The position numbers and the translations under genes are program-made. This document shows positions 1 to 64,000 of a stretch of 64,000 nucleotides of DNA, piece after piece. Origin of the DNA: Pectobacterium brasiliense (GTDB taxonomy: Bacteria; Pseudomonadota; Gammaproteobacteria; Enterobacterales; Enterobacteriaceae); NCBI RefSeq assembly GCF_013449685.1, contig NZ_JACDSF010000063.1, positions 1-64,000 on the forward strand, given 5' to 3'. How positions within the stretch are numbered: the first letter of the stretch is position 1; every line of letters begins with the position of its first letter. The notes under the pieces are model-generated. The model had not been told where the DNA came from, ran no database searches, and saw only the letters and a program-made list of their open reading frames with translations.

Positions 1-29
1 TTTACGATCTATCCATTATCGCCGCTCGA
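1..29. repeat. Tail of a dispersed intergenic repeat
   Basis: The first 29 bases match positions 45489-45517 at 26 of 29 positions. The copy near 45.4 kb is preceded by GGGA-loop hairpins, so this is probably the end of another copy whose body lies before the window edge. Only this tail is visible. Confidence 0.5.
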
Positions 30-112
30 ATGCCTTTATCTGTAAGATCAAGTGTAATCGCTGTGGATGAAAACGTCGTGCAGAGTAATCCGCAATCCTG
101 CGTGCACAGGTT

Positions 113-142
113 TTGGGTTGCCCTGTGGGAATGCGTTATACT
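113..142 (+). promoter_or_regulatory. Probable sigma70 promoter of trmL
   Basis: A TTGGGT -35-like hexamer (113-118) and a TATACT -10 hexamer (137-142) are separated by 18 bp, about 35 bp before the trmL start. The -10 is good and the -35 moderate. Confidence 0.45.
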
Positions 143-177
143 GCGGCGGAATTTTTCTTCGTGGTTGACGCTATCTT

Positions 178-642
178 ATGTTCCATATCGCGCTCTATGA
201 GCCTCAAATTGCACCGAACACCGGCAATATTATCCGACTGGCGGCCAACAACGGCTGTACGCTTCATTTGATTGAACCGCTGGGGTTTGATTTTGAAGAG
301 AAAAAGCTGCGCCGCGCGGGGTTGGATTATCACGATCTGGCGAACGTCAGCCGTCATAAAAATTATCAGGACTTTCTGGCGGCGGTTCCCGGTAAACGCA
401 TCTTCGCGTGTACCACCAAAGGCAGCCGCCCCTACGATCAGCCGACCTACCAGCCAGATGATGTGCTGCTGTTTGGATCGGAAACATCCGGCCTGCCAGA
501 CGAGATTCGTAACGGCTTTGAGTCAGATTTCCGTATCCGCATCCCCATGCAGTCTAATAACCGCAGCCTGAATCTGTCGAATGCCGTGGCGATCATCAGC
601 TATGAAGCCTGGCGGCAAAATGGTTTCGGCGGTTGCCTGTAG
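178..642 (+). CDS. trmL: tRNA (cytidine/uridine-34 2'-O)-methyltransferase TrmL
   Basis: This is a SpoU/TrmH-family (SPOUT fold, deep trefoil knot) methyltransferase that in E. coli methylates the wobble ribose of two leucine tRNAs using S-adenosylmethionine. At 154 residues it matches the minimal single-domain TrmL length. Seen directly: the N-terminal [19 protein letters not shown] motif, the central [11 protein letters not shown] loop, and the C-terminal [18 protein letters not shown] knot motif, which together define the family. The ATG start matches the conserved [10 protein letters not shown]-terminus. It is monocistronic and converges on the DUF3142 gene, with only 10 bases between the two stop codons. 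In E. coli trmL lies elsewhere on the chromosome, so its position next to the cpx region differs from that organism. Confidence 0.95.
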
Positions 643-658
643 CTATGGCTTGCTACAG
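637..658. terminator. Hairpin spanning two convergent stop codons
   Basis: CTGTAGC (637-643) and GCTACAG (652-658) form a perfect 7-bp inverted repeat covering the stop codons of trmL and the DUF3142 gene. There is no clear T-tract on either strand, so it may be a weak bidirectional terminator or a 3'-end stabiliser. Confidence 0.35.
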
Positions 659-1453
659 TCTGTTGTTGGCAGATTTTTTCAGTGGTGGATTCACCAGAAA
701 CACCACTTCCCCACGATAATACGGTGAAGTGGCAAGACGCTGCTGCCACTGCGGTTCCCACTTGCCGTGTTGTACCAGGCCGACCCGGAAAGGCAGGGTT
801 AGTTTCATCAGTGTGGGCAGGTACTCTGCGTAGTTGGTAATGGTGCTGCGCGCCTGATAAGTCTGTACCACTACTTCATCCAACTTGCCCTGTAAGCGAT
901 TCAACGCCGGCACATCACCGGTTTTAGACCAGTCGAGCAGCCCCGTAATACTGAGCTGACAGTCTTCGGGTAAACGCGCGCGCAACTGCGTCAGAAACGC
1001 GACATAGCCTGCTAACTGATAGCTTTTCGCGTCAAAATCGATCTGAATTCCAACTACTTGATTGCCCTGACGTCGCCACTTTTCCCGTAACTTTAATATC
1101 CGGTTCAGGTGGCGATCGGAAAGTTCCAGCGTGGTCATGCGGAAAGCCAGCCAGATACGGTTAACGCGCAATTGGCTGGGTGGAATCCCCTGACGTAGGA
1201 ACACGACTTTACCCTGACGGCGCGCCACTTCGCCCTGATGCAGGTATAGCGTCTGCGCCTGATGCAGAATCGGCTGGGGCCGCACCGCCGCCCATAGCCA
1301 GAAGTCCTGATAGCGTGTTGCGTCGACGATGGTGGAGGCCGTGTTGATGGCTGAAGGTGCAACGTTAACGGAAGCGGCCTGCGTACAGAGCGCGAGCAGG
1401 CCAGCCAACATGATTAACGGCGTTACCAGTAATAATCGAGCTTGTCTGCCCAC
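653..1453 (-). CDS. DUF3142 domain protein, exported, unknown function
   Basis: A 266-residue protein with an N-terminal hydrophobic segment (about residues 6-25) that reads as a signal peptide or membrane anchor. The rest matches my recollection of the DUF3142 family: QDFWLWAAVR near the start, a central GIQIDFDAKS motif, LSITGLLDW, DEVVVQTYQ, and a terminal GEVVFLVNPP. The alternation of these motifs with hydrophobic strands suggests a TIM-barrel-like, glycosidase-related fold, which is inference. Its start lies 31 bases inside the upstream 724-residue gene on the same strand, so the two are probably translated as a coupled pair and work together in the envelope. No catalytic activity is known to me. 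Confidence 0.7.
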   Translation of the reverse strand: MGRQARLLLVTPLIMLAGLLALCTQAASVNVAPSAINTASTIVDATRYQDFWLWAAVRPQPILHQAQTLYLHQGEVARRQGKVVFLRQGIPPSQLRVNRIWLAFRMTTLELSDRHLNRILKLREKWRRQGNQVVGIQIDFDAKSYQLAGYVAFLTQLRARLPEDCQLSITGLLDWSKTGDVPALNRLQGKLDEVVVQTYQARSTITNYAEYLPTLMKLTLPFRVGLVQHGKWEPQWQQRLATSPYYRGEVVFLVNPPLKKSANNRL

Positions 1454-3597
1454 ACGCTGCCTTTGTACTTGGTTTTCAGTTGGGTAAACCAGGCTTTGCG
1501 GGTTGCCTTGCTGATGTCCTGTGGGCCGCAGTCGTTATAGCCACTCGGTGCATAGCAGTAGACCGCGCGATACAGGGCATAGGTTTTGTCTTCCGGTGGC
1601 GCTTTCGGATCGGCAATCACCCGCATATACCCATCCAGACGATTATATTCGGCGCCGACGAACTGCGTTGGCGCGTTGGTGAGTCCGCTCAACATGCTGC
1701 CTTCACCCCAATCGAAGCCCACGCTGTTATTGGTGCGCAGGAAAAATTCACCGAGGCAGTTAATCGAACGGGCATCATTAGGGCGTTGGTTCAGCGTCGT
1801 GACCACGTCATTCAGCGCCGGGCATTGATAGTCTTCTTCGGTATCGCTGCCATCCCAGTCAAATTCCGTCAAATCTTCCTGATTCCAGCTTTGATTTTCG
1901 CTGCTGACCAGCGGTGCGATATCTTTTCTCAACTGAACATCTTTGAGATAGCTGGCGTAATCACCGTGGGTCAGCGACTTGGTTAACAGCGTATGCAGCG
2001 CGATAGCCCGTTCTTCATGGGTTTGCTGTGGACCCGTTTGCTGGCGCAGCAGGTCGGCGTTGGCGCTAACTTTCAGCACGGCGGAACGGAAACGCAGGTT
2101 TTTCACCGGGCTGTCGGCGGCAAAGATCCGCTCTGGATGACCGGCTTTGACCAGCGTTTCCGCCAGCGCCAGTTGCAGGAACTGATTTTGCGTGTACCCC
2201 ATATTGCGTGTTAACAGCTGACGCCAGTGCGCTTCTGCCTCATCCCAGCGCTCTAGGCGCACCAACGCCCGACCGCGTAAGACTTGCTGGCTGAAATGCA
2301 CGGTATCGGTCAGATCGTTCTCCTGTGTCGCGGGAACGCTGTTAACCACGGCGGCGTAATCTTTTTGGCCATAAAACAGCTGCGCGGCCTGAAGGTAGCT
2401 AAACGCCTCCTGCATGTTGTCTTTCTCGAACAGCGGCTTCTGCGCGGCCAGTTCGTCAACGGATAAGGCAGGTAATGCCAGCCAGCCTTCATCTGAACGC
2501 AAGCGCTTGAGATCTTGCACCATCGTCAACGGTGGGCTGCCCGGTGCGCTGGTGAACTGCCGATTTTCCAGCAGTTTGTTGTCGATCTCGTCGCTCAATT
2601 CAAGGAGTGCTTCGACGTCAGTGGTGTTGTTCAACCCGTGTTGGTACGTTGTCGCTAAGGCATTCACATCGTCCATAATCCAGTAAGCGCGGCGGTACAG
2701 CCCGTTAGCGGACTCGATGTAGTGCCCGTCTGGATACTGTTTCAGGTAGTCGCCAATCTGCTGAACGGCCAGCTGTGCAGCCGCTTTATCGGCTTTACTG
2801 GCATCAAACATATTGTATTCATCCAGCGCGTTTTCCATCGCTTTATTGATCGCTACGCGAATCAACATATAGCGCGAGGTTTCCGCGACCCACGGCTGTG
2901 GTGAAGACGTTAACGCCTGAAAGCCGCTTTCCGCCTCATCAAAGTGACCTTGATAGAACGCCAGCGCCGCGAACAGATATTGCATGAGAGCGCCAGCATG
3001 TCCTTCGTCCGGCAGGCTTGCAAGACCCTCGTTCAGCGCCTCTTTGGTGTACAGCGGGTTGAGGAGATTTACCCGCTGATGTGCCAGCAGTGTGCGTTGT
3101 TCATGGGTGAGCTGTGTGTCTGCTAACAGGACGTCAAAAAACGCTTCCAGCGTGGAAAGCTCATTGGAGATATGGCGTCCTTCGTTATCGTCAGGCGAAA
3201 ACGTGGAGATCGTACCCTGAACGGCTAAAGGGAGGTTAAGCTGTTTCGCTTTATTCAGCGTTGAAAGGTAGGGCGCATCTGCCGTGACATCCTCTTCTGA
3301 GTCAGAAGTCGGAGTCCCTTCTGTGGCGGCAATCCCCATGACCCGGTAGGCGGTAAAAGGGTCGATACGTGAACGTGTTTGATCGGGTAAAGGATGGGGT
3401 AACGGAAGCGACATGCTGTGGAGACGGCTTTGCAGCAACATCAGGTTAGCACGTGTGTCGTTGCCTGGCTGCAAATAGGGCAGGGCAGACATGCCACATT
3501 CCGAGTCGGAAAAGCCGCACACTCCATCGCTGGAACTGAATACCTGACTGCTCATTAACGCGGTCAGTACGCCAGCCAGCAGCGTTACTCCTTTCAT
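1423..3597 (-). CDS. Exported 724-residue repeat-rich protein, unknown function
   Basis: I do not recognise a named family. Residues 1-22 form a signal peptide (hydrophobic core ending near QVFSSS), and four cysteines soon follow in the early mature region or lie near the C-terminus. Much of the rest is helical with segments resembling tetratricopeptide repeats (for example ALMQYLFAALAFYQGHFDEA, AFSYLQAAQLFYGQKDYA, ALVRLERWDEAEAHWRQLL), so a periplasmic scaffold or binding protein is likely. The ATG at 3597 has an AAGGA ribosome site about 9 bases upstream. The gene overlaps the downstream DUF3142 gene by 31 bases and precedes it in a probable two-gene operon. It lies beside cpxRA, but no CpxR box was found in its promoter region (3598-3716). 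Confidence 0.6.
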   Translation of the reverse strand: MKGVTLLAGVLTALMSSQVFSSSDGVCGFSDSECGMSALPYLQPGNDTRANLMLLQSRLHSMSLPLPHPLPDQTRSRIDPFTAYRVMGIAATEGTPTSDSEEDVTADAPYLSTLNKAKQLNLPLAVQGTISTFSPDDNEGRHISNELSTLEAFFDVLLADTQLTHEQRTLLAHQRVNLLNPLYTKEALNEGLASLPDEGHAGALMQYLFAALAFYQGHFDEAESGFQALTSSPQPWVAETSRYMLIRVAINKAMENALDEYNMFDASKADKAAAQLAVQQIGDYLKQYPDGHYIESANGLYRRAYWIMDDVNALATTYQHGLNNTTDVEALLELSDEIDNKLLENRQFTSAPGSPPLTMVQDLKRLRSDEGWLALPALSVDELAAQKPLFEKDNMQEAFSYLQAAQLFYGQKDYAAVVNSVPATQENDLTDTVHFSQQVLRGRALVRLERWDEAEAHWRQLLTRNMGYTQNQFLQLALAETLVKAGHPERIFAADSPVKNLRFRSAVLKVSANADLLRQQTGPQQTHEERAIALHTLLTKSLTHGDYASYLKDVQLRKDIAPLVSSENQSWNQEDLTEFDWDGSDTEEDYQCPALNDVVTTLNQRPNDARSINCLGEFFLRTNNSVGFDWGEGSMLSGLTNAPTQFVGAEYNRLDGYMRVIADPKAPPEDKTYALYRAVYCYAPSGYNDCGPQDISKATRKAWFTQLKTKYKGSVWADKLDYYW

Positions 3598-3716
3598 GGT
3601 TGGTATCCTTCATTCAACACGGGTCTTGCCTGTTTTCGGCATGAGTAGCGATCACTCTACGCAATCGCCTAAAAAACTCAATGCAGTATAACCGTGAGAA
3701 GATAAACAGAAAGTGA

Positions 3717-3739
3717 CAGGTGCCCATGTCGGGCACCTG
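3717..3739 (-). terminator. Probable terminator of cpxRA
   Basis: A perfect 9-bp inverted repeat, CAGGTGCCC (3717-3725) with GGGCACCTG (3731-3739) and a 5-base loop, lies about 50 bases downstream of the cpxA stop on the minus strand. A pyrimidine-rich stretch follows on that strand, but the T-run is weak. Confidence 0.5.
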
Positions 3740-3790
3740 AGAGCATGTGATAGAATGAAACGTCGGTGATGGGGAAAGTGTCTTCTTGAT

Positions 3791-5161
3791 TTACCGTTGA
3801 TGCAACGGCAGCCAGATGATCAGACGCAATCCGCCCAATGGACTGTCTTCCGCTTTTACCCAGCCTTTGTGCTGCGTAATAGCCGTTTCCACGATGGCAA
3901 GTCCTAAACCGCTGCCGCCGGATTCGCGGTCACGCGCTTCATCCGTACGGTAGAAGGGGCGGAAAATCTGTTCGCGATCTTCCTGGCTCACTCCGGGACC
4001 ATCGTCATCCACTTTAATGGTGATGCCCTGATTGTCCACCGAGAAGGCCACTTCGATGTGGTTGTGAGAATAACGCAGCGCGTTGCGCACGATATTTTCT
4101 AGCGCACTGTCGAGTGAGGCAGGGTTGCCAAAGAGCGTCCATGGCCCCGGAGGATAGGGCACTTCCAGCGTTTTCCCCATTTGCTCGGCTTCAAAGGCGG
4201 CATCATCCAGCACATTGCCCCACAGTTCATCGGCACGCAGGAACTCACGGGTCAGTTCATTCTTGTGTTGATTACGTGAGAGCACCAGTAGATCGTTAAT
4301 CATGCTGTCGAGCCGCTGCGTTTCCATTTCAATGCGGTTCAGCTCATTGCCTTCACCCTGACGCCTACGTAGCAGCGCCGTTGCCAACTGCAAGCGTGTC
4401 AGCGGCGTACGCAGTTCATGGGAGATATCCGACAGCAGGCGTTGCTGTGCGGTAACCATTCGTTCCAGCGCGCTGACCATCTGGTTAAAACTGACGCCCG
4501 TAGCCAGAAATTCCTGTGGGCCAGACTCTAATTCAGGATGTTGGCGTAAGTTGCCTTTGGCGACTTCGTCAGCCGCATGTTTAAGCTTACGCGCGGGTTT
4601 CGCCAGACTCCAGGCGAGCCAAAGCAACAGCGGTGAACTGATCAGCATGGTGAAGATTAGCAGCAGCAAAGGACGGTCAAATAGCAAACTAATGAAATCG
4701 GACTGCGGACTGTTTGCAGGGCGAATCAGATAAAGCTGGTAGTTGTCATCACCATCGCGGATCGCAAAAGGACCAAGAAGCTCAATGCGGCCGTAATTTT
4801 TCTTTTGCGGGTGATCGGCGTTATCCGACAGCCCGATAAAATTACGCACAATCGGGGTTTCATGCTTCTCTACGCCGAAGATCCGGCCTTCACTGGTGAC
4901 CAGAAAAAGGCGCTGTCCCGGCGGAGCCCACTTCTCCAGCACCCAGAACAGCCGTAGCCACCAGCGCAGATCGTTGGCTGGCGTGTTGGCGAGGTCTGCT
5001 TCAATGTGCTGTTCCAGCATGATGCCCTGCCGCTGTTCGTTTTCCAGCAAGGCGGTAAGCTGGCGCGAGTCCAGCTTGGGCACCATCAGAACCAGCATGA
5101 GTACCAGCGCCAGCGTTAACCAAAAAATGGCAAAAATACGGGCGGTCAAACTATTGATCAT
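3791..5161 (-). CDS. cpxA: Envelope-stress sensor histidine kinase CpxA
   Basis: Inner-membrane sensor kinase/phosphatase of the Cpx two-component system, which senses misfolded envelope proteins and phosphorylates CpxR. The 456-residue product has a membrane segment near residues 7-29, a periplasmic sensor domain, a second membrane segment (about 163-185), a HAMP linker, and a kinase core. The H-box SDISHELRTPLTRL carries the phospho-acceptor His at residue 248, the N-box reads NIVRNALRYS, and the G-boxes include DDGPGV and GSGLGLAIV. Length and architecture match E. coli CpxA. Its ATG overlaps the cpxR stop by 4 bases (ATGA), showing translational coupling. Confidence 0.97.
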   Translation of the reverse strand: MINSLTARIFAIFWLTLALVLMLVLMVPKLDSRQLTALLENEQRQGIMLEQHIEADLANTPANDLRWWLRLFWVLEKWAPPGQRLFLVTSEGRIFGVEKHETPIVRNFIGLSDNADHPQKKNYGRIELLGPFAIRDGDDNYQLYLIRPANSPQSDFISLLFDRPLLLLIFTMLISSPLLLWLAWSLAKPARKLKHAADEVAKGNLRQHPELESGPQEFLATGVSFNQMVSALERMVTAQQRLLSDISHELRTPLTRLQLATALLRRRQGEGNELNRIEMETQRLDSMINDLLVLSRNQHKNELTREFLRADELWGNVLDDAAFEAEQMGKTLEVPYPPGPWTLFGNPASLDSALENIVRNALRYSHNHIEVAFSVDNQGITIKVDDDGPGVSQEDREQIFRPFYRTDEARDRESGGSGLGLAIVETAITQHKGWVKAEDSPLGGLRLIIWLPLHQR

Positions 5162-5856
5162 GCAGCTGATACCATCAAATAGCCTCGTCCACGCAGCGTT
5201 TTAAACCAAGGCAGACCATCCTTGCGTTCTGGCAATTTACGTCGCAGGTTCGAGATATGCATATCGATCGCGCGGTCAAACGGCGTCAGCCGTTTCCCCA
5301 GCACTTCCTGACTTAAATGTTCGCGTGAAACCACCTGTCCCAGCCGCTGTGCCAGTAGATAGAGCAGCGTAAATTCGGTACCTGTCAGATCCAGCACGAT
5401 ATCGTCAAAGCTGGCTTCCTGCCGTCCGGGATTCAGACGCAAGCCGTCGACTTCCAGCGTCGGGGCGCTGTTATCACCCGCCTGCTGTTGATCGGTCCAG
5501 TTGGAACGGCGGAGAATTGCGCGAATTCGCGCCACCAGTTCTCGATCGTTAAAGGGCTTCGGCAGATAATCATCCGCACCCAGTTCCAAGCCAAGAACAC
5601 GGTCTAATTCACTGCCGCGGGCGGTCAGCATAATGACCGGTGTTTGATGCTGCTGTCGTAGTTCTTTTAATGTATCGATACCGTTTTTCTTCGGCATCAT
5701 CACATCGAGTAATAACAGGTCAATGGTGTTATCTAATACCTGTAACGCCTGCTCACCGTCGTAGGCGACAACGACGTTAAAACCTTCCATTTCGAGCAAT
5801 TCTTTAAGTAAAGCGGTCAGCTCTCTATCGTCATCAACCAGCAGAATTTTATTCAT
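5158..5856 (-). CDS. cpxR: Response regulator CpxR
   Basis: OmpR/PhoB-family transcription factor activated by CpxA phosphorylation. The receiver domain (residues 1-115) has the acidic pocket VDDD at 7-10 and the phospho-acceptor Asp51 in LLLLDVMMPKKNG. The C-terminal winged-helix domain ends in the typical KTLRGRGYLMV. The start at 5856 (MNKILLVDDD) is chosen because it gives the 232-residue length of E. coli CpxR. An in-frame upstream ATG at 5889 would add 11 poorly conserved residues. It is transcribed divergently from cpxP across a region holding a perfect CpxR box, so autoregulation together with cpxP activation is expected. Confidence 0.97.
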   Translation of the reverse strand: MNKILLVDDDRELTALLKELLEMEGFNVVVAYDGEQALQVLDNTIDLLLLDVMMPKKNGIDTLKELRQQHQTPVIMLTARGSELDRVLGLELGADDYLPKPFNDRELVARIRAILRRSNWTDQQQAGDNSAPTLEVDGLRLNPGRQEASFDDIVLDLTGTEFTLLYLLAQRLGQVVSREHLSQEVLGKRLTPFDRAIDMHISNLRRKLPERKDGLPWFKTLRGRGYLMVSAA

Positions 5857-5910
5857 GTTTTCTCTACCTCCAAGGGCAAAATACGACATAGATTAGCGCT
5901 ATTCCATGAC

Positions 5911-5925
5911 TTTACGTAGTTTTAC
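5911..5925. promoter_or_regulatory. CpxR-binding box between cpxR and cpxP
   Basis: TTTAC-N5-TTTAC at 5911-5925 reads GTAAA-N5-GTAAA on the minus strand, an exact match to the established CpxR recognition sequence. It lies in the divergent cpxR/cpxP promoter region, 54 bp before the cpxR start and about 85 bp before the cpxP start, as in E. coli. Confidence 0.85.
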
Positions 5926-6009
5926 ATCCTCTGACGCATGTTTGCAGCAAGATGCGTAGACTCCTGTTCATTGATTCACAAAACGACGTACCGCTCTGGA
6001 GAGTTATTG

Positions 6010-6534
6010 ATGCAACAGTTCGCAACCTTATCTCTTGCTTCACTGCTTATGTTAGGCACTTTTACCGCCGTTGCAGCAGAAAGTGGAGACGCCTCGGTGA
6101 GCGGCTGGCATATCGATGATTCCGTTACAAAAGGCACATCCGTCCAGCAAGGTATGTTCGATGGCGTGAGGCTGACTGAGCAACAGCGTCAGCAAATGCG
6201 TGATTTGATGCACCAGAGCCGTCAGGACAAGCCGACGTTTAATGCCGAAGATGTTAAAGCCATGCATAAGCTGGTGACGGCAGAGACGTTTGATGAGGCG
6301 GCGGTGCGAGCGCAGATAACCCGAATGATGAGTGTGCAGCTTGAGCGTCAGATTCAGATGACCCGAGTGCGCAACCAAATGTATAACCTGCTGACGCCAG
6401 CGCAGAAAGAGATATTAGAGCTGAAGCATAAGCAACGCATGAAAGAGATGCAGCAGCAGATGTCCCTGTTTAACCAGATGGCTGCGCCGGCACCAGGTAC
6501 GACAAGCCATGCCGAGACAGAGAATCCCGAGTAG
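6010..6534 (+). CDS. cpxP: Periplasmic Cpx adaptor/repressor CpxP
   Basis: CpxP is a periplasmic dimer that binds CpxA to dampen signalling and delivers misfolded pilins to DegP. The 174-residue product has a signal peptide (residues 1-23, cleavage near VAA-ES) and two LTxxQ motifs that define the family (LTEQQ at 55-59 and LTPAQ at 128-132). The rest is helical and Met/Gln-rich. The ATG at 6010 is preceded by GGAGAG at optimal spacing. A longer reading from 5938 has no signal-peptide logic. Transcription is expected to depend strongly on CpxR through the box at 5911-5925, and the 3' UTR carries a CpxQ-like small RNA. Confidence 0.93.
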   Translation: MQQFATLSLASLLMLGTFTAVAAESGDASVSGWHIDDSVTKGTSVQQGMFDGVRLTEQQRQQMRDLMHQSRQDKPTFNAEDVKAMHKLVTAETFDEAAVRAQITRMMSVQLERQIQMTRVRNQMYNLLTPAQKEILELKHKQRMKEMQQQMSLFNQMAAPAPGTTSHAETENPE

Positions 6535-6597
6535 TAGTGCGAGTGTAGTAAGTCGCTTGTAGTAAGCGTAGTGCAGTCCGAGTAGTAATGTGTAGTA
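6531..6597 (+). repeat. GTAGTA-rich repeat stretch after cpxP
   Basis: GTAGTA occurs at 6531, 6545, 6559, 6582 and 6592, with GTAGTG at 6568, many with a 14-base period. The stretch starts at the cpxP stop codon and ends just before the putative CpxQ 5' end. It puts TAG codons in several frames. Its role is unknown; it might be an unstructured RNase E or Hfq landing region. Confidence 0.5.
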
Positions 6598-6610
6598 GGT
6601 ACACACCCTG

Positions 6611-6672
6611 TTTTTCCTTGCCATAGACACCATCGCTGTCTTTTTGCCCTCCATGATGGAGGGCTTTTTTTT
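6611..6672 (+). ncRNA. cpxQ: CpxQ-like small RNA from the cpxP 3' UTR
   Basis: CpxQ of Salmonella and E. coli is released from the cpxP mRNA 3' end by RNase E and represses envelope-protein mRNAs with Hfq. The segment here begins TTTTTCCTTGCCATAGACAC, which from memory corresponds to the conserved 5' seed region of CpxQ. It continues with CATCGCTGTC and ends in a strong intrinsic terminator. Length (about 60 nt), position after cpxP and terminator structure all agree. The exact 5' end depends on processing and is estimated. Confidence 0.8.
6646..6672 (+). terminator. Intrinsic terminator of cpxP/CpxQ
   Basis: GCCCTCCA (6646-6653) pairs perfectly with TGGAGGGC (6657-6664) across a 3-base loop, followed by eight T residues (6665-6672). 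It ends the cpxP transcript and forms the Hfq-binding tail of CpxQ. Confidence 0.92.
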
Positions 6673-6870
6673 GGGATTTTTAAGACATATAGCGTGCTTT
6701 GACTTCATATAGATGATTTTCCGCTCCAGTGAAATGGCTGGCTGTGATGAGGATAGATATAAACGCTTGATGATTAGATTTTAATTAGATATTAATTGTC
6801 TTAATTAGCTAATTGTCTTATTGTTTATTCATTCGAAGCGGATATGCACTTTAATAAATCAAGGAAATTG

Positions 6871-7131
6871 ATGGTAAAGGCCATCTGGACAAGGAAAGCG
6901 TTGAAGCAACGTTTAACGATAGACCGCAGATATCAGGACACCATAAGCGAGAAAGTTGCTGAACTACGCAGTTTTCCTGCCGTAAACCTGGACATTATGG
7001 CGCTGAAGGGTGAGGCGGGAAAATTCAGGTTACGGGTGGGAGGCTACAGAGTAATTTTCGAGATTGTTAAAGGTGAGCCCCTTATCTGTGAGGTTCAGGT
7101 GGTCAAACGCAGAACCTCAACGACTTACTAA
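6871..7131 (+). CDS. RelE/ParE-family toxin of a type II toxin-antitoxin pair
   Basis: A short basic protein (86 residues from this start) with the RelE/HigB pattern: N-terminal WTRKALKQRL helix, central MALKGEAGKFRLRVGGYRVIFEI strands and a C-terminal basic strand VQVVKRRTSTTY. Family members cut mRNA on the ribosome or poison gyrase (ParE); which applies cannot be told here. The ATG at 6871 is preferred over one at 6844 because AAGGA precedes it at good spacing and the extra residues are not family-like. The toxin comes first and the HTH antitoxin second, as in higBA-type pairs. The pair sits at the edge of the accessory block inserted between cpxP and fieF. Confidence 0.8.
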   Translation: MVKAIWTRKALKQRLTIDRRYQDTISEKVAELRSFPAVNLDIMALKGEAGKFRLRVGGYRVIFEIVKGEPLICEVQVVKRRTSTTY

Positions 7132-7201
7132 TTATCAGGTTGGGTAATCCGCCCGTTTCCTGATGACATACACCGCGACTCACTGACCCTCGGATGAAAT
7201 T

Positions 7202-7570
7202 ATGTCAAAACCACAATTTATCAATGATGTGAACGGCAAGCCTCAGTTTGTTGTTCTACCTATCAGCGAGTATGAAAAGCTGCTGTCTGATAGCGATTCA
7301 GGTTATGAGGATATTCCTTATATTGCCGATGAGTACGACAACGAAACCGTACCTAATGATGTGGTAGAAATTATGTTCCGTGATGATGTTAGCTTGCTTG
7401 CGGCATGGCGTATCCATCGCGGATTATCACAATATGATGTAGCTGAAAAGCTAGGGACAACGCAATCAGCGGTTTCGCAATGGGAAGCGAAAGACTCACG
7501 GCCTCAGAAAAAAACCCGAGAGAAATTGTCTGAGATTTATCACTGCCGCCCAGAACAATTGATCCTTTGA
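7202..7570 (+). CDS. Antitoxin with Phd-like N-terminus and XRE-type HTH
   Basis: A 122-residue protein. Residues 1-30 (GKPQFVVLPISEYEKLL) resemble the start of Phd/YefM antitoxins. An acidic linker (about 31-65) follows, then a Cro/C1-type helix-turn-helix at about 68-115 (LAAWRIHRGLSQYDVAEKLG, TTQSAVSQWEA). It should neutralise the RelE-like protein 70 bases upstream and repress the shared promoter. The domain mix is unusual, because the N-terminal third looks like a different antitoxin class from the DNA-binding part. A strong terminator follows, so the pair is its own transcription unit, separate from the next operon. Confidence 0.78.
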   Translation: MSKPQFINDVNGKPQFVVLPISEYEKLLSDSDSGYEDIPYIADEYDNETVPNDVVEIMFRDDVSLLAAWRIHRGLSQYDVAEKLGTTQSAVSQWEAKDSRPQKKTREKLSEIYHCRPEQLIL

Positions 7571-7583
7571 TTGTATTACTACG

Positions 7584-7605
7584 ACCCGCTTCAGCGGGTT
7601 TTTTT
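7584..7605 (+). terminator. Intrinsic terminator after the toxin-antitoxin pair
   Basis: ACCCGCT (7584-7590) pairs with AGCGGGT (7593-7599) across a 2-base gap, followed by a T-run to 7605. The region after it to 7837 is strongly AT-rich and probably holds the promoter of the next operon, though no confident -35/-10 pair was picked. Confidence 0.88.
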
Positions 7606-7837
7606 ATCTGAAAATAACCACGTAATACCTGATGTTTTTATTAATGTTGTGATATTTTCAACCAATTCTATTTTTACCTAAAATTTTGGATAAGATTAAA
7701 ATAAATTGGATTTATTCACTGTATAAATAACAATAAGCGAAATTAAAATTTGTAAAAAAAGATGAATTTTAAAATTGAGAATAATCAAAAATCATGTTAA
7801 AAAGTTACTGTTTATCTATACATAACCAGGTGCTGAC

Positions 7838-10800
7838 ATGATAAAAAAATTATTCGATCTGTTATCGATTTTTGGTGATAAGAAAGTAACGCCGACGGAA
7901 ACGTTGCTGCAAGAATCTCTCTTGCCGCTTGCAGAACTTGATAAAACGTTGTCGAAGAAAATATTTAATTATGTCATGACGGGCACCGAATCTGAGGTTC
8001 TTTATACCTTAAATCAGTTAGATTTTGATAAAACAATCGTCCTTCTGGACAAGCCGGGTTCAGTTGATTGGTACTATGTTCAAAATAATAATTTTAATTC
8101 CAGTGAATATAATAAAATAATCAGGCAGGCAAGGAACGCGCGTTATAAGCTCTATTCCATGGTAGGTCAAGGATTAACAAGTGAACAAACGGTACGTTTT
8201 GCGAAAGTATTAGCTGCGGCATGTCAGAATAAAAATATAAAAATAATAACTGACGAAGTGCCAAACTGGGTGGTTTATTTGCTCTGTGATGCGTTGGCCA
8301 CTACGTTGAAAAGCACATCTAATGAAAAGTTGAAATTACATCACCGTGCTGGTTGGAGCGTTCAATTTCTCGCTGAACTGGTTGCCAGTGAACAGCATGA
8401 TAAAAAAGGCGAGAATATTTTATTTGCTATTTTTGATCGGAAGGAAATAGGTGAATACTATAGCTCGGAGTTAGCGATTTTCTTTGAACTCCCTGATTTG
8501 CAGACATATATCGAAAATCATGCACAGTTTGTCCGCACGACGCTAGTGGACAAACTTTCTGCACCCGGCCAGATTCAGTTCCTGAAGTATTTATCCGACC
8601 GTGAAGTGTTGCGTGTTTTTTTCTCAGATGTCATTGTTAAATTAGCAATGGATCAGAAAAAGATGGTGCGCAGCGAAGCTGAACCGCTGCTGAATACTCT
8701 TCCCACGAATGATGTCAAAGCTCATCTGAGTGATATTCTTTTTAACGGAACGCCAAAACAGCGCTCTCAGGCTGCCGATCTCTTTGCCCGTCAGGGAGAA
8801 AATAAAGATATTTTAGAACAGGCATTACAGTTAGAAAAAAGTAAGGCAGTGATAAAAAATATCGAAAGTGCCATTACACGTTTTGACGTTGTTGATACGG
8901 CACAGGATATAGCACTCCCTGAATTACCTGAACTCACGTTGCTGGCTGATACGCCGTTGCCTGAAAGCGCAAAAGAGATTCTTGTCGAAAACCTGATGGA
9001 AATGGTGGAAACGGCAAGAATAAATGCGGAAAAAGAAATAGAACAAAATAAAACGAATGCGTACAAATATAAATGGGCGCAAGAACATTATGCTAAATTA
9101 AAAAAATTAAGTGCTGAACATTGCCGTGCTTTAGTTGATAAGCTTAATCATGGTAATAATAAATTATCTAGTGAAGATATTAGCATCATTAAACATAAAA
9201 AACGTATTAGCAACCTTCCTGAATTTACGTTTTATCATGCCATGAGAGTTATTTTTGGCAATATGCATACGTACTTCAATCTAGTCACTGCTCGAATAGA
9301 AAATGAAACTCCCACTCATATTATTGCTGGATTGGAATTACGACAAATTGAAGGTGTTTTGCAGGCGTTGGCATGCCCAGAACCTGCACGGATCGCTGCC
9401 TCGTTATGTTTAGAATCTTATAACCATGGGTTGAGACTATTTCCTAAACCGGAACAGCTCTGGCCTTTTTTCTCTCAACATCCAGACTATATCGCCGAAG
9501 CGTTGGGGCTATTGCCGAATAAGAGCGACAATAGATATCGCCAATTTGAATTGGGTCAGGCTTTTGAGCTGCTTGATAAATTCCCTGCTATTCCCGCGCA
9601 GTTTATTCCGCGCATTATGGAACTGGCTTTAGGCGAGAATAAAACGTTCCGCGTGAGTGCGCAGAAGTTGCTCGAAAAATTGCCGAATGTGCATGTGAAT
9701 GCGCAGGAAAGCCTACATTCCGCAAAACAAGAAATCCGTATTACCACGATCGAGTGGCTTGCGCGAATAAAACATAAAGACAGTATCGCGCCGCTTTATG
9801 CATTGTTAAAAAAAGAGAAGAGAGAAACCGTCCGAGCTGCATTGCTGGCGGCGCTAGAGCAATTTGGTGAGGATATCTCACCGTATTTATCCGAAAAGGT
9901 ATTGCGTGACGAAGCGTTGAAGGGACTGAAAGCAAGCCCGCCTACGAGCATGAGCTGGTTTGACTATAACGCGATACCGCCATTGAAATGGGAAAACGGT
10001 AAGGCCGTCGATGCCGACATTATCAAATGGTGGATAATTCTGGCGGTGAAATTAAAAATGCCCGCAGGTAACACGTTATTGCAACGCTATGTCGGGTTAT
10101 TAGCCAAAGAGAGCCAGCATAAGCTGGGCCACTTTATTCTACATGCGTTTATCACGCAGGATGTAAAAAATCCGTCGCTGGAAGACGCGATATCGGAAGC
10201 GCATAAGGATGCGCCCGCACGTTTAAAAACGTATCAGTATTATCTTGAGCGTTACCCTGAGTATTACCAAAAATATGAGCATTACACGCTGGAGCAGGCG
10301 GCTGAGGAAATAAAAAATGAAGTCCTGCGGCGCTATTTAGGTTCTGCCATCGCGGATAAAGGTATGTTGGCGTTGATTGGTCGTATCGAGGGCCATGTTG
10401 CCGTCTCCGCATTACGCAACTACATGCGTGACCATTATCAGCGTCGTTCACAGATTGAAGCGATGATCAGCGCGATGGCGATTAGCGACGATCCGCTCAT
10501 TATCCAATTGTTGCTCTCTCTTTCACGCCGCTACCGCACTGCGGCGATTCAGGAAAAGGCGCGTGAGCTAGTCAAAGAGATTGCCGATCGCAATGGCTGG
10601 AGCGCGGATGAGCTGGCCGATCGCACGATCCCTACGGCGGGGTTGGATGAAACGGGTACGCTGGTGCTGGAATACGGCGAGCGGATCTTTACTGCGCGCA
10701 TGGACAACAAACAGAAGTTGGTGCTCCTTAACCCGGAAGGGAAAGAGATTAAAGCTCTGCCTGCGGCGCGCAAAACGGATAACGAAGAGCAGATAAAAGA

Positions 10801-11581
10801 AGCGAAAAAGCTGTTCTCATCGAGCAAAAAAGAGCTGAAACAGGTGATCGACTTGCAAACTGCACGTTTGTATGAATCGATGTGTGCTCAGCGCCAATGG
10901 TCGAGTGAGGACTGGCAGACTTACATCATGGGTCACCCTGTGATGCGCCCGCTGATTGAGCGCTTGGTGTGGCAAGAGGTGAAGGATGAGAAGGTACTCA
11001 ATACCTTCAGGCCAACGGATGACGGCTGCTTAATTAATCTTGAAGACGATGAAGTTGAACTATCGAACGGTACGCTGATTCAGTTTGCGCATGCCGCTAT
11101 TGTCGATAACGAGACGCGTGAAGCCTGGCTCGCACATTTTAAGGATTATAAAGTGGCGTTCTTGTTCTCGCAGATGGTACACAAGCTGCCCGAACTCGAT
11201 CGTAAACTGGTTGAAATTGAGGACAAAAAAGGGTGGTTGACCGATACGTTCACGCTGCGCGGCGTCTTAACCAAAATGGGATATCAGCGCGCGCCAGCGG
11301 AAGATGGTGGGTCATTTAGCCATTATTATAAGCATTTCAGTAGCTTGAATTTGTACGTCAATATTGGGTTTAGCGGTAGCTACGTGCCAGAAGAAAATAT
11401 TCCGGCGGTCTTGTTTGATTTGAGCTTTGAGAAAAATCAGCAAAATTATTGGGATCGCAACAATCTGGCGTTACAGGATGTCCCCCCCATTTTACTGGCA
11501 GAAAGCTATGCCGATTACCTGAAAGCCGCAGATGCTTGCTCGGGATACGATGCCGACTGGGAAAGCAAAACGCCTTGGTAA
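7838..11581 (+). CDS. yehI: DUF4132 giant protein, YehI-like; first gene of the yeh-type operon
   Basis: A 1247-residue predicted soluble protein corresponding to E. coli YehI (about 1200 residues; the family was once annotated as a molybdate-metabolism regulator on weak grounds). No signal peptide. The middle contains HEAT-like helical repeats (for example around residues 650-690, RITTIEWLARIKHKDSIAPL). A DUF4132 domain lies at about 940-1080 with the strand-rich VLEYGERIFTARMDNKQKLV and the helix VIDLQTARLYESMCAQRQW. A further conserved segment follows to the C-terminus. The first half is more AT-rich than the neighbouring backbone genes, suggesting separate ancestry. It heads a five-gene same-strand run and may be the substrate-recognition or scaffold component for the MoxR ATPase and VWA protein. 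The function is unproven. Confidence 0.8.
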   Translation: MIKKLFDLLSIFGDKKVTPTETLLQESLLPLAELDKTLSKKIFNYVMTGTESEVLYTLNQLDFDKTIVLLDKPGSVDWYYVQNNNFNSSEYNKIIRQARNARYKLYSMVGQGLTSEQTVRFAKVLAAACQNKNIKIITDEVPNWVVYLLCDALATTLKSTSNEKLKLHHRAGWSVQFLAELVASEQHDKKGENILFAIFDRKEIGEYYSSELAIFFELPDLQTYIENHAQFVRTTLVDKLSAPGQIQFLKYLSDREVLRVFFSDVIVKLAMDQKKMVRSEAEPLLNTLPTNDVKAHLSDILFNGTPKQRSQAADLFARQGENKDILEQALQLEKSKAVIKNIESAITRFDVVDTAQDIALPELPELTLLADTPLPESAKEILVENLMEMVETARINAEKEIEQNKTNAYKYKWAQEHYAKLKKLSAEHCRALVDKLNHGNNKLSSEDISIIKHKKRISNLPEFTFYHAMRVIFGNMHTYFNLVTARIENETPTHIIAGLELRQIEGVLQALACPEPARIAASLCLESYNHGLRLFPKPEQLWPFFSQHPDYIAEALGLLPNKSDNRYRQFELGQAFELLDKFPAIPAQFIPRIMELALGENKTFRVSAQKLLEKLPNVHVNAQESLHSAKQEIRITTIEWLARIKHKDSIAPLYALLKKEKRETVRAALLAALEQFGEDISPYLSEKVLRDEALKGLKASPPTSMSWFDYNAIPPLKWENGKAVDADIIKWWIILAVKLKMPAGNTLLQRYVGLLAKESQHKLGHFILHAFITQDVKNPSLEDAISEAHKDAPARLKTYQYYLERYPEYYQKYEHYTLEQAAEEIKNEVLRRYLGSAIADKGMLALIGRIEGHVAVSALRNYMRDHYQRRSQIEAMISAMAISDDPLIIQLLLSLSRRYRTAAIQEKARELVKEIADRNGWSADELADRTIPTAGLDETGTLVLEYGERIFTARMDNKQKLVLLNPEGKEIKALPAARKTDNEEQIKEAKKLFSSSKKELKQVIDLQTARLYESMCAQRQWSSEDWQTYIMGHPVMRPLIERLVWQEVKDEKVLNTFRPTDDGCLINLEDDEVELSNGTLIQFAHAAIVDNETREAWLAHFKDYKVAFLFSQMVHKLPELDRKLVEIEDKKGWLTDTFTLRGVLTKMGYQRAPAEDGGSFSHYYKHFSSLNLYVNIGFSGSYVPEENIPAVLFDLSFEKNQQNYWDRNNLALQDVPPILLAESYADYLKAADACSGYDADWESKTPW

Positions 11582-11592
11582 TCCGCTTATGG

Positions 11593-11615
11593 AGCCAGTA
11601 CGCCTTGTGCTGGCT
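11593..11615 (+). other. Intercistronic hairpin between yehI and yehL
   Basis: AGCCAGTAC (11593-11601) pairs with GTGCTGGCT (11607-11615) with one G-T pair and a 5-base loop. Only a weak T-rich stretch follows, so it could be a partial terminator or an RNA-processing site setting different levels for yehI and the downstream genes. Confidence 0.4.
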
Positions 11616-11650
11616 TCGTTCATTATTTTGTGGCGAACAGAGACACGAAC

Positions 11651-12760
11651 ATGGAAAAACACTCACCGATAGCCAACGATGTGCTGCGTCAACATGCCGA
11701 AATCCGCTTTGCTGATGAATTAGCCCGCCTGACCAACGCGGACGAAAATAACCCGAAGCCGCGGGGCTGGCTGCGCTCGCCTCGTGCGGTGCGCCAGTTT
11801 ATTTTAGGTGACGATGCCTTAGGGATTTCCGCGAAATTTTTTGGCGATAACGCGCTGGTCGACCGAGCGATTGTGACGCTGCTGGGGAAACAAGGGTTGA
11901 TGTTGGTTGGTGAACCCGGAACCGCGAAATCGATGCTGTCTGAGCTGTTTGCGGCGGCGATCTCGGGAGATTCCGGCTTGACCATTCAAGGCACGGCGGG
12001 AACGACGGAAGATCATATCAAGTACTCATGGAACTATGCGCTGCTGCTTGCTGAAGGCCCCACCGAGCGGGCGCTGATCGGTTCACCGCTCTATCAGGGA
12101 ATGATGCAAGGCAGGATTGTCCGTTTTGAGGAAATCACCCGCTGCCCGCCAGAAATTCAAGATGTTCTGGTTTCTTTGATGTCTGAAAAACAGCTGATGA
12201 TCCCTGAAATGGGCGAGCAAGGGCGGATCAGTGCCAAACCCGGCTTTAACCTGATTGGTACGGCTAACCTGCGCGATCGCGGCGTACATGAAATGTCAGC
12301 GGCATTAAAACGACGCTTTAACTTTGAAACGGTGAGGCCGATTCAAGATCCTGAATTCGAGATCGCGCTAATTCAAACGCAGCTTACGCGTGAATTGGGC
12401 GATTTGGCTGCGCTTGTCACCGTGCCACCGAGCGTCATCGAATTGCTGGTGACCACCTTCCAGGAACTGCGCTCGGGCAATACACGCGACGGCGGCAGCA
12501 TCAAAACGCCGGATGCGGTGATGTCGAGTGCGGAAGCGGTCAACATTGCCTATGCCTCCGCGCTTGAGGCGCATTATCTGGGTGATAGCACGCTGAATGC
12601 GGGCGCTATCGCACGCCAGATTATCGGCGTGGTATTAAAAGATAATCCTGACGATGCAAAACGTATGCGCTACTACGTTGATAACGTGGCGCGAGAAAGG
12701 GCAAAAAGCAGCGATGACTGGAAAGCGTTTTATGATGCCTCACGACAGTTTTGGAAGTAA
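11651..12760 (+). CDS. yehL: MoxR-type AAA+ ATPase, YehL-like
   Basis: A 369-residue AAA+ protein of the MoxR group, whose members typically work with a VWA protein as a metal- or protein-maturation chaperone. Seen: Walker A GEPGTAKS at residues 87-94, Walker B-region FEEITRCPPEIQDVLVSLM, sensor-1 region FNLIGTANLRDRGV, and the sensor-2 helix region of the lid domain. The start at 11651 (MEKHSPI) is chosen over an in-frame GTG at 11630. Neither has a strong ribosome site. It lies 69 bases after yehI and 59 before yehM. The gene order ATPase, DUF5682, VWA, SWIM matches E. coli yehL-M-P-Q, supporting one functional complex. Confidence 0.87.
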   Translation: MEKHSPIANDVLRQHAEIRFADELARLTNADENNPKPRGWLRSPRAVRQFILGDDALGISAKFFGDNALVDRAIVTLLGKQGLMLVGEPGTAKSMLSELFAAAISGDSGLTIQGTAGTTEDHIKYSWNYALLLAEGPTERALIGSPLYQGMMQGRIVRFEEITRCPPEIQDVLVSLMSEKQLMIPEMGEQGRISAKPGFNLIGTANLRDRGVHEMSAALKRRFNFETVRPIQDPEFEIALIQTQLTRELGDLAALVTVPPSVIELLVTTFQELRSGNTRDGGSIKTPDAVMSSAEAVNIAYASALEAHYLGDSTLNAGAIARQIIGVVLKDNPDDAKRMRYYVDNVARERAKSSDDWKAFYDASRQFWK

Positions 12761-12819
12761 GGCCGTGGCCAATTGTTGTTGATAATTTCACGGACATTTT
12801 TTCATGAGGAAACGCGCTG

Positions 12820-15384
12820 GTGAGTCTCTCAAACATCGTATTGCCCGCACGAATGGAACAGGCGCTGGCAACATGGGATTTCTTGCAGTCGCAGCAGATC
12901 TATTTTGCGCCGGTTCGCCACCATAGCCCAGCGTGTGCCTATGGCCTGCTGTCATTGATTGACGATATCCAGCCCGATCACATTTTGATTGAGGCACCGG
13001 TCAGTTTTAATCACCTATTGCCCGATTTGCTTCATCCTGACGCCAAGCCTCCTATCGCGGTGATGGGGCAGGCTGACGTTCACGCCCGCGAGCCGCAAGA
13101 GGGTGAAACACCGCAAGCGACCACGCGCAGCGCTTTTTTCCCTTTTTGTGACTATTCGCCCGAATGGGTTGCGCTGCACGCGGGGCATTGTCACAACGCG
13201 ACACTACGCTTTATTGATTTGCCGTGGGTTGAGCAAATCGCGATTGAGGAGCGTCAGAATGACGCCAGTCAGAGCCTGCAAGCGGAACGTTATCTCGCCC
13301 ATAGCCAGTTCATTTCAGCACTCGCAAAAAAATGCTATTGCCGCGATCACGATGACTTGTGGGAGCATTTATTTGAACTACGTTCGATTGAGGCGCTGAC
13401 CGACTGGCAAGCGCTTTTCCGCGATACGCTGGTCTGGTGCGCGTTGGCGCGACTGGATTATGAGCCTCAGGTTTTGGAAGCTGAGGGATCTGCACAGCGT
13501 GAGGCGCATATGCTCGCCGCTATCATGCAGATTCGTGCTGAAAATCCAACGGGGAAAATTCTGGTTGTCACCGGCGGTTTTCATTCGCTGGCGCTGCTCG
13601 AAGGGCTGTCTCACGACGGGAAATCGTTCAATGCCTTCACAGATACCGCGAAGAAGCAGTACCAAAAACAGCTTAAGCAGGCGGAAAACGACAGTGCGTG
13701 GCTCATCCGCTACAGCTTTGACAGATTAGATGCGCTCAACGGGTATGCCTCCGGCATGCCTGCGCCTGCGTACTACCAGCGAAGCTGGCAGATGCTTATG
13801 GCACAGCGGGATGATCGGGTGGGGGAAGCGGGGCCGCCACCGCTCACGACCGAGGAATACCGCAATAATATGGGGATGCGTTTTTTGTCTGAGGTTGCCA
13901 GCCTGCTCCGCACTAAATCTTTTGACGATCCGCCCAGCTATATCACGGTAAAGAATGCCGTCGAGCAGAGCGTACGGTTAGCGGCATTGCGCGGGCATGA
14001 AGGCCCCGGCCGTTACGACCTGCTGGATGGGCTACAAAGTAGTTTTATCAAAGGCAGTATCGATGATGCGCAGCGCGATCTGTGGCTTGAGATTAACAAG
14101 GTGTTCTCCGGCCATACGTTAGGACAGATCCCGGCAGGCAGCGCAACGCCTCCGCTGGTTGCTGAAACCTATCGGTTAGCGAAATACTATCGTTTTAAAC
14201 TTGATGACACGCTCGTCAAACTGAGCCGTTTGGATATCTATCGCAACCCGCAGCATCGTGCCCGCAGCCGCTTTCTTCATCTGCTGAGCTTCCTTGAGGT
14301 GGGCTTTGCAACGCGCAGTCATGGCCCTGATTTTTTGAGCGGTCACAATCTCGATCTGCTATTTGAAGAATGGCACTATGCGTGGACTCCGTCGATCGAA
14401 GGGCGACTGATTACGCTCTCGGAGAAGGGAAGCCAGCTCGAAGCGATTGCCATCGATAAACTACTCTATCTGGAAAAGCAGTTAGCGGAACAGGGGCAGA
14501 ATCGGTCGAGCAAGAATGCGGTACAGGTGCTGATTCAGGCGGCGCTATTGGGCCTACAGTCGCGTTTAGCTGGGCTATTCCGCTTATTGCATGACGATAT
14601 ACACAACGATTTTCGGTTAAGTTCGCTCGTGGAATGCGGGCATAGTCTGATTCATCTCTGGCGCGGGCGTGATTTTCTTGGTTTACGCACTCAGCCTGAG
14701 TTAACTCAACTGCTGTTTAAGCTGGTTCCACAGGCACTGTTTTGCTTACCGACCATCGCTGCGGGTGATGAATCACAGCAGGAAGAACATTTCACCGCAT
14801 TGCTTGCCTTGCGTGAGCTGATTGAATTTATTCCTACGCTCGATCCCTCTAGTAACGCCAGTCGCGATTTTTACCACCAATTGCAGCAGATCGCCCCTGA
14901 ATTAAAGGACGTGCCTTTGTTAAAAGGGACGGTTGATGCGCTGCGCTATCTCGGTGATGACATTGATGAACGCACGCTTGATGACAATTTATCGAACGTC
15001 TTTAGTCAGGGTAGCGATCCCGAGCAGGCGGTTCGCTATTTTGTGGGATTAATGCGCGTCGCCCCTGAGCTGATTATCAAAACGCCGCGTTTGGTTGATA
15101 AGTTAAATGCGCTCATGTCGCAGTGGGATGATGACCGTTTTCTGCATGTGTTGCCCGACCTACGCTTTGCTTTCAGCCAACTCACACCGAAGCAGAATGC
15201 GACGTTAGCGAGCTATATCGCCGAGCAATGCGGCTTCTCTGAGCCGGAAATGCATCTTTGGCAAATGGACTTCACGGAGCAGGAACTGCTACAGACGATG
15301 CAGTTAAACCAAAAGCTGCAACAGCAGTTGGCGGAAGACGATTTACTGTCATGGTATGAAAAAGAGAAGGGTGCAGTCCGATGA
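12820..15384 (+). CDS. yehM: DUF5682 protein, YehM-like
   Basis: An 854-residue soluble protein, family DUF5682. The N-terminal 300 residues look like an alpha/beta enzyme domain: YFAPVRHHSPACA near residue 30, HILIEAP, then VVTGGFHSLALLEGL near residue 250. The RHHSP and GGFH motifs resemble putative metal-binding positions of the broad EreA/ChaN/TraB-like superfamily, which is inference. The C-terminal two thirds are helical. It begins with GTG at 12820, preceded by GAGGA 9 bases upstream. Its stop overlaps the next start by 4 bases (ATGA), so it is translationally coupled to the VWA gene. It is the most plausible catalytic member of the system besides the ATPase. Confidence 0.8.
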   Translation: MSLSNIVLPARMEQALATWDFLQSQQIYFAPVRHHSPACAYGLLSLIDDIQPDHILIEAPVSFNHLLPDLLHPDAKPPIAVMGQADVHAREPQEGETPQATTRSAFFPFCDYSPEWVALHAGHCHNATLRFIDLPWVEQIAIEERQNDASQSLQAERYLAHSQFISALAKKCYCRDHDDLWEHLFELRSIEALTDWQALFRDTLVWCALARLDYEPQVLEAEGSAQREAHMLAAIMQIRAENPTGKILVVTGGFHSLALLEGLSHDGKSFNAFTDTAKKQYQKQLKQAENDSAWLIRYSFDRLDALNGYASGMPAPAYYQRSWQMLMAQRDDRVGEAGPPPLTTEEYRNNMGMRFLSEVASLLRTKSFDDPPSYITVKNAVEQSVRLAALRGHEGPGRYDLLDGLQSSFIKGSIDDAQRDLWLEINKVFSGHTLGQIPAGSATPPLVAETYRLAKYYRFKLDDTLVKLSRLDIYRNPQHRARSRFLHLLSFLEVGFATRSHGPDFLSGHNLDLLFEEWHYAWTPSIEGRLITLSEKGSQLEAIAIDKLLYLEKQLAEQGQNRSSKNAVQVLIQAALLGLQSRLAGLFRLLHDDIHNDFRLSSLVECGHSLIHLWRGRDFLGLRTQPELTQLLFKLVPQALFCLPTIAAGDESQQEEHFTALLALRELIEFIPTLDPSSNASRDFYHQLQQIAPELKDVPLLKGTVDALRYLGDDIDERTLDDNLSNVFSQGSDPEQAVRYFVGLMRVAPELIIKTPRLVDKLNALMSQWDDDRFLHVLPDLRFAFSQLTPKQNATLASYIAEQCGFSEPEMHLWQMDFTEQELLQTMQLNQKLQQQLAEDDLLSWYEKEKGAVR

Positions 15385-16532
15385 GTGCGCAAGATCCGCA
15401 GTCTGATGATAAAGAAAAAAACGGCAAACGCTGGCGATTGATTCTGGGCCACTACGCCGACGAGGCATTAGGTAACGCGGCGTTTGATGCGAATGACCTG
15501 AAAGTTGAGCGTACTCTGGATTATCTCTATCGCCGAGAATATCAGCGTCGTGGGCTTAAGCAGGAAGGAGGGCGGCACGGCTCTTTGGATCAGTCTCAAC
15601 TGACGGCGGTTAACTGGCTCAATCAGGCGCGTAAATTGTTCCCCAGCAGCACGTTTGAGCGAATGCAATCGCAAGCAATTGAACGCTATGAAATCTCGCA
15701 TTTATTCAACGATCCACAGGCTCTGCAAGCGATGGAACCCACGCCCGCGCTGGCTAAGGCGCTATTGAGCTTGCGTGGACGGATGAATGAACAAACGCGT
15801 GAAGCGGTGCGCGACATTATTCGCAAGGTGGTCGATGAGATATTACGCACGCTGAGGCCGACGTTTACGAATGCGCTTACCGGTCGCCGGAATCGATTCC
15901 GACGTTCACCTGTCGCCAGCAGTCAAAATTTTGACTGGCGTGCCACGATTGCGGCCAATCTTAAGCACTTTGATCGTGATAAGAACCGGCTGGTCATTGA
16001 AACACCGCATTTTAATTCACGCATGCAGCGGCATATGCCGTGGGATGTTATTTTGTGCGTCGACCAAAGTGCTTCGATGTCCAGTTCGGTGATGTATGCA
16101 GCGGTCTGCGCCAGCATTCTGGCGGCGCTGCCTGCGGTACGGGTTTCATTGATTGTATTTGATACACAGGTGGTTGATTTATCGCATCTTGCCCACGATC
16201 CGGTTGAGGTGCTGATGACGGTGCAACTGGGAGGCGGGACGAATATTGCGCAGGCCATGCAGTACTGCGAACAGCGAGTACAAAACCCGAAACGCACCAT
16301 CGTGACGTTAATCAGCGACTTTGAAGAAGGCGGTGCGCTGAATCGCCTGCTCAGTTGCGTGCAGCGCATGCACAGTCAGCAGATCACGTTGTTAGGGCTT
16401 GCCGCGCTTGATGATGCCGCACAGCCGGTATACGACACCGCAATCGGGCAAAAGCTGGCCGATCGCGGCATGCATGTTGCGGCGCTGACGCCGGAGCACT
16501 TTGCGCAGTGGCTGGCGGAGGTGATGCGATGA
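15381..16532 (+). CDS. yehP: VWA-domain protein, YehP-like
   Basis: A 383-residue protein with a basic helical N-terminal region (about 1-200) and a C-terminal von Willebrand factor A domain. The metal-ion-dependent adhesion site is intact: D228-Q-S230-A-S232 in ILCVDQSASMS, the Thr in LGGGTNIAQAM, and the Asp in TLISDFEEGG. Such domains bind partner proteins through Mg2+ and are the usual partner of MoxR ATPases such as the yehL product three genes upstream. No signal peptide, so cytoplasmic. Start and stop both overlap neighbours by 4 bases (ATGA at 15381 and 16529), giving tight coupling from yehM to yehQ. Confidence 0.88.
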   Translation: MSAQDPQSDDKEKNGKRWRLILGHYADEALGNAAFDANDLKVERTLDYLYRREYQRRGLKQEGGRHGSLDQSQLTAVNWLNQARKLFPSSTFERMQSQAIERYEISHLFNDPQALQAMEPTPALAKALLSLRGRMNEQTREAVRDIIRKVVDEILRTLRPTFTNALTGRRNRFRRSPVASSQNFDWRATIAANLKHFDRDKNRLVIETPHFNSRMQRHMPWDVILCVDQSASMSSSVMYAAVCASILAALPAVRVSLIVFDTQVVDLSHLAHDPVEVLMTVQLGGGTNIAQAMQYCEQRVQNPKRTIVTLISDFEEGGALNRLLSCVQRMHSQQITLLGLAALDDAAQPVYDTAIGQKLADRGMHVAALTPEHFAQWLAEVMR

Positions 16533-18601
16533 GCTGGCAATCCCTCTACCTGAATTATGATGACGATGCGTTGGGCGTTTTTGCGAATGTCGGTTTATTG
16601 CGTCGGGCAAAAAAAGATCTGGCTGGCGATAAGGTGGCGTTGGTGACCGATGCCGGGCAAGAAGGGCATTTTGTCAGCGATGGTCAGCAGGTGGTGCTTA
16701 ATGCGCAGGGAATACAAACCGCGCGGTGTGATTGCCCCGCTTCGGGCTGCTGTAAGCACATTTTGGCGGCAGTGCTGTGGTTACAAGACCATGCTGAATG
16801 CGGTGCGGAGCAGGCCTCGCCTCTCTCTGAGGAAACCACCGTACTACTGATAGACGTGCTTGCCGAGATCTTACAGCTTGATCCTGAGACGTTAATGAAG
16901 CAGGTCGGCAAAGGGCAAACGCGGCATGCCGCGCGATTTGTTCAGATGTGGGCGGAAGAATCGGTGAGGACGGAATCACTGCCCAACCAGCTTAAAATTC
17001 ACCTGCCGATGCTGGAAAATCCCGTTATCTATCTGGCTGGGGCGGGGTTTGCTGGCATGCTATCGGATTTCTTACGGGATAAGCAGCCGGCCTTGCATCT
17101 TGCTGCCATTGCCTGCCTCTTTGAAGCCAACCAACGTGTCTGGCCGTGGCCCGAGGATTGCCTGGCTCAGGAAACGCAAGTGCGGGCGCTACATGCTGAT
17201 GAGCGTGCGCTGATTGCTACGCTTCACATGTTTATTCAGGACATCCTGAACCAGGGGCTGTCGCATATTAGTAAAAGCAGTGCGCGGCAGCTTCATTTGC
17301 TGAATATGTCCGCTCGTGCGGAAGGGCTCCCTCGGCTGGCGGGCTATTTGCGTAATGTGAGCGGGCAGGTCAGCCTATTAGCGGACAGGCATTACAGTCT
17401 GGAAGAGCGTGATGTGCTGCTGTTCATTGCCCGTCTGTCGGCTTATTTATACCAGCTTGGGCAGGCGACGCCTGAGCGTTTGCTACATCTGCGTGGGCGG
17501 GTACGGCGGCAATATCAACAACAGCCTGAAGCCTTATCGCTTGTACCATTGGGCGCGCAGTGGTGGGTCACCGAAGGCGGTGCGCGTGGTGCCACCTTTT
17601 CGTTTTGGGATAGTGAGAATCAGCGATTACTGCACTGTACGCAAGCGCGGGCTGATTACCATGATGTGACGTTTAGCCAGCAGGGCGTGTGGCAGGGGCA
17701 GACTATGTGGAAACAACTGGGCGAGCACATCATGCGTGCTCCCTTTACGCTGCACCATCCGCGTTTTTCTGACGACGGGAAATTGGCCGCAGGTGGAGAA
17801 AGTTACGCGAACCTTGAAAGCACGCCGTGGCCTGCCGCCGCCTATGTGCAGTGTAAATCGACGTGCGGCATTGCTGACTGGTCGCAGCTGTTTCACTATT
17901 TTGAGCAAGAGAATCAGGATTACCCACAGCCTCTGCTGCTGCATGTGAACCGCTATGACTCCGTCGTCTGGAATGAGGTGGAGCAGCGTGTGGTCTGGCC
18001 GGTCTTTGATAATGCGGACAATGCGCTGTATCTGAGCCTAAACTGGGAAAAAACGCAGCATCAGCGCATAGACAGGCTCAAACAGGCGACTCAGCAAAAG
18101 TGGGCGATTGTGGCGGTGTTGGTTCAACCCCGTCGCCGTGGGAATGATATTGATCTCCATCCTTACTCTCTCTTGGTGAGTGATGGCAGCGCGGTGACCG
18201 CATTTTGTTTGGATTTTCAGACCATCAAGACCAAGAAAACAGTACCCAGTTTTATTAGCCATATCCAAACGATATTTGCAGAGAAAAAGCGGCGTAAAGT
18301 GGTGCAGCGTCCCTTGCCGACGCTGGCACAGCGGGTTTGTCGCCCGATTCTTGATGTGCTGGACGCGCAGGCTTGCACCGGACGGCGGTATTTAACCTCA
18401 ACGCAAAGAGAGCAGTTGCAACACGGTATGAAAACGGCCAATGAACTGGGTTTAACGCTCGTTGAAAATGCGTTGTCGCACTATTTAGCGCAGCCCCAGC
18501 CGGATGTGTATAGCCTGCTGCGGATCGTCTTTCTTTGCGACAGGCTTCAGCGTTTTCAAAACGGGTTACCGATTGTGATACGCCAGTCGTCATCTGTGTA
18601 G
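16529..18601 (+). CDS. yehQ: SWIM zinc-finger protein, YehQ-like
   Basis: A 690-residue protein with an N-terminal SWIM zinc-finger (C67-x-C69, C74/C75, H77 in RCDCPASGCCKH), a fold predicted to bind DNA or protein. The rest is mainly helical with no further motif that I recognise. The ATG at 16529 overlaps the yehP stop by 4 bases and gives the MSWQSLYLNYDD N-terminus; a reading from 16508 lies inside yehP. It is the last gene of the five-gene run. The 293 bases that follow hold no supportable gene. In other bacteria SWIM proteins often occur with DUF5682 and VWA genes, supporting a common complex. Confidence 0.85.
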   Translation: MSWQSLYLNYDDDALGVFANVGLLRRAKKDLAGDKVALVTDAGQEGHFVSDGQQVVLNAQGIQTARCDCPASGCCKHILAAVLWLQDHAECGAEQASPLSEETTVLLIDVLAEILQLDPETLMKQVGKGQTRHAARFVQMWAEESVRTESLPNQLKIHLPMLENPVIYLAGAGFAGMLSDFLRDKQPALHLAAIACLFEANQRVWPWPEDCLAQETQVRALHADERALIATLHMFIQDILNQGLSHISKSSARQLHLLNMSARAEGLPRLAGYLRNVSGQVSLLADRHYSLEERDVLLFIARLSAYLYQLGQATPERLLHLRGRVRRQYQQQPEALSLVPLGAQWWVTEGGARGATFSFWDSENQRLLHCTQARADYHDVTFSQQGVWQGQTMWKQLGEHIMRAPFTLHHPRFSDDGKLAAGGESYANLESTPWPAAAYVQCKSTCGIADWSQLFHYFEQENQDYPQPLLLHVNRYDSVVWNEVEQRVVWPVFDNADNALYLSLNWEKTQHQRIDRLKQATQQKWAIVAVLVQPRRRGNDIDLHPYSLLVSDGSAVTAFCLDFQTIKTKKTVPSFISHIQTIFAEKKRRKVVQRPLPTLAQRVCRPILDVLDAQACTGRRYLTSTQREQLQHGMKTANELGLTLVENALSHYLAQPQPDVYSLLRIVFLCDRLQRFQNGLPIVIRQSSSV

Positions 18602-18894
18602 CGCCTTTTCCTGACAGAGAACAGCATGAACGTTGAGTAAGAAAAGCACGAAAAAAGACAGCGTAAGGGAGCGGTAAAGCGTAGAATGTGAGCACCAAAA
18701 ATGATGCTCATGAATGTTCCCTTACCTGTTTTCAGGCTTTTGGCTGACATCCTCATAAAAGCACGCTGAAATACCCTTGGCCGCTCGCCGATTACACGGC
18801 GATGTCATTCTTTCCCTGTACCATTGCTCCATCGCGTTAGCCTCTGCCACGACAGGGGGCGCATTCTTTTATTTTAACTTTTGATATCAATATC

Positions 18895-20082
18895 ATGACC
18901 CGTTCTTCCCGTTCGACCGCCTGGTTACGCGTCGTCAGCCTTTCTCTGGCGGCCTTCATTTTTAACACCGCTGAATTTGCCCCCGTTGCGCTCCTGTCAG
19001 ACATCGCCGCCAGCTTTTCCATGAGCGCTGCGCAGGTCGGGCTGATCATTACGATCTATGCCTGGGTGGTTGGGCTGATGTCGCTGCCCTGCATGCTGCT
19101 GTCCAGTGATATGGAGCGACGCAGCCTGCTGATCAAAATCTTTATCCTGTTCGCCGTCAGCAATGTGTTGTCCGGTTTGGCCTGGAACTATTGGGTGCTG
19201 GTGATTGCTCGTATTGGCGTGGCGCTGGCTCACGCGGTGTTCTGGTCGATTACGGCATCGCTGGTGGTGCGTCTGGCGCCTGCGGACAAAAAAGCACAGG
19301 CGTTAAGTTTGCTGGCGACCGGCACGGCGCTGGCGCTGGTGCTGGGGTTACCGCTGGGGCGTGTGGTCGGGCAGTATCTGGGCTGGCGTGTGACGTTTGT
19401 CCTTATTGGCCTGATTGCTGCGGGGATTATGGTGGGTCTGATGAAACTGCTGCCTGTGCTGCCAAGCAGCAATTCCGGTTCGTTGAAGAGTTTGCCCCTC
19501 CTGCTTAAACGTCCAGCATTGCTGTGCGTGTACGGCCTGACTGTGATGATCGTAACCGCGCACTTTACCGCCTACAGTTATATCGAGCCTTTTATCCAGA
19601 AAGTGGCGTTGTTGAGTGAAAACTTCACCACCCTCTTGCTGCTGATTTTTGGCGGTGCTGGCATCATTGGCAGTATGCTGTTCAGCCGCTACAGCAGCAA
19701 ATATCCGGCAGGCTTCCTGATTGTCTCGTTCGCGTTTCTGGCGGTATGTTTACTACTCCTGCTGCCTTTGTCATTCAGCGGCTGGAGCCTGTCGACGCTG
19801 TGCATCATCTGGGGAATCGCCATTATGGCGCTGAGCCTGGGAATGCAGGTAAAAGTGTTGACGCTGGCATCGGATGCCACCGATGTGGCGATGGCACTCT
19901 ACTCAGGAATTTATAACATTGGGATCGGCGGCGGTGCGCTGCTGGGCAATCAGGTTATTATCCATTTGGGCCTGCCCGACATCGGTTTCATGGGGGCAGC
20001 GATGGCGATACTGGCAACCGTGTGCTGTATTTTTACGTTTGTCCGCTATTCCCGTGTGTTAAAAACGTCATTGGCGAATTGA
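18895..20082 (+). CDS. sotB: Sugar efflux transporter SotB (major facilitator family)
   Basis: A 395-residue 12-segment MFS exporter. SotB was described in Dickeya (Erwinia) chrysanthemi and E. coli (YdeA) as an efflux pump for arabinose and other sugars or analogues. Sequence support: the [18 protein letters not shown] first membrane segment, [30 protein letters not shown], and [18 protein letters not shown], all close to the E. coli protein from memory. The ATG at 18895 fits the conserved N-terminus but has no visible ribosome site. A perfect 10-bp palindrome TTGATATCAA (18881-18890) lies just before it and could be an operator. It lies between the yeh-type operon and fieF. Confidence 0.9.
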
Positions 20083-20163
20083 ATACGGCAATGACTCAAG
20101 CGACCTTTTTTCAGCCAAGATCTCCGTTCTCTGTAAGGGCATCTGTTTTACGTTGAGGGTATG

Positions 20164-21066
20164 ATGAATCGACACTATGCGCGTCTAGTGACGCTGGCAG
20201 CCGTGAGCGCAACCGCCGTGGCGCTGGCGCTGTTCATAATGAAAGTATTTGCCTGGTGGCATACTGGTTCGGTGAGCCTGCTGGCATCACTGGTTGATTC
20301 GTTGATGGATATCGCCGCGTCGCTCGTGAACCTGCTGGTAGTGCGCTACTCGTTGCAGCCGGCGGATAATGAGCACGCATTCGGCCACGGTAAAGCGGAG
20401 TCATTGGCTGCGCTGGCGCAAAGCATGTTTATCTCCGGCTCGGCGCTGTTCCTGATCCTGACGGGGCTGCAACATTCGCTGGAGCCACAGGCGCTGCACG
20501 CGCCGGAAGTAGGCGTATGGGTGACGCTCATTGCGTTAGTGGTCACGCTGCTGCTGGTGTCGTTCCAGCGCTGGGTCGTGAAGCGCACGCACAGTCAGGC
20601 GGTACGTGCGGACATGCTGCATTATCAGTCCGACCTGTTGATGAACGGCGCGATTCTGGTGGCGTTGGCGCTCAGTTGGAAAGGTATTACGCGCGCCGAC
20701 TCCCTGTTTGCATTGGGTATTGGCGGCTATATTTTATATAGCGCGTTACGCATGGGGTATGACGCTGTGCAGTCGCTGTTGGATCGCGCGTTGCCGGAAG
20801 ACGAGCATCGCGCTATTGCTGAGATGATTGTGAACTGGCCGGGCATTCGCGGCGCACATGCGTTGCGTACCCGACGTTCTGGTCCAACGCGCTTTATTCA
20901 ACTACACCTAGAAATGGATGACACGTTGCCTCTGGTTCAGGCGCATCAAATTGCAGATGATCTGGAGCAGGCATTGCATGAACAGTTTCCAGGTGCCGAT
21001 ATTATTATCCATCAGGATCCGGTTTCTGCTGTGCCGGAAAATCAGCGTGGCAGATTGACAGCGTAG
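20164..21066 (+). CDS. fieF: Ferrous-iron/zinc efflux pump FieF
   Basis: Cation diffusion facilitator that exports Fe(II) and Zn(II) across the inner membrane in exchange for protons. The 300-residue product has six membrane segments. The metal-site motifs are present: LVDSLMDIA in segment 2 (two Asp) and [10 protein letters not shown] in segment 5 (His and Asp). The cytoplasmic [14 protein letters not shown] loop and the C-terminal domain (IIIHQDP) are typical. The second of two adjacent ATGs (20164) gives MNRHYARLV, matching E. coli. In E. coli fieF sits directly after cpxP; here about 13 kb of accessory genes separate them, while the fieF-pfkA linkage is kept. Confidence 0.95.
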
Positions 21067-21162
21067 TCGGCTAGGTTTCAGCATTTTATGTTAAAAACGT
21101 GATACGTCATGAAAATTTATGCACAATTTAGCCTGACCTGAATCAATTCAGCTTCGGGTGTT

Positions 21163-21171
21163 TGTTATAAT
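21163..21171 (+). promoter_or_regulatory. Extended -10 promoter element of pfkA
   Basis: A perfect TATAAT (21166-21171) preceded by TG one base upstream gives an extended -10 about 100 bases before the pfkA start. No good -35 is visible, as is usual for extended -10 promoters. Confidence 0.55.
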
Positions 21172-21273
21172 ATGCTAATAAAAGAATAAGGCGTTGCTGC
21201 CGTGTTTCACGGCGGCGGTGAATTTACGATAGAAGAATCCTGCAAAATTACATCTACAAGTCCAGAGGTTGTC

Positions 21274-22236
21274 ATGATTAGAAGAATCGGAGTGTTGACG
21301 AGCGGTGGCGATGCACCAGGTATGAATGCCGCAATTCGTGGTGTGGTTCGCGCTGCACTAACGGAAGGGTTGGAAATTTACGGCATTTATGATGGTTATC
21401 AGGGCTTGTACGAAGATCGCATGGAGCAGTTGGATCGCTACAGCGTATCGGATGTGATTAACCGTGGCGGTACATTTCTGGGTTCCGCGCGTTTCCCGCA
21501 GTTCCGTGATGAAGCGGTGCGCCAGGTCTGCGTAGAAAACATGAAGAAACGCGGTCTGGATGCGCTGGTCGTCATCGGTGGTGACGGTTCTTATATGGGT
21601 GCCAAGCGTCTGACCGAAATGGGGTTCCCTTGTATCGGCTTGCCCGGCACGATCGATAACGACGTCGCGGGTACGGACTACACTATCGGTTACTTTACTG
21701 CGTTGGAAACCGTGCTGGAAGCGATTGACCGCCTGCGTGATACCTCCTCTTCACACCAGCGTATTTCCATTGTTGAAGTCATGGGACGCCACTGCGGCGA
21801 CCTGACGCTGGCGGCGGCGATTGCCGGCGGCTGTGAGTTCATCGTTCTGCCAGAAGTGCCGTTCAGCCCGGAAGATCTGGTCTGTGAAATCAAAGCGGGC
21901 ATTGAGAAAGGCAAGAAACACGCGATTGTGGCGATCACCGAACTGGTGTGCGATGTCGATGAACTCGCGAAATACATTGAGAAAGAAACGGGACGCGAAA
22001 CCCGTGCGACCGTACTGGGTCACATTCAACGCGGCGGCTCGCCGGTTGCCTACGACCGTATTCTGGCTTCACGCATGGGCGCCTACTCTATTGAGCTGCT
22101 ACAGCAGGGCTACGGCGGCCGCTGTGTCGGTATCCAGAATGAAAAAATGGTGCACCACGACATCGTTGATGCCATTGAGAACATGAAGCGTCCTTTCAAA
22201 GGCGACTGGCTGGATACAGCGAAAAAACTGTTCTAA
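21274..22236 (+). CDS. pfkA: ATP-dependent 6-phosphofructokinase PfkA
   Basis: Glycolytic enzyme phosphorylating fructose 6-phosphate to the 1,6-bisphosphate; allosteric homotetramer, activated by ADP and inhibited by phosphoenolpyruvate. The 320-residue product matches the bacterial length. Visible: the ATP loop [10 protein letters not shown] (residues 9-18), [12 protein letters not shown], the catalytic [10 protein letters not shown] region with the base Asp near 127, [10 protein letters not shown], and the ribosylation/effector region [10 protein letters not shown]. The start at 21274 (MIRRIGVLT) has AGAGG upstream; a longer reading from 21202 adds unconserved residues. Confidence 0.98.
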
Positions 22237-22312
22237 TCCACGAAAGCTGATGTTTTCGCTAATTGACGGCTACACCAACCTTGCCGTTATTCGGCGTAAA
22301 AAATTATGCTGA

Positions 22313-22547
22313 GGAGATAGCAGGCTTCGGATGAGCCGCAGGACGCGGCGAAAGCTTGCGCCACGTCGGGAACGTGTCGCAAGCGGTCCGATTAAGCCTG
22401 ATACTGACGAAGGCACCGCGGCAGCGGCATAATTTCCCGCCGAAAGCCTGGGGTCACGGGGCGAGCGGCGTTTGAGCCGTCCCGTGTCGGGCGCGTGCTA
22501 CAAGGTAGCATGAAAATAACGTCATTATCGCGCACGAAACTATCTCC
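22313..22547 (+). repeat. 235-bp structured GC-rich intergenic element with GGA-loop hairpins
   Basis: The 495-base gap between pfkA and the LysR gene holds an element bounded by inverted GGAGATAG (22313-22320) and CTATCTCC (22540-22547). Inside on the plus strand are consecutive hairpins: GGCT/AGCC with loop TCGGATG (22323-22337); GCCGC/GCGGC with loop AGGAC (22335-22349); a long stem GCTTGCG-CACGT/ACGTG-CGCAAGC with loop CGGGA (22354-22384); and CACGGG/CCCGTG with inner CGGC/GCCG (22455-22486). Three of the loops expose GGA. It may be a dispersed repeat, a structured 3' UTR of pfkA, or a small RNA. No open reading frame is supportable. Confidence 0.55.
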
Positions 22548-22731
22548 TGGATTACATAAAACCTATGATCAGGGACAGCATTCAGTGGATATGGGTTTCT
22601 CCCTTATCACATCAGCCGTTGCAGATATATAACCGACGAGAATATAAACATCGGTTTTATTATTTTTTCTGCACCAACAGACCTGCTAGCCTGCCTATTC
22701 CTTCCGTCTTGATGACACGCCGATTGCCGCT

Positions 22732-23661
22732 ATGAATATCGATCTCCGCCAACTGCGTCACTTTATTGCCCTGATTGAGCATCGCAATTTTACGTCGGCG
22801 GCACAGGCGATGAAGCTTTCCCAATCCGCTTTTAGCCGCAGCATCCAGTCGCTGGAGCAGACCATTGGCACCCGTCTGATTGATCGCATGAACCAGTTGG
22901 AGCCGACGCCGAAAGGATTGGTGGTGCTGGAACACGCGCGTCGCCTGATTAATCAGACGCACGATCTGTTTAACGACATTCAACAGTTCAATGAGAAAGA
23001 AGCGGGCGAAGTGAATTTTGGCTGCGGTCCGGCTCCCGCCGCCTGGCTTATGCCTCAGGTGATCGGGGCTTTCTCGCGACACTACCCAAAGGTAAGGATG
23101 GTCTTTCGCGTCGATAACTGGCAGGCGCTGGGCCATCGGCTGATGGCCGAAGAGCTGGATTTCATCGTGGCGGATATGCGCAACTTTGAATTTGATACTC
23201 GCTATCGCGTACAGCCGCTGAGCCAGCACCGCTGGGGCTTCTGCTGCCGCAGCGGACACCCGCTGGCGACGCAGGAAGAGATTACCGTCGAGCAGTTCTT
23301 TTCCTACCCGCTGGCGGCAACGATTCGCCCGCCCAACCTGCACCGCGCGCTGGTACAGCTGAGCGGTAAGCTGGATATTCGCACCAGCATTGAGTGTGAG
23401 AATGGCTACAGTCTTCTGGACGTAGTACGTCATTCGGATGCCATTGGGACGACCAATCATTTCAACGAGCCCGATCGGCATGGTATTCACATGTTGAAGA
23501 TTGCCGGTCTGGACGACAACACCGATGAATTTTATACCCACTACGGCATTATTTATCTGGCTGACGCCCGCCTATCGCTGCTGGTGCGCAAGCTGATTGA
23601 AACCTTCGTGCAGGTCGATAGCGACCTGCACGGTACGCCCGTAGCGCTTACAGCGGAGTGA
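22732..23661 (+). CDS. LysR-family transcriptional regulator
   Basis: A 309-residue LysR-type regulator. Residues 3-62 form the winged helix-turn-helix (LRQLRHFIALIEHRNFTSAA, LSQSAFSRSIQSLEQTIG), followed by a periplasmic-binding-protein-like effector domain (about 90-295). It converges on the DUF6250 gene, and the last 14 bases of the two coding regions overlap (23648-23661). By position it is the likely regulator of the TonB/ABC uptake locus next door, sensing a breakdown product. Unlike many LysR genes it is not divergent from its presumed target, so the target promoters would be at 30.5-31.0 kb. The ligand is unknown. Confidence 0.85.
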   Translation: MNIDLRQLRHFIALIEHRNFTSAAQAMKLSQSAFSRSIQSLEQTIGTRLIDRMNQLEPTPKGLVVLEHARRLINQTHDLFNDIQQFNEKEAGEVNFGCGPAPAAWLMPQVIGAFSRHYPKVRMVFRVDNWQALGHRLMAEELDFIVADMRNFEFDTRYRVQPLSQHRWGFCCRSGHPLATQEEITVEQFFSYPLAATIRPPNLHRALVQLSGKLDIRTSIECENGYSLLDVVRHSDAIGTTNHFNEPDRHGIHMLKIAGLDDNTDEFYTHYGIIYLADARLSLLVRKLIETFVQVDSDLHGTPVALTAE

Positions 23662-24340
23662 TGCTGAATTCGCTGATTTCCTGACGCGAAAATACCGTCC
23701 GAAAGCCGAAATAGCCCGGAGCCGGCTTATTCGGATAACTGGCGTGGAAATAGAGCACATCGTCGACCCAAAAACGGGTTTCCCGCCGATCCACTTCAAT
23801 CACGATGCGATAGCGATGATGAGGACGCAGCAGATGCGCGGCATCGGTGTACTCGCCGAGCAGCAGGCGCTCGCCGTGACCGTCGTAATAGCGAAAGCGC
23901 GTGGTGCTGTTCCAGTTACCGCCTATCCCGACATAGTACAGATTCAGGCTGTCATACTCGTTGAGCTTGCCGTACCGGGTAAACAGGTTCGGGTGGTGCA
24001 GGTCGCGCGCGGCCCAGAACTGGTTCAGGTCGGATACGCGGTCGTAAGGGCGATCCGCGACCAGAACTTCCCGCGTAAAGGCGATGCGATAGGTGCCCGA
24101 GAGCGGGGCATCCAGCCAGATCGTCAGCCCAGCGGCGCTTTCCAACGTCAGATGCTCTGGCGTTGTCTGGATCGCTGTGCGGTCAGGGTCTTCCTGCTCC
24201 ACCTGCCAACGTAGCGGCTGGCCAGCGGAATCCGTGGACCAGAGAAACGTTGAACGGTGTGGTGAATCGATAATTTCACGCGTGCTGTCTGCCTGCGGCG
24301 ACAGGAGGAGCGCGTTTTCAGTACAGCCTGGGTCAGTCAT
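23648..24340 (-). CDS. DUF6250 protein, probable carbohydrate-binding or lyase-type jelly roll
   Basis: A protein of about 230 residues with the features I associate with DUF6250: SDLNQFWAARD, YGKLNEYDSLNLYYVGIGGN, STTRFRYYDG, LLGEYTD, and a final PAPGYFGFRTVFSRQEISEF. This beta-rich pattern resembles concanavalin-like folds such as Bacillus YesU of the rhamnogalacturonan loci. No signal peptide is seen, so it appears cytoplasmic while its neighbour is Tat-exported. The start at 24340 has AGGA 7-8 bases upstream. An ATG at 24376 overlaps the upstream stop as TAATG and is an alternative giving 242 residues. It is the last gene of the minus-strand uptake unit. Confidence 0.72.
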   Translation of the reverse strand: MTDPGCTENALLLSPQADSTREIIDSPHRSTFLWSTDSAGQPLRWQVEQEDPDRTAIQTTPEHLTLESAAGLTIWLDAPLSGTYRIAFTREVLVADRPYDRVSDLNQFWAARDLHHPNLFTRYGKLNEYDSLNLYYVGIGGNWNSTTRFRYYDGHGERLLLGEYTDAAHLLRPHHRYRIVIEVDRRETRFWVDDVLYFHASYPNKPAPGYFGFRTVFSRQEISEFSITPL

Positions 24341-24375
24341 GGTGATGTCCTGTAGCGTGCCGCCGGGTGGCGGCA

Positions 24376-27159
24376 TTAAGAAGAGGGAATGTCATCCAGC
24401 AAAGCCAGCAGGGCGATGGCCGTTAATCCCCACTGGGCGACGGCGTTGGTCGCCAGATTGGCGGCCGCGGTGCTGCCAGAATGTTTATCAATGGTGGAGT
24501 CAATTAGCGGCTCATTGATCGGATAGAGCACGATAGGAGGTGTTAAGCGCCGCTGTTCGAGAGTTGGATGGGCGATGCCGCCGCTACCAGCGGTAAACTC
24601 TGCCCAAGCGCGTTGCGCCAGCGCGCGATCGTTCAATTGTCGGGCGGCAAAGGCGGTCAGTCGGGCATGTCCCTGAGCCAGATTGAGCTTTTTCACCGTC
24701 TTGCCCACGGCCACACTTAACGCTACGGGGTCGTTATACAGTCGGCAGTAGTCGAGCCACGCGCGCGTAAAGGCGGGGTCGGGCAACGCCTCAACCAGTT
24801 CGCTACAGATTTCCGTCAGACCGAAAACCGCGCTGAGGTGTGAAATTTCTACCTGATCCGCAGGCGCGGGAAGAAAGCGGCCGGTATCGGGGTCAATGGC
24901 CGATCCACCGGTGAAAAAGCCGTGCGGCTGGGCGGCAATGGTTTGCATACTGGTGAGCAGGCGTGCGCGCATTGCCGGATCGCCGTGCCGCTCCCAGGCG
25001 GTTAGCCACGCGGCCGCGACAGCGCCCCAATCGGTGCCGAAACCCAGGCTGATATGATTGGGGTTATCGGGATGTGTCTGCCCGATTTTGCGGCCGGGCA
25101 GCACGGTGCCAAGCGTGCGCAGCGCCTCGACCTGTTCGTCCATCAGTTCACCGATGCGCTCATCGGCGGTGAGATAGTAGAGAAAGCGGCGGTTGGCGAC
25201 GGTAGAAATGCGCAGCTGTTTGGCGCTGTCTCCCCAGTGGCGGACATTGTGCCGCGACCCCAGCGGACTAAAGCGTCCCAGATGGTGTACGTCAACTTCG
25301 CCCGTGTGGCGCGTCATGGCTTCCGCCATGCGAAACGCCTCGGCGCGCCCGCTGTGCAGGAAGTAATACCAGAGCCACAGATCGGTGCTGAGTTCCGAGT
25401 TATCCCATGCGTAGCCACCCACATCGTAGCGCCAGACGTGACGGTCGCTGTCATAGGTGTGCATCACGTCGCCGAAATCCCAAAAGCCGTACCATTTACG
25501 CTGTTCGACTTCCTGCTGATAGACGTCGAAATACGCATCCAGCTGTTTCTCCAGCCTGATGCGGCCGGGCGTAGTGGCAGAGGAAGAAGGGGCGGAAGCG
25601 GGTGCCCACAGTGTTCCAAATGCCTGCGCGCGATGCAGATCCTGTGCGCCCGCCACCAGCAGCGGTGGTTGCTGCATGCGCCGCGCCCGATTCACCAGAT
25701 TTTCCGCGTCTGGCGTTGCGGGCAGCACATCGATAAACAGTTCGCTGGTGCGCGCCACGCCGACCGCCGAACCGAAGCCCGGTTCGTAATCTTCGTAGGT
25801 AATTGCCAGCCCCTCGCGTTGTTTGTCATGGGTATCTTGACCCAGCCCGTCGTGATAAAAGCGCATATCCATCGGTTCTGCCCACGGTGACCACAGCCAG
25901 AGTGTGACGGTCGCCGTGTCAGTGTGGGCATTGTCGATTTCCAGACAGGCCGGGTAGCTCTGCCAGAAATGACGCAGGCCGAACGCCACGCCACCTTTCG
26001 ACGTACCCAGATAACCGACGCCCGCTGCCCGTTCGCCCGTAGCAGAAAGGAGCCAGCCCTGTCCGGCAGCCGTGCGTTTGTGTATCTGGAAGCCGTCAGG
26101 GTGGTGCTGGGTCAGGCGATAGCTGCCAAACGCGGGGATGTAATCCAGCCGTTTCCCGACCTCCGGTGAAAAATCCGCTATCGGCGGCGTGGCTTTCCCC
26201 GCCAGCTGTGCCGCGATAACGGTTGCGCCGGGATCGCGACGTAGTCCACTCAGGCCGCGTACCGCCTCACGAAAGAGCCCGCCCTGATCTGAAACGAAAC
26301 GTACGTGGCGATCGTGCAGTTCTCCCTGTAGCGGAACGTCGAACGCCAGACCCAGCCCTTTCAGGCTGAAGTGGTCGTCGTCGTTGTCATAGATCAACGT
26401 GTGTAGGACACGCAGTGAATCGGTGTTCGCATAGCTATAAAGCCGGATAATAAAGGGGATGCGCGTCACCCCCTGCGGTTGAGCGTGGTGTGTACCGCGT
26501 AGTGCAATCACCGTCCGCTGCGGCCCGTTTTGCTCCACCGTGACCGTCTCGATCACGCCCTGATAGGCATCCTGCGTCAGTGTGCTATCTGTCTCTGTCC
26601 CTCTCTGCATGCGCAGCACCAGCCTGCCGTTGGTTAACGCCAGACGATTATCCCGCCAGATTTCTTCGATCAAATGGGTGCCCGAACGAGGAATCACGCA
26701 GCGAATGTGTCCGGTATCCACCGTCCAGCCGTGGGCATGTTCGCTGACCATCCCGGAACCCGATTGCTCCTCTGCTTGGGCTGTCGGCCGCAGCGTTAGC
26801 CCGTCTTCCGGCGGCGCGTCGCCACCGATGGCATGTGCTGACCATTTAATCGATCCGTCCGGCCAGCGAGCCAGCGGCCAGCTTTGCAGGTCATAAGCTC
26901 GCTGCTGTGCATCATGCAGTTGGAAACCGCTGTCGTTGCGCACCGCCCCCTGCGGCCAGGGGACGCCCCAGGTCACGCCGGTGAACGCGCGGGGCGGCTG
27001 TCCGTCCAGCCAGCGTAGGCCGACCTGCGGCACCACTTCACCAGCGTAGGCAGAGGCAAGCGGCGCGGCGGCGTGTGCAGATCTCCAGAACGGGGCCGAC
27101 AACGCCAGCAGCGTGCTGTCGCGCAGGAAGCGTCGGCGTGAGTAAGCCATCTTGTCCAT
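24376..27159 (-). CDS. Tat-exported PcRGLX/YetA-like protein (putative exo-rhamnogalacturonan lyase family)
   Basis: A 927-residue protein. The N-terminus carries a twin-arginine signal (SRRRFLRDSTLLALSAPFW, cleavage near AHA-AA), so it is exported folded, usually with a cofactor or quick-folding core. The start of the mature part (GVTWGVPWPQGAV, QSWPLARWPDGSIKWSAHAI) matches the pattern of the exo-rhamnogalacturonan lyase family PL26 and Bacillus YetA. A central beta-sandwich and a C-terminal alpha/alpha-barrel (WYGFWDFGDVMHTYDSDR, SDLWLWYYFLHSGRAEAF-like) follow. The start at 27159 lies 4 bases after the receptor stop and has AAGGG upstream. It is probably a periplasmic polysaccharide lyase or hydrolase; activity and substrate are unproven. 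Confidence 0.75.
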   Translation of the reverse strand: MDKMAYSRRRFLRDSTLLALSAPFWRSAHAAAPLASAYAGEVVPQVGLRWLDGQPPRAFTGVTWGVPWPQGAVRNDSGFQLHDAQQRAYDLQSWPLARWPDGSIKWSAHAIGGDAPPEDGLTLRPTAQAEEQSGSGMVSEHAHGWTVDTGHIRCVIPRSGTHLIEEIWRDNRLALTNGRLVLRMQRGTETDSTLTQDAYQGVIETVTVEQNGPQRTVIALRGTHHAQPQGVTRIPFIIRLYSYANTDSLRVLHTLIYDNDDDHFSLKGLGLAFDVPLQGELHDRHVRFVSDQGGLFREAVRGLSGLRRDPGATVIAAQLAGKATPPIADFSPEVGKRLDYIPAFGSYRLTQHHPDGFQIHKRTAAGQGWLLSATGERAAGVGYLGTSKGGVAFGLRHFWQSYPACLEIDNAHTDTATVTLWLWSPWAEPMDMRFYHDGLGQDTHDKQREGLAITYEDYEPGFGSAVGVARTSELFIDVLPATPDAENLVNRARRMQQPPLLVAGAQDLHRAQAFGTLWAPASAPSSSATTPGRIRLEKQLDAYFDVYQQEVEQRKWYGFWDFGDVMHTYDSDRHVWRYDVGGYAWDNSELSTDLWLWYYFLHSGRAEAFRMAEAMTRHTGEVDVHHLGRFSPLGSRHNVRHWGDSAKQLRISTVANRRFLYYLTADERIGELMDEQVEALRTLGTVLPGRKIGQTHPDNPNHISLGFGTDWGAVAAAWLTAWERHGDPAMRARLLTSMQTIAAQPHGFFTGGSAIDPDTGRFLPAPADQVEISHLSAVFGLTEICSELVEALPDPAFTRAWLDYCRLYNDPVALSVAVGKTVKKLNLAQGHARLTAFAARQLNDRALAQRAWAEFTAGSGGIAHPTLEQRRLTPPIVLYPINEPLIDSTIDKHSGSTAAANLATNAVAQWGLTAIALLALLDDIPSS

Positions 27160-27163
27160 GACG

Positions 27164-29428
27164 TTAGCCCTTGAAATCGTAGCCGACGGAGATCCCGACC
27201 ATGCGCGGTTCACCAATCACGCCCGTTGTGGCGCTGGAGCCTCTGACGGAGCGGTAGTAGTTTTTATCCAGCGCGTTTTTCACCCACAGCGACACGTTCC
27301 AGCGGTTGTCACCTTGCTTGCCGCTCAGCCCGCTAGACAGGTTCAGGACGCCATACGCTGGAATGCGGTTGTATTCGGAATCGTCGAGCGTACCGTAGGC
27401 CCAGCTCCGCCATGACCATTGACCGGAAACTGAGGCTTGCAGATTATTTGGCGTATCCCATTGGTAACGCACACGCGTGTTGTAGCTCAGCGTCGGGGAC
27501 TTGAAGACGCGCTTCCCAGACATATCGCACGAGACGGCGGAGATTTCTGCCGGGCAGCGGGCGTTAGAGAAGTTCAGGTAGCGGGCATCCAGAACGGTAC
27601 CGGCCAGGCTGATGCTCAGCCCGTCAATCGGGCGTACCGTCAGTTGCGTTTCGCCGCCGCGCGAGCGGAATTTCCCGGCGTTAATCAGATAGCTGGTATC
27701 CGTTTCCTCGTCATAGGCATTGTTCTGGAAATCTTCGACGACGCTCCAGAACAGCGCGGTATTCCATTCCACTTTGCGCTGTAGCCAGTGAGTTTTAACC
27801 CCCAGCTCCGCGGAACGGGTTTTCTCTGGATCGACGTACAGCGAATCGATCCCCAACTGTCGTGCCGCTCCAGATGATACGTTCAGGCCACCGGATTTTT
27901 CCCCGTAGCCCAGCGTGACGTAAGGCGTGACATTCGGTGCCGCGAACCAGTTCAGGCTGATGGAGCCAGAAGGCAGATGGTTGGTTTGCGAGAGCGGGCC
28001 GGAGTCAAAGGTGGCGCGATTTTTACGCTGGAATGTTCCCTCTTTCTTTTCATAGGTTTGACGCAGACCGACAATGACATCGAGTTTATCGGCGGCATGC
28101 CAGGTCCTGCGGCCATAGACGGAATAGACGGTGTCATCCAGCGTGCCAAAGCGCTGAACGTTAATGCCCTGATAGCCATTTCCGACCCACGTCCGCACGC
28201 GGTTGTCGTTGTAGTAGCGACTGTTTGCCTCGGTATCGAGGTTTTCTCCCCAGTAATCGACGCCCACTGAATAATCGAAGGTATTGCCTTTGGGCGAGTC
28301 GAGCCAAAAACTTTGCGACCAGACGCGATCGCGTACGTCAGCGCCGCTGTCGCGATAGAGCGGGATATTCCAGTTATCCGCCGTGCTGGGCAGCACGCGG
28401 AAATAGCGCAGTGATGACAGAGAGTTGAGGCTATAGCCGCTCTTCAGCTTCCAGTTGGCCTCTACCGAGCCACCGCCTTGCGCAACACGAATAATATTCT
28501 CGTCATCCATCGCGACCTGACGACCGCCGACGACCTTGAGGCCAGTTTGTTGCGCGCGGGCGCGGAAATCGTCAGTTGCACTGACCAGTACCGAGACCGG
28601 ACGCTGGGTGGAATCGCTGTAGTCACCGGTGATTCTGAGGCTAAAGCTGTCATTCGGCTGATACAGCAACTGACCGCGCACGCCGTTATTGGTGCTGCCT
28701 CCCAGCTTATGGCCGTTTTCGATATTCGTGACGTTTCCGCCACGCTCCGTGCGTGACAGGTTGATACGTCCCGCCCAGTGGTCGCTGAGTGGCCCGGATG
28801 CCATCAGTTTGGATTGCAGATAGCCGCGCTGCCCGAACGATTGTTCCAGTGAATATTCAGGCGTGAAGGTCGGTTTGCGGGTGCGAATATCAATTGCGCC
28901 GCCAGTGGTATTGAAGCCGTAGGCCGTGCCCTGCGGGCCTTTCAATACGCGGGTGCTGTCGATATCCAGCAAGTCATTAGAGATGACGCCGGGGCGTGAC
29001 AAGTAAACACCATCGACAAACAGTCCCACGCTGCCCGGCATACCGATGTTGGTGCCGCTCTCGCCGCCGTCGCCAATCCCACGAATAGTCACGGTAGTAT
29101 CCATTACATCGACGGTATCGACATCCAGCCCTGTTACCAGTTGCGACAGTTCTTCAAAGCGGTAGATCCGCTCTTCTTCGAGCGTTTTGCCATCGATCAC
29201 CGATGCCAGCGTGGTCGGTGGTTGAACAGGTGTACGCTGAGCATTCACTTTCACACGCTTTAGTTGAACGGGGGCGGCGGTTGCTGCCTCGGTGCTGGGT
29301 GTGATCTGTTGTGATGGGTGATCCGTTGTGATTTGCGGATCGGCTGCTCGCGCTATCGCGGGCAGCGTTAAGACGCAGCTCATTAAAATTCCCGATGTTA
29401 TTTTTCGCTGGTGTTTTTTTAAATACAT
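27164..29428 (-). CDS. TonB-dependent outer-membrane receptor
   Basis: A 754-residue receptor: signal peptide (1-28, ending ARA-AD), a Thr/Pro-rich lead, a plug domain starting near LKRVKVNAQRT (a TonB-box-like region) and including TVTIRGIGDGG, GLFVDGVYLSRPG and LKGPQGTAYGFNTTGGAIDI, and a 22-strand barrel ending in the aromatic-type C-terminal strand ISVGYDFKG. It is followed 4 bases later by the Tat-exported enzyme and preceded by the binding-protein gene, so receptor, enzyme and binding protein share a transcription unit. It is not obviously a siderophore receptor by neighbourhood: there is no siderophore biosynthesis and no evident Fur box. Ligand unknown. Confidence 0.92.
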   Translation of the reverse strand: MYLKKHQRKITSGILMSCVLTLPAIARAADPQITTDHPSQQITPSTEAATAAPVQLKRVKVNAQRTPVQPPTTLASVIDGKTLEEERIYRFEELSQLVTGLDVDTVDVMDTTVTIRGIGDGGESGTNIGMPGSVGLFVDGVYLSRPGVISNDLLDIDSTRVLKGPQGTAYGFNTTGGAIDIRTRKPTFTPEYSLEQSFGQRGYLQSKLMASGPLSDHWAGRINLSRTERGGNVTNIENGHKLGGSTNNGVRGQLLYQPNDSFSLRITGDYSDSTQRPVSVLVSATDDFRARAQQTGLKVVGGRQVAMDDENIIRVAQGGGSVEANWKLKSGYSLNSLSSLRYFRVLPSTADNWNIPLYRDSGADVRDRVWSQSFWLDSPKGNTFDYSVGVDYWGENLDTEANSRYYNDNRVRTWVGNGYQGINVQRFGTLDDTVYSVYGRRTWHAADKLDVIVGLRQTYEKKEGTFQRKNRATFDSGPLSQTNHLPSGSISLNWFAAPNVTPYVTLGYGEKSGGLNVSSGAARQLGIDSLYVDPEKTRSAELGVKTHWLQRKVEWNTALFWSVVEDFQNNAYDEETDTSYLINAGKFRSRGGETQLTVRPIDGLSISLAGTVLDARYLNFSNARCPAEISAVSCDMSGKRVFKSPTLSYNTRVRYQWDTPNNLQASVSGQWSWRSWAYGTLDDSEYNRIPAYGVLNLSSGLSGKQGDNRWNVSLWVKNALDKNYYRSVRGSSATTGVIGEPRMVGISVGYDFKG

Positions 29429-29460
29429 AGCTTCGTCCGAATATCGTCAATAGGCTGCCG

Positions 29461-29483
29461 ATTGCCGTGAATGTCACGGCAAT
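29461..29483 (-). other. Perfect hairpin between the binding-protein and receptor genes
   Basis: ATTGCCGTGA (29461-29470) and TCACGGCAAT (29474-29483) form a perfect 10-bp stem with a 3-base loop in the 85-base gap. No T-run follows on the minus strand. It could stabilise the upstream binding-protein mRNA or attenuate the receptor, giving more binding protein than receptor. Confidence 0.6.
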
Positions 29484-29513
29484 ACGTGGGTTATAATTTT
29501 TTGGGGGAATAAA

Positions 29514-30521
29514 TTACTGAGTTGCTTTTAGATAAGAATCATCCAGCCATTTATCGACATCAAAAGGCTGCCGAATAAGGCGTGATTCATAGGCCAATGT
29601 GACGGCGCGTTTTAATTTTTCAACAAAGGCCGGATCCAATTCGGGTGAAAGACGCTCGGTTAATGGCGGCAATGTATCCCATTCGACGCGTAATATATTT
29701 TCCGGATAACCTGACTGGGTGGCCAAGAGCTGAATAAATTCATCTTTATTTTTAGCATCGCTGGCCCAGTTTGCTGCTTCGCGCTGAACTTTAACTAAGC
29801 GCCGCAGAATATCTTCGTTGCCTTTGGCAAATTTCTCATCTACCAGCAGGAAGCCGCTGAGCTGGCCTGCGCCGTCGAGGTCACGGCTCGACAGCGGAAT
29901 GTCCGCCAGCCCTTTATCCCGCAGCGAAAGCGTATTGCTGCCGCCCCAGGTAGCGTCAATCTGCCCAGCGGCTAACGCCGCGCTGGCTGCTGCGAAATCG
30001 AGATTGATCAGCTTCACATCAGAAGGCTTCAGGCCCTGTGAATCGAGCGCGCTAACGAAGGACAGCTCGCCCGCTGTTCCGCGAAAGATACCAATACGTT
30101 TGCCTTTCAAGTCGGGGATTTTCTCAATACCGGAGCCTTTCGCTACCGCCAGATAATGGTTGATGCCGCGTGATGCTACGGCGATCACGCGCGTATCCAG
30201 CCCGCGCGCACGGCCGATAATGCTGGCTAAATCCCCCAGATAGGCCACGTCAACCTGATGGTTGCCGAACGCTTCATTGATAACGGGGCCTGCGCCTTTA
30301 ATAAACGTCCAGCGGACGCTGATCCCGTCTTTGCCAAACTCGCGCTCCAGCAGCTTCTGGCTGTGGATGACGTCAAGCAGGCCGCCGCCGCTGGGTTTTG
30401 TGCCTGCGCCGATGTCTGGCGCGGCAATACGAATTTCAGTAATCGCCGATGCAATGCCTGACCAAGCTATTCCCATTGCCAATAAGCTGGTCACTAACCA
30501 TTTTCGTCCTGATGTTTTCAT
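29514..30521 (-). CDS. NitT/TauT-type ABC substrate-binding protein (sulfonate-like)
   Basis: A 335-residue periplasmic binding protein with signal peptide (MKTSGRKWLVTSLLAMGIAW, cleavage near ASA-IT). The body resembles the SsuA/TauA/NMT1 family: RIAAPDIGAG, LEREFGKDGISVRWTFIKGAGPVINEAF, VDVAYLGDLASIIGRA, LKGKRIGIFRGTAGELSFVSAL, AALAAGQIDATWGG. These proteins bind small sulfonates, nitrate, aromatic acids or thiamine precursors. The start at 30521 is chosen because the signal peptide begins there and GGCGGG precedes it. It is divergent from tonB, and its cognate permease and ATPase are in the plus-strand unit, which ties both units into one system. Confidence 0.87.
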   Translation of the reverse strand: MKTSGRKWLVTSLLAMGIAWSGIASAITEIRIAAPDIGAGTKPSGGGLLDVIHSQKLLEREFGKDGISVRWTFIKGAGPVINEAFGNHQVDVAYLGDLASIIGRARGLDTRVIAVASRGINHYLAVAKGSGIEKIPDLKGKRIGIFRGTAGELSFVSALDSQGLKPSDVKLINLDFAAASAALAAGQIDATWGGSNTLSLRDKGLADIPLSSRDLDGAGQLSGFLLVDEKFAKGNEDILRRLVKVQREAANWASDAKNKDEFIQLLATQSGYPENILRVEWDTLPPLTERLSPELDPAFVEKLKRAVTLAYESRLIRQPFDVDKWLDDSYLKATQ

Positions 30522-30977
30522 TTTTCGCCCGCCAGTGATGAAGTGTTTGAATGTGAGTGTGCGAATATCTCTGTTGTTATTGCGCCGGTTTAGCGCGGCG
30601 TCATCTTGTTGCAGAAACACATTTAAAGGCTTGGCAATAAACTGACTAATACAAAAAAAGCATTATTATTTTTAGTAAATAGCTAAATCAGCATTCATCG
30701 CTTATTTCATCGTTATGCAGCGAACGAAAAAAAACTATTCCAACTATGCATTAGCCTGTTTGGGTTTATTGCCTTTAGTTTGTCGGTAGGTAGGGGCGTC
30801 ATTATCTTTCCGATGAAATAAATAATTAAATGAATATCGATATGCAGATACATACGTTGACTTTATTAAGCACTCGAGAAGAATCGATTATTCCAACGCT
30901 ATTTCAGGTCATCTATCCATGACGCCTGCAATGTGAAGTATGACGGGTATAAATAAACACGGTCAGGAGCACATACC
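30522..30977. promoter_or_regulatory. Divergent control region of the TonB/ABC uptake locus
   Basis: This 456-base AT-rich gap separates the minus-strand unit (binding protein, receptor, enzyme) from the plus-strand unit (tonB onward). The 9-mer TATTCCAAC occurs twice in direct orientation, at 30736-30744 and 30889-30897. A TATAAA (30948-30953) precedes tonB, and a TTGACT lies at 30857. These are candidate regulator and promoter sites only; no gene is visible. Confidence 0.4.
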
Positions 30978-31856
30978 ATGACGGAATTACTCTATGCGGG
31001 AGCGGCGTCAGGATCCCGGTCTTATTCACCGGAGCCGACTCCGCACGCCAGCCGGGTGAGCGGCGTCGTGCAGCCGCGCTTGCCGGCGTTGAATACGACG
31101 GTTTCGTCCCGACCGGAACGCTGGCTGGCGGTGGTCGCGACGTTGCTATTGCACGCGGCGGTACTGGCGTTATTCAACAGCGCATCGACACCGCCCGTTA
31201 CGGTACCTGCCCGGCCACAGCCTGTCAGCGTCGAGCTGGTTGCTGCGGTTGCCGAACCAGTGCCACAGCCCCAACCTGTCGAACCTGAACCTATTGAACC
31301 TGACGTCGTAACGCCACCGCCGGAACTCGCTCCGCCGCCCGTGGACAAGCCGGTGGATGACAACGCGCTGTTGCCGCCAGTGCCCGAGAAAAAAGAACCT
31401 GAGAGAAAAGCGCCCGAGAAAAAGCCGGAACCTGCGCCGAAAAAGGTCGCGGTGAAAAAGAATCCGCCCGCACCGACGCCGAAATCTCAGGCGGAAGTCG
31501 CATCGGCAGCAGCCCCGATAACGCCTGCTCCGGTGGCGCAACAGGCGGTCGCACAGCCCGTTGACGCGCCGTTGACGCCGCCGCTCGCGAATGCTGATTA
31601 CCTGCACAATCCCGCACCGTCTTATCCCGACGTGGCGATTAGCCGTGGTTATGAAGGCACCGTGCTGTTGAACGTACAGGTGCGTGCCGACGGCAAGGTG
31701 CAAACCATTCGTATCCATCAATCAAGCGGCTATCCCTCGCTGGATGACGCCGCCAGAGATACGGTGCGGCGCTGGTCTTTCGTTCCGGCGCGCCGTGGCA
31801 GTCAACCGGTTAGCGGCTGGGTGGTTGTTCCCGTCGATTTTTCGCTAAATTCATGA
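30978..31856 (+). CDS. TonB-family energy transducer
   Basis: A 292-residue TonB-like protein: cytoplasmic lead (1-47), one membrane anchor (about 48-65, LAVVATLLLHAAVLALF, with the conserved His that couples to ExbBD), a long Pro/Glu/Lys-rich periplasmic spacer (about 75-195), and a C-terminal TonB domain (YPDVAISRGYEGTVLLNVQV, SSGYPSLDDAARDTVRRWSF, VVVPVDFSL). The longer-than-usual cytoplasmic lead is notable. It is followed 10 bases later by exbB-like and exbD-like genes, forming a private energising complex for the receptor encoded at 27.2-29.4 kb. The general housekeeping tonB would be elsewhere. Confidence 0.92.
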   Translation: MTELLYAGAASGSRSYSPEPTPHASRVSGVVQPRLPALNTTVSSRPERWLAVVATLLLHAAVLALFNSASTPPVTVPARPQPVSVELVAAVAEPVPQPQPVEPEPIEPDVVTPPPELAPPPVDKPVDDNALLPPVPEKKEPERKAPEKKPEPAPKKVAVKKNPPAPTPKSQAEVASAAAPITPAPVAQQAVAQPVDAPLTPPLANADYLHNPAPSYPDVAISRGYEGTVLLNVQVRADGKVQTIRIHQSSGYPSLDDAARDTVRRWSFVPARRGSQPVSGWVVVPVDFSLNS

Positions 31857-31866
31857 GGTATTGGTT

Positions 31867-32583
31867 ATGACGCTCGGACACATTGAACTCTTTTCTGCGG
31901 AAGGCGCAGTGATTCTGTTGCTGCTGTTATTTTCTCTCGTCACCTGGGGACTGGGGCTACTGAAATTCGTCCAATATGGGCGGGCGCAGCGGCGCGATCG
32001 ACGCTTTCGTGCTGCCTTCTGGCAGCAGGATGACGTCAGCCAGACGCCAGAAACCAGCGCAAAACAGCCCGGTTCACTCGCCAATCTGGCGCTGGCCGCG
32101 GTCAAAGCGCCGGAGCGGATCAGCGGGCAGCTTGCTCTGAATATTCATCTGCCCGATCGGGTTGAGCGTGCGCTGCAACAGCAGATTCAGCGTGAACGCC
32201 GTTCGCTGGAAAGTGGGCTGGCGGTTCTGGCCAGTATCGGCAGCACGTCACCGTTTATCGGCCTGTTTGGTACCGTTTGGGGCATTATGGCGGCGTTGCA
32301 GGAGATTGGGCTTTCTGGTTCTGCCAGCCTCGACACCGTTGCGGGGCCGATTGGCAACGCGCTGATTGCGACCGGAATCGGGATTGCCGTCGCGGTTCCT
32401 GCGGTACTGATCTACAACTACTTTTTACGTCGCCTCAAGCTGGCTGTCGCAGACATGGATGACTTCGCCCATGATGTTTACAGCGTGATGCAGGCGCATG
32501 ATTTTCATGTCAGCACGTTTCATACCAGCGCTGAACCATCGGCCGCTGCTTTCTCCGTGAAGAACCTGAGAGAGGTGGTCTGA
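31867..32583 (+). CDS. ExbB/TolQ-family proton channel
   Basis: A 238-residue inner-membrane protein with three membrane segments: residues about 14-36 (VILLLLLFSLVTWGLGLLKF), about 115-140 (LASIGSTSPFIGLFGTVWGI, the family hallmark) and about 160-182. It forms the proton channel that, with ExbD, powers TonB. The ATG at 31867 is preceded by GAGGT overlapping the tonB stop; an in-frame TTG at 31861 is less likely. The exbD-like gene starts 1 base after its stop. Confidence 0.92.
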   Translation: MTLGHIELFSAEGAVILLLLLFSLVTWGLGLLKFVQYGRAQRRDRRFRAAFWQQDDVSQTPETSAKQPGSLANLALAAVKAPERISGQLALNIHLPDRVERALQQQIQRERRSLESGLAVLASIGSTSPFIGLFGTVWGIMAALQEIGLSGSASLDTVAGPIGNALIATGIGIAVAVPAVLIYNYFLRRLKLAVADMDDFAHDVYSVMQAHDFHVSTFHTSAEPSAAAFSVKNLREVV

Positions 32584-32584
32584 T

Positions 32585-32986
32585 ATGGCGTTTACCTCGC
32601 GTAATGATGAAGACGTCATGAGTGAAATGAATATCACGCCGCTCGTGGACGTCATGCTGGTGCTGTTGGTGGTGTTTATTGTTACCGCGCCGATGTTGAC
32701 GAATGCCATTCCGATTCAGCTGCCGAAAACGTCGGCGGTGGCACCGGCCGATCGCGCCGATCCGGTGGTGATTAGCATTGATGGCGAGCAGCGCGTCTTC
32801 ATCAATAAAGAAAGTCTGGCACGCGAACAGCTGGTGCCGCGTCTGCAACAGGCTAAAGCGGGTAATGCGGACTTGGTGGTGCAGGTGCAGGCGGACAAAG
32901 AGGCGAATTACGGTGCTGTCGCCGCGCTGCTGGCCGATGTCGAGCAGGCGGGGATTACACGTCTATCCCTGCTAACGCAGAAATAA
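32585..32986 (+). CDS. ExbD/TolR-family protein
   Basis: A 133-residue protein with a short cytoplasmic N-terminus, one membrane segment (about 17-40) containing the essential Asp in NITPLVDVMLVLLVVFIVTA, and a periplasmic domain (VVISIDGEQRVFINKESLA, VVQVQADKEANYGAVAALL). It completes the proton-driven ExbB-ExbD-TonB complex. It begins 1 base after the exbB stop and ends 21 bases before the permease gene, so the energising genes and the ABC genes are one operon. Confidence 0.93.
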   Translation: MAFTSRNDEDVMSEMNITPLVDVMLVLLVVFIVTAPMLTNAIPIQLPKTSAVAPADRADPVVISIDGEQRVFINKESLAREQLVPRLQQAKAGNADLVVQVQADKEANYGAVAALLADVEQAGITRLSLLTQK

Positions 32987-33007
32987 CGTAGCCGGATACC
33001 GACGATC

Positions 33008-34603
33008 ATGATGCCCAAATACCCGTCGCGGATACGCTCCGCCCCTGACGTTTCGCTGACCGCCACGCTGTCGGCGGGATATTCCGCGTTGGTCATTTCA
33101 TTAGTCGTTCCACTGCTGGTCCTTGCTGGCTGGTGGCTTGCCAGCCGTCACGGGTGGATGTCTGAACAGATCCTGCCTTCGCCGCTGGCGGTCATCGATA
33201 GCGCCCGGGCTTTTATCCCCGAAGAGTTGATTCATCAGTTGCCTATCAGCCTGATACGGCTGGTGATTGGCTTTAGCGGCGGGATCGCGCTGGGTCTGGT
33301 GCTCGGCAGCCTGTTTGGCCTGAATCGCCGGTTGAATGCGCTGTTTATGCCGCTCTTCACCGTCATCGCGCAGGTCCCGACGCTGGCCTGGATTCCGCTT
33401 TTGATGCTGTCACTGGGCATCGGTGAGGCGCTGAAACTGGTAGTGCTGGTGAAATCGGTAACGGTGCCGGTGACGCTTTATACCTGCGCGGGTATCCAAC
33501 AGACGCCACAAAAACTGCATGAAATGGCGCGTAGCCTGCGTTTACCGCCCGCCGCCTTCCTGCGTTACCTGATTCTGCCTGCGATGCTGCCGTATGTGAT
33601 GACGGGCATTCGGCTGGCGTTTTCTACCGGATGGGTCGCCTTGATCGCGGTCGAGCTACTCGCATCCAGCGAAGGGCTGGGCTATCTGCTGGTACAAAGC
33701 CGCCAGCTATTTATGCTCGATCTGGTGTTTGTCTGCATTCTGATTATTGGCGTACTGGGGTTTGCCGGGGAACGCGTGCTGCTGAAGCTGGAGCGTCGCT
33801 GGATTCACTGGCCCGCGCCAGTGCTGGGGCGAGATAGCCTGAGCACTGCGTTGCCGAGCCTGTCGCTGATGCCTTGGTTAGCGCCATTAGTACTGGTTGC
33901 GCTGTGGCAGGTGAGCAGTGTGCACGAGTGGGTGAATGTGGCCTTTCTTCCTGCACCGAGCAGCGTGATCGACGCGCTGTGGACGGGGCTGGTTCAGGGC
34001 GGGCTGTCGGCCGATCTCCATGCCAGCCTGCTGCGTGCGCTACAGGGCTTTGTGCTGGGCAGTGCGATCGGCGTGCTGGTCGGTGCGTTACTTGGCGGTT
34101 GGCGTATCGCCGACAGGCTGTTTAATCCGGCGCTGTCCGCGCTGCGCTGCGTGGCGCTATTTGCCTGGCTGCCGCTGATCACCGCCTGGTTTGGTTTAGG
34201 GGAGAGCGCCAAAATCGTGTTTATCGCCGTCGCGGCGTTCTTTCCTGTGATGCTGGCAACCCGCCAGGGGATCGCCCAGCTTCCGCCTGCGCTATTGGAA
34301 GTGGCGCAGGTTCTGCGCCTGACGCCAGTGCAGACGCTTCGCACGTTGATATTGCCCAGCGTATTGCCGCCGCTGTTTTCCGGTCTACGGCTGGCGCTGA
34401 TGCATGCGTGGACGGGCGCGATTGGCGCAGAGTATTTCATGCCGTCGGGAGAGGGGTTGGGCGGCATGATGATTCGCGCGCAGCAGTTGCTTGAATCCGA
34501 TCGCATCATGGCGGGCGTGGTGCTGATTGCCGCGGTGGCCGCGCTGTTTTCCCGATTGATTACCTTGTCTGAACGGCGGCTGACCCGCTGGCGCTTTGCG
34601 TGA
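33008..34603 (+). CDS. Tandem-fused ABC permease, NitT/TauT (SsuC-like) type
   Basis: A 531-residue inner-membrane protein consisting of two SsuC-like permease units joined head to tail. Unit 1 spans about residues 25-260 with the coupling loop EMARSLRLPPAAFLRYLILP; unit 2 spans about 285-520 with EVAQVLRLTPVQTLRTLILP. Usual SsuC/TauC permeases are about 260 residues and work as homodimers, so this fusion makes an obligate intramolecular pair whose halves can diverge. It should pair with the ATPase encoded just downstream and the binding protein at 29.5 kb. The start is one of two adjacent ATGs (33008 or 33011). Its stop lies 18 bases before the ATPase start. Confidence 0.9.
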   Translation: MMPKYPSRIRSAPDVSLTATLSAGYSALVISLVVPLLVLAGWWLASRHGWMSEQILPSPLAVIDSARAFIPEELIHQLPISLIRLVIGFSGGIALGLVLGSLFGLNRRLNALFMPLFTVIAQVPTLAWIPLLMLSLGIGEALKLVVLVKSVTVPVTLYTCAGIQQTPQKLHEMARSLRLPPAAFLRYLILPAMLPYVMTGIRLAFSTGWVALIAVELLASSEGLGYLLVQSRQLFMLDLVFVCILIIGVLGFAGERVLLKLERRWIHWPAPVLGRDSLSTALPSLSLMPWLAPLVLVALWQVSSVHEWVNVAFLPAPSSVIDALWTGLVQGGLSADLHASLLRALQGFVLGSAIGVLVGALLGGWRIADRLFNPALSALRCVALFAWLPLITAWFGLGESAKIVFIAVAAFFPVMLATRQGIAQLPPALLEVAQVLRLTPVQTLRTLILPSVLPPLFSGLRLALMHAWTGAIGAEYFMPSGEGLGGMMIRAQQLLESDRIMAGVVLIAAVAALFSRLITLSERRLTRWRFA

Positions 34604-34620
34604 CCGTTAACGGAGAATCT

Positions 34621-35379
34621 ATGTCCCTGCATTTTCAGCACATTACTAAACATTTTACCGTCAACGGCGCGCCGCTCACGGTGTTACAGGACATCGATCT
34701 GTCGCTGCAGGCTGGTGAACTGGTTGCGGTCATCGGTGCCAGCGGCTGTGGTAAATCGACGCTACTGCGTTTGGCGGCCGGGATTGATACCACAGAACGT
34801 GGGCGCATTCTGATTGGCGAACGGCCTGTGCAGGGTATTCCCGATGATGTCAGTCTGGTGTTTCAGGAGCCGCGCCTGTTTCCGTGGCTCACCGTGACGG
34901 ACAATATTCGCCTCGGTATGCTCAATCTCGATCTTTCTCCTGCTGAAGTAGAGCGCCGCATTGCGCACTATCTCCAGATGATGGGGCTGGAAGGCTTTGC
35001 CGACGCATGGCCGCACCAGCTGTCGGGCGGAATGGCGCAGCGCGTGGCGATCGCTCGTGGGCTGGTGTCGACGCCGCGTATTCTCTTGCTGGATGAACCC
35101 TTTGGGGCGCTGGATGCGCTGACTAAACAGCAGTTGCAGGAGCGTCTGGCGGAGATTCGCCAGCAAACAGATTTGACGATCCTGCTGGTGACACACGATG
35201 TGGAAGAGGCGGTTTTTCTGGCGGACAGCGTGGTGGTGATGTCGCCCCGGCCTGGCCGGATTAGCAGGATTCTGCCGATAAATCTCACTTATCCCCGCGA
35301 CCGAACCAGCACTGCATTGTTGGAGCAACGACAAGCGGTCAGTCAGGCGCTACATAAGGCGGATACTGTTGAAGCCTGA
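34621..35379 (+). CDS. ABC transporter ATPase, NitT/TauT (SsuB-like) type
   Basis: A 252-residue ATPase with Walker A GASGCGKST (about residues 40-48), Q-loop VFQEPRLFPW, signature LSGGM, Walker B RILLLDEPFGALD and switch His in VTHDVEEAV. The FQEPRL sequence is characteristic of the nitrate/sulfonate/taurine ATPase group. The ATG at 34621 is preceded by GGAG at good spacing; a GTG at 34600 overlaps the permease stop and is less likely. It is the last gene of the tonB-exbB-exbD-permease-ATPase operon and is followed by a clear terminator. Confidence 0.93.
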   Translation: MSLHFQHITKHFTVNGAPLTVLQDIDLSLQAGELVAVIGASGCGKSTLLRLAAGIDTTERGRILIGERPVQGIPDDVSLVFQEPRLFPWLTVTDNIRLGMLNLDLSPAEVERRIAHYLQMMGLEGFADAWPHQLSGGMAQRVAIARGLVSTPRILLLDEPFGALDALTKQQLQERLAEIRQQTDLTILLVTHDVEEAVFLADSVVVMSPRPGRISRILPINLTYPRDRTSTALLEQRQAVSQALHKADTVEA

Positions 35380-35421
35380 TGCTGTTGCCTACTGCTTTCT
35401 CTCAATCTTAATCATCGATAG

Positions 35422-35453
35422 AAACCGCCGTGGAAAAGGCGGTTTTTCTTTTC
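35422..35453 (+). terminator. Intrinsic terminator of the tonB-ABC operon
   Basis: AAACCGCC (35422-35429) pairs with GGCGGTTT (35438-35445), followed by a T-rich tract. The rest of the 324-base gap to aguB (35454-35703) presumably holds the aguBA promoter, but no confident hexamers were chosen. Confidence 0.85.
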
Positions 35454-35703
35454 TGCTCGTCACGCGAGATCATTCATTTTCAGCATAGTGAAGTCTCGTC
35501 ATTAACTGGCATAATGCGCATGTCATTTTCGGTCAATACCTTAACAGGATATTCCTATTGGGCATGCGTAGGCGTGTTGGCCTACACTCGTTAAGGCCGC
35601 GCCGGTTAGTGCCGATGCATAATCGTGACCGAGAGAAACACTTATTGCCAATACTTGCCGGTAAGAAAGGGCGGGTATATATCGTTATTATTGAGGTTTT
35701 CGC

Positions 35704-36588
35704 ATGAAAAAAGTTACCGTTGCCGCAACACAAATGGCGTGTTCCTGGGATCTGCCCAAGAATATCGAAAACGCTGAAAAACTGGTGCGACAAGCGCATG
35801 CAAAAGGCGCGCAGGTTATCCTGATTCAGGAACTGTTTGCCGCACCGTATTTCTGTATCGATCAAAGCCCGGAGCACTATGCGCTGGCGCAGGAGCTGGA
35901 AACCAGCCCGCTGATTAAGCATTTTTCCGCACTGGCGGCGGAGCTGAACGTGGTGTTGCCGTTGAGCTTCTTCGAGCGTGCCAATAACGCCTATTACAAC
36001 TCGCTGGTGATGATTGACGCGGACGGCGCCGTGCTGGACGTTTACCGCAAAACGCATATTCCGAATGGTCCGGCGTATCAGGAGAAGCAATTCTTCATTC
36101 CGGGCGATACCGGTTTTAAAGTCTGGCAGACGCGCTACGCAAAAATCGGCGTGGGCATTTGCTGGGATCAGTGGTTCCCGGAAACCGCCCGCAGTCTGGC
36201 GTTGCAGGGCGCAGAGCTGATTTTCTATCCGACCGCGATTGGTTCCGAACCGGCTTACCCGGATATCGACAGCCAGCCGCACTGGACTCGCGTTCAGCAA
36301 GGTCACGCCGCCGCGAATTTGGTGCCGGTGATCGCCTCCAACCGTATCGGTACCGAAGCTAGCAAATACATCGACGGTCTGGAAATGACGTTCTACGGTT
36401 CGTCCTTTATTGCCGACCAAACGGGTGCGCTGCTGGCTCAGGCCAACAAGACAGATGAAGCGATTCTGGTGCATGAGTTTGATTTAGAAGCCATTGCTGC
36501 ACAGCGTGCGTCATGGGGGCTGTTCCGCGACCGTCGCCCGGACATGTACGGCACGATTGCCACTTCTGACGGCAAGACCCGGAGATAA
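35704..36588 (+). CDS. aguB: N-carbamoylputrescine amidase AguB
   Basis: Nitrilase-superfamily enzyme hydrolysing N-carbamoylputrescine to putrescine, CO2 and ammonia, the second step of agmatine use. The 294-residue product has the catalytic triad Glu43 (in ILIQELFA), Lys116 (in VYRKTHIPNGP) and Cys153 (in GVGICWDQWFPE). The sequence FYPTAIGSEP downstream is typical for the carbamoylputrescine group. Its stop abuts the aguA start, so the two form an operon giving an arginine-decarboxylase-dependent putrescine route. Confidence 0.95.
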   Translation: MKKVTVAATQMACSWDLPKNIENAEKLVRQAHAKGAQVILIQELFAAPYFCIDQSPEHYALAQELETSPLIKHFSALAAELNVVLPLSFFERANNAYYNSLVMIDADGAVLDVYRKTHIPNGPAYQEKQFFIPGDTGFKVWQTRYAKIGVGICWDQWFPETARSLALQGAELIFYPTAIGSEPAYPDIDSQPHWTRVQQGHAAANLVPVIASNRIGTEASKYIDGLEMTFYGSSFIADQTGALLAQANKTDEAILVHEFDLEAIAAQRASWGLFRDRRPDMYGTIATSDGKTRR

Positions 36589-37695
36589 ATGATGTCACAG
36601 CGAGCTACTCCTCATCTCACCACGCCGCATCAGGATGGTTTTGCGATGCCCGCCGAATGGGCACCGCATGATGCCGTGTGGATGATTTGGCCGTATCGTA
36701 CCGACAACTGGCGCGAACAGGGCGTTCCGGCGCAGAAAACGTTCGCGCGCGTGGCGGAAGCTATCGCTCAGAACACGCCGGTGATCATGGGTGTGCCCGC
36801 ACGCTACATGGCGGATGCGCAACAAGTGATGCCGGTGAACGTCACGCTGGTGGAAATGGAAAGCGACGATGCCTGGATGCGTGACACCGGTCCAACCATC
36901 GTGCTGAATCAGGCTGGTGAGCGTCGGGGTATCGACTGGCAGTTCAATGCCTGGGGCGGTGAGCTGGGCGGTCTGTACGAAGACTGGCGTCAGGATGAGA
37001 AAGTTGCGGCACAGGTGCTGGACTATCATCAGGCTGCGCGTTATGCCGCGCCGCTGATTCTGGAAGGCGGCTCGATCCATGTCGATGGTGAAGGTACGCT
37101 GCTGACCACGGCGGAATGCTTGCTCAACCCGAACCGCAACCCGCACCTGAGTAAGGCAGAAATCGAACAGCTGATGCGTGATTACCTCAGCATCTCGACG
37201 ATTATCTGGCTGGAAGAGGGCGTGTACAACGACGAAACCGACGGGCATATCGATAACATGTGCTGCTTCGTGCGTCCCGGTGAAGTGGCACTGCACTGGA
37301 CGGATGATGAAAACGATCCGCAGTATGCACGCTCCGTCGCGGCCTATGAGGTGCTGTCGGCCGCGCGGGATGCACAAGGGCGTGAGCTGAAAATTTGGAA
37401 GCTGCCTGCACCTGGCCCGCTCTATGCGACCAAAGAGGAAGCGCAGGGCGTGGACAGCGGCGATGCGGTTGAACGCCTTGCCGGCTCGCGTCTGGCGGGG
37501 TCTTACGTGAATTTCCTGATTAGCAATCAGCAGATCATTTTCCCGCTGCTGGATGAGAAGACGGATGACGTTGCACGCGATCTGCTGCAACAGATGTTCC
37601 CTGGCTACCTGATTAGCGGCGTGCCTGCGCGGGAAATCCTGCTGGGCGGGGGAAATATTCACTGCATTACGCAGCAAATCCCTGCGGCGAGGTAA
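36589..37695 (+). CDS. aguA: Agmatine deiminase AguA
   Basis: Converts agmatine to N-carbamoylputrescine and ammonia, feeding AguB. The 368-residue protein shows the guanidine-modifying-enzyme fold: [10 protein letters not shown], substrate residues in [13 protein letters not shown], the [17 protein letters not shown] segment with the catalytic His/Asp, and the nucleophile Cys359 in [11 protein letters not shown]. The reading frame starts with two adjacent ATGs (36589, 36592) directly after the aguB stop. The minus strand has a long open frame over this gene (36595-37827), which is a codon-bias artefact. Confidence 0.95.
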
Positions 37696-37825
37696 CGGTC
37701 GAGCCGTTAACTGACGGTTTAAAAGAAGGGGGCAGACAGGGATATCCGTTATAAAAAAACGCCGGGAACGTTTTTCAACGTTGCGCAAGCAACGGCCCGA
37801 AGGGTGACGGATAGGGATATCCGTC
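37694..37825 (+). other. Structured aguA 3' region with GGGA-loop hairpins and direct repeats
   Basis: Between aguA and the tpiA terminator the plus strand holds AACGG/CCGTT (37694-37708), AAAAACG/CGTTTTT with loop CCGGGAA (37755-37775), CGTTG/CAACG (37779-37794), and a perfect GACGGATA/TATCCGTC stem with loop GGGA (37806-37825). The sequence AGGGATATCCGT occurs twice, about 75 bases apart (from 37738 and 37813), the first preceded by AC as in the CsrA consensus. It is probably a repeat-derived 3' UTR; an RsmA-binding RNA is possible. Confidence 0.5.
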
Positions 37826-37827
37826 AT

Positions 37828-37866
37828 AAAAAAGCCGGTTGGCGCGATAGCGTGAACCGGCTTTTT
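37828..37866. terminator. Bidirectional terminator between aguA and tpiA
   Basis: AAAGCCGGTT (37831-37840) pairs with AACCGGCTTT (37855-37864), flanked by A-runs on the left and T-runs on the right, so it works in both directions for the convergent aguBA and tpiA transcripts. Confidence 0.85.
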
Positions 37867-37904
37867 GATCGGACGAACCTTTGTCCGCCCGTTTTCGATA
37901 AAGC

Positions 37905-38711
<807 letters not shown>

Positions 38712-38837
38712 TTAATAAATCAAGGTGTTAATGAACCGATGTATAAATTTTACTGCCTACAGGCAATATTACCTGCCCACAGTATAGAGACGAAATGTGA
38801 CCGTGGCTCTGTTTTTCGTCATGAATTACCGTGTTGA

Positions 38838-39437
38838 TCACGGTTCAGATAGCGTTAGCTTAATCGGTTCAACAGCAAAAGTTAGCCCTTTTTCACCATC
38901 ATCTGCAACAACATAACGCAAGGCGCCTTCCGTTTGCGGATAAAAGCGCTTTCCTTTGCCCTTTTCCAGCAGTTCGGTGACTTTTTTCACGCTCTGTTCT
39001 TCCGTCAGCGATGGGGCGAACGTGCGTGCCAGCGCTGCCATATAGTCGATAGCCTGCTTACGACGCACCGTGGTTTCTTGTTCGCTCTGCGGCTGCGGCA
39101 GCCAGGTGATTTGCAGCGTTTTGATTTTCCCAGTGCCTTTCTCCAGCGCGGTTGAGGCATAGAGGTGGTCGTTGATCCGGCTGGCGGCGCGAGTCAACAT
39201 GCTGGTGATGTTACCGGTGTCGACAACCCGAAATTCGCCAATCGGTAGCGTTGGATTGCTCAGGTTGTAGCGGGAACGGAACTGCGTGATGGTTTGATCG
39301 AAGGTAGGGGCACCAGCCAACAGATACGGCGCATTGGCTGAGGGTTTAGGCGGGAACGTCGGATCGGCACCCGCGTGAGTCTGGTACAGCACCAGCGATG
39401 ATAAAACCAAAAGTGAAGCGATGCGTTTTCGTGTCAT
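38838..39437 (-). CDS. yiiQ: DUF1454 periplasmic protein YiiQ
   Basis: An uncharacterised enterobacterial protein of about 199 residues, next to tpiA as in E. coli. The start at 39437 (MTRKRIASLLVLSSLVLYQ) gives a clean signal peptide cleaved near AGA-DP; an upstream ATG at 39461 adds 8 residues and is less likely. The mature part contains the family motifs PYLLAGAPTFDQTI, ALEKGTGKIKTLQITWLP and RYVVADDGEKGLTF. No enzymatic motif is seen. The role is unknown, presumably periplasmic. Confidence 0.87.
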   Translation of the reverse strand: MTRKRIASLLVLSSLVLYQTHAGADPTFPPKPSANAPYLLAGAPTFDQTITQFRSRYNLSNPTLPIGEFRVVDTGNITSMLTRAASRINDHLYASTALEKGTGKIKTLQITWLPQPQSEQETTVRRKQAIDYMAALARTFAPSLTEEQSVKKVTELLEKGKGKRFYPQTEGALRYVVADDGEKGLTFAVEPIKLTLSEP

Positions 39438-39674
39438 AAGGATTCGGGTCAGCCACTTCAAAAGATGTCCAGGCCAATAACGGCGGAATACGTTTGATTA
39501 AAGCGGCATTGGTACGTCGTTGTCAAAAATAGTACGTCGTTGTGAGAAATCGCACGTGGCTGACAAAAATCGCGTAAAGATGGCGGGCAACTGTCTCGGT
39601 TGAGGTAAAATCAGCCTGCGTAAAATACAGATTAATTCGGCCAGACAGGCCGACAATTCAGGGCGTTATCGTTA

Positions 39675-40097
39675 ATGACATTACAGCAATGGTGCTTCTC
39701 GTTTAAAGGCCGAGTCGGTCGTCGTGATTTTTGGCTTTGGATGGCGATTTGGGTCGCGCTGATGGCGGTGCTGTTTACGCTATCCGGCCAAAGCTGGCTG
39801 GATACGCAATCGACGGCGTTTGGTTTGGTGGTATTGCTGTGGCCGACGGCGGCGATTATGGTGAAACGGCTGCACGACCGTAATAAGAGCGGCTGGTGGG
39901 CGCTGCTGCTCGTGGTGGCGTGGATGTTGGCTTCGGGGAATTGGACGATGTTCTCGTCCATCTGGCAGTGGGGCATTGGCCGCTTCTTGCCGATCCTGAT
40001 TGTCGTGATGACGCTGCTCGACTGTGGCGTTTTTCTGGGGACAAAAGGGGAAAACCGCTTTGGAGCAGCGGCGGAACCGTTTCGCTTCCGCCGCTGA
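39675..40097 (+). CDS. yiiR: DUF805 inner-membrane protein YiiR
   Basis: A 140-residue membrane protein of the DUF805 family: the N-terminal FKGRVGRRDFWLWM motif, the RLHDRNKSGWWALL motif after the second membrane segment, and four hydrophobic segments in total. It is the same neighbour order as E. coli (yiiQ, yiiR, then fpr). It converges with fpr; the two stops are 18 bases apart. The function is unknown, and DUF805 proteins are often small envelope-associated integral proteins. Confidence 0.88.
   Translation: MTLQQWCFSFKGRVGRRDFWLWMAIWVALMAVLFTLSGQSWLDTQSTAFGLVVLLWPTAAIMVKRLHDRNKSGWWALLLVVAWMLASGNWTMFSSIWQWGIGRFLPILIVVMTLLDCGVFLGTKGENRFGAAAEPFRFRR
40066..40096. terminator. Hairpin at the convergent yiiR/fpr ends
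   Basis: CAGCGGCGGAA (40066-40076) pairs perfectly with TTCCGCCGCTG (40086-40096) over a 9-base loop. The stem encodes the YiiR C-terminus. There is no T-run on either side, so termination by it is uncertain, but it is a strong 3'-end structure for both transcripts. Confidence 0.45.
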
Positions 40098-40115
40098 TTA
40101 ACAACGACCTGCAGT

Positions 40116-40862
40116 TTACCAATAGTTTTCGGCAGTCATATGACCGGGCCTGCGGCGCAGGTGCTTGGTCATTTGGCGCTCTTCTTTCAGCAACAGCTGA
40201 GTGTCGCGTACCATCTGCGGGTTGCCGCATAGCATGACGTGGCTTGTCGCTGCATCCATCGGCAGGCCTACGGCGGCTTCCAGCGTACCGCTGCTGATAA
40301 GCTGGGGAATGCGGCCCGTCAGCGAGCCTGTTTCTTCTTCCCGACTGACGACCGTTTGAATACGCAGTTGACTGTGGTAGCGCTGCTGTAATTGCTGCAT
40401 TAGCGGCAGATAACTCAGATCGCGTGAGAAGCGGGCGGCGTGAACCAGTACGATATTCTTAAAACGCTCCAAGCCCTTGCCTTCCTGAAGAATCGACAGA
40501 TAAGGGCCAATGCCTGTCCCTGTTGCCAGCATCCACAGCGTTTCACAATCAGGCACTTCTTCCAGCACGAAAAAGCCGGCAGCCTCTTTGACGATCAGGA
40601 CGTCTGAACCGGGCTGCAACGCATGCAGATGCGGGCTGAGCTTACCTTCTGGCACCGTCACCAGATAAAATTCAAGCGTGGGATCGCTGGGTGCATTCAC
40701 GTAGGAATAAGCGCGCTGCACTTTCTCGCCATCAATCTCCAGCGCCAGTTTGCCATACTGCCCGGCAGTGAATGCATCGGTGGGCGCGTGAACCCGAATG
40801 CTAAACAGACTTTCTGTCCAGTTTTCTACCTGAACTACCTTGCCTGTCACCCACTCAGCCAT
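40116..40862 (-). CDS. fpr: Ferredoxin/flavodoxin-NADP+ reductase Fpr
   Basis: FAD enzyme that moves electrons between NADPH and flavodoxin or ferredoxin, serving radical enzymes and oxidative-stress repair. The 248-residue product has the FAD motif RAYSYVNAP, the NADP-binding LATGTGIGPYLSIL, HVMLCGNPQMV and the C-terminal aromatic tail ending in AENYW. Length and features equal E. coli Fpr. In E. coli it belongs to the SoxRS regulon; I did not identify a soxbox here. Confidence 0.96.
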   Translation of the reverse strand: MAEWVTGKVVQVENWTESLFSIRVHAPTDAFTAGQYGKLALEIDGEKVQRAYSYVNAPSDPTLEFYLVTVPEGKLSPHLHALQPGSDVLIVKEAAGFFVLEEVPDCETLWMLATGTGIGPYLSILQEGKGLERFKNIVLVHAARFSRDLSYLPLMQQLQQRYHSQLRIQTVVSREEETGSLTGRIPQLISSGTLEAAVGLPMDAATSHVMLCGNPQMVRDTQLLLKEERQMTKHLRRRPGHMTAENYW

Positions 40863-40979
40863 ATTTTTTTGCTCCTGTTGCTTGCATTAGACGCTGCTAT
40901 TTTTGCATGTAAGTCGTGCATCTACGATACGCTATTTATTAACAACTGTGAAACAATCAGTCTGCCGATCGGTGGTCAG

Positions 40980-41990
40980 CTACAGCAGGAACTCGTGCAG
41001 CATACGATCCTTACGATCCAGATAGTGCGTCGATTTAATCCGGCGGATCGTGCGGGATTTGCCGCGGATCAGCAGCGTTTCGGTCGTTGCCATATTGCCT
41101 TTACGCGCGATCCCGTCCAGCAAATCACCTTTGGTGATGCCAGTTGCAGAGAAAATCACGTTATCGTTGCGCGCCATGTCATCAAGCTTGAGGACGCCAC
41201 CGGCTTCGATGCCCATTTGGCGGCAGCGTGCCAGCTCATCTTCACCGATACGGCGGTTTTCAGCACTATCGCCTTTGACCTGATGACGGGCGAGCAAACG
41301 CCCCTGCATGTCGCCATCAAGCGCGCGGATAACGGCTGCTGAAATTACGCCTTCTGGCGCGCCGCCGATGCCGTATAGCACGTCAACTTCGCTGTCTGGC
41401 ATGCAGGTGAGGATGGACGCCGCAACGTCGCCGTCTGGGATCGCGAACACTTTCACACCCAACTGCTGCATGTCCGCGATACAGGCATCGTGGCGCGGTT
41501 TAGCGAGTATAGTCACCGTTAACTGGCTCAGCGGTTTACCCAACTTCAGTGCGACATTACGCAGGTTGTCCGCCAGCGGCAGGTTGAGGTCAATCGCGCC
41601 TTTTGCCTCGGGGCCGACAATCAACTTTTCCATGTACATGTCTGGCGCGTGCAGAAACGTGCCTTTTTCGCCAACGGCCAGCACGGCCAGCGCATTTGCC
41701 TGACCCATTGCCGTCATCCGCGTGCCTTCAATCGGATCGACAGCGATGTCTACGGCATCGCCCTGACCGGTACCGACCTGCTCGCCGATGAACAACATAG
41801 GCGCTTCGTCGATTTCCCCTTCGCCGATGACAATCTGACCGTTGATATTGACCTGATTCAGCATGATGCGCATTGCCTGTACGGCAGCATTGTCGGCGGC
41901 ATTCTTGTCGCCACGGCCTAACCACTTATAGCCTGCCAGCGCGGCTGCTTCGGTGACGCGTGAGAACTCAATGGCTAATTCACGTTTCAT
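40980..41990 (-). CDS. glpX: Class II fructose-1,6-bisphosphatase GlpX
   Basis: Gluconeogenic phosphatase of the lithium-sensitive class. From the chosen start at 41990 (MKRELAIEFSRV) it is 336 residues, as in E. coli. Metal and phosphate motifs include VIGEGEIDEAPML, DIAVDPIEGTRM and YGIGGAPEGVIS. An upstream ATG at 42047 would add 19 unconserved residues. It lies downstream of glpFK but is separated by a strong intrinsic terminator (42077-42105), so it is probably expressed partly by readthrough or by its own promoter. Confidence 0.96.
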   Translation of the reverse strand: MKRELAIEFSRVTEAAALAGYKWLGRGDKNAADNAAVQAMRIMLNQVNINGQIVIGEGEIDEAPMLFIGEQVGTGQGDAVDIAVDPIEGTRMTAMGQANALAVLAVGEKGTFLHAPDMYMEKLIVGPEAKGAIDLNLPLADNLRNVALKLGKPLSQLTVTILAKPRHDACIADMQQLGVKVFAIPDGDVAASILTCMPDSEVDVLYGIGGAPEGVISAAVIRALDGDMQGRLLARHQVKGDSAENRRIGEDELARCRQMGIEAGGVLKLDDMARNDNVIFSATGITKGDLLDGIARKGNMATTETLLIRGKSRTIRRIKSTHYLDRKDRMLHEFLL

Positions 41991-42076
41991 AAATACCTGT
42001 CTATTGTCGATCGGGAAAGGAAGGGATGTGGGCGGGGATTTTATCACAACGGGGGAGAGTGGCGGTTGAACGGTAA

Positions 42077-42105
42077 GGAAAAAACGGGCGCGACAGGCGC
42101 GCCCG
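42077..42105 (-). terminator. Intrinsic terminator after glpK
   Basis: CGGGCGCG (42085-42092) pairs with CGCGCCCG (42098-42105). Read on the minus strand the stem is followed by four T's (six of the next eight bases are T or C). It lies between glpK and glpX, within the classic glpFKX operon. Confidence 0.82.
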
Positions 42106-42128
42106 ATGTGGACAGGTGCATTGGCGGA

Positions 42129-44533
<2,405 letters not shown>

Positions 44534-44629
44534 GTTTTTTTCCTGCTGGGTAACGTACAGAGTGGTAGGTCTAAGGATACCGTGGGGCATCCTCTGTTTT
44601 AAATGTATTTATGGTGTGAATTTATCGTT

Positions 44630-44651
44630 AATGCTCGAAAACGAGAAATAT
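44630..44651. promoter_or_regulatory. Putative GlpR operator upstream of glpF
   Basis: AATGCTCGAAAACGAGAAAT resembles the E. coli GlpR operator (ATGTTCGATAACGAACAT-type): the central TCGAAAACGA with inverted TGCTCG/CGAGAA halves fits. Position about 100 bp upstream of glpF is right for glycerol 3-phosphate-dependent repression. Confidence 0.5.
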
Positions 44652-44840
44652 CGAAATTAAAATGTGTGTTGCACGTCAAAAAAATGAGCGTATTCGCTTA
44701 TGAAATGACTCGCAGTGGTTTTTCGCCCACGGTTGATAGTAACGCTCAGGTTAAATTTATTAACACAATAGGGGTAATGGAGAAGTGAACAGGCGTCGTT
44801 TTCAGTTTACACCGCCCATTTTTCCGTTTCGGCTGTCCGT

Positions 44841-44899
44841 TTTTTCAGTTTGTACTGTTTGTTTTTCAGTTTGTACTGCCTGTTTTTCAGTTTGTACTG
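44841..44899. repeat. Three tandem 21-bp repeats with an inverted core
   Basis: TTTTTCAGTTTGTACTG appears three times with exact 21-bp spacing. The core CAGTTTGTACTG sits at 44846-44857, 44867-44878 and 44888-44899. Each core contains the inverted halves CAGT and ACTG, and a diverged relative (CAGTTTACACC) lies near 44805. The 21-bp period puts all copies on one DNA face, as expected for a cooperative protein-binding array. They lie in the 590-base gap between the divergent glpF and zapB; the rest of that gap shows no gene. Confidence 0.8.
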
Positions 44900-45123
44900 A
44901 TAGTGTTACGTAAGAAAAGCTGCCACACTCGCGTAGTGGGGGATGCGCGCTAGACAGGTGGCGGTTGGCTACATACAATTTCGCTATGGTCTGTCTTGCC
45001 AGCCGTCCCGCGGTCAGGATTATATTTACGGGCGGATGGCGACACCGTTGGGTGTTGGTTACAGAGTCCGAAAGCCAGCGTTAACCGATCTTTGCCTTGT
45101 TGCGATTAAAAGGGGTTTGAAGA

Positions 45124-45363
45124 ATGTCATTTGAAGTGTTTGAAAAGCTGGAAGCGAAAGTTCAGCAGGCGATTGATACCATCACGCTCTTGCAAATGGA
45201 AATTGAAGAGTTGAAAGAGCAGAACAACGCGTTGTCGCAGGATGTGCAGGCGGCTGCGGGTTCACGTGAAGCGCTGGTGCGCGAGAACGAGCAGTTGAAA
45301 GAAGAGCAAGTGGTATGGCAAGAGCGCCTGCGCGCGCTGTTAGGCAAAATGGAAGAAGTCTAA
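45124..45363 (+). CDS. zapB: Cell-division protein ZapB
   Basis: A 79-residue, almost wholly coiled-coil protein that stimulates Z-ring assembly through ZapA and links the ring to the Ter region via MatP. The heptad pattern ([31 protein letters not shown]) runs nearly end to end. Length and position beside rraA and glpF match E. coli (81 residues). The ATG is preceded by AAGGGG about 12 bases upstream. Confidence 0.95.
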
Positions 45364-45437
45364 TAAGACTTTTGACAGCCTGAGAAGCCTGTTTCACTGA
45401 AGTAGAACGGTGATAATGGGATAGAAGAGTAAAGCGT

Positions 45438-45517
45438 CCGCGCCAGGGATGGCGCGGCTCGAGCGTACAGGGATGTATTTACCGCGTCTTTACGATCTAC
45501 CCATTATCATCGCTCGA
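45438..45517 (+). repeat. Dispersed repeat with two GGGA-tetraloop hairpins after zapB
   Basis: Two perfect hairpins with GGGA loops: CCGCGCCA/TGGCGCGG (45438-45457) and TACA/TGTA (45466-45477). The second lies in GTACAGGGATGT (45465-45476), which in RNA matches the CsrA/RsmA consensus RUACARGGAUGU at every position. The tail (45489-45517) is repeated at the window start with 26 of 29 identities. On the plus strand this would be in the zapB 3' UTR. Confidence 0.6.
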
Positions 45518-45546
45518 CGCCATCAATCCCTGACAATTCAACGATA

Positions 45547-46059
<513 letters not shown>

Positions 46060-46166
46060 TCATGAGTATATCCCTTTCTGACGGCTGTTGGCAAAATCAT
46101 CAAATGTTAACTTGATGCGTATCAGTAAATACGCGCCCCTTTTCGCCCGCGCTCACTTCAACCGCA

Positions 46167-47084
46167 CTAACTCAATATCACGCCAACGGCGAACAGAATG
46201 TTGGTCAGCAGCGCGCCTTTTACCGTTTTTTCCAGCATCGGACGCATACTGAATGCGCTGGTTTCACGCAGCACATAGCGCGCCTGCTGAATCAGCAACG
46301 GGAGTGTCAGAATAAAGAGCCAGCCCGCTAGACTGTGCAGATAAAACGTGGCAAACAGACCGAGACAAACCGGAGCCAGCAACAGCAGTATCGTGTGATA
46401 GAAGCGCGCTTTTTCCGCACCAAGACGTACTGCCAGCGTGTTCTTTCCGCTGATGCGATCGTTGTCGATATCGCGCAGGTTGTTGATGTTCAGCACCGCC
46501 GTTGCCAACAGACCGCAGGCCGTAGCAGGCAGCATCACGATGCTGTCGAAATGGCCGGTTTGCAGATAATACGACCCCGCGACGCTGAGCCAGCCGAAAA
46601 AGATCAGCACTGAGATATCGCCGAGTCCGATATAGCCGTAGGGCTTGTTACCGACGGTATAGGTGATGGCGGCGAAAATCGCCAGCAGCCCCAGAATCAG
46701 GAAACCAAAGATATCTGCGGGCTTTTCACACGCCAGAATCACCAGGCTCACGCCGGAAATGATGGTGAGCGCCACCGTCACGATTAGCGCATTGCGCAGC
46801 TGTGCCAGTGTAATTGCCCCGGTCTGAATACCGCGCAACGGCCCGATGCGTTCCTCGGTATCGCTGCCTTTTATCGCATCCCCATAGTCGTTCGCCAGAT
46901 TGGAAAGGATTTGCAGCAGTCCGGCGGTTAACAACGCCAGTAATGCTACGCCCGGTTTAAAGCTGCTATGCCAGCTCGCGATCGCCGAGCCGGTGACGAT
47001 GGACGCAAAAGCTAATGGCAACGTCTTTGGACGCAGGCTATCCAGCCAGGCTTTGGTTTTGCTGCTATGGGTTGATAAGGTCAT
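46167..47084 (-). CDS. menA: 1,4-dihydroxy-2-naphthoate octaprenyltransferase MenA
   Basis: UbiA-family integral membrane enzyme that attaches the octaprenyl chain to DHNA in menaquinone synthesis. Both prenyl-diphosphate/Mg motifs are present: NLANDYGDAIKGSD (about residue 63) and NINNLRDIDNDRISGKNT (about residue 200), with eight or nine hydrophobic segments. The start at 47084 (MTLSTHSSKTK) is preferred over an in-frame TTG at 47096. It lies downstream of hslUV but is separated by a strong terminator, so it is likely transcribed separately. Confidence 0.95.
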   Translation of the reverse strand: MTLSTHSSKTKAWLDSLRPKTLPLAFASIVTGSAIASWHSSFKPGVALLALLTAGLLQILSNLANDYGDAIKGSDTEERIGPLRGIQTGAITLAQLRNALIVTVALTIISGVSLVILACEKPADIFGFLILGLLAIFAAITYTVGNKPYGYIGLGDISVLIFFGWLSVAGSYYLQTGHFDSIVMLPATACGLLATAVLNINNLRDIDNDRISGKNTLAVRLGAEKARFYHTILLLLAPVCLGLFATFYLHSLAGWLFILTLPLLIQQARYVLRETSAFSMRPMLEKTVKGALLTNILFAVGVILS

Positions 47085-47166
47085 GGTGTGCTTCAATTTT
47101 TATTGACGATTCAATGGCGTGAATCATCTGTTTATAAACAAGAAAAGTTAGTGATGGCGACGTCAG

Positions 47167-47199
47167 AAACAAAAGTGGGAGGCCAACGCCTCCCACTTT
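47167..47199 (-). terminator. Intrinsic terminator of hslVU
   Basis: AAAGTGGGAGG (47172-47182) pairs perfectly with CCTCCCACTTT (47189-47199). On the minus strand the stem is followed by a T-rich tail. It lies 31 bases past the hslU stop. Confidence 0.88.
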
Positions 47200-47229
47200 A
47201 TCGTTAATCGTGCGATCCGCGAAAACGGA

Positions 47230-48561
47230 TTATAAGATAAATCGACTCAGATCTTCATCTGCTACTAATTCATCCAGATGATTACGTACGTAATCTGCGT
47301 CAATGGTAACACTTTGACCGTTCATTTCGCTGGCATCGTAAGACACATCTTCGATCAAACGCTCCATCACGGTATGCAGACGGCGCGCGCCGATATTCTC
47401 GGTGCTTTCGTTGACCTGCCAGGCGGCTTCGGCAATACGGCGGATACCATCGGCGGTGAACGCAATATCCACGCCTTCTGTCGCCATCAGCGCTTTGTAC
47501 TGCTCGGTCAGCGAGGCGCTCGGTTCGGTCAGAATACGCTCGAAATCTTCCGTGGTCAGCGCCTGCAACTCTACGCGAATTGGCAGACGCCCCTGCAATT
47601 CTGGAATCAGATCGGACGGGCTGGCAACCTGGAACGCACCGGACGCGATAAACAGGATGTGGTCGGTTTTGACCATGCCGTGCTTGGTGGACACGGTGCA
47701 GCCTTCAACCAGCGGCAGCAGGTCACGCTGAACGCCTTCACGGGACACATCCGGGCCGGAGCTTTCGCCACGCTTACAGATTTTGTCGATCTCATCGATG
47801 AACACGATACCGTGCTGCTCGACGGCTTCAATCGCCTGCTGTTTCAGCTCTTCCGGGTTCACCAGCTTGGCGGCTTCTTCTTCTATCAGCAGCTTGAAGG
47901 CGTCTTTGATTTTGACCTTACGGGCTTTCTGCTTCTGGCCTGCCAGATTCTGGAACATGGACTGGAGCTGGTTGGTCATTTCTTCCATGCCCGGAGGAGC
48001 CATGATCTCTACGCCAACGGGAGCGGCTGCCAGGTCGATCTCGATCTCTTTGTCGTCCAACTGGCCTTCACGCAATTTCTTGCGGAATGCCTGGCGTGCA
48101 GCGGAAGGCTCCTGCGTGCTTTCCGCCTGTCCCCAGTTGTTTTTCGCTGGTGGAATCAGCACGTCCAGAATGCGATCTTCTGCCATCTCTTCCGCACGGA
48201 AGCGGTTTTTTTCGATGGACTGAAGGCGCACCATTTTGATCGCAGAATCTGTCAGATCGCGGATGATGGAGTCAACTTCTTTACCTACGTAGCCTACTTC
48301 GGTGAATTTGGTGGCTTCCACTTTGATGAACGGCGCATTGGCGAGCTTCGCCAGACGACGAGCGATTTCAGTTTTACCGACACCAGTCGGACCGATCATG
48401 AGAATATTTTTAGGCGTTACTTCATGACGAAGTGCTTCGTCCAACTGCATGCGGCGCCAGCGGTTACGCAGCGCGATGGAAACGGCACGTTTCGCTTTAT
48501 GCTGGCCGATGATATAGCTGTCGAGTTCGCTGACTATCTCGCGCGGGGTCATTTCAGACAT
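47230..48561 (-). CDS. hslU: HslU ATPase/unfoldase of the HslUV protease
   Basis: AAA+ hexamer that unfolds substrates and feeds them to HslV. The 443-residue product shows Walker [13 protein letters not shown], the inserted I-domain (about 110-245, rich in charged helices), Walker [13 protein letters not shown], sensor regions and the C-terminal DEDLSRFIL tail (ending in Leu) that docks on HslV. The GYVG pore loop ([10 protein letters not shown]) is present. It begins 9 bases after the hslV stop. The plus strand carries a long open frame over it, judged an artefact. Confidence 0.98.
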
Positions 48562-48570
48562 AGTTGATCC

Positions 48571-49101
48571 TTACGCCTTGGAGGCTAATTCTTCTATCGT
48601 GTGGAACTGGTTGGTGTAGATACAGATGTCGCCCGCAATCCCCAGAGATTTCTCGACGATATCACGCGCACCCAGCTCGGTGTTTTCCAGTAAAGCACGC
48701 GCGGCAGCCTGTGCATAAGGACCGCCGGAACCAATCGCGATCAGATCATTTTCAGGCTGCACGACATCACCATTACCGGTAATGATCAGCGAGGCATTTT
48801 CGTCCGCGACGGCTAACAAGGCTTCCAGCTTGCGTAGCATACGGTCAGTACGCCAGTCTTTCGCCAGCTCGACGGCTGCTTTCACCAGATGACCCTGATG
48901 TAATTCCAGCTTGCGCTCAAAAAGCTCAAAAAGGGTGAAGGCATCCGCCGTGCCGCCTGCGAAACCGGCGATGACGCGGTCATGGTAGAGGCGACGCACT
49001 TTACGCACGTTGCCTTTCATCACGGTGTTGCCCAGAGTGGCTTGTCCATCACCGCCAATGACCACCTGGCCGTTGCGGCGTACGCTTACAATTGTTGTCA
49101 C
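48571..49101 (-). CDS. hslV: HslV peptidase of the HslUV protease
   Basis: Proteasome beta-type peptidase; the dodecamer uses an N-terminal threonine exposed after Met removal. The sequence begins [20 protein letters not shown], placing the nucleophile Thr at position 2, with the conserved Lys in [10 protein letters not shown]. It has 176 residues as in E. coli. It is the first gene of hslVU. A heat-shock-type promoter overlaps the end of ftsN about 60-90 bases upstream, and a hairpin lies in the 5' UTR. Confidence 0.98.
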
Positions 49102-49129
49102 GAGTCAGTCCCCGTTTGAAGAAAAAGAT

Positions 49130-49146
49130 CCCCGCATCATCCGGGG
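49130..49146 (-). other. 5' UTR stem-loop of hslVU / possible ftsN terminator
   Basis: CCCCG (49130-49134) pairs with CGGGG (49142-49146); on the minus strand a T-run (ATCTTTTTC) follows. It lies downstream of the sigma32-like promoter, so it is inside the hslVU leader as well as after ftsN. E. coli hslVU mRNA also has a stabilising leader stem-loop, as I recall. Dual use is plausible. Confidence 0.6.
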
Positions 49147-49160
49147 TACATTGAATTTAT

Positions 49161-49189
49161 AGATGGGGGAAGGCGTGGGGTTTTTCAAC
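49161..49189 (-). promoter_or_regulatory. Sigma32 (heat-shock) promoter of hslVU
   Basis: On the minus strand GTTGAAA (49183-49189) and CCCCATCT (49161-49168) are separated by 14 bases, matching the RpoH consensus CTTGAAA-N(11-15)-CCCCATnT. The -35 overlaps the ftsN stop codon. It explains heat-shock induction of hslVU as known in E. coli. Confidence 0.82.
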
Positions 49190-50060
49190 CCCCGCTGGCA
49201 AGAGGAATACAGTTTGATGCGCCCGCGTCCTTAAGACGTTGGATCATGCTATCTGCGGCAGCACGGTTGTTATAAGGCCCAAGCATAATACGGTTCCAGC
49301 CGCCGTTAGAGGTGATGCGGCTTTCGATACCGGCAAACGCCAACTGCGCTCTGACCGATTCGGCAGGATCCATAGTTTTGAAGGATCCACACTGAATCGC
49401 CCAGCGCTGGGTTTTCTCGGCTTTTGGCGCTTCAGGCTGTTTGACCGGCTGTTGCTTCGGCGCTTCCTGTTTTGGGGCTTCTTGTCTTGGAATGTCTTGT
49501 CTTGGTACGACAGGTGCCGCTTGCGTGATCACAGGTGCCCGTGTGGTTGGCTGCGTCGTTACGACAGGTGGCGGCTGCATCGATTGGGTCGGCGGCTTGA
49601 TCGTTACCTGAGAGCGCGGAACCTGCGTCTGATCGTTATACGGCACTTCGGAAAGCTGCGTTGGCTGGCGACGCATATCAGACTGCATCTGTTCCAGCAA
49701 CTGGCGCTGTTCATCCGTCAACTGCACTGGCGACTGAATCTCGCCACCCGCAGAAGGCTCCGTTGGCGTTGTGACGCCCAACTGACGATTTTCCAGCTCT
49801 TTGATGTAGCGCCAGCGTTCTTCCGGCTTGGGGGGCAGTCCGTTACCTTTGCCTGCATTCTGGTGTGGTAGGACGGGTGAATCATCGGGTTTATTATGGG
49901 CGATAAAGTACAGACCGCCCGCGAAGGTGACTAAAACAGCAACAGCGAGTGCGATCATCGTTTTGGACGCACCTGAAGCCTTGCCTTTTTTTCGGCTATT
50001 TGTCGTTTTCCGACGCGTCCCTGATGAACGTCCCCGGCTCACGTAGTCTCTTTGTGCCAC
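49185..50060 (-). CDS. ftsN: Essential cell-division protein FtsN
   Basis: Late divisome protein that triggers septal peptidoglycan synthesis. The 291-residue bitopic protein has a short basic cytoplasmic tail with the RDYVSRGRS motif (FtsA contact), one membrane helix (about 35-53), a long Gln/Pro-rich periplasmic linker with repeats such as QEAPKQEAPKQQ, and a C-terminal SPOR domain (about 212-288: RWAIQCGSFKTMDPAESVRA, ITSNGGWNRIMLGPY) that binds denuded septal glycan. Order hslV-ftsN-cytR is as in E. coli. Confidence 0.96.
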   Translation of the reverse strand: MAQRDYVSRGRSSGTRRKTTNSRKKGKASGASKTMIALAVAVLVTFAGGLYFIAHNKPDDSPVLPHQNAGKGNGLPPKPEERWRYIKELENRQLGVTTPTEPSAGGEIQSPVQLTDEQRQLLEQMQSDMRRQPTQLSEVPYNDQTQVPRSQVTIKPPTQSMQPPPVVTTQPTTRAPVITQAAPVVPRQDIPRQEAPKQEAPKQQPVKQPEAPKAEKTQRWAIQCGSFKTMDPAESVRAQLAFAGIESRITSNGGWNRIMLGPYNNRAAADSMIQRLKDAGASNCIPLASGG

Positions 50061-50148
50061 TGTTGTTTCGCTGTGAATTGATAGGTAAATAACATAATTA
50101 GGGGGTCATGTTACTGAACCCTCAAATATTTGACCAGTTCCTGAAGTC

Positions 50149-51192
50149 TTAAAGCCTGTTACGGGCGTAATTCGGCGCGGCGACGCTGTCGCGTATGACC
50201 AGCTCACTGGACAACAGACGGGAACCGCTTTGTACCGTGTTACCTTGCAACTGCTCTAAGAGTAGCAGCATTGCCTCGCGTCCGATCTGATAACGAGGCT
50301 GGGCGACAGAAGTCAGAGGCGGCCAACTGTACTGCGCCTGTTCGATATCATCGAAACCGATAATAGAGAGGTCGCGTGGGATATCCAGCCCCATCTTTCT
50401 GGCCTGCGCCAGCACACCCAGCGCCATGAGGTCACTATGACAGAAGACCGCGCTGGGCGGCTGAGGATGCTGCATCAGCGCAATCAGGCCGTTTATCCCA
50501 GTTTCGTAGGTGAAATCGCCACGAAAGATGTACTGATTATCGATAAGAATCCCGTTGCGACGCAGGGCCTGAATATATCCCTGGAGACGATATTGGCTCA
50601 GGTGCATGTGCTCTGGGCCGGCAATACAGGCGATACGTTGATGGCCCGCCTGATGCAAATAGTGTACGGCTTCAAAGGCGGCGGTCAGGTTATCGATATG
50701 CACGGTGGGCAGCGCCAGATCCGGTGAGAACTCATTCGCCATCACCATCGGTGGCAGATTACGTTGCTCTTCCTGACCAGCGTCAAACGGCAGATTAGAG
50801 CCGAGTAACAGCATGCCGTCGATCTGCTTGGTAATAATCAGGTCTACAAAGGTTTTTTCTTTCTGATGCTGGTGAGCGCAATCGCCAATCAACACCAGAT
50901 AGCCGTGTTCGGCTGCCGTTTCCTCGATCCCGCGAAATATTTCGGAGAAATAGGGATCGCAGATATCTGGGACGATCGTCAGGATCGTGCGTGATTCGTT
51001 ACGCTTGAGATTCCTGTTGAGTGCGTGAGGCGAATAGCCAACGGCGATGACAGCCTGTTCGACCTTCCTACGGGTGGTCGAAGAGACTTTCTCTGGGTTC
51101 ATTAACGTTCGGGACACGGTCGCGGTGGAAACGCCCGCTTCATCCGCCACGTCTTTCATCGTCGCCGTGGTGACGCCTTTCTTCTGCTTCAA
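50149..51192 (-). CDS. cytR: Nucleoside-responsive repressor CytR
   Basis: LacI-family regulator that, with CRP, represses nucleoside uptake and catabolism genes and is relieved by cytidine. The 347-residue product has the N-terminal HTH (MKDVADEAGVSTATVSRTLM) and hinge helix, followed by a periplasmic-binding-protein-like sensor domain (TVHIDNLTAAFEAV, FCHSDLMALGVL, IIGFDDIEQAQYSW). Length, position beside ftsN and the short extra N-terminus before the HTH match E. coli CytR. Confidence 0.94.
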   Translation of the reverse strand: MKQKKGVTTATMKDVADEAGVSTATVSRTLMNPEKVSSTTRRKVEQAVIAVGYSPHALNRNLKRNESRTILTIVPDICDPYFSEIFRGIEETAAEHGYLVLIGDCAHQHQKEKTFVDLIITKQIDGMLLLGSNLPFDAGQEEQRNLPPMVMANEFSPDLALPTVHIDNLTAAFEAVHYLHQAGHQRIACIAGPEHMHLSQYRLQGYIQALRRNGILIDNQYIFRGDFTYETGINGLIALMQHPQPPSAVFCHSDLMALGVLAQARKMGLDIPRDLSIIGFDDIEQAQYSWPPLTSVAQPRYQIGREAMLLLLEQLQGNTVQSGSRLLSSELVIRDSVAAPNYARNRL

Positions 51193-51500
51193 CGCTTTTC
51201 TCCTTGCGTCAGCGTTAACTGGCGCTGACTGTCAGCAGAACGCCTCTGTCCACTGACTTTCTATGATGACGGGTAACGCTTTTTGGGGACGGTATGCCGA
51301 TGAAACGGCGCTATACCTGAGTGCACGATCTGACCTCAGTAAACAGTCTGGCCTCAGCATACGGCCTGCGCAGACAGTCATAACAGATTGAACGCAGGTT
51401 TTGTTGCTTAATTTGCACAAAAAGTGTGATGAATATCGTGTTCTCGACGCCGATCGCAAAAAATGCGTGGCAAGAAACCGAAATGATCTAACAGGAAGCG
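51193..51500. other. Intergenic region between priA and cytR
   Basis: These 308 bases hold the cytR promoter region on the minus strand and the priA 3' end. I see no gene, strong hairpin or convincing operator. Short open frames on either strand lack ribosome sites and family features. Confidence 0.5.
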
Positions 51501-53762
<2,262 letters not shown>

Positions 53763-53835
53763 TCATGTGCGACGCGGGGTGAAAATAAGGCAAGGCGCTA
53801 GTGTACATGCTGCGAGGGATAATGTGTGGATGCGA

Positions 53836-53864
53836 TTGCATCAGGGTAGCGGATTCTGTATGAT
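53836..53864 (+). promoter_or_regulatory. Sigma70 promoter of rpmE
   Basis: TTGCAT (53836-53841) and TATGAT (53859-53864) have the ideal 17-bp spacing, giving a leader of about 100 bases before rpmE. A leader is consistent with the autogenous translational control known for bL31 in E. coli. Confidence 0.7.
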
Positions 53865-53969
53865 CCGCCGCCATTGTGCCATTTGCATAATGAACTTACT
53901 CATACAACTTTCGTGTGGTGTCTGGCGGAACAGGGCTGGATAGCGACACGGCCTTAACAGAGGTTTCCC

Positions 53970-54185
53970 ATGAAAAAAGGTATTCACCCGAATTATTCTG
54001 CAGTTACTGTAACTTGCTCTTGCGGTAACGTGATCAAAACCCATTCTACTGTGGGTCGTGACCTGAACCTGGACGTTTGTGGCGAATGCCACCCGTTCTA
54101 CACTGGCAAACAACGTGATGTTGCAACTGGTGGCCGTGTTGACCGCTTCAACAAGCGTTTCTCCGTTCCAGGCGCTAAAAAATAA
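53970..54185 (+). CDS. rpmE: 50S ribosomal protein bL31 (zinc-binding form)
   Basis: A 71-residue ribosomal protein bridging the subunits. The four zinc ligands are present: Cys16 and Cys18 (TCSCGN) and Cys37 and Cys40 (VCGECHP), so this is the Zn-containing C+ form; the Zn-free paralogue induced by zinc starvation would be elsewhere. AGAGG precedes the ATG. It is followed by a strong terminator and then by a decayed gene with a Zur-like operator. Confidence 0.98.
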
Positions 54186-54220
54186 GTTTTACTGGCCTCA
54201 TTGGCACAGTAACTTTCTGC

Positions 54221-54250
54221 AAAGGCACCGACAGGTGCCTTTGTTGTTTC
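54221..54250 (+). terminator. Intrinsic terminator of rpmE
   Basis: AAAGGCACC (54221-54229) pairs with GGTGCCTTT (54234-54242), with a T-rich tail to 54250. Confidence 0.88.
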
Positions 54251-54257
54251 TGGTGGC

Positions 54258-54457
54258 TCAGTGTCCCTGCTGACGTTTTACCAGCATCCCCAGCACGAAG
54301 ATGCCGCCTAATCCCGCGGTAATAATCCCGATGGGCAATTCCTGTGGTGCCAGTAACTGTCGGCTGAGCCAATCGCAGTTGCACGGCAGTCAGCGTGACT
54401 AACAGCGACGTGGCGAACGCGCAGCAGCACGGGTTTACTGGAGAGAAGCTCTGTCAT
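54258..54457 (-). pseudogene. Remnant of a FecCD-family ABC permease
   Basis: On the minus strand, an ATG at 54457 opens a short frame (MTELLSSKPVLL), then after one or more frame changes and an internal deletion the sequence reads DWLSRQLLAPQELPIGIITAGLGGIFVLGMLVKRQQGH to the stop at 54258-54260 (split here by its motifs QLLAPQELPIG and ITAGLGGIFVLGML). This is the C-terminal pattern of FecCD/BtuC permeases, which are normally about 330 residues. Only about 200 bases remain, so it is nonfunctional. A Zur-like operator still sits in its promoter, implying that the lost transporter was zinc-regulated. Confidence 0.72.
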
Positions 54458-54481
54458 GATGCACGCATATCACCGTTATAG

Positions 54482-54510
54482 ATTAAAAATGTTATGATAT
54501 AACATATCAA
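54482..54510 (-). promoter_or_regulatory. Zur-like operator within the promoter of the decayed permease
   Basis: TGTTATGATATAACA (54490-54504) matches the gammaproteobacterial Zur palindrome (TGTTATAATATAACA type) at 14 of 15 positions, with flanking A-rich bases. On the minus strand it fills the spacer between TTGATA (-35, 54505-54510) and TTTAAT (-10, 54482-54487), exactly 17 bp apart, an ideal repressor position. It lies 33 bp before the relic start codon. Confidence 0.7.
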
Positions 54511-54636
54511 ATAAAAGGCAATCCCGATTCACAACATGAGTGGAAGACGAAGCATGCGGAAGACGTGCGAGCGGTAGAGGGGAGAGGCTTTAGAGGTTAA
54601 TGAAGAGTGATGTGTTGAGCGGGATGCTCTGCATAG

Positions 54637-54663
54637 CAAAACCCCGCCGGAGAAGGCGGGGTT
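54637..54663 (-). terminator. Intrinsic terminator of metJ
   Basis: AACCCCGCC (54640-54648) pairs perfectly with GGCGGGGTT (54655-54663); on the minus strand TTTT follows. It lies about 30 bases past the metJ stop. Confidence 0.88.
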
Positions 54664-54691
54664 AGCCAGAAAGCCGACAGCGCAAACGCAA

Positions 54692-55009
54692 TCAGTATTC
54701 CCACGTATCCGGGTCGATACCCATTTCACGCATGATGATTTTCGCGGCTTCAGGAATTTCATCGCTGCGTTCTTTACGCAGATCTTCGTCATTCGGTAAC
54801 GGTTGGCCTGTGAAGGCGTGCAGAAACGCCTCGCACAGCAGCTCGCTGTTGGTGGCATGGCGCAGGTTGTTCACCTGACGACGCGTGCGTTCGTCAGTCA
54901 GTATCTTTAGTACTTTCAATGGGATAGATACTGTTATCTTCTTGACTTGCTCGCTTTTTTTACCGTGTTCAGCGTAAGGGCTGACATACTCGCCGTTCCA
55001 CTCAGCCAT
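54692..55009 (-). CDS. metJ: Methionine repressor MetJ
   Basis: Ribbon-helix-helix dimeric repressor of methionine synthesis with S-adenosylmethionine as corepressor. The 105-residue product equals the enterobacterial length: [20 protein letters not shown], the DNA-contacting beta-strand [15 protein letters not shown], the [20 protein letters not shown] helix region and the C-terminal GIDPDTWEY. It is divergent from metBL across a region with three adjacent met boxes, so autoregulation is expected. Confidence 0.98.
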
Positions 55010-55111
55010 GGGATACCTTAAAAATTAATCTAATGAAGACAGCATCTGTCATGAAATGCCACAATTCTAGCGGTTATTATGCTTACGCTCAATCTATACG
55101 CAAAGAAGTTT

Positions 55112-55135
55112 AGATGTCTAGATGTGTTGACGTCT
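55112..55135. promoter_or_regulatory. MetJ operator: three adjacent met boxes
   Basis: AGATGTCT (55112-55119), AGATGTGT (55120-55127) and TGACGTCT (55128-55135) are contiguous 8-bp matches (6 to 7 of 8) to the met box AGACGTCT. MetJ binds cooperatively to such arrays. They lie between the divergent metJ and metB genes, about 60 bp before metB. Confidence 0.88.
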
Positions 55136-55196
55136 ATTAAAACTGCGTTTACTCTTTAGTTCCTATCTTTTCAGCCTCCAGCCAGGAAATGAGCCG

Positions 55197-56357
55197 ATGA
55201 CGCGTAAACAGGCAACGATCGCAGTCCGCAGCGGGTTAAATAATGATGAGCAGTATGGCTGCGTCGTCCCACCCATTCACCTTTCCAGCACGTATAACTT
55301 TACCGGATTCAACCAGCCACGGGCACACGACTATTCGCGTCGCGGTAACCCCACGCGTGATGTTGTGCAGCGCGCGCTTGCCGAACTGGAAGGCGGTGCG
55401 GGTGCGGTAATGACGAGCAGCGGAATGTCGGCGATTATGCTGGTTTGCACGGTGTTTCTGCGTCCCGGCGATCTGCTGGTGGCGCCGCATGATTGCTATG
55501 GCGGCAGCTATCGTCTGTTTGACAGCCTGAGCAAGCGCGGCGCATTTCGCGTCAAATTTGTCGATCAAAGTGATACCGATGCGCTCAACGCGGCGTTGGC
55601 AGAAAAGCCGAAGCTGGTGCTGGTGGAAAGTCCAAGCAATCCACTGCTGCGCGTCGTGGATATTGCCGCGATTTGTCAGGCCGCGCGCGAAGCGGGTGCG
55701 GTTAGCGTAGTGGATAACACCTTCCTGAGCCCAGCGTTGCAGAAGCCGCTGGAACTGGGTGCCGATCTGGTGGTGCATTCCTGTACCAAGTACCTGAATG
55801 GTCACTCTGACGTAGTGGCGGGCGCAGTGATCGCCAAAGATGCCGATACCATTACTGAACTGGCCTGGTGGGCGAACAACATCGGCGTCACAGGTGCGGC
55901 GTTTGACAGTTATCTGCTGCTACGCGGCCTGCGTACCTTATCGCCACGTATGGCGGCCGCGCAGCGTAATGCGCAACAAGTGGTTGAATTCTTACAGACG
56001 CAGCCGTTGGTGAAGGCGCTGTACCATCCTTCACTGCCGAACAATCCCGGTCATGATATTGCCCGCCGTCAACAATCCGGCTTTGGCGCTATGCTAAGTT
56101 TTGAGCTGGATGGAGATGAAGACACACTGCGCCGTTTTCTGGCATCGCTGGAGCTCTTCACACTGGCGGAATCGCTGGGCGGAGTTGAAAGTCTCATCTC
56201 TCATGCGGCAACAATGACGCATGCCGGCATGGCGCCAGAAGCGCGTGCGGCGGCGGGTATCTCTGAAACATTACTGCGTATTTCCACCGGCATTGAAGAC
56301 GGCGATGATCTGGTTGCCGATCTGGATCGTGCGTTTCAAGCCGCTGCCAAGAGGTAA
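55197..56357 (+). CDS. metB: Cystathionine gamma-synthase MetB
   Basis: PLP enzyme joining O-succinylhomoserine and cysteine to cystathionine in methionine synthesis. The 386-residue product equals E. coli MetB. Visible: the SSTYNFTGFNQPRAHDYSRR substrate region, the SSGMSAIML cofactor loop, and the PLP lysine Lys198 in HSCTKYLNGHSDVVAG. The next gene metL begins 3 bases after its stop, so metBL is an operon under the MetJ boxes upstream. Confidence 0.97.
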   Translation: MTRKQATIAVRSGLNNDEQYGCVVPPIHLSSTYNFTGFNQPRAHDYSRRGNPTRDVVQRALAELEGGAGAVMTSSGMSAIMLVCTVFLRPGDLLVAPHDCYGGSYRLFDSLSKRGAFRVKFVDQSDTDALNAALAEKPKLVLVESPSNPLLRVVDIAAICQAAREAGAVSVVDNTFLSPALQKPLELGADLVVHSCTKYLNGHSDVVAGAVIAKDADTITELAWWANNIGVTGAAFDSYLLLRGLRTLSPRMAAAQRNAQQVVEFLQTQPLVKALYHPSLPNNPGHDIARRQQSGFGAMLSFELDGDEDTLRRFLASLELFTLAESLGGVESLISHAATMTHAGMAPEARAAAGISETLLRISTGIEDGDDLVADLDRAFQAAAKR

Positions 56358-56359
56358 GA

Positions 56360-58795
56360 ATGAGTGCATTAGGAGTAGCGCCATCGGTAACGGGCCGACA
56401 GCTGCATAAGTTTGGCGGTAGCAGTCTGGCTGATGTGAAGTGTTACCTACGCGTAGCCGGTATTATGGCGGAGTATAGCCACCCCGGTGATTTGATGGTG
56501 GTATCTGCCGCAGGCAGTACCACAAACCAGCTGATTAGCTGGTTGAAACTGAGCCAGAGCGACCGTCTGTCGGCGCATCAGGTTCAGCAGGCATTACGCC
56601 GCTACCATAGTGAACTGATTGCCGGGCTTCTGCCTGCGCAAGAGGCAGAGACGCTGACCGCTCAGTTTATTCGCGATCTGGAGCGTTTGGCTGCGCTGCT
56701 GGATGGCAAGCTGACGGATGCCGTCTACGCCGAAGTGGTTGGGCACGGTGAAATCTGGTCAGCTCGCCTGATGTCTGCCGTGTTAAATCATCGGGATATG
56801 AATGCCGCATGGCTGGATGCGCGTGATTTTCTCTGTGCAGAACGTGCCGCGCAGCCACAGGTGGATGAAGGCCGTTCCTGGCCGCTGTTGCAGCAATATC
56901 TGACGCAGCACGCAGGTCAGCGTTTAGTGGTAACGGGTTTTATCTGCCGTAATGATGCAGGCGAAACGGTGCTGCTGGGGCGCAACGGCAGTGACTATTC
57001 CGCCACACAAATTGGTGCGTTGGCGGGCGTTGAACGCGTGACCATCTGGAGCGACGTCGCTGGGGTGTATAGCGCCGACCCGCGTAAAGTCAAAGATGCC
57101 TGCCTGTTGCCACTGCTGCGGCTAGATGAAGCCAGTGAACTGGCACGTCTGGCGGCACCGGTATTACATACGCGTACCTTACAGCCCGTTTCCGGCAGCG
57201 ATATCGACCTGCAACTGCGTTGCAGCTATCAGCCTGAACAAGGGTCGACGCGCATCGAACGCGTACTGGCCTCGGGGACGGGTGCCAAAATTGTCACCAG
57301 CCATGATGACGTGTGCCTGATTGAAGTTCAGGTTCCTTCTGAACACGATTTCGTGCTGCTGCAAAAAGAAGTCGAACAGCTTCTGAATCGTGCGCAACTG
57401 AAACCGCTGGCGATCGGCGTTCATCAGGATCGTAACCTGCTGCAACTGTGCTACACCTCCGAAGTGGTGGATAGCGCGCTGCAACTGCTGGCACAGGCCG
57501 CGTTACCTGTTGAACTCAATCAGCGTGATGGGCTGGCGATGGTCGCGATGGTCGGTGCAGGCGTGGGTAAAAATCCGCTGCACAGCCACCGCTTCTATCA
57601 GCAGTTGAAAGATCAGCCGATTGAATTTGTCCGCCAAGCCGATGATGGCATCAGCCTGGTGGCGGTGCTGCGTGTCGGCCCGACAGAGCATCTGATTCGC
57701 GGGCTGCACCATTCGCTGTTCCGGGCAGAGAAGCGCATCGGTCTGGTGCTGTTTGGCAAAGGAAATATTGGTTCACGCTGGCTGGAGCTGTTTGCGCGTG
57801 AGCAGAGCAATTTGTCTGCACGTACCGGTTTTGAGTTTGTACTGGCTGGTGTGGTGGACAGTACGCGCAGCCTGTTGAACTATGACGGACTGGATGCCAG
57901 CCGTGCGTTGGCTTTCTTCGAAAGTGAAGCGCAAGAGCGGGATGGTGAAGATCTGTTCCTGTGGATGCGTGCGCACCCCTTCGATGATTTGGTGGTGCTG
58001 GACGTCACCGCCAGTGAATCGGTCGCCGATCTGTATCTGGATTTCGCCAGCTACGGTTTCCATGTCATCAGCGCTAACAAACTGGCGGGTGCATCAGGCG
58101 GCAATAACTATCGCCAGATCCGCGACGCGTTCGCGAAAACGGATCGTCACTGGTTGTATAACGCGACCGTCGGCGCAGGGTTGCCGGTCAACTTTGCGGT
58201 ACGCGATCTGCGGGAAAGCGGCGACAGTATTCTGGCGATTAGCGGGATTTTCTCCGGCACGCTTTCCTGGCTGTTCTTGCAGTTTGACGGCACCGTACCG
58301 TTCACCGAACTGGTCGATCAGGCTTGCCAGCAGGGGCTGACCGAGCCGGATCCGCGTGTTGATCTTTCTGGTCAGGACGTCATGCGTAAACTGGTGATTC
58401 TGGCGCGTGAAGCGGGCTATGACATCGAGCCTAGTCAGGTTCGGGTTGAGTCGCTGGTGCCGCCGGGCTGTGAGCAGGGTTCTGTCGATTACTTCTTCGA
58501 GAATGGCGATTCGCTGAACGAGCAGATGCTGCGTCGTCTGGAAGCCGCACAGGAAATGGGTCTGGTTCTGCGTCACGTTGCACGCTTTGACAGCAATGGT
58601 AAAGCGCGGGTGGGCGTTGAAGCCGTCCGTCCCGATCATCCGCTGGCCTCGCTGTTTCCGGGTGATAACGTGTTTGCGATTGAAAGCCGCTGGTATCGGG
58701 ATAACCCGCTGGTTATCCGTGGGCCGGGCGCGGGGCGCGATGTCACCGCGGGTGCGCTTCAGTCTGACCTAAACCGTTTGGCACAGTTGTTGTAG
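56360..58795 (+). CDS. metL: Bifunctional aspartokinase II / homoserine dehydrogenase II MetL
   Basis: Fused enzyme catalysing the first and third steps from aspartate toward methionine and threonine. The 811-residue protein has an N-terminal kinase domain (KFGGSSLADVKC near residue 17, GRNGSDYSATQIGAL), degenerate ACT-like regions, and a C-terminal dehydrogenase with the nucleotide loop LVLFGKGNIGSRWLEL (about 465), ISANKLAGASG and NATVGAGLPV. MetL is the repression-controlled isoenzyme not inhibited by threonine. A hairpin at 58821-58852 (TTGGCC/GGCCAA with an inner stem) follows but lacks a T-run. Confidence 0.97.
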   Translation: MSALGVAPSVTGRQLHKFGGSSLADVKCYLRVAGIMAEYSHPGDLMVVSAAGSTTNQLISWLKLSQSDRLSAHQVQQALRRYHSELIAGLLPAQEAETLTAQFIRDLERLAALLDGKLTDAVYAEVVGHGEIWSARLMSAVLNHRDMNAAWLDARDFLCAERAAQPQVDEGRSWPLLQQYLTQHAGQRLVVTGFICRNDAGETVLLGRNGSDYSATQIGALAGVERVTIWSDVAGVYSADPRKVKDACLLPLLRLDEASELARLAAPVLHTRTLQPVSGSDIDLQLRCSYQPEQGSTRIERVLASGTGAKIVTSHDDVCLIEVQVPSEHDFVLLQKEVEQLLNRAQLKPLAIGVHQDRNLLQLCYTSEVVDSALQLLAQAALPVELNQRDGLAMVAMVGAGVGKNPLHSHRFYQQLKDQPIEFVRQADDGISLVAVLRVGPTEHLIRGLHHSLFRAEKRIGLVLFGKGNIGSRWLELFAREQSNLSARTGFEFVLAGVVDSTRSLLNYDGLDASRALAFFESEAQERDGEDLFLWMRAHPFDDLVVLDVTASESVADLYLDFASYGFHVISANKLAGASGGNNYRQIRDAFAKTDRHWLYNATVGAGLPVNFAVRDLRESGDSILAISGIFSGTLSWLFLQFDGTVPFTELVDQACQQGLTEPDPRVDLSGQDVMRKLVILAREAGYDIEPSQVRVESLVPPGCEQGSVDYFFENGDSLNEQMLRRLEAAQEMGLVLRHVARFDSNGKARVGVEAVRPDHPLASLFPGDNVFAIESRWYRDNPLVIRGPGAGRDVTAGALQSDLNRLAQLL

Positions 58796-58923
58796 AACCT
58801 GTTGTCAGCGCGATATACCGTTGGCCGTCTCCGCGTATGGGGAGATGGCCAATACTCAAGAGACCCATTCCCTCGTTTCCCTTCTCGCTAAGAAATTTCC
58901 ACCGCTATCTTTCTCGTCAGTCG

Positions 58924-58969
58924 TGTCATTGAAATGTCACGGTGACAACACGCCACTGACACGATGTCA
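58924..58969. promoter_or_regulatory. Cluster of TGTCA/TGACA half-sites before the ABC operon
   Basis: Five copies lie within 46 bp: TGTCA at 58924, 58935 and 58965, and TGACA at 58943 and 58957. They include a perfect palindrome TGTCACGGTGACA (58935-58947) and a second, TGACACGATGTCA (58957-58969). This looks like a multi-operator array for the ABC operon, perhaps for its own LacI-family regulator. The binding protein is unknown. Confidence 0.5.
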
Positions 58970-59013
58970 CCGCACAATCAGCGCATTGTTTGATTATCGT
59001 GGAATGCACAGCT

Positions 59014-60180
59014 GTGCAAAAAACAACTTCCTCTGCGGCATCACCGCATATTGTCATCGACCACCTACACGTTGGATACGGCACGACCGCCGTATTGAAC
59101 GATATCCATCTGGAGATTGCACAGGGCGAATTCGTGGCATTGCTCGGTTCGTCAGGGTGCGGCAAGACGACATTACTGCGTACGGTCGCTGGGTTCTCGT
59201 CACCGCGAGCGGGGGCGATTCGCGTTAACGGGCAGGATATGACGCAAGCGCCGCCAGAGAAACGCGGAATGGCGCTGGTGTTTCAGAGCTACGCGCTGTG
59301 GCCGCATATGACGGTGGCACAGCATATTGCCTACGGACTGCGTTTACGCCGCGTCCCGCGTGCGGAGATTGCCAGCCGTGTGGCGGAACTGGAAACCATG
59401 CTCGGTTTGACGGGCCTGAGCGCCCGTAAGCCTGCGGAACTGTCCGGTGGACAGCGCCAGCGGGTTGCCTTGGGGCGTGCACTGGCGGTGAGGCCCGATA
59501 TTCTGCTGCTGGATGAACCACTCTCCAATCTGGATGCCCGTATTCGCTTACAGCTACGTGATGAGATCCGTGCGCTGCAACAACGGCTGGGATTGACCGC
59601 GATCCACGTGACGCACGATCGCGAAGAAGCGATGGTGATGGCGGACCGCATCGTGATTTTGAATCAGGGTCGCATCATGCAGGCGGGTAGCCCACAAGAG
59701 GTGTATCACCATCCTGCCAGTTCGTTTGTCGCGGCGTTTATGGGCGCGGAAAATCGGCTGGTGCTGGAAGCGCGTTATGACGGCGAGACGCTGATGATTC
59801 CCGGTGATGCCGAGAGTCATTCGCTGGTGCCAGCGAACACGTCACTACCGCCTGGAGTGATAGAAGCACGTTTTCGTGCGGAAGCTGCTTGTCTTTACGA
59901 TCCGGCAGACGTCCCGCTTATCCAGCCCGGCATGTTGATGCGCTACGGCACGGTGCAGGCACAGAGCTACCCCGGCGGATACTGGCTGCATACGATTTCC
60001 AGCGGTACCTGGCGGATACAGGTTCATGCGTCGCACCCCTATGCCATCGGGCAGCGGGTTGCGGTGCAGATCCCTGCTGAGGCGCTGTTCCTTTTCCCGC
60101 TGGCAGAAGAGACGACATCTTCGACGGCGATACCAGATACCACTTCACGTTATTCCCCGCTTCCCGGCCTGACGGCCTGA
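59014..60180 (+). CDS. ABC importer ATPase (iron/polyamine/phosphonate-type, CUT1-like)
   Basis: A 388-residue ATPase with Walker A GSSGCGKTT, signature LSGGQRQR, Walker B DILLLDEPLSNLD, switch HVTHDREEA, and a C-terminal TOBE-type regulatory domain (about 280-370). This is the length of the PotA/FbpC/PhnT/UgpC group. No ATG fits the start: GTG at 59014 is chosen (GTGGA upstream), with GTG 58999 or TTG 58990 possible. It heads an operon of ATPase, binding protein, two permeases and a LacI regulator. Substrate not deducible; Fe(III), 2-aminoethylphosphonate, polyamine or phosphorylated sugar are the family choices. Confidence 0.88.
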   Translation: MQKTTSSAASPHIVIDHLHVGYGTTAVLNDIHLEIAQGEFVALLGSSGCGKTTLLRTVAGFSSPRAGAIRVNGQDMTQAPPEKRGMALVFQSYALWPHMTVAQHIAYGLRLRRVPRAEIASRVAELETMLGLTGLSARKPAELSGGQRQRVALGRALAVRPDILLLDEPLSNLDARIRLQLRDEIRALQQRLGLTAIHVTHDREEAMVMADRIVILNQGRIMQAGSPQEVYHHPASSFVAAFMGAENRLVLEARYDGETLMIPGDAESHSLVPANTSLPPGVIEARFRAEAACLYDPADVPLIQPGMLMRYGTVQAQSYPGGYWLHTISSGTWRIQVHASHPYAIGQRVAVQIPAEALFLFPLAEETTSSTAIPDTTSRYSPLPGLTA

Positions 60181-60202
60181 TCCTAAATTGGAGACAAATG
60201 AG

Positions 60203-61336
60203 ATGAAACGCATTTTTGCTGCAACGCTGATGATGAGTACGCCGCTGGCGGCGGTACAGGCACAGGAATTAACCGTGTTGACGGCGGGTGACCAAAACAT
60301 GGTCGACTATGTCAATGAATATCTGGGGCCGCTGTTTGAGAAGCAGCATCCCGGTGTAAAAGTACGTGCCGTCGGCACCGGACCGGGTGATGCGGGGTCG
60401 CAGAAGATTCTTGAGCGTTTCAATGCACAGCAGGCCGCCGGAGCCAAAGTCTGGGACACCGATGTGGCGGTCGTGCACGAGAAATTTGTCGGCCCGATGG
60501 TGCAAAAGGGCGACTTGCTGAAATATCGCGATGATATCGCCAGCGGCAAGCTGGTCAGCATGGCCGCTGCGGATAAAGCCATGGGCACAGACGTGAAAGG
60601 TTACGTCATGCCGATGTTCAGCAGCCAGACGGCGCTGGCCTATAACCCCAGCCTGGTAGCGAATCCACCTAAAAGCTATGACGAAATCCAGCAGTGGGCT
60701 GCCGCGAATCCGAAGATGTTCGGCTACAACGGTATTAAGGGCGGCGCATCGGGCGTGAGCTTCGTCATGGGTTGGATTTACGCTTACGGCGGTGATGCCC
60801 AGAAGCTGATGAACGGGCCGTTTGACGAAGCGGAAGCACAGAAATGGCAACCGGCGTTTGAGCGCCTGAAAGCCTTTAACAAGAACGTGACGCTGACGCC
60901 GGGCAACGCTGGCACGCTCGACATGCTGAGCCGTGGCGAAATCGCGATGGGGCCGGTGTGGGTCGATATGTTCTATTCCTGGAAAGCGAGCGGACAGCTG
61001 CCGGACAATTTCAAATTGCTGCTTCCTGCGCCCGGTATGCCAGGGCAGCCGATGCACTATGTCATCCCCGCGCAGGCACCGAACCGCGAACTGGCTAAAC
61101 AGTTTGTTGAACTGGCAACCAGCGCCAAAGTGCAGGCCGAAGGGATTGTGGAACGCTTTAACTGGTATCCGGGGATCGATGCCAAGTACGTTCAGGCCGA
61201 GCTGAAGCCCGCAGTATGGCAGCGTCTTTTCACGGACGTAACGCCGGATGAACTGGCGAGCAAAGGCAAGACGTTCCCTATCGCGCCTTACCACACTGCG
61301 ATCCTGAATGCCTATGAGCAGGCGATGGCGAAGTAA
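60203..61336 (+). CDS. ABC extracellular substrate-binding protein, family 1
   Basis: A 377-residue periplasmic protein with a signal peptide (MKRIFAATLMMSTPLAAVQA, cut near AQA-QE) and the family-1 fold: LTVLTAGDQNMVDYVNEYLG, VVHEKFVGPMVQKGDLL, MPMFSSQTALAYNPSLV, GGASGVSFVMGWIYAYGGD, EIAMGPVWVDMFYSW. The ATG at 60203 has GGAG 9 bases upstream; a TTG at 60188 is an alternative but weaker. Aromatic residues (Trp, Tyr) are frequent, as in sugar or sugar-phosphate binders, but this does not fix the ligand. A palindromic repeat separates it from the permeases. Confidence 0.88.
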   Translation: MKRIFAATLMMSTPLAAVQAQELTVLTAGDQNMVDYVNEYLGPLFEKQHPGVKVRAVGTGPGDAGSQKILERFNAQQAAGAKVWDTDVAVVHEKFVGPMVQKGDLLKYRDDIASGKLVSMAAADKAMGTDVKGYVMPMFSSQTALAYNPSLVANPPKSYDEIQQWAAANPKMFGYNGIKGGASGVSFVMGWIYAYGGDAQKLMNGPFDEAEAQKWQPAFERLKAFNKNVTLTPGNAGTLDMLSRGEIAMGPVWVDMFYSWKASGQLPDNFKLLLPAPGMPGQPMHYVIPAQAPNRELAKQFVELATSAKVQAEGIVERFNWYPGIDAKYVQAELKPAVWQRLFTDVTPDELASKGKTFPIAPYHTAILNAYEQAMAK

Positions 61337-61338
61337 TT

Positions 61339-61405
61339 ATACCCGTCATACTTCAAGCTGCTTGTGCGTTAGCCGCCTTCATGCAACTCGAATTATTTAG
61401 GGTAT
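61339..61405. repeat. Short palindromic intergenic repeat
   Basis: ATACCCGTCATACTTCAAGC at one end and AATTATTTAGGGTAT at the other form an imperfect inverted repeat of about 23-nt arms around a short centre. The ATACCCGTCATACTTCAAG start is a sequence I recognise as a recurrent intergenic element in Yersinia, Serratia and Pectobacterium genomes. It lies inside the ABC operon between binding protein and first permease, where it may stabilise the upstream mRNA. Confidence 0.65.
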
Positions 61406-61461
61406 ATACATTTAGTACCACAGGCGCTCTGGCGGGATGAAGCCAGAGCGCGGAGACATTC

Positions 61462-62301
61462 ATGTTGCAAGTATCCCAATTCTCTTCCCGACTGGCGGGT
61501 ATCGCGCTTGTGCTACCCGCGCTGGCGGTGGTAGCTGTCTGTTTTATCACGCCGCTGGGGCTGTCGGTTGGGGGCGCTTTTGTCAGTCAGAATGGCGTAG
61601 GCGTTGATAATTTTGTCACCGCATTGACGCTCTATCTGCCCGATATTCTGTTTACCTTACTGATTGTGAGCCTCGCGACGCTGCTGATTGGCCTGCTTTC
61701 CGTCATGATCGGCGGCTACCTGACGCTGGGGGAAAGCCCGCGCATGGTGGCGCTGCTGCGCTGGGTCTATCGCTGGCCGCTGTTTATCCCGTTTATCGTG
61801 ACCGGGCAAATTTTACGCACGTTTCTGGCAAAGAACGGCTGGTTGAATGGCGCGCTGGATACGCTCGGCATTGTCGATATGGCCAGCGCCAGCAACTGGC
61901 TGGACTGGCGCGGCATCGTGTTTGCCTTCGTCTGGAAGCAGACGCCGTTTGTGGCGCTGCTGGTCGCCGGTGCGATGGCATCGCTGGATCGCACGATGAT
62001 CGAGTCCGCCCGTAACTTAGGCGCGTCGAGCTTGCGTATTCTGTGTGAAATTGTGGTGCCTCAGGTTGGGCAAACGCTGCTCACTGGACTTATTCTCTCT
62101 TTCGTCACCATGATGTCGGTGCTGTCCGTACCGATGATGATCAATGCCCAGTCGCCGACGATGCTAACCGCCAATATTGCCTTCCGCATTAACGCCTACG
62201 GCGATTATGGCGTGGCGAATGCGTTGGGGGTGATTTCCCTGCTGATGACTGGCCTGTTTGCTGTGATTTATCTCCGCTTGAACATGAGGGAGAAGGCATG
62301 A
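61462..62301 (+). CDS. ABC importer permease 1
   Basis: A 279-residue inner-membrane protein with six predicted membrane segments and the cytoplasmic coupling loop ESARNLGASSLRILCEIVVP (EAA motif), which docks on the ATPase. It is of the CUT1/iron/AEP permease type. The ATG at 61462 has GGAGA 6-7 bases upstream. Its stop overlaps the next permease start by 4 bases, so both halves of the pore are made in equal amounts. Confidence 0.9.
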   Translation: MLQVSQFSSRLAGIALVLPALAVVAVCFITPLGLSVGGAFVSQNGVGVDNFVTALTLYLPDILFTLLIVSLATLLIGLLSVMIGGYLTLGESPRMVALLRWVYRWPLFIPFIVTGQILRTFLAKNGWLNGALDTLGIVDMASASNWLDWRGIVFAFVWKQTPFVALLVAGAMASLDRTMIESARNLGASSLRILCEIVVPQVGQTLLTGLILSFVTMMSVLSVPMMINAQSPTMLTANIAFRINAYGDYGVANALGVISLLMTGLFAVIYLRLNMREKA

Positions 62302-63104
62302 AGAACGTACTGTGGTGGATCCCGAGAATGCTGATTCTGGGGACGCTGATCTTCTTGATCTTTGGGCCCTTGGCTAACCTCCTGCTGTGGTCAGTGGCGG
62401 AAAAATGGTTCTATCCCTATCTGCTGCCCAATGACTGGGGCTTTGCCTTCTGGAAGCGGGTGTTTTCACCGCGCGGGGTGGCCTGGGAAGCGCTGGGGAA
62501 TAGCGTACTGGTGGCGGTGTTCACCGTGCTGGCCTCGCTGTCGCTGGCGATTCCGGCGGGATATGCGCTGGCACGTCTGCCGCTGCCTGCTCGTGGATTG
62601 ATACTGCTGGTTTTCCTGATCCCGCAGGCATTTCCGAATCTGACGGTGTACGTCAATATCGCTCGCCTATTTTATCAGTGGGGGCTGAACGGCACGCTGC
62701 TGGGCGTTGTGCTGGTTCACACGGTTCACGGGCTGGTATTTGCGGTCTGGATTGCCTCGGCGGCGTTCTCGGCGGTTGGGCGTGAAATGGAGCAGGCGGC
62801 GCGTTCAATTGGTGCCGGGCCGTGGCGTGCTTTTGTCGATATTACCCTGCCGCTGGCTATGCCAGGGCTGATGGCATCGGCCATCTTCGTTTTCCTCGAA
62901 TCGCTGGATGAATTTACTGGCAGCTATTTCGTTGGGGCACCGGATGTGCAGATGATGCCGCTGCTGCTCTATACCGCGGGGGCGGGCGGTAACTATCAGA
63001 TCGCTTCCATTACTGCGCTGGTGCTGCTGATTCCTTCTGTGCTGTTCATGCTGGTGGTGGAACGTTTTTTGAAAGCCGACGTAATGGCAAGGATAGGGAA
63101 ATGA
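62298..63104 (+). CDS. ABC importer permease 2
   Basis: A 268-residue inner-membrane partner of permease 1 with the coupling loop EQAARSIGAGPWRAFVDITL (EAA motif) and six hydrophobic segments. It starts inside the stop of permease 1 (ATGA at 62298) and ends overlapping the LacI-type gene start (ATGA at 63101). Together with the ATPase at 59.0 kb and binding protein at 60.2 kb it makes a complete importer. Confidence 0.9.
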   Translation: MKNVLWWIPRMLILGTLIFLIFGPLANLLLWSVAEKWFYPYLLPNDWGFAFWKRVFSPRGVAWEALGNSVLVAVFTVLASLSLAIPAGYALARLPLPARGLILLVFLIPQAFPNLTVYVNIARLFYQWGLNGTLLGVVLVHTVHGLVFAVWIASAAFSAVGREMEQAARSIGAGPWRAFVDITLPLAMPGLMASAIFVFLESLDEFTGSYFVGAPDVQMMPLLLYTAGAGGNYQIASITALVLLIPSVLFMLVVERFLKADVMARIGK

Positions 63105-64000
63105 CGGCAGGTAAACAGGGCTACGTTAGCGCACAGGATGTTGCTCGTCGGGCTGGCGTATCACGCTCGGCGGTGTCCCGCAGTTTTACCCCCGGCGCCA
63201 GCGTGTCGGCTGCCACCTATGCCAAAGTCATGACGGCGGCGCAGGAGTTGGGCTATCAGGTTAACGATCTGGCCCGTGGCCTGCTGGCGAACAGCAGCCG
63301 TCTGGTTGGACTGGTGGTGACGCACCCCGAGGTCTGGTTTCGTGCCAATTTGGTCGCAGAGCTGTCGCAGGCGTTAATCCAGCGCGGCTCAATTCCTGTG
63401 CTCATCAATACCGGTCATGTGCGGGAAGCGATGGCCGCCGCGCGTTCGATTCTGTTTGGTCACCGTGCGGAAGCGACGATTGTGCTTTCCGGCTCACCGC
63501 CGAAAGAGTTTGTCGAGCTGGCACAGTTAAACGGCCAGCCGCTGATTGTCATCGGGCGGCACGAACCGGCGTGTGACAGCGTACACATTGATAATGACAC
63601 CGCCGCGCGTATGGCGGCGCGGCTGTTTGCCTCATCGGGCAGAACGCGTCTGGCTCTGGTCGGAGCGGCATCGGCAACGCCTAATATCATCGAACGTGAA
63701 CAGGCGTTTTGTGAAGAGGCGCATTTGTTAGGGTTGCCCGTCGCAGTGGTGCGTGGTGGTGATACGGATTATGACGACGGGTTGGCGGTGGGGCAGAGGC
63801 TATTTTCACTTCCCGAAGCCGCCAGGCCGGATGCGGTGTTCTGCGTTAACGATTTAGTGGCGTTCGGCGTGATCGATCGCGCAAAGCAGTGTGGACTCGC
63901 CGTTCCGCAGGATCTCATGGTTATCGGATTTGATGATATTCCGGCCGCAGGGTGGGATGCCTATGCGTTGACGACATTTCGTCAGGATCCCGCCATGATG
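63101..64000 (+). CDS. LacI-family transcriptional regulator, cut by the window end
   Basis: The first 300 residues are present. The N-terminal HTH (VSAQDVARRAGVSRSAVSRS) and hinge are followed by the sugar-binding-protein-like sensor domain (GLVVTHPEVWFRANLV, VHIDNDTAARMAA, DAVFCVNDLVAFGVI, VIGFDDIPAAGWDAY). It starts in the stop of permease 2 (ATGA), so it is co-transcribed with the importer and probably autoregulates it. The TGTCA cluster at 58924-58969 is a candidate operator. The C-terminus lies past 64000. The ligand is unknown, presumably the importer substrate or a derivative. Confidence 0.92.
   Translation, partial: MTAGKQGYVSAQDVARRAGVSRSAVSRSFTPGASVSAATYAKVMTAAQELGYQVNDLARGLLANSSRLVGLVVTHPEVWFRANLVAELSQALIQRGSIPVLINTGHVREAMAAARSILFGHRAEATIVLSGSPPKEFVELAQLNGQPLIVIGRHEPACDSVHIDNDTAARMAARLFASSGRTRLALVGAASATPNIIEREQAFCEEAHLLGLPVAVVRGGDTDYDDGLAVGQRLFSLPEAARPDAVFCVNDLVAFGVIDRAKQCGLAVPQDLMVIGFDDIPAAGWDAYALTTFRQDPAMM

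Follow-up and report, generated by a model that had tools for sequence, protein, structure and literature searches.

A conserved five-gene operon of Pectobacterium brasiliense joins a MoxR ATPase and a VWA protein to a putative hydrolase of the TIKI/TraB/ChaN superfamily

The window, a stretch of 64,000 nucleotides from Pectobacterium brasiliense, contains five intact open reading frames that lie co-oriented on the + strand between cpxP and fieF. The first (7838–11581, 1247 residues) encodes a YehI-like protein with HEAT repeats, a DUF4132 region (Pfam DUF4132 2.9e-31, plus HEAT_2) and a C-terminal YugN-like domain, which is presumed to be an adaptor or client receptor. It is followed by a YehL-like MoxR AAA+ ATPase (11630–12760, 376 residues; Pfam AAA_5 1.1e-34), a YehM-like DUF5682 protein (12820–15384, 854 residues; Pfam DUF5682 7.6e-101), a YehP-like VWA protein of the CoxE type (15381–16532, 383 residues; Pfam VWA_CoxE 9.4e-52; MIDAS sequence DQSAS), and a YehQ-like SWIM zinc-finger protein (16529–18601, 690 residues from an in-frame ATG). 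The latter bears the SWIM motif CDCPASGCCKH (Pfam SWIM 3.3e-4; 20.6 bits, cut-off 19.6), and an alternative GTG start at 16508 would give a frame of 697 residues (16508–18601). Gaps of 48 and 59 nt separate yehI from yehL and yehL from yehM, respectively, and the ATGA overlaps at 15381–15384 and 16529–16532 indicate that yehM is coupled to yehP, and yehP to yehQ. The arrangement agrees with the first-pass annotation, which had described five same-strand genes at this position, the coupling of the last three, a repeat protein of 1247 residues, a MoxR-type ATPase with an intact Walker A motif (GEPGTAKS), a VWA protein with an intact metal site, a SWIM zinc finger, and RHHSP and GGFH motifs in the DUF5682 protein; both motifs are present and nearly invariant among relatives.

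The operon is part of an inserted segment of about 11.97 kb (6673–18645) that is bounded by the cpxP terminator and by the MFS/fieF side. One congener (G222) aligns to positions 78–6672 and 18646–22257 of the window with 12 nt in between, and thus shows the empty site, whereas another (G334) has the insertion; the operon is therefore a clean insertion of approximately 12 kb. The 140-nt sequences at its two edges have no word of 7 or more bases in common. At its left end, on the + strand, the segment encodes a type II toxin-antitoxin pair composed of a ParE-like toxin (6844–7131; Pfam ParE_toxin 4.9e-7) and a helix-turn-helix antitoxin or repressor (7202–7570; Pfam HTH_3 1.1e-11). The latter protein matched the helix-turn-helix stretches of 12 PADLOC models. 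Carriage by a mobile element was considered and rejected, as the open reading frames of the insertion include no integrase and copies are few on plasmids (36 of 72,556 records) and phages (1 of 50,697).

The yehI-yehL-yehM-yehP-yehQ locus of Escherichia coli comprises the same five families in the same order, but has two DUF4132 genes and yehK, and is sited between metG and yehR. The claim that E. coli carries the same set thus stands at the family level and no closer: identity to the E. coli proteins is 50% for MoxR, 42% for VWA and 27% for DUF5682, 27–29% over 301–335 residues for both DUF4132 proteins, and 31% over 98 residues for the SWIM protein. A tree of DUF5682 places the window operon nearest to Proteus and Providencia, in a clade that differs from that of E. 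coli. The window operon represents a lineage of its own; the tree and the identities rule out a relocated E. coli yeh operon. The earlier view of an accessory module is supported by the patchy occurrence and the empty site of the congener, although the module is not that of E. coli in a new place.

All five families are present in 75 of the 100 DUF5682 loci examined, and these 75 come from seven named phyla and no fewer than 33 named genera; the order I-L-M-P-Q on one strand is found in 55 of these 75 loci, and L-M-P-Q-I in 14. Over 398 genomes, DUF5682 and DUF4132 share 9 genomes against 0.39 expected (Fisher p 1.7e-13), so that the predicted co-occurrence of the families beyond chance is strongly borne out. 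Because three-quarters of the DUF5682 loci have all five families, the five genes are a system, and a chance cluster of unrelated genes has next to no probability, even though 2 of 11 genomes with DUF4132 lack DUF5682. Two loci (L083 and L113) have DUF5682 without a MoxR match. In L087, DUF5682 and VWA form a single open frame, the one observation that bears on contact between components; what look like MoxR-DUF5682 fusions in L035 and L037 are two overlapping frames. A second architecture, SWIM–DUF5691–MoxR–DUF5682–VWA, was observed in 6 loci. It has the same MoxR, DUF5682 and VWA core, but DUF5691 and another SWIM protein replace DUF4132 and YehQ. Median pairwise identities over 49 single-copy loci (MoxR 0.51, VWA 0.44, DUF5682 N-terminal domain 0.33, DUF4132 0.26, SWIM 0.19) reveal the MoxR and VWA proteins as the most conserved parts, whereas the DUF4132 and SWIM proteins diverge fast.

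The MoxR protein of the window has intact Walker A and Walker B (FEE) motifs. The P-loop GxPGTAK[ST] is conserved in 93 of 95 MoxR frames (TAKS in 78, TAKT in 15), and the string DxSx[ST] in 94 of 95 VWA frames. A sequence search of the PDB with YehL led to midasin, and the available text of PMC3893208 lists YehL as one of seven MoxR subfamilies.

The DUF5682 protein consists of an N-terminal domain (approximately residues 22–300) with the TIKI/TraB/ChaN fold, followed by a HEAT-like helical repeat (approximately 310–850). In profile–profile comparisons with hhalign, from which three ChaN sequences, one TraB sequence and the weak loci of the TraB search (L163–L166) were omitted, the N-terminal domain matches ChaN with probabilities of 92.9/96.1% and TraB with 45.5/35.4% over nearly the whole domain; ChaN matches TraB with 91/89.5%, and controls reach at most 0.3%. 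The erythromycin-esterase profile gave no profile–profile match to the domain. Residues H34, E58, R227, G252 and H255 are kept in 99 of 99 DUF5682 sequences, and the invariant positions of a nine-row TraB alignment are G16..H19, E45, R215 and G238..H241. The domain thus has the two GX2H-type motifs, the glutamate and the arginine of the superfamily, with Gly or Pro at the glycine of the first motif (Pro in the window protein). The TIKI peptidase RRSP requires a 2His/2Glu site, and the position aligned with its first glutamate (32) is Val or Ile in 99 of 99 DUF5682 sequences. Because the TraB sequences also lack this glutamate, its absence bears on an RRSP-type site and not on membership of the superfamily.

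The structural model of YehM points in the same direction. Residues 1–272 align with chain DQ in the structure of Tetrahymena complex IV (8bqs_DQ; VIA Z 11.1, rmsd 4.9, 208 aligned residues), which we infer to be the TraB-family subunit named in the available text of the paper on that complex. The TraB profile did not retrieve this chain by sequence, the whole YehM model gave no Foldseek match at E ≤ 0.001, and the only PDB sequence matches of DUF5682, ATP synthase b chains, were taken as spurious. We conclude that DUF5682 has an N-terminal domain of the TIKI/TraB/ChaN superfamily, a placement that is new here. In our best reading, YehM is a TIKI-fold subunit, probably a hydrolytic one. The earlier proposal of an enzyme gains a concrete basis in the fold and the histidines, the activity itself being predicted.

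A model of the C-terminal part of YehI (residues 780–1247, pLDDT 91.8) found nothing in Foldseek at E ≤ 0.001, and a PDB sequence search with DUF4132 gave no convincing match; the YehI-like model resembles YugN (2r5x, VIA Z 9.2). Loci contain one to three DUF4132 frames, often more than one, which, together with the HEAT repeats and rapid divergence, is compatible with the scaffold or target role suggested at first. The SWIM motif CxCx(n)CxH is present in 77 of 87 YehQ frames.

A candidate LexA-like site, CTGTTTATCTATACAT (7808–7823, + strand), with one mismatch in the eight core bases, lies 14 nt upstream of the start codon of the first gene and is treated as a lead only. Its letters are identical in a congener (L034) and differ at one position in two Proteus loci (L060 and L062). 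Of 15 Enterobacterales loci, 6 have such a site ahead of the first gene, where 1.25 would be expected. E. coli has one before its first DUF4132 gene, which we take to be molR, PMC8533742 being our one source for the identification; none was found in Providencia, Gilliamella or a Proteus-like locus (G478). Outside Enterobacterales, a site was seen in 5 of 53 loci, about 4.6 being expected; SOS control in these groups was rejected, as LexA-type sites show no clear excess there. Other LexA-type patterns give small surpluses, for example GAACN4GTTC, which occurs in 3 of 8 loci from Alphaproteobacteria with 1.30 expected. The window's own genome has 9 LexA-type sites and 8 occurrences of the reversed pattern, an uninformative difference.

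The Enterobacterales sites, including that of E. coli, and the listing of molR among SOS or LexA-regulated genes in the available text of three papers would fit a DNA-damage (SOS) response module in which the SWIM protein reads nucleic acid. This reading is compatible with the explanation that we favour below, but is unlikely in itself, given the numbers at expectation in other groups, the lack of a site in Providencia, Gilliamella and the G478 locus, and the core mismatch in the window. The conflict system proposed at first is not clearly supported. As an anti-phage or similar system akin to the MoxR-vWA ternary systems (Kaur et al. 2020), we rate it as unlikely. The P-loop of the MoxR protein reads GXXXTAKS, a form ascribed in the available text of that paper (PMC7159879) to the FtsH and beta-propeller systems, and bpMoxR matches at 22.4 bits, below its cut-off of 27. 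Patchy occurrence, the toxin-antitoxin pair on the island and the rapid divergence of SWIM and DUF4132 also agree with conflict, as does a nominal excess of PADLOC matches around 19 loci, where 117 open reading frames gave 17 models (12 names); 127 frames in control regions at arbitrarily chosen coordinates of the same genomes gave 8 models (4 names). The excess is small, however, and several models share one name; a model-to-frame check on 10 of the 117 gave one match, a caspase-like neighbour in L037, and the 116 immediate neighbours of named loci gave 10 models. Within the core, the only match to PADLOC 2023 at E ≤ 0.01 is that of the YehQ SWIM stretch to PDC-S62 (0.0024). None of the described third components was recognised in the five proteins at E ≤ 1, a comparison confined to Pfam, in which not every component need have a model. 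The scarcity of plasmid and phage copies and the near-core status in E. coli, where 4950 of 5426 complete genomes (about 91%) have a partial yehL match, also argue against conflict.

The closest profile of the DUF5682 domain, ChaN, bears in Pfam the name of a haem-binding family (PF04187, Cofac_haem_bdg), and the domain could therefore bind a cofactor instead of hydrolysing a substrate. The operon would then encode an insertion chaperone like NorQ-NorD or CoxD-CoxE, in which YehL and YehP open a client, the ChaN-like YehM holds or delivers haem or metal, and the DUF4132 proteins are clients or scaffold. The CoxE-type VWA domain agrees with this, as do, in the available texts, the metal insertion served by NorQD (PMC13036017), yehM among the genes mutated in copper-evolved E. 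coli (PMC12409786), and a possible tie of DUF4132 and MolR to molybdate metabolism (PMC8533742). By contrast, no metalloenzyme family recurs beside the operon (among the best 25 of 102 Pfam families in the 116 immediate neighbours, none has more than three members), and DUF5682 keeps the His and Glu positions of the superfamily, not the fold alone. We consider such a chaperone improbable.

Our best explanation, put forward tentatively and at a little under an even chance, is a single ATP-driven protein-remodelling machine in which the MoxR–VWA pair is coupled to the TIKI-type hydrolase YehM while YehI and YehQ recruit. YehL would form the usual MoxR hexamer, and YehP, as its VWA co-factor, would grip the substrate or transmit motion. 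YehQ and YehI may be fast-evolving adaptors that recruit substrates, and YehM, a peptidase or esterase, would perform the chemical step on the remodelled substrate; in some enterobacteria, DNA damage may induce the operon. A more specific version, which we regard as possible though rather doubtful, is an AAA+-coupled hydrolase of a new kind: the MoxR ring and VWA protein would present an adaptor-chosen protein to the TIKI-fold site of DUF5682, and the same core would work with either of two exchangeable sets of adaptors, DUF4132 plus YehQ or DUF5691 plus a different SWIM protein. If YehM is indeed a hydrolase, MoxR-VWA machines would gain a catalytic arm, linking two large and poorly understood protein families. 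The initial interpretation is partly upheld, in the co-occurrence and the basis for an enzymatic DUF5682, and falls short in the conflict system. Because DUF5682 shares its fold and key histidines with hydrolytic enzymes, its function is testable: the superfamily names the residues to mutate and the activity classes to assay, and the conserved operon and second architecture show which proteins to purify together. The literature searched describes no such five-gene machine and gave no settled function for the E. coli relative, despite its presence in most genomes of that species.

The closest known arrangements are NorQ-NorD, CoxD-CoxE and RavA-ViaA, which likewise pair a MoxR AAA+ ATPase with a VWA partner in one operon, the VWA domain being of the CoxE type. 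According to the available text of PMC13036017, the MoxR ring of NorQ-NorD engages the VWA partner through its pore and remodels it. The window operon differs in having no recurring client enzyme among the scanned neighbours and in adding three conserved components, including the TIKI-fold protein. The MoxR-vWA ternary conflict systems have the same core with further conserved components and the GXXXTAKS P-loop; YehL, SWIM, TraB and DUF4132 are not mentioned in the available text of Kaur et al. 2020. With the TIKI/TraB/ChaN superfamily, the N-terminal domain of DUF5682 shares the fold and the His, Glu, Arg and GX2H positions, but it is extended by a helical repeat of approximately 500 residues and is tied to an AAA+/VWA pair.

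The five-gene, one-strand operon described in the first-pass annotation (7838-18601, forward strand) is upheld by ORF, Pfam and motif checks. The encoded families are, in gene order, DUF4132 with HEAT repeats, AAA_5 (MoxR type), DUF5682, VWA_CoxE and SWIM. Walker A, MIDAS and SWIM motifs are all intact. ATGA overlaps join the DUF5682 gene to the VWA gene and the latter to the SWIM gene. A terminator-like stem at 11589-11619, separating the first gene from the second, may be due to chance, as the region contains 20 such sites against 15.0 expected.

The MoxR-VWA system, which has five components including a TIKI-fold subunit, is real and widespread. DUF5682 and DUF4132 were surveyed in 398 genomes from the phylum, seemingly one draw for both families (handles agree where shown), and occur in 14 and 11 of them, respectively. 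Nine genomes contain both, against 0.39 expected (Fisher p 1.7e-13); two have DUF4132 without DUF5682, and five the reverse. A sample of 100 loci was chosen by DUF5682 alone and comprises the window, 19 loci and a further 80 named loci, the best 80 of 572 relatives. Searches of all of them with profiles built on the window proteins and on one DUF5691 locus placed the five families together in 75. The association presumed in the first-pass annotation is thus beyond chance. The order DUF4132-MoxR-DUF5682-VWA-SWIM is found in 55 of these full loci, DUF4132 is placed last in 14, and six are rearranged or have an extra copy. The taxonomy is named for 63, and the 49 with an NCBI genus represent 33 different genera and seven phyla.

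A second architecture, SWIM-DUF5691-MoxR-DUF5682-VWA, occurs in six of the 100 loci, and DUF5691 was confirmed by Pfam in the three of these that were scanned. Loci of this type (L024-L029) have in common a distinct SWIM motif, CxCPSRKFPCKH. A single genome (G196) carries both architectures. Several of the remaining 19 loci, not all, are short contigs; four (L121, L108, L083 and L113) have contig room enough, yet components are missing, and in L083 and L113 DUF5682 stands alone, with no MoxR, VWA or SWIM match nearby across long contig stretches. DUF4132 proteins are also encoded apart from the operon (L047, L048, L054 and L058; genomes G007, G200 and G154), in genomes with or without it. In Acinetobacter brisouii (L066:9965-12520), DUF5682 is split over two successive frames of 632 and 219 aa, apparently a broken copy.

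The window DUF5682 protein, modelled on an 18-sequence alignment (pLDDT 83.9), is predicted to consist of an alpha/beta domain (residues about 27-300) followed by a long helical repeat. In a comparison with solved structures, residues 1-272 of the model match Tetrahymena complex IV at chain DQ (208 residues aligned, Z 11.1, rmsd 4.9), which heads the list with three entries; later rows (Z at most 9.1) concern mainly the helical part. The complex includes a TraB-family subunit (PMC10060162), which we infer to be chain DQ. In an independent profile test with families fetched from genomes, the N-terminal domain (99 sequences) was compared both ways; it matched the ChaN profile (25 sequences) with probabilities of 92.9 and 96.1% and the TraB profile (25 sequences) with 45.5 and 35.4%, the TraB match spanning nearly the whole domain. 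The erythromycin esterase profile (12 sequences) gave no match to the domain, and none of the controls (the DUF5682 C-terminal part, DUF4132, MoxR, VWA and SWIM) exceeded 0.3%. Since ChaN and TraB match each other at 91 and 89.5%, DUF5682 is as near to ChaN as TraB is. Residues H34, E58, R227, G252 and H255 are kept in 99/99 sequences, and H35 in 97/99; they coincide with positions that are invariant among nine aligned TraB rows (GxxH, E, R, GxxH). The structural match, the profile test and the aligned conserved residues together place the N-terminal domain, by descent, in the TIKI/TraB/ChaN superfamily. RRSP, a TIKI-family peptidase, requires two His and two Glu (PMC6254334); at the position of its first Glu, DUF5682 has V or I, and TraB also lacks Glu. 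The domain is likely a hydrolase; it may instead have a cofactor role, because the Pfam name of ChaN denotes haem binding.

The C-terminal 468 residues of DUF4132, modelled from 64 sequences (pLDDT 91.8), form HEAT-like helices, a middle part barely covered by the structure search, and a YugN-like C-terminal domain (2r5x; Z 9.2, rmsd 3.6, 104 aligned, model against solved structures). DUF4132 occupies one frame in 50 of the 78 loci with matches, two in 17 and three in 11, broken or cut genes counting as frames. Across 49 single-copy loci, median identity is 0.51 for MoxR, 0.44 for VWA, 0.33 for the DUF5682 N-terminal domain, 0.26 for DUF4132, 0.25 for the DUF5682 C-terminal part and 0.19 for SWIM, so that the motor is conserved and its partners change fast. 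One open frame in a Micrococcales MAG (L087:3-4157) spans DUF5682 and VWA with a proline-rich linker, which hints at a contact between the two. An ATP-driven MoxR-VWA remodelling machine coupled to a putative TIKI-type hydrolase subunit is a reading we advance tentatively, at somewhat less than an even chance.

That the operon is a conflict system, anti-phage or other, as the first-pass annotation also entertained, finds no clear support. PADLOC models match the five core proteins only in the SWIM stretch; the HTH protein upstream of the operon is matched by the HTH stretches of twelve models. The 117 ORFs examined near the loci gave 17 models (12 names), compared with 8 (4 names) for 127 control ORFs taken from these genomes, and a caspase-like protein (L037:2156-4375, PADLOC 2e-13) is encoded a few kb from an operon, in one of ten long neighbour ORFs examined singly. 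The 116 immediate neighbours of named loci have 10 models and an ordinary-looking Pfam content (25 of 102 families shown). Taken together, the excess of models is nominal and raises the odds of a conflict role only slightly; no clear defence context emerges, which does not prove that one is absent. The remodelling machine competes with a less probable conflict role.

The operon lies within an insertion. In an empty-site congener (G222), the flanks (window 6672 and 18646) are joined with 12 nt between them, and cpxP adjoins fieF in genomes from two further genera in the family (G166, G377). A second congener (G334) carries the insertion, and blocks of 89-92% identity continue through flanks and insertion; because this identity is common to both, the alignment suggests that the insertion is older than the split of the two lineages. 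By Pfam, a ParE-like toxin and HTH antitoxin occupy its left end (6844-7570). In the congener locus L034 an HTH gene is called and no toxin ORF of at least 80 aa is present, though the DNA aligns at 91%. An MFS transporter gene (18895-20082) between the insertion and fieF is also found in G222; G166 and G377 have nothing aligned to it in their cpxP-fieF interval. The G+C content is 0.39-0.42 across 7-10 kb and 0.46-0.62 in every other kilobase from 1 to 30 kb. In a DUF5682 tree (quick method, SH-aLRT only, midpoint root), the window and G334 group with Proteus, Providencia and the Proteus-like G478, followed by Gilliamella and Acinetobacter; E. coli YehM is placed far from these, in a clade that it shares with Erwinia, Massilia, Variovorax and Lysobacter. 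DUF5682 is above the cut-off in 6/149 genomes of the family, and yehL was matched in 4950/5426 E. coli genomes.

The window operon is preceded by a LexA-like site, CTGTTTATCTATACAT, whose end is 14 nt upstream of the first start codon; it is the same in L034 and differs by one letter in two Proteus loci. The E. coli site, CTGGATAAAATTACAG (L140:2744-2759), lies downstream or upstream of neither gene's coding part but in the interval that separates metG from the first DUF4132 gene, which is probably molR. Such sites are found in 6 of 15 Enterobacterales loci against 1.25 expected, a figure inflated by related loci, and in 5 of 11 hand-set groups including E. coli (binomial p 0.0012, test chosen after looking). 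Other groups have no excess (5/53 loci, about 4.6 expected). The gene molR is among the SOS or LexA-regulated genes listed in PMC11039860, PMC3978071 and PMC4576408, and passages of PMC8533742 link DUF4132 and WGR proteins with MolR, which bears in part on the assignment of the E. coli gene.

A description of the five-component system is absent from the CC-licensed PMC literature searched. DUF5682 is named in none of these papers and DUF4132 in three. Among the matches listed, no title on the system accompanied the co-mention of two or more yeh names, which was met in three papers, and no title or abstract opening on it accompanied DUF5691 or a single yeh name. In excerpts of Kaur et al. (PMC7159879), YehL, SWIM, TraB and DUF4132 go unnamed. 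Among the MoxR subfamilies that have been recognised is YehL (PMC3893208).
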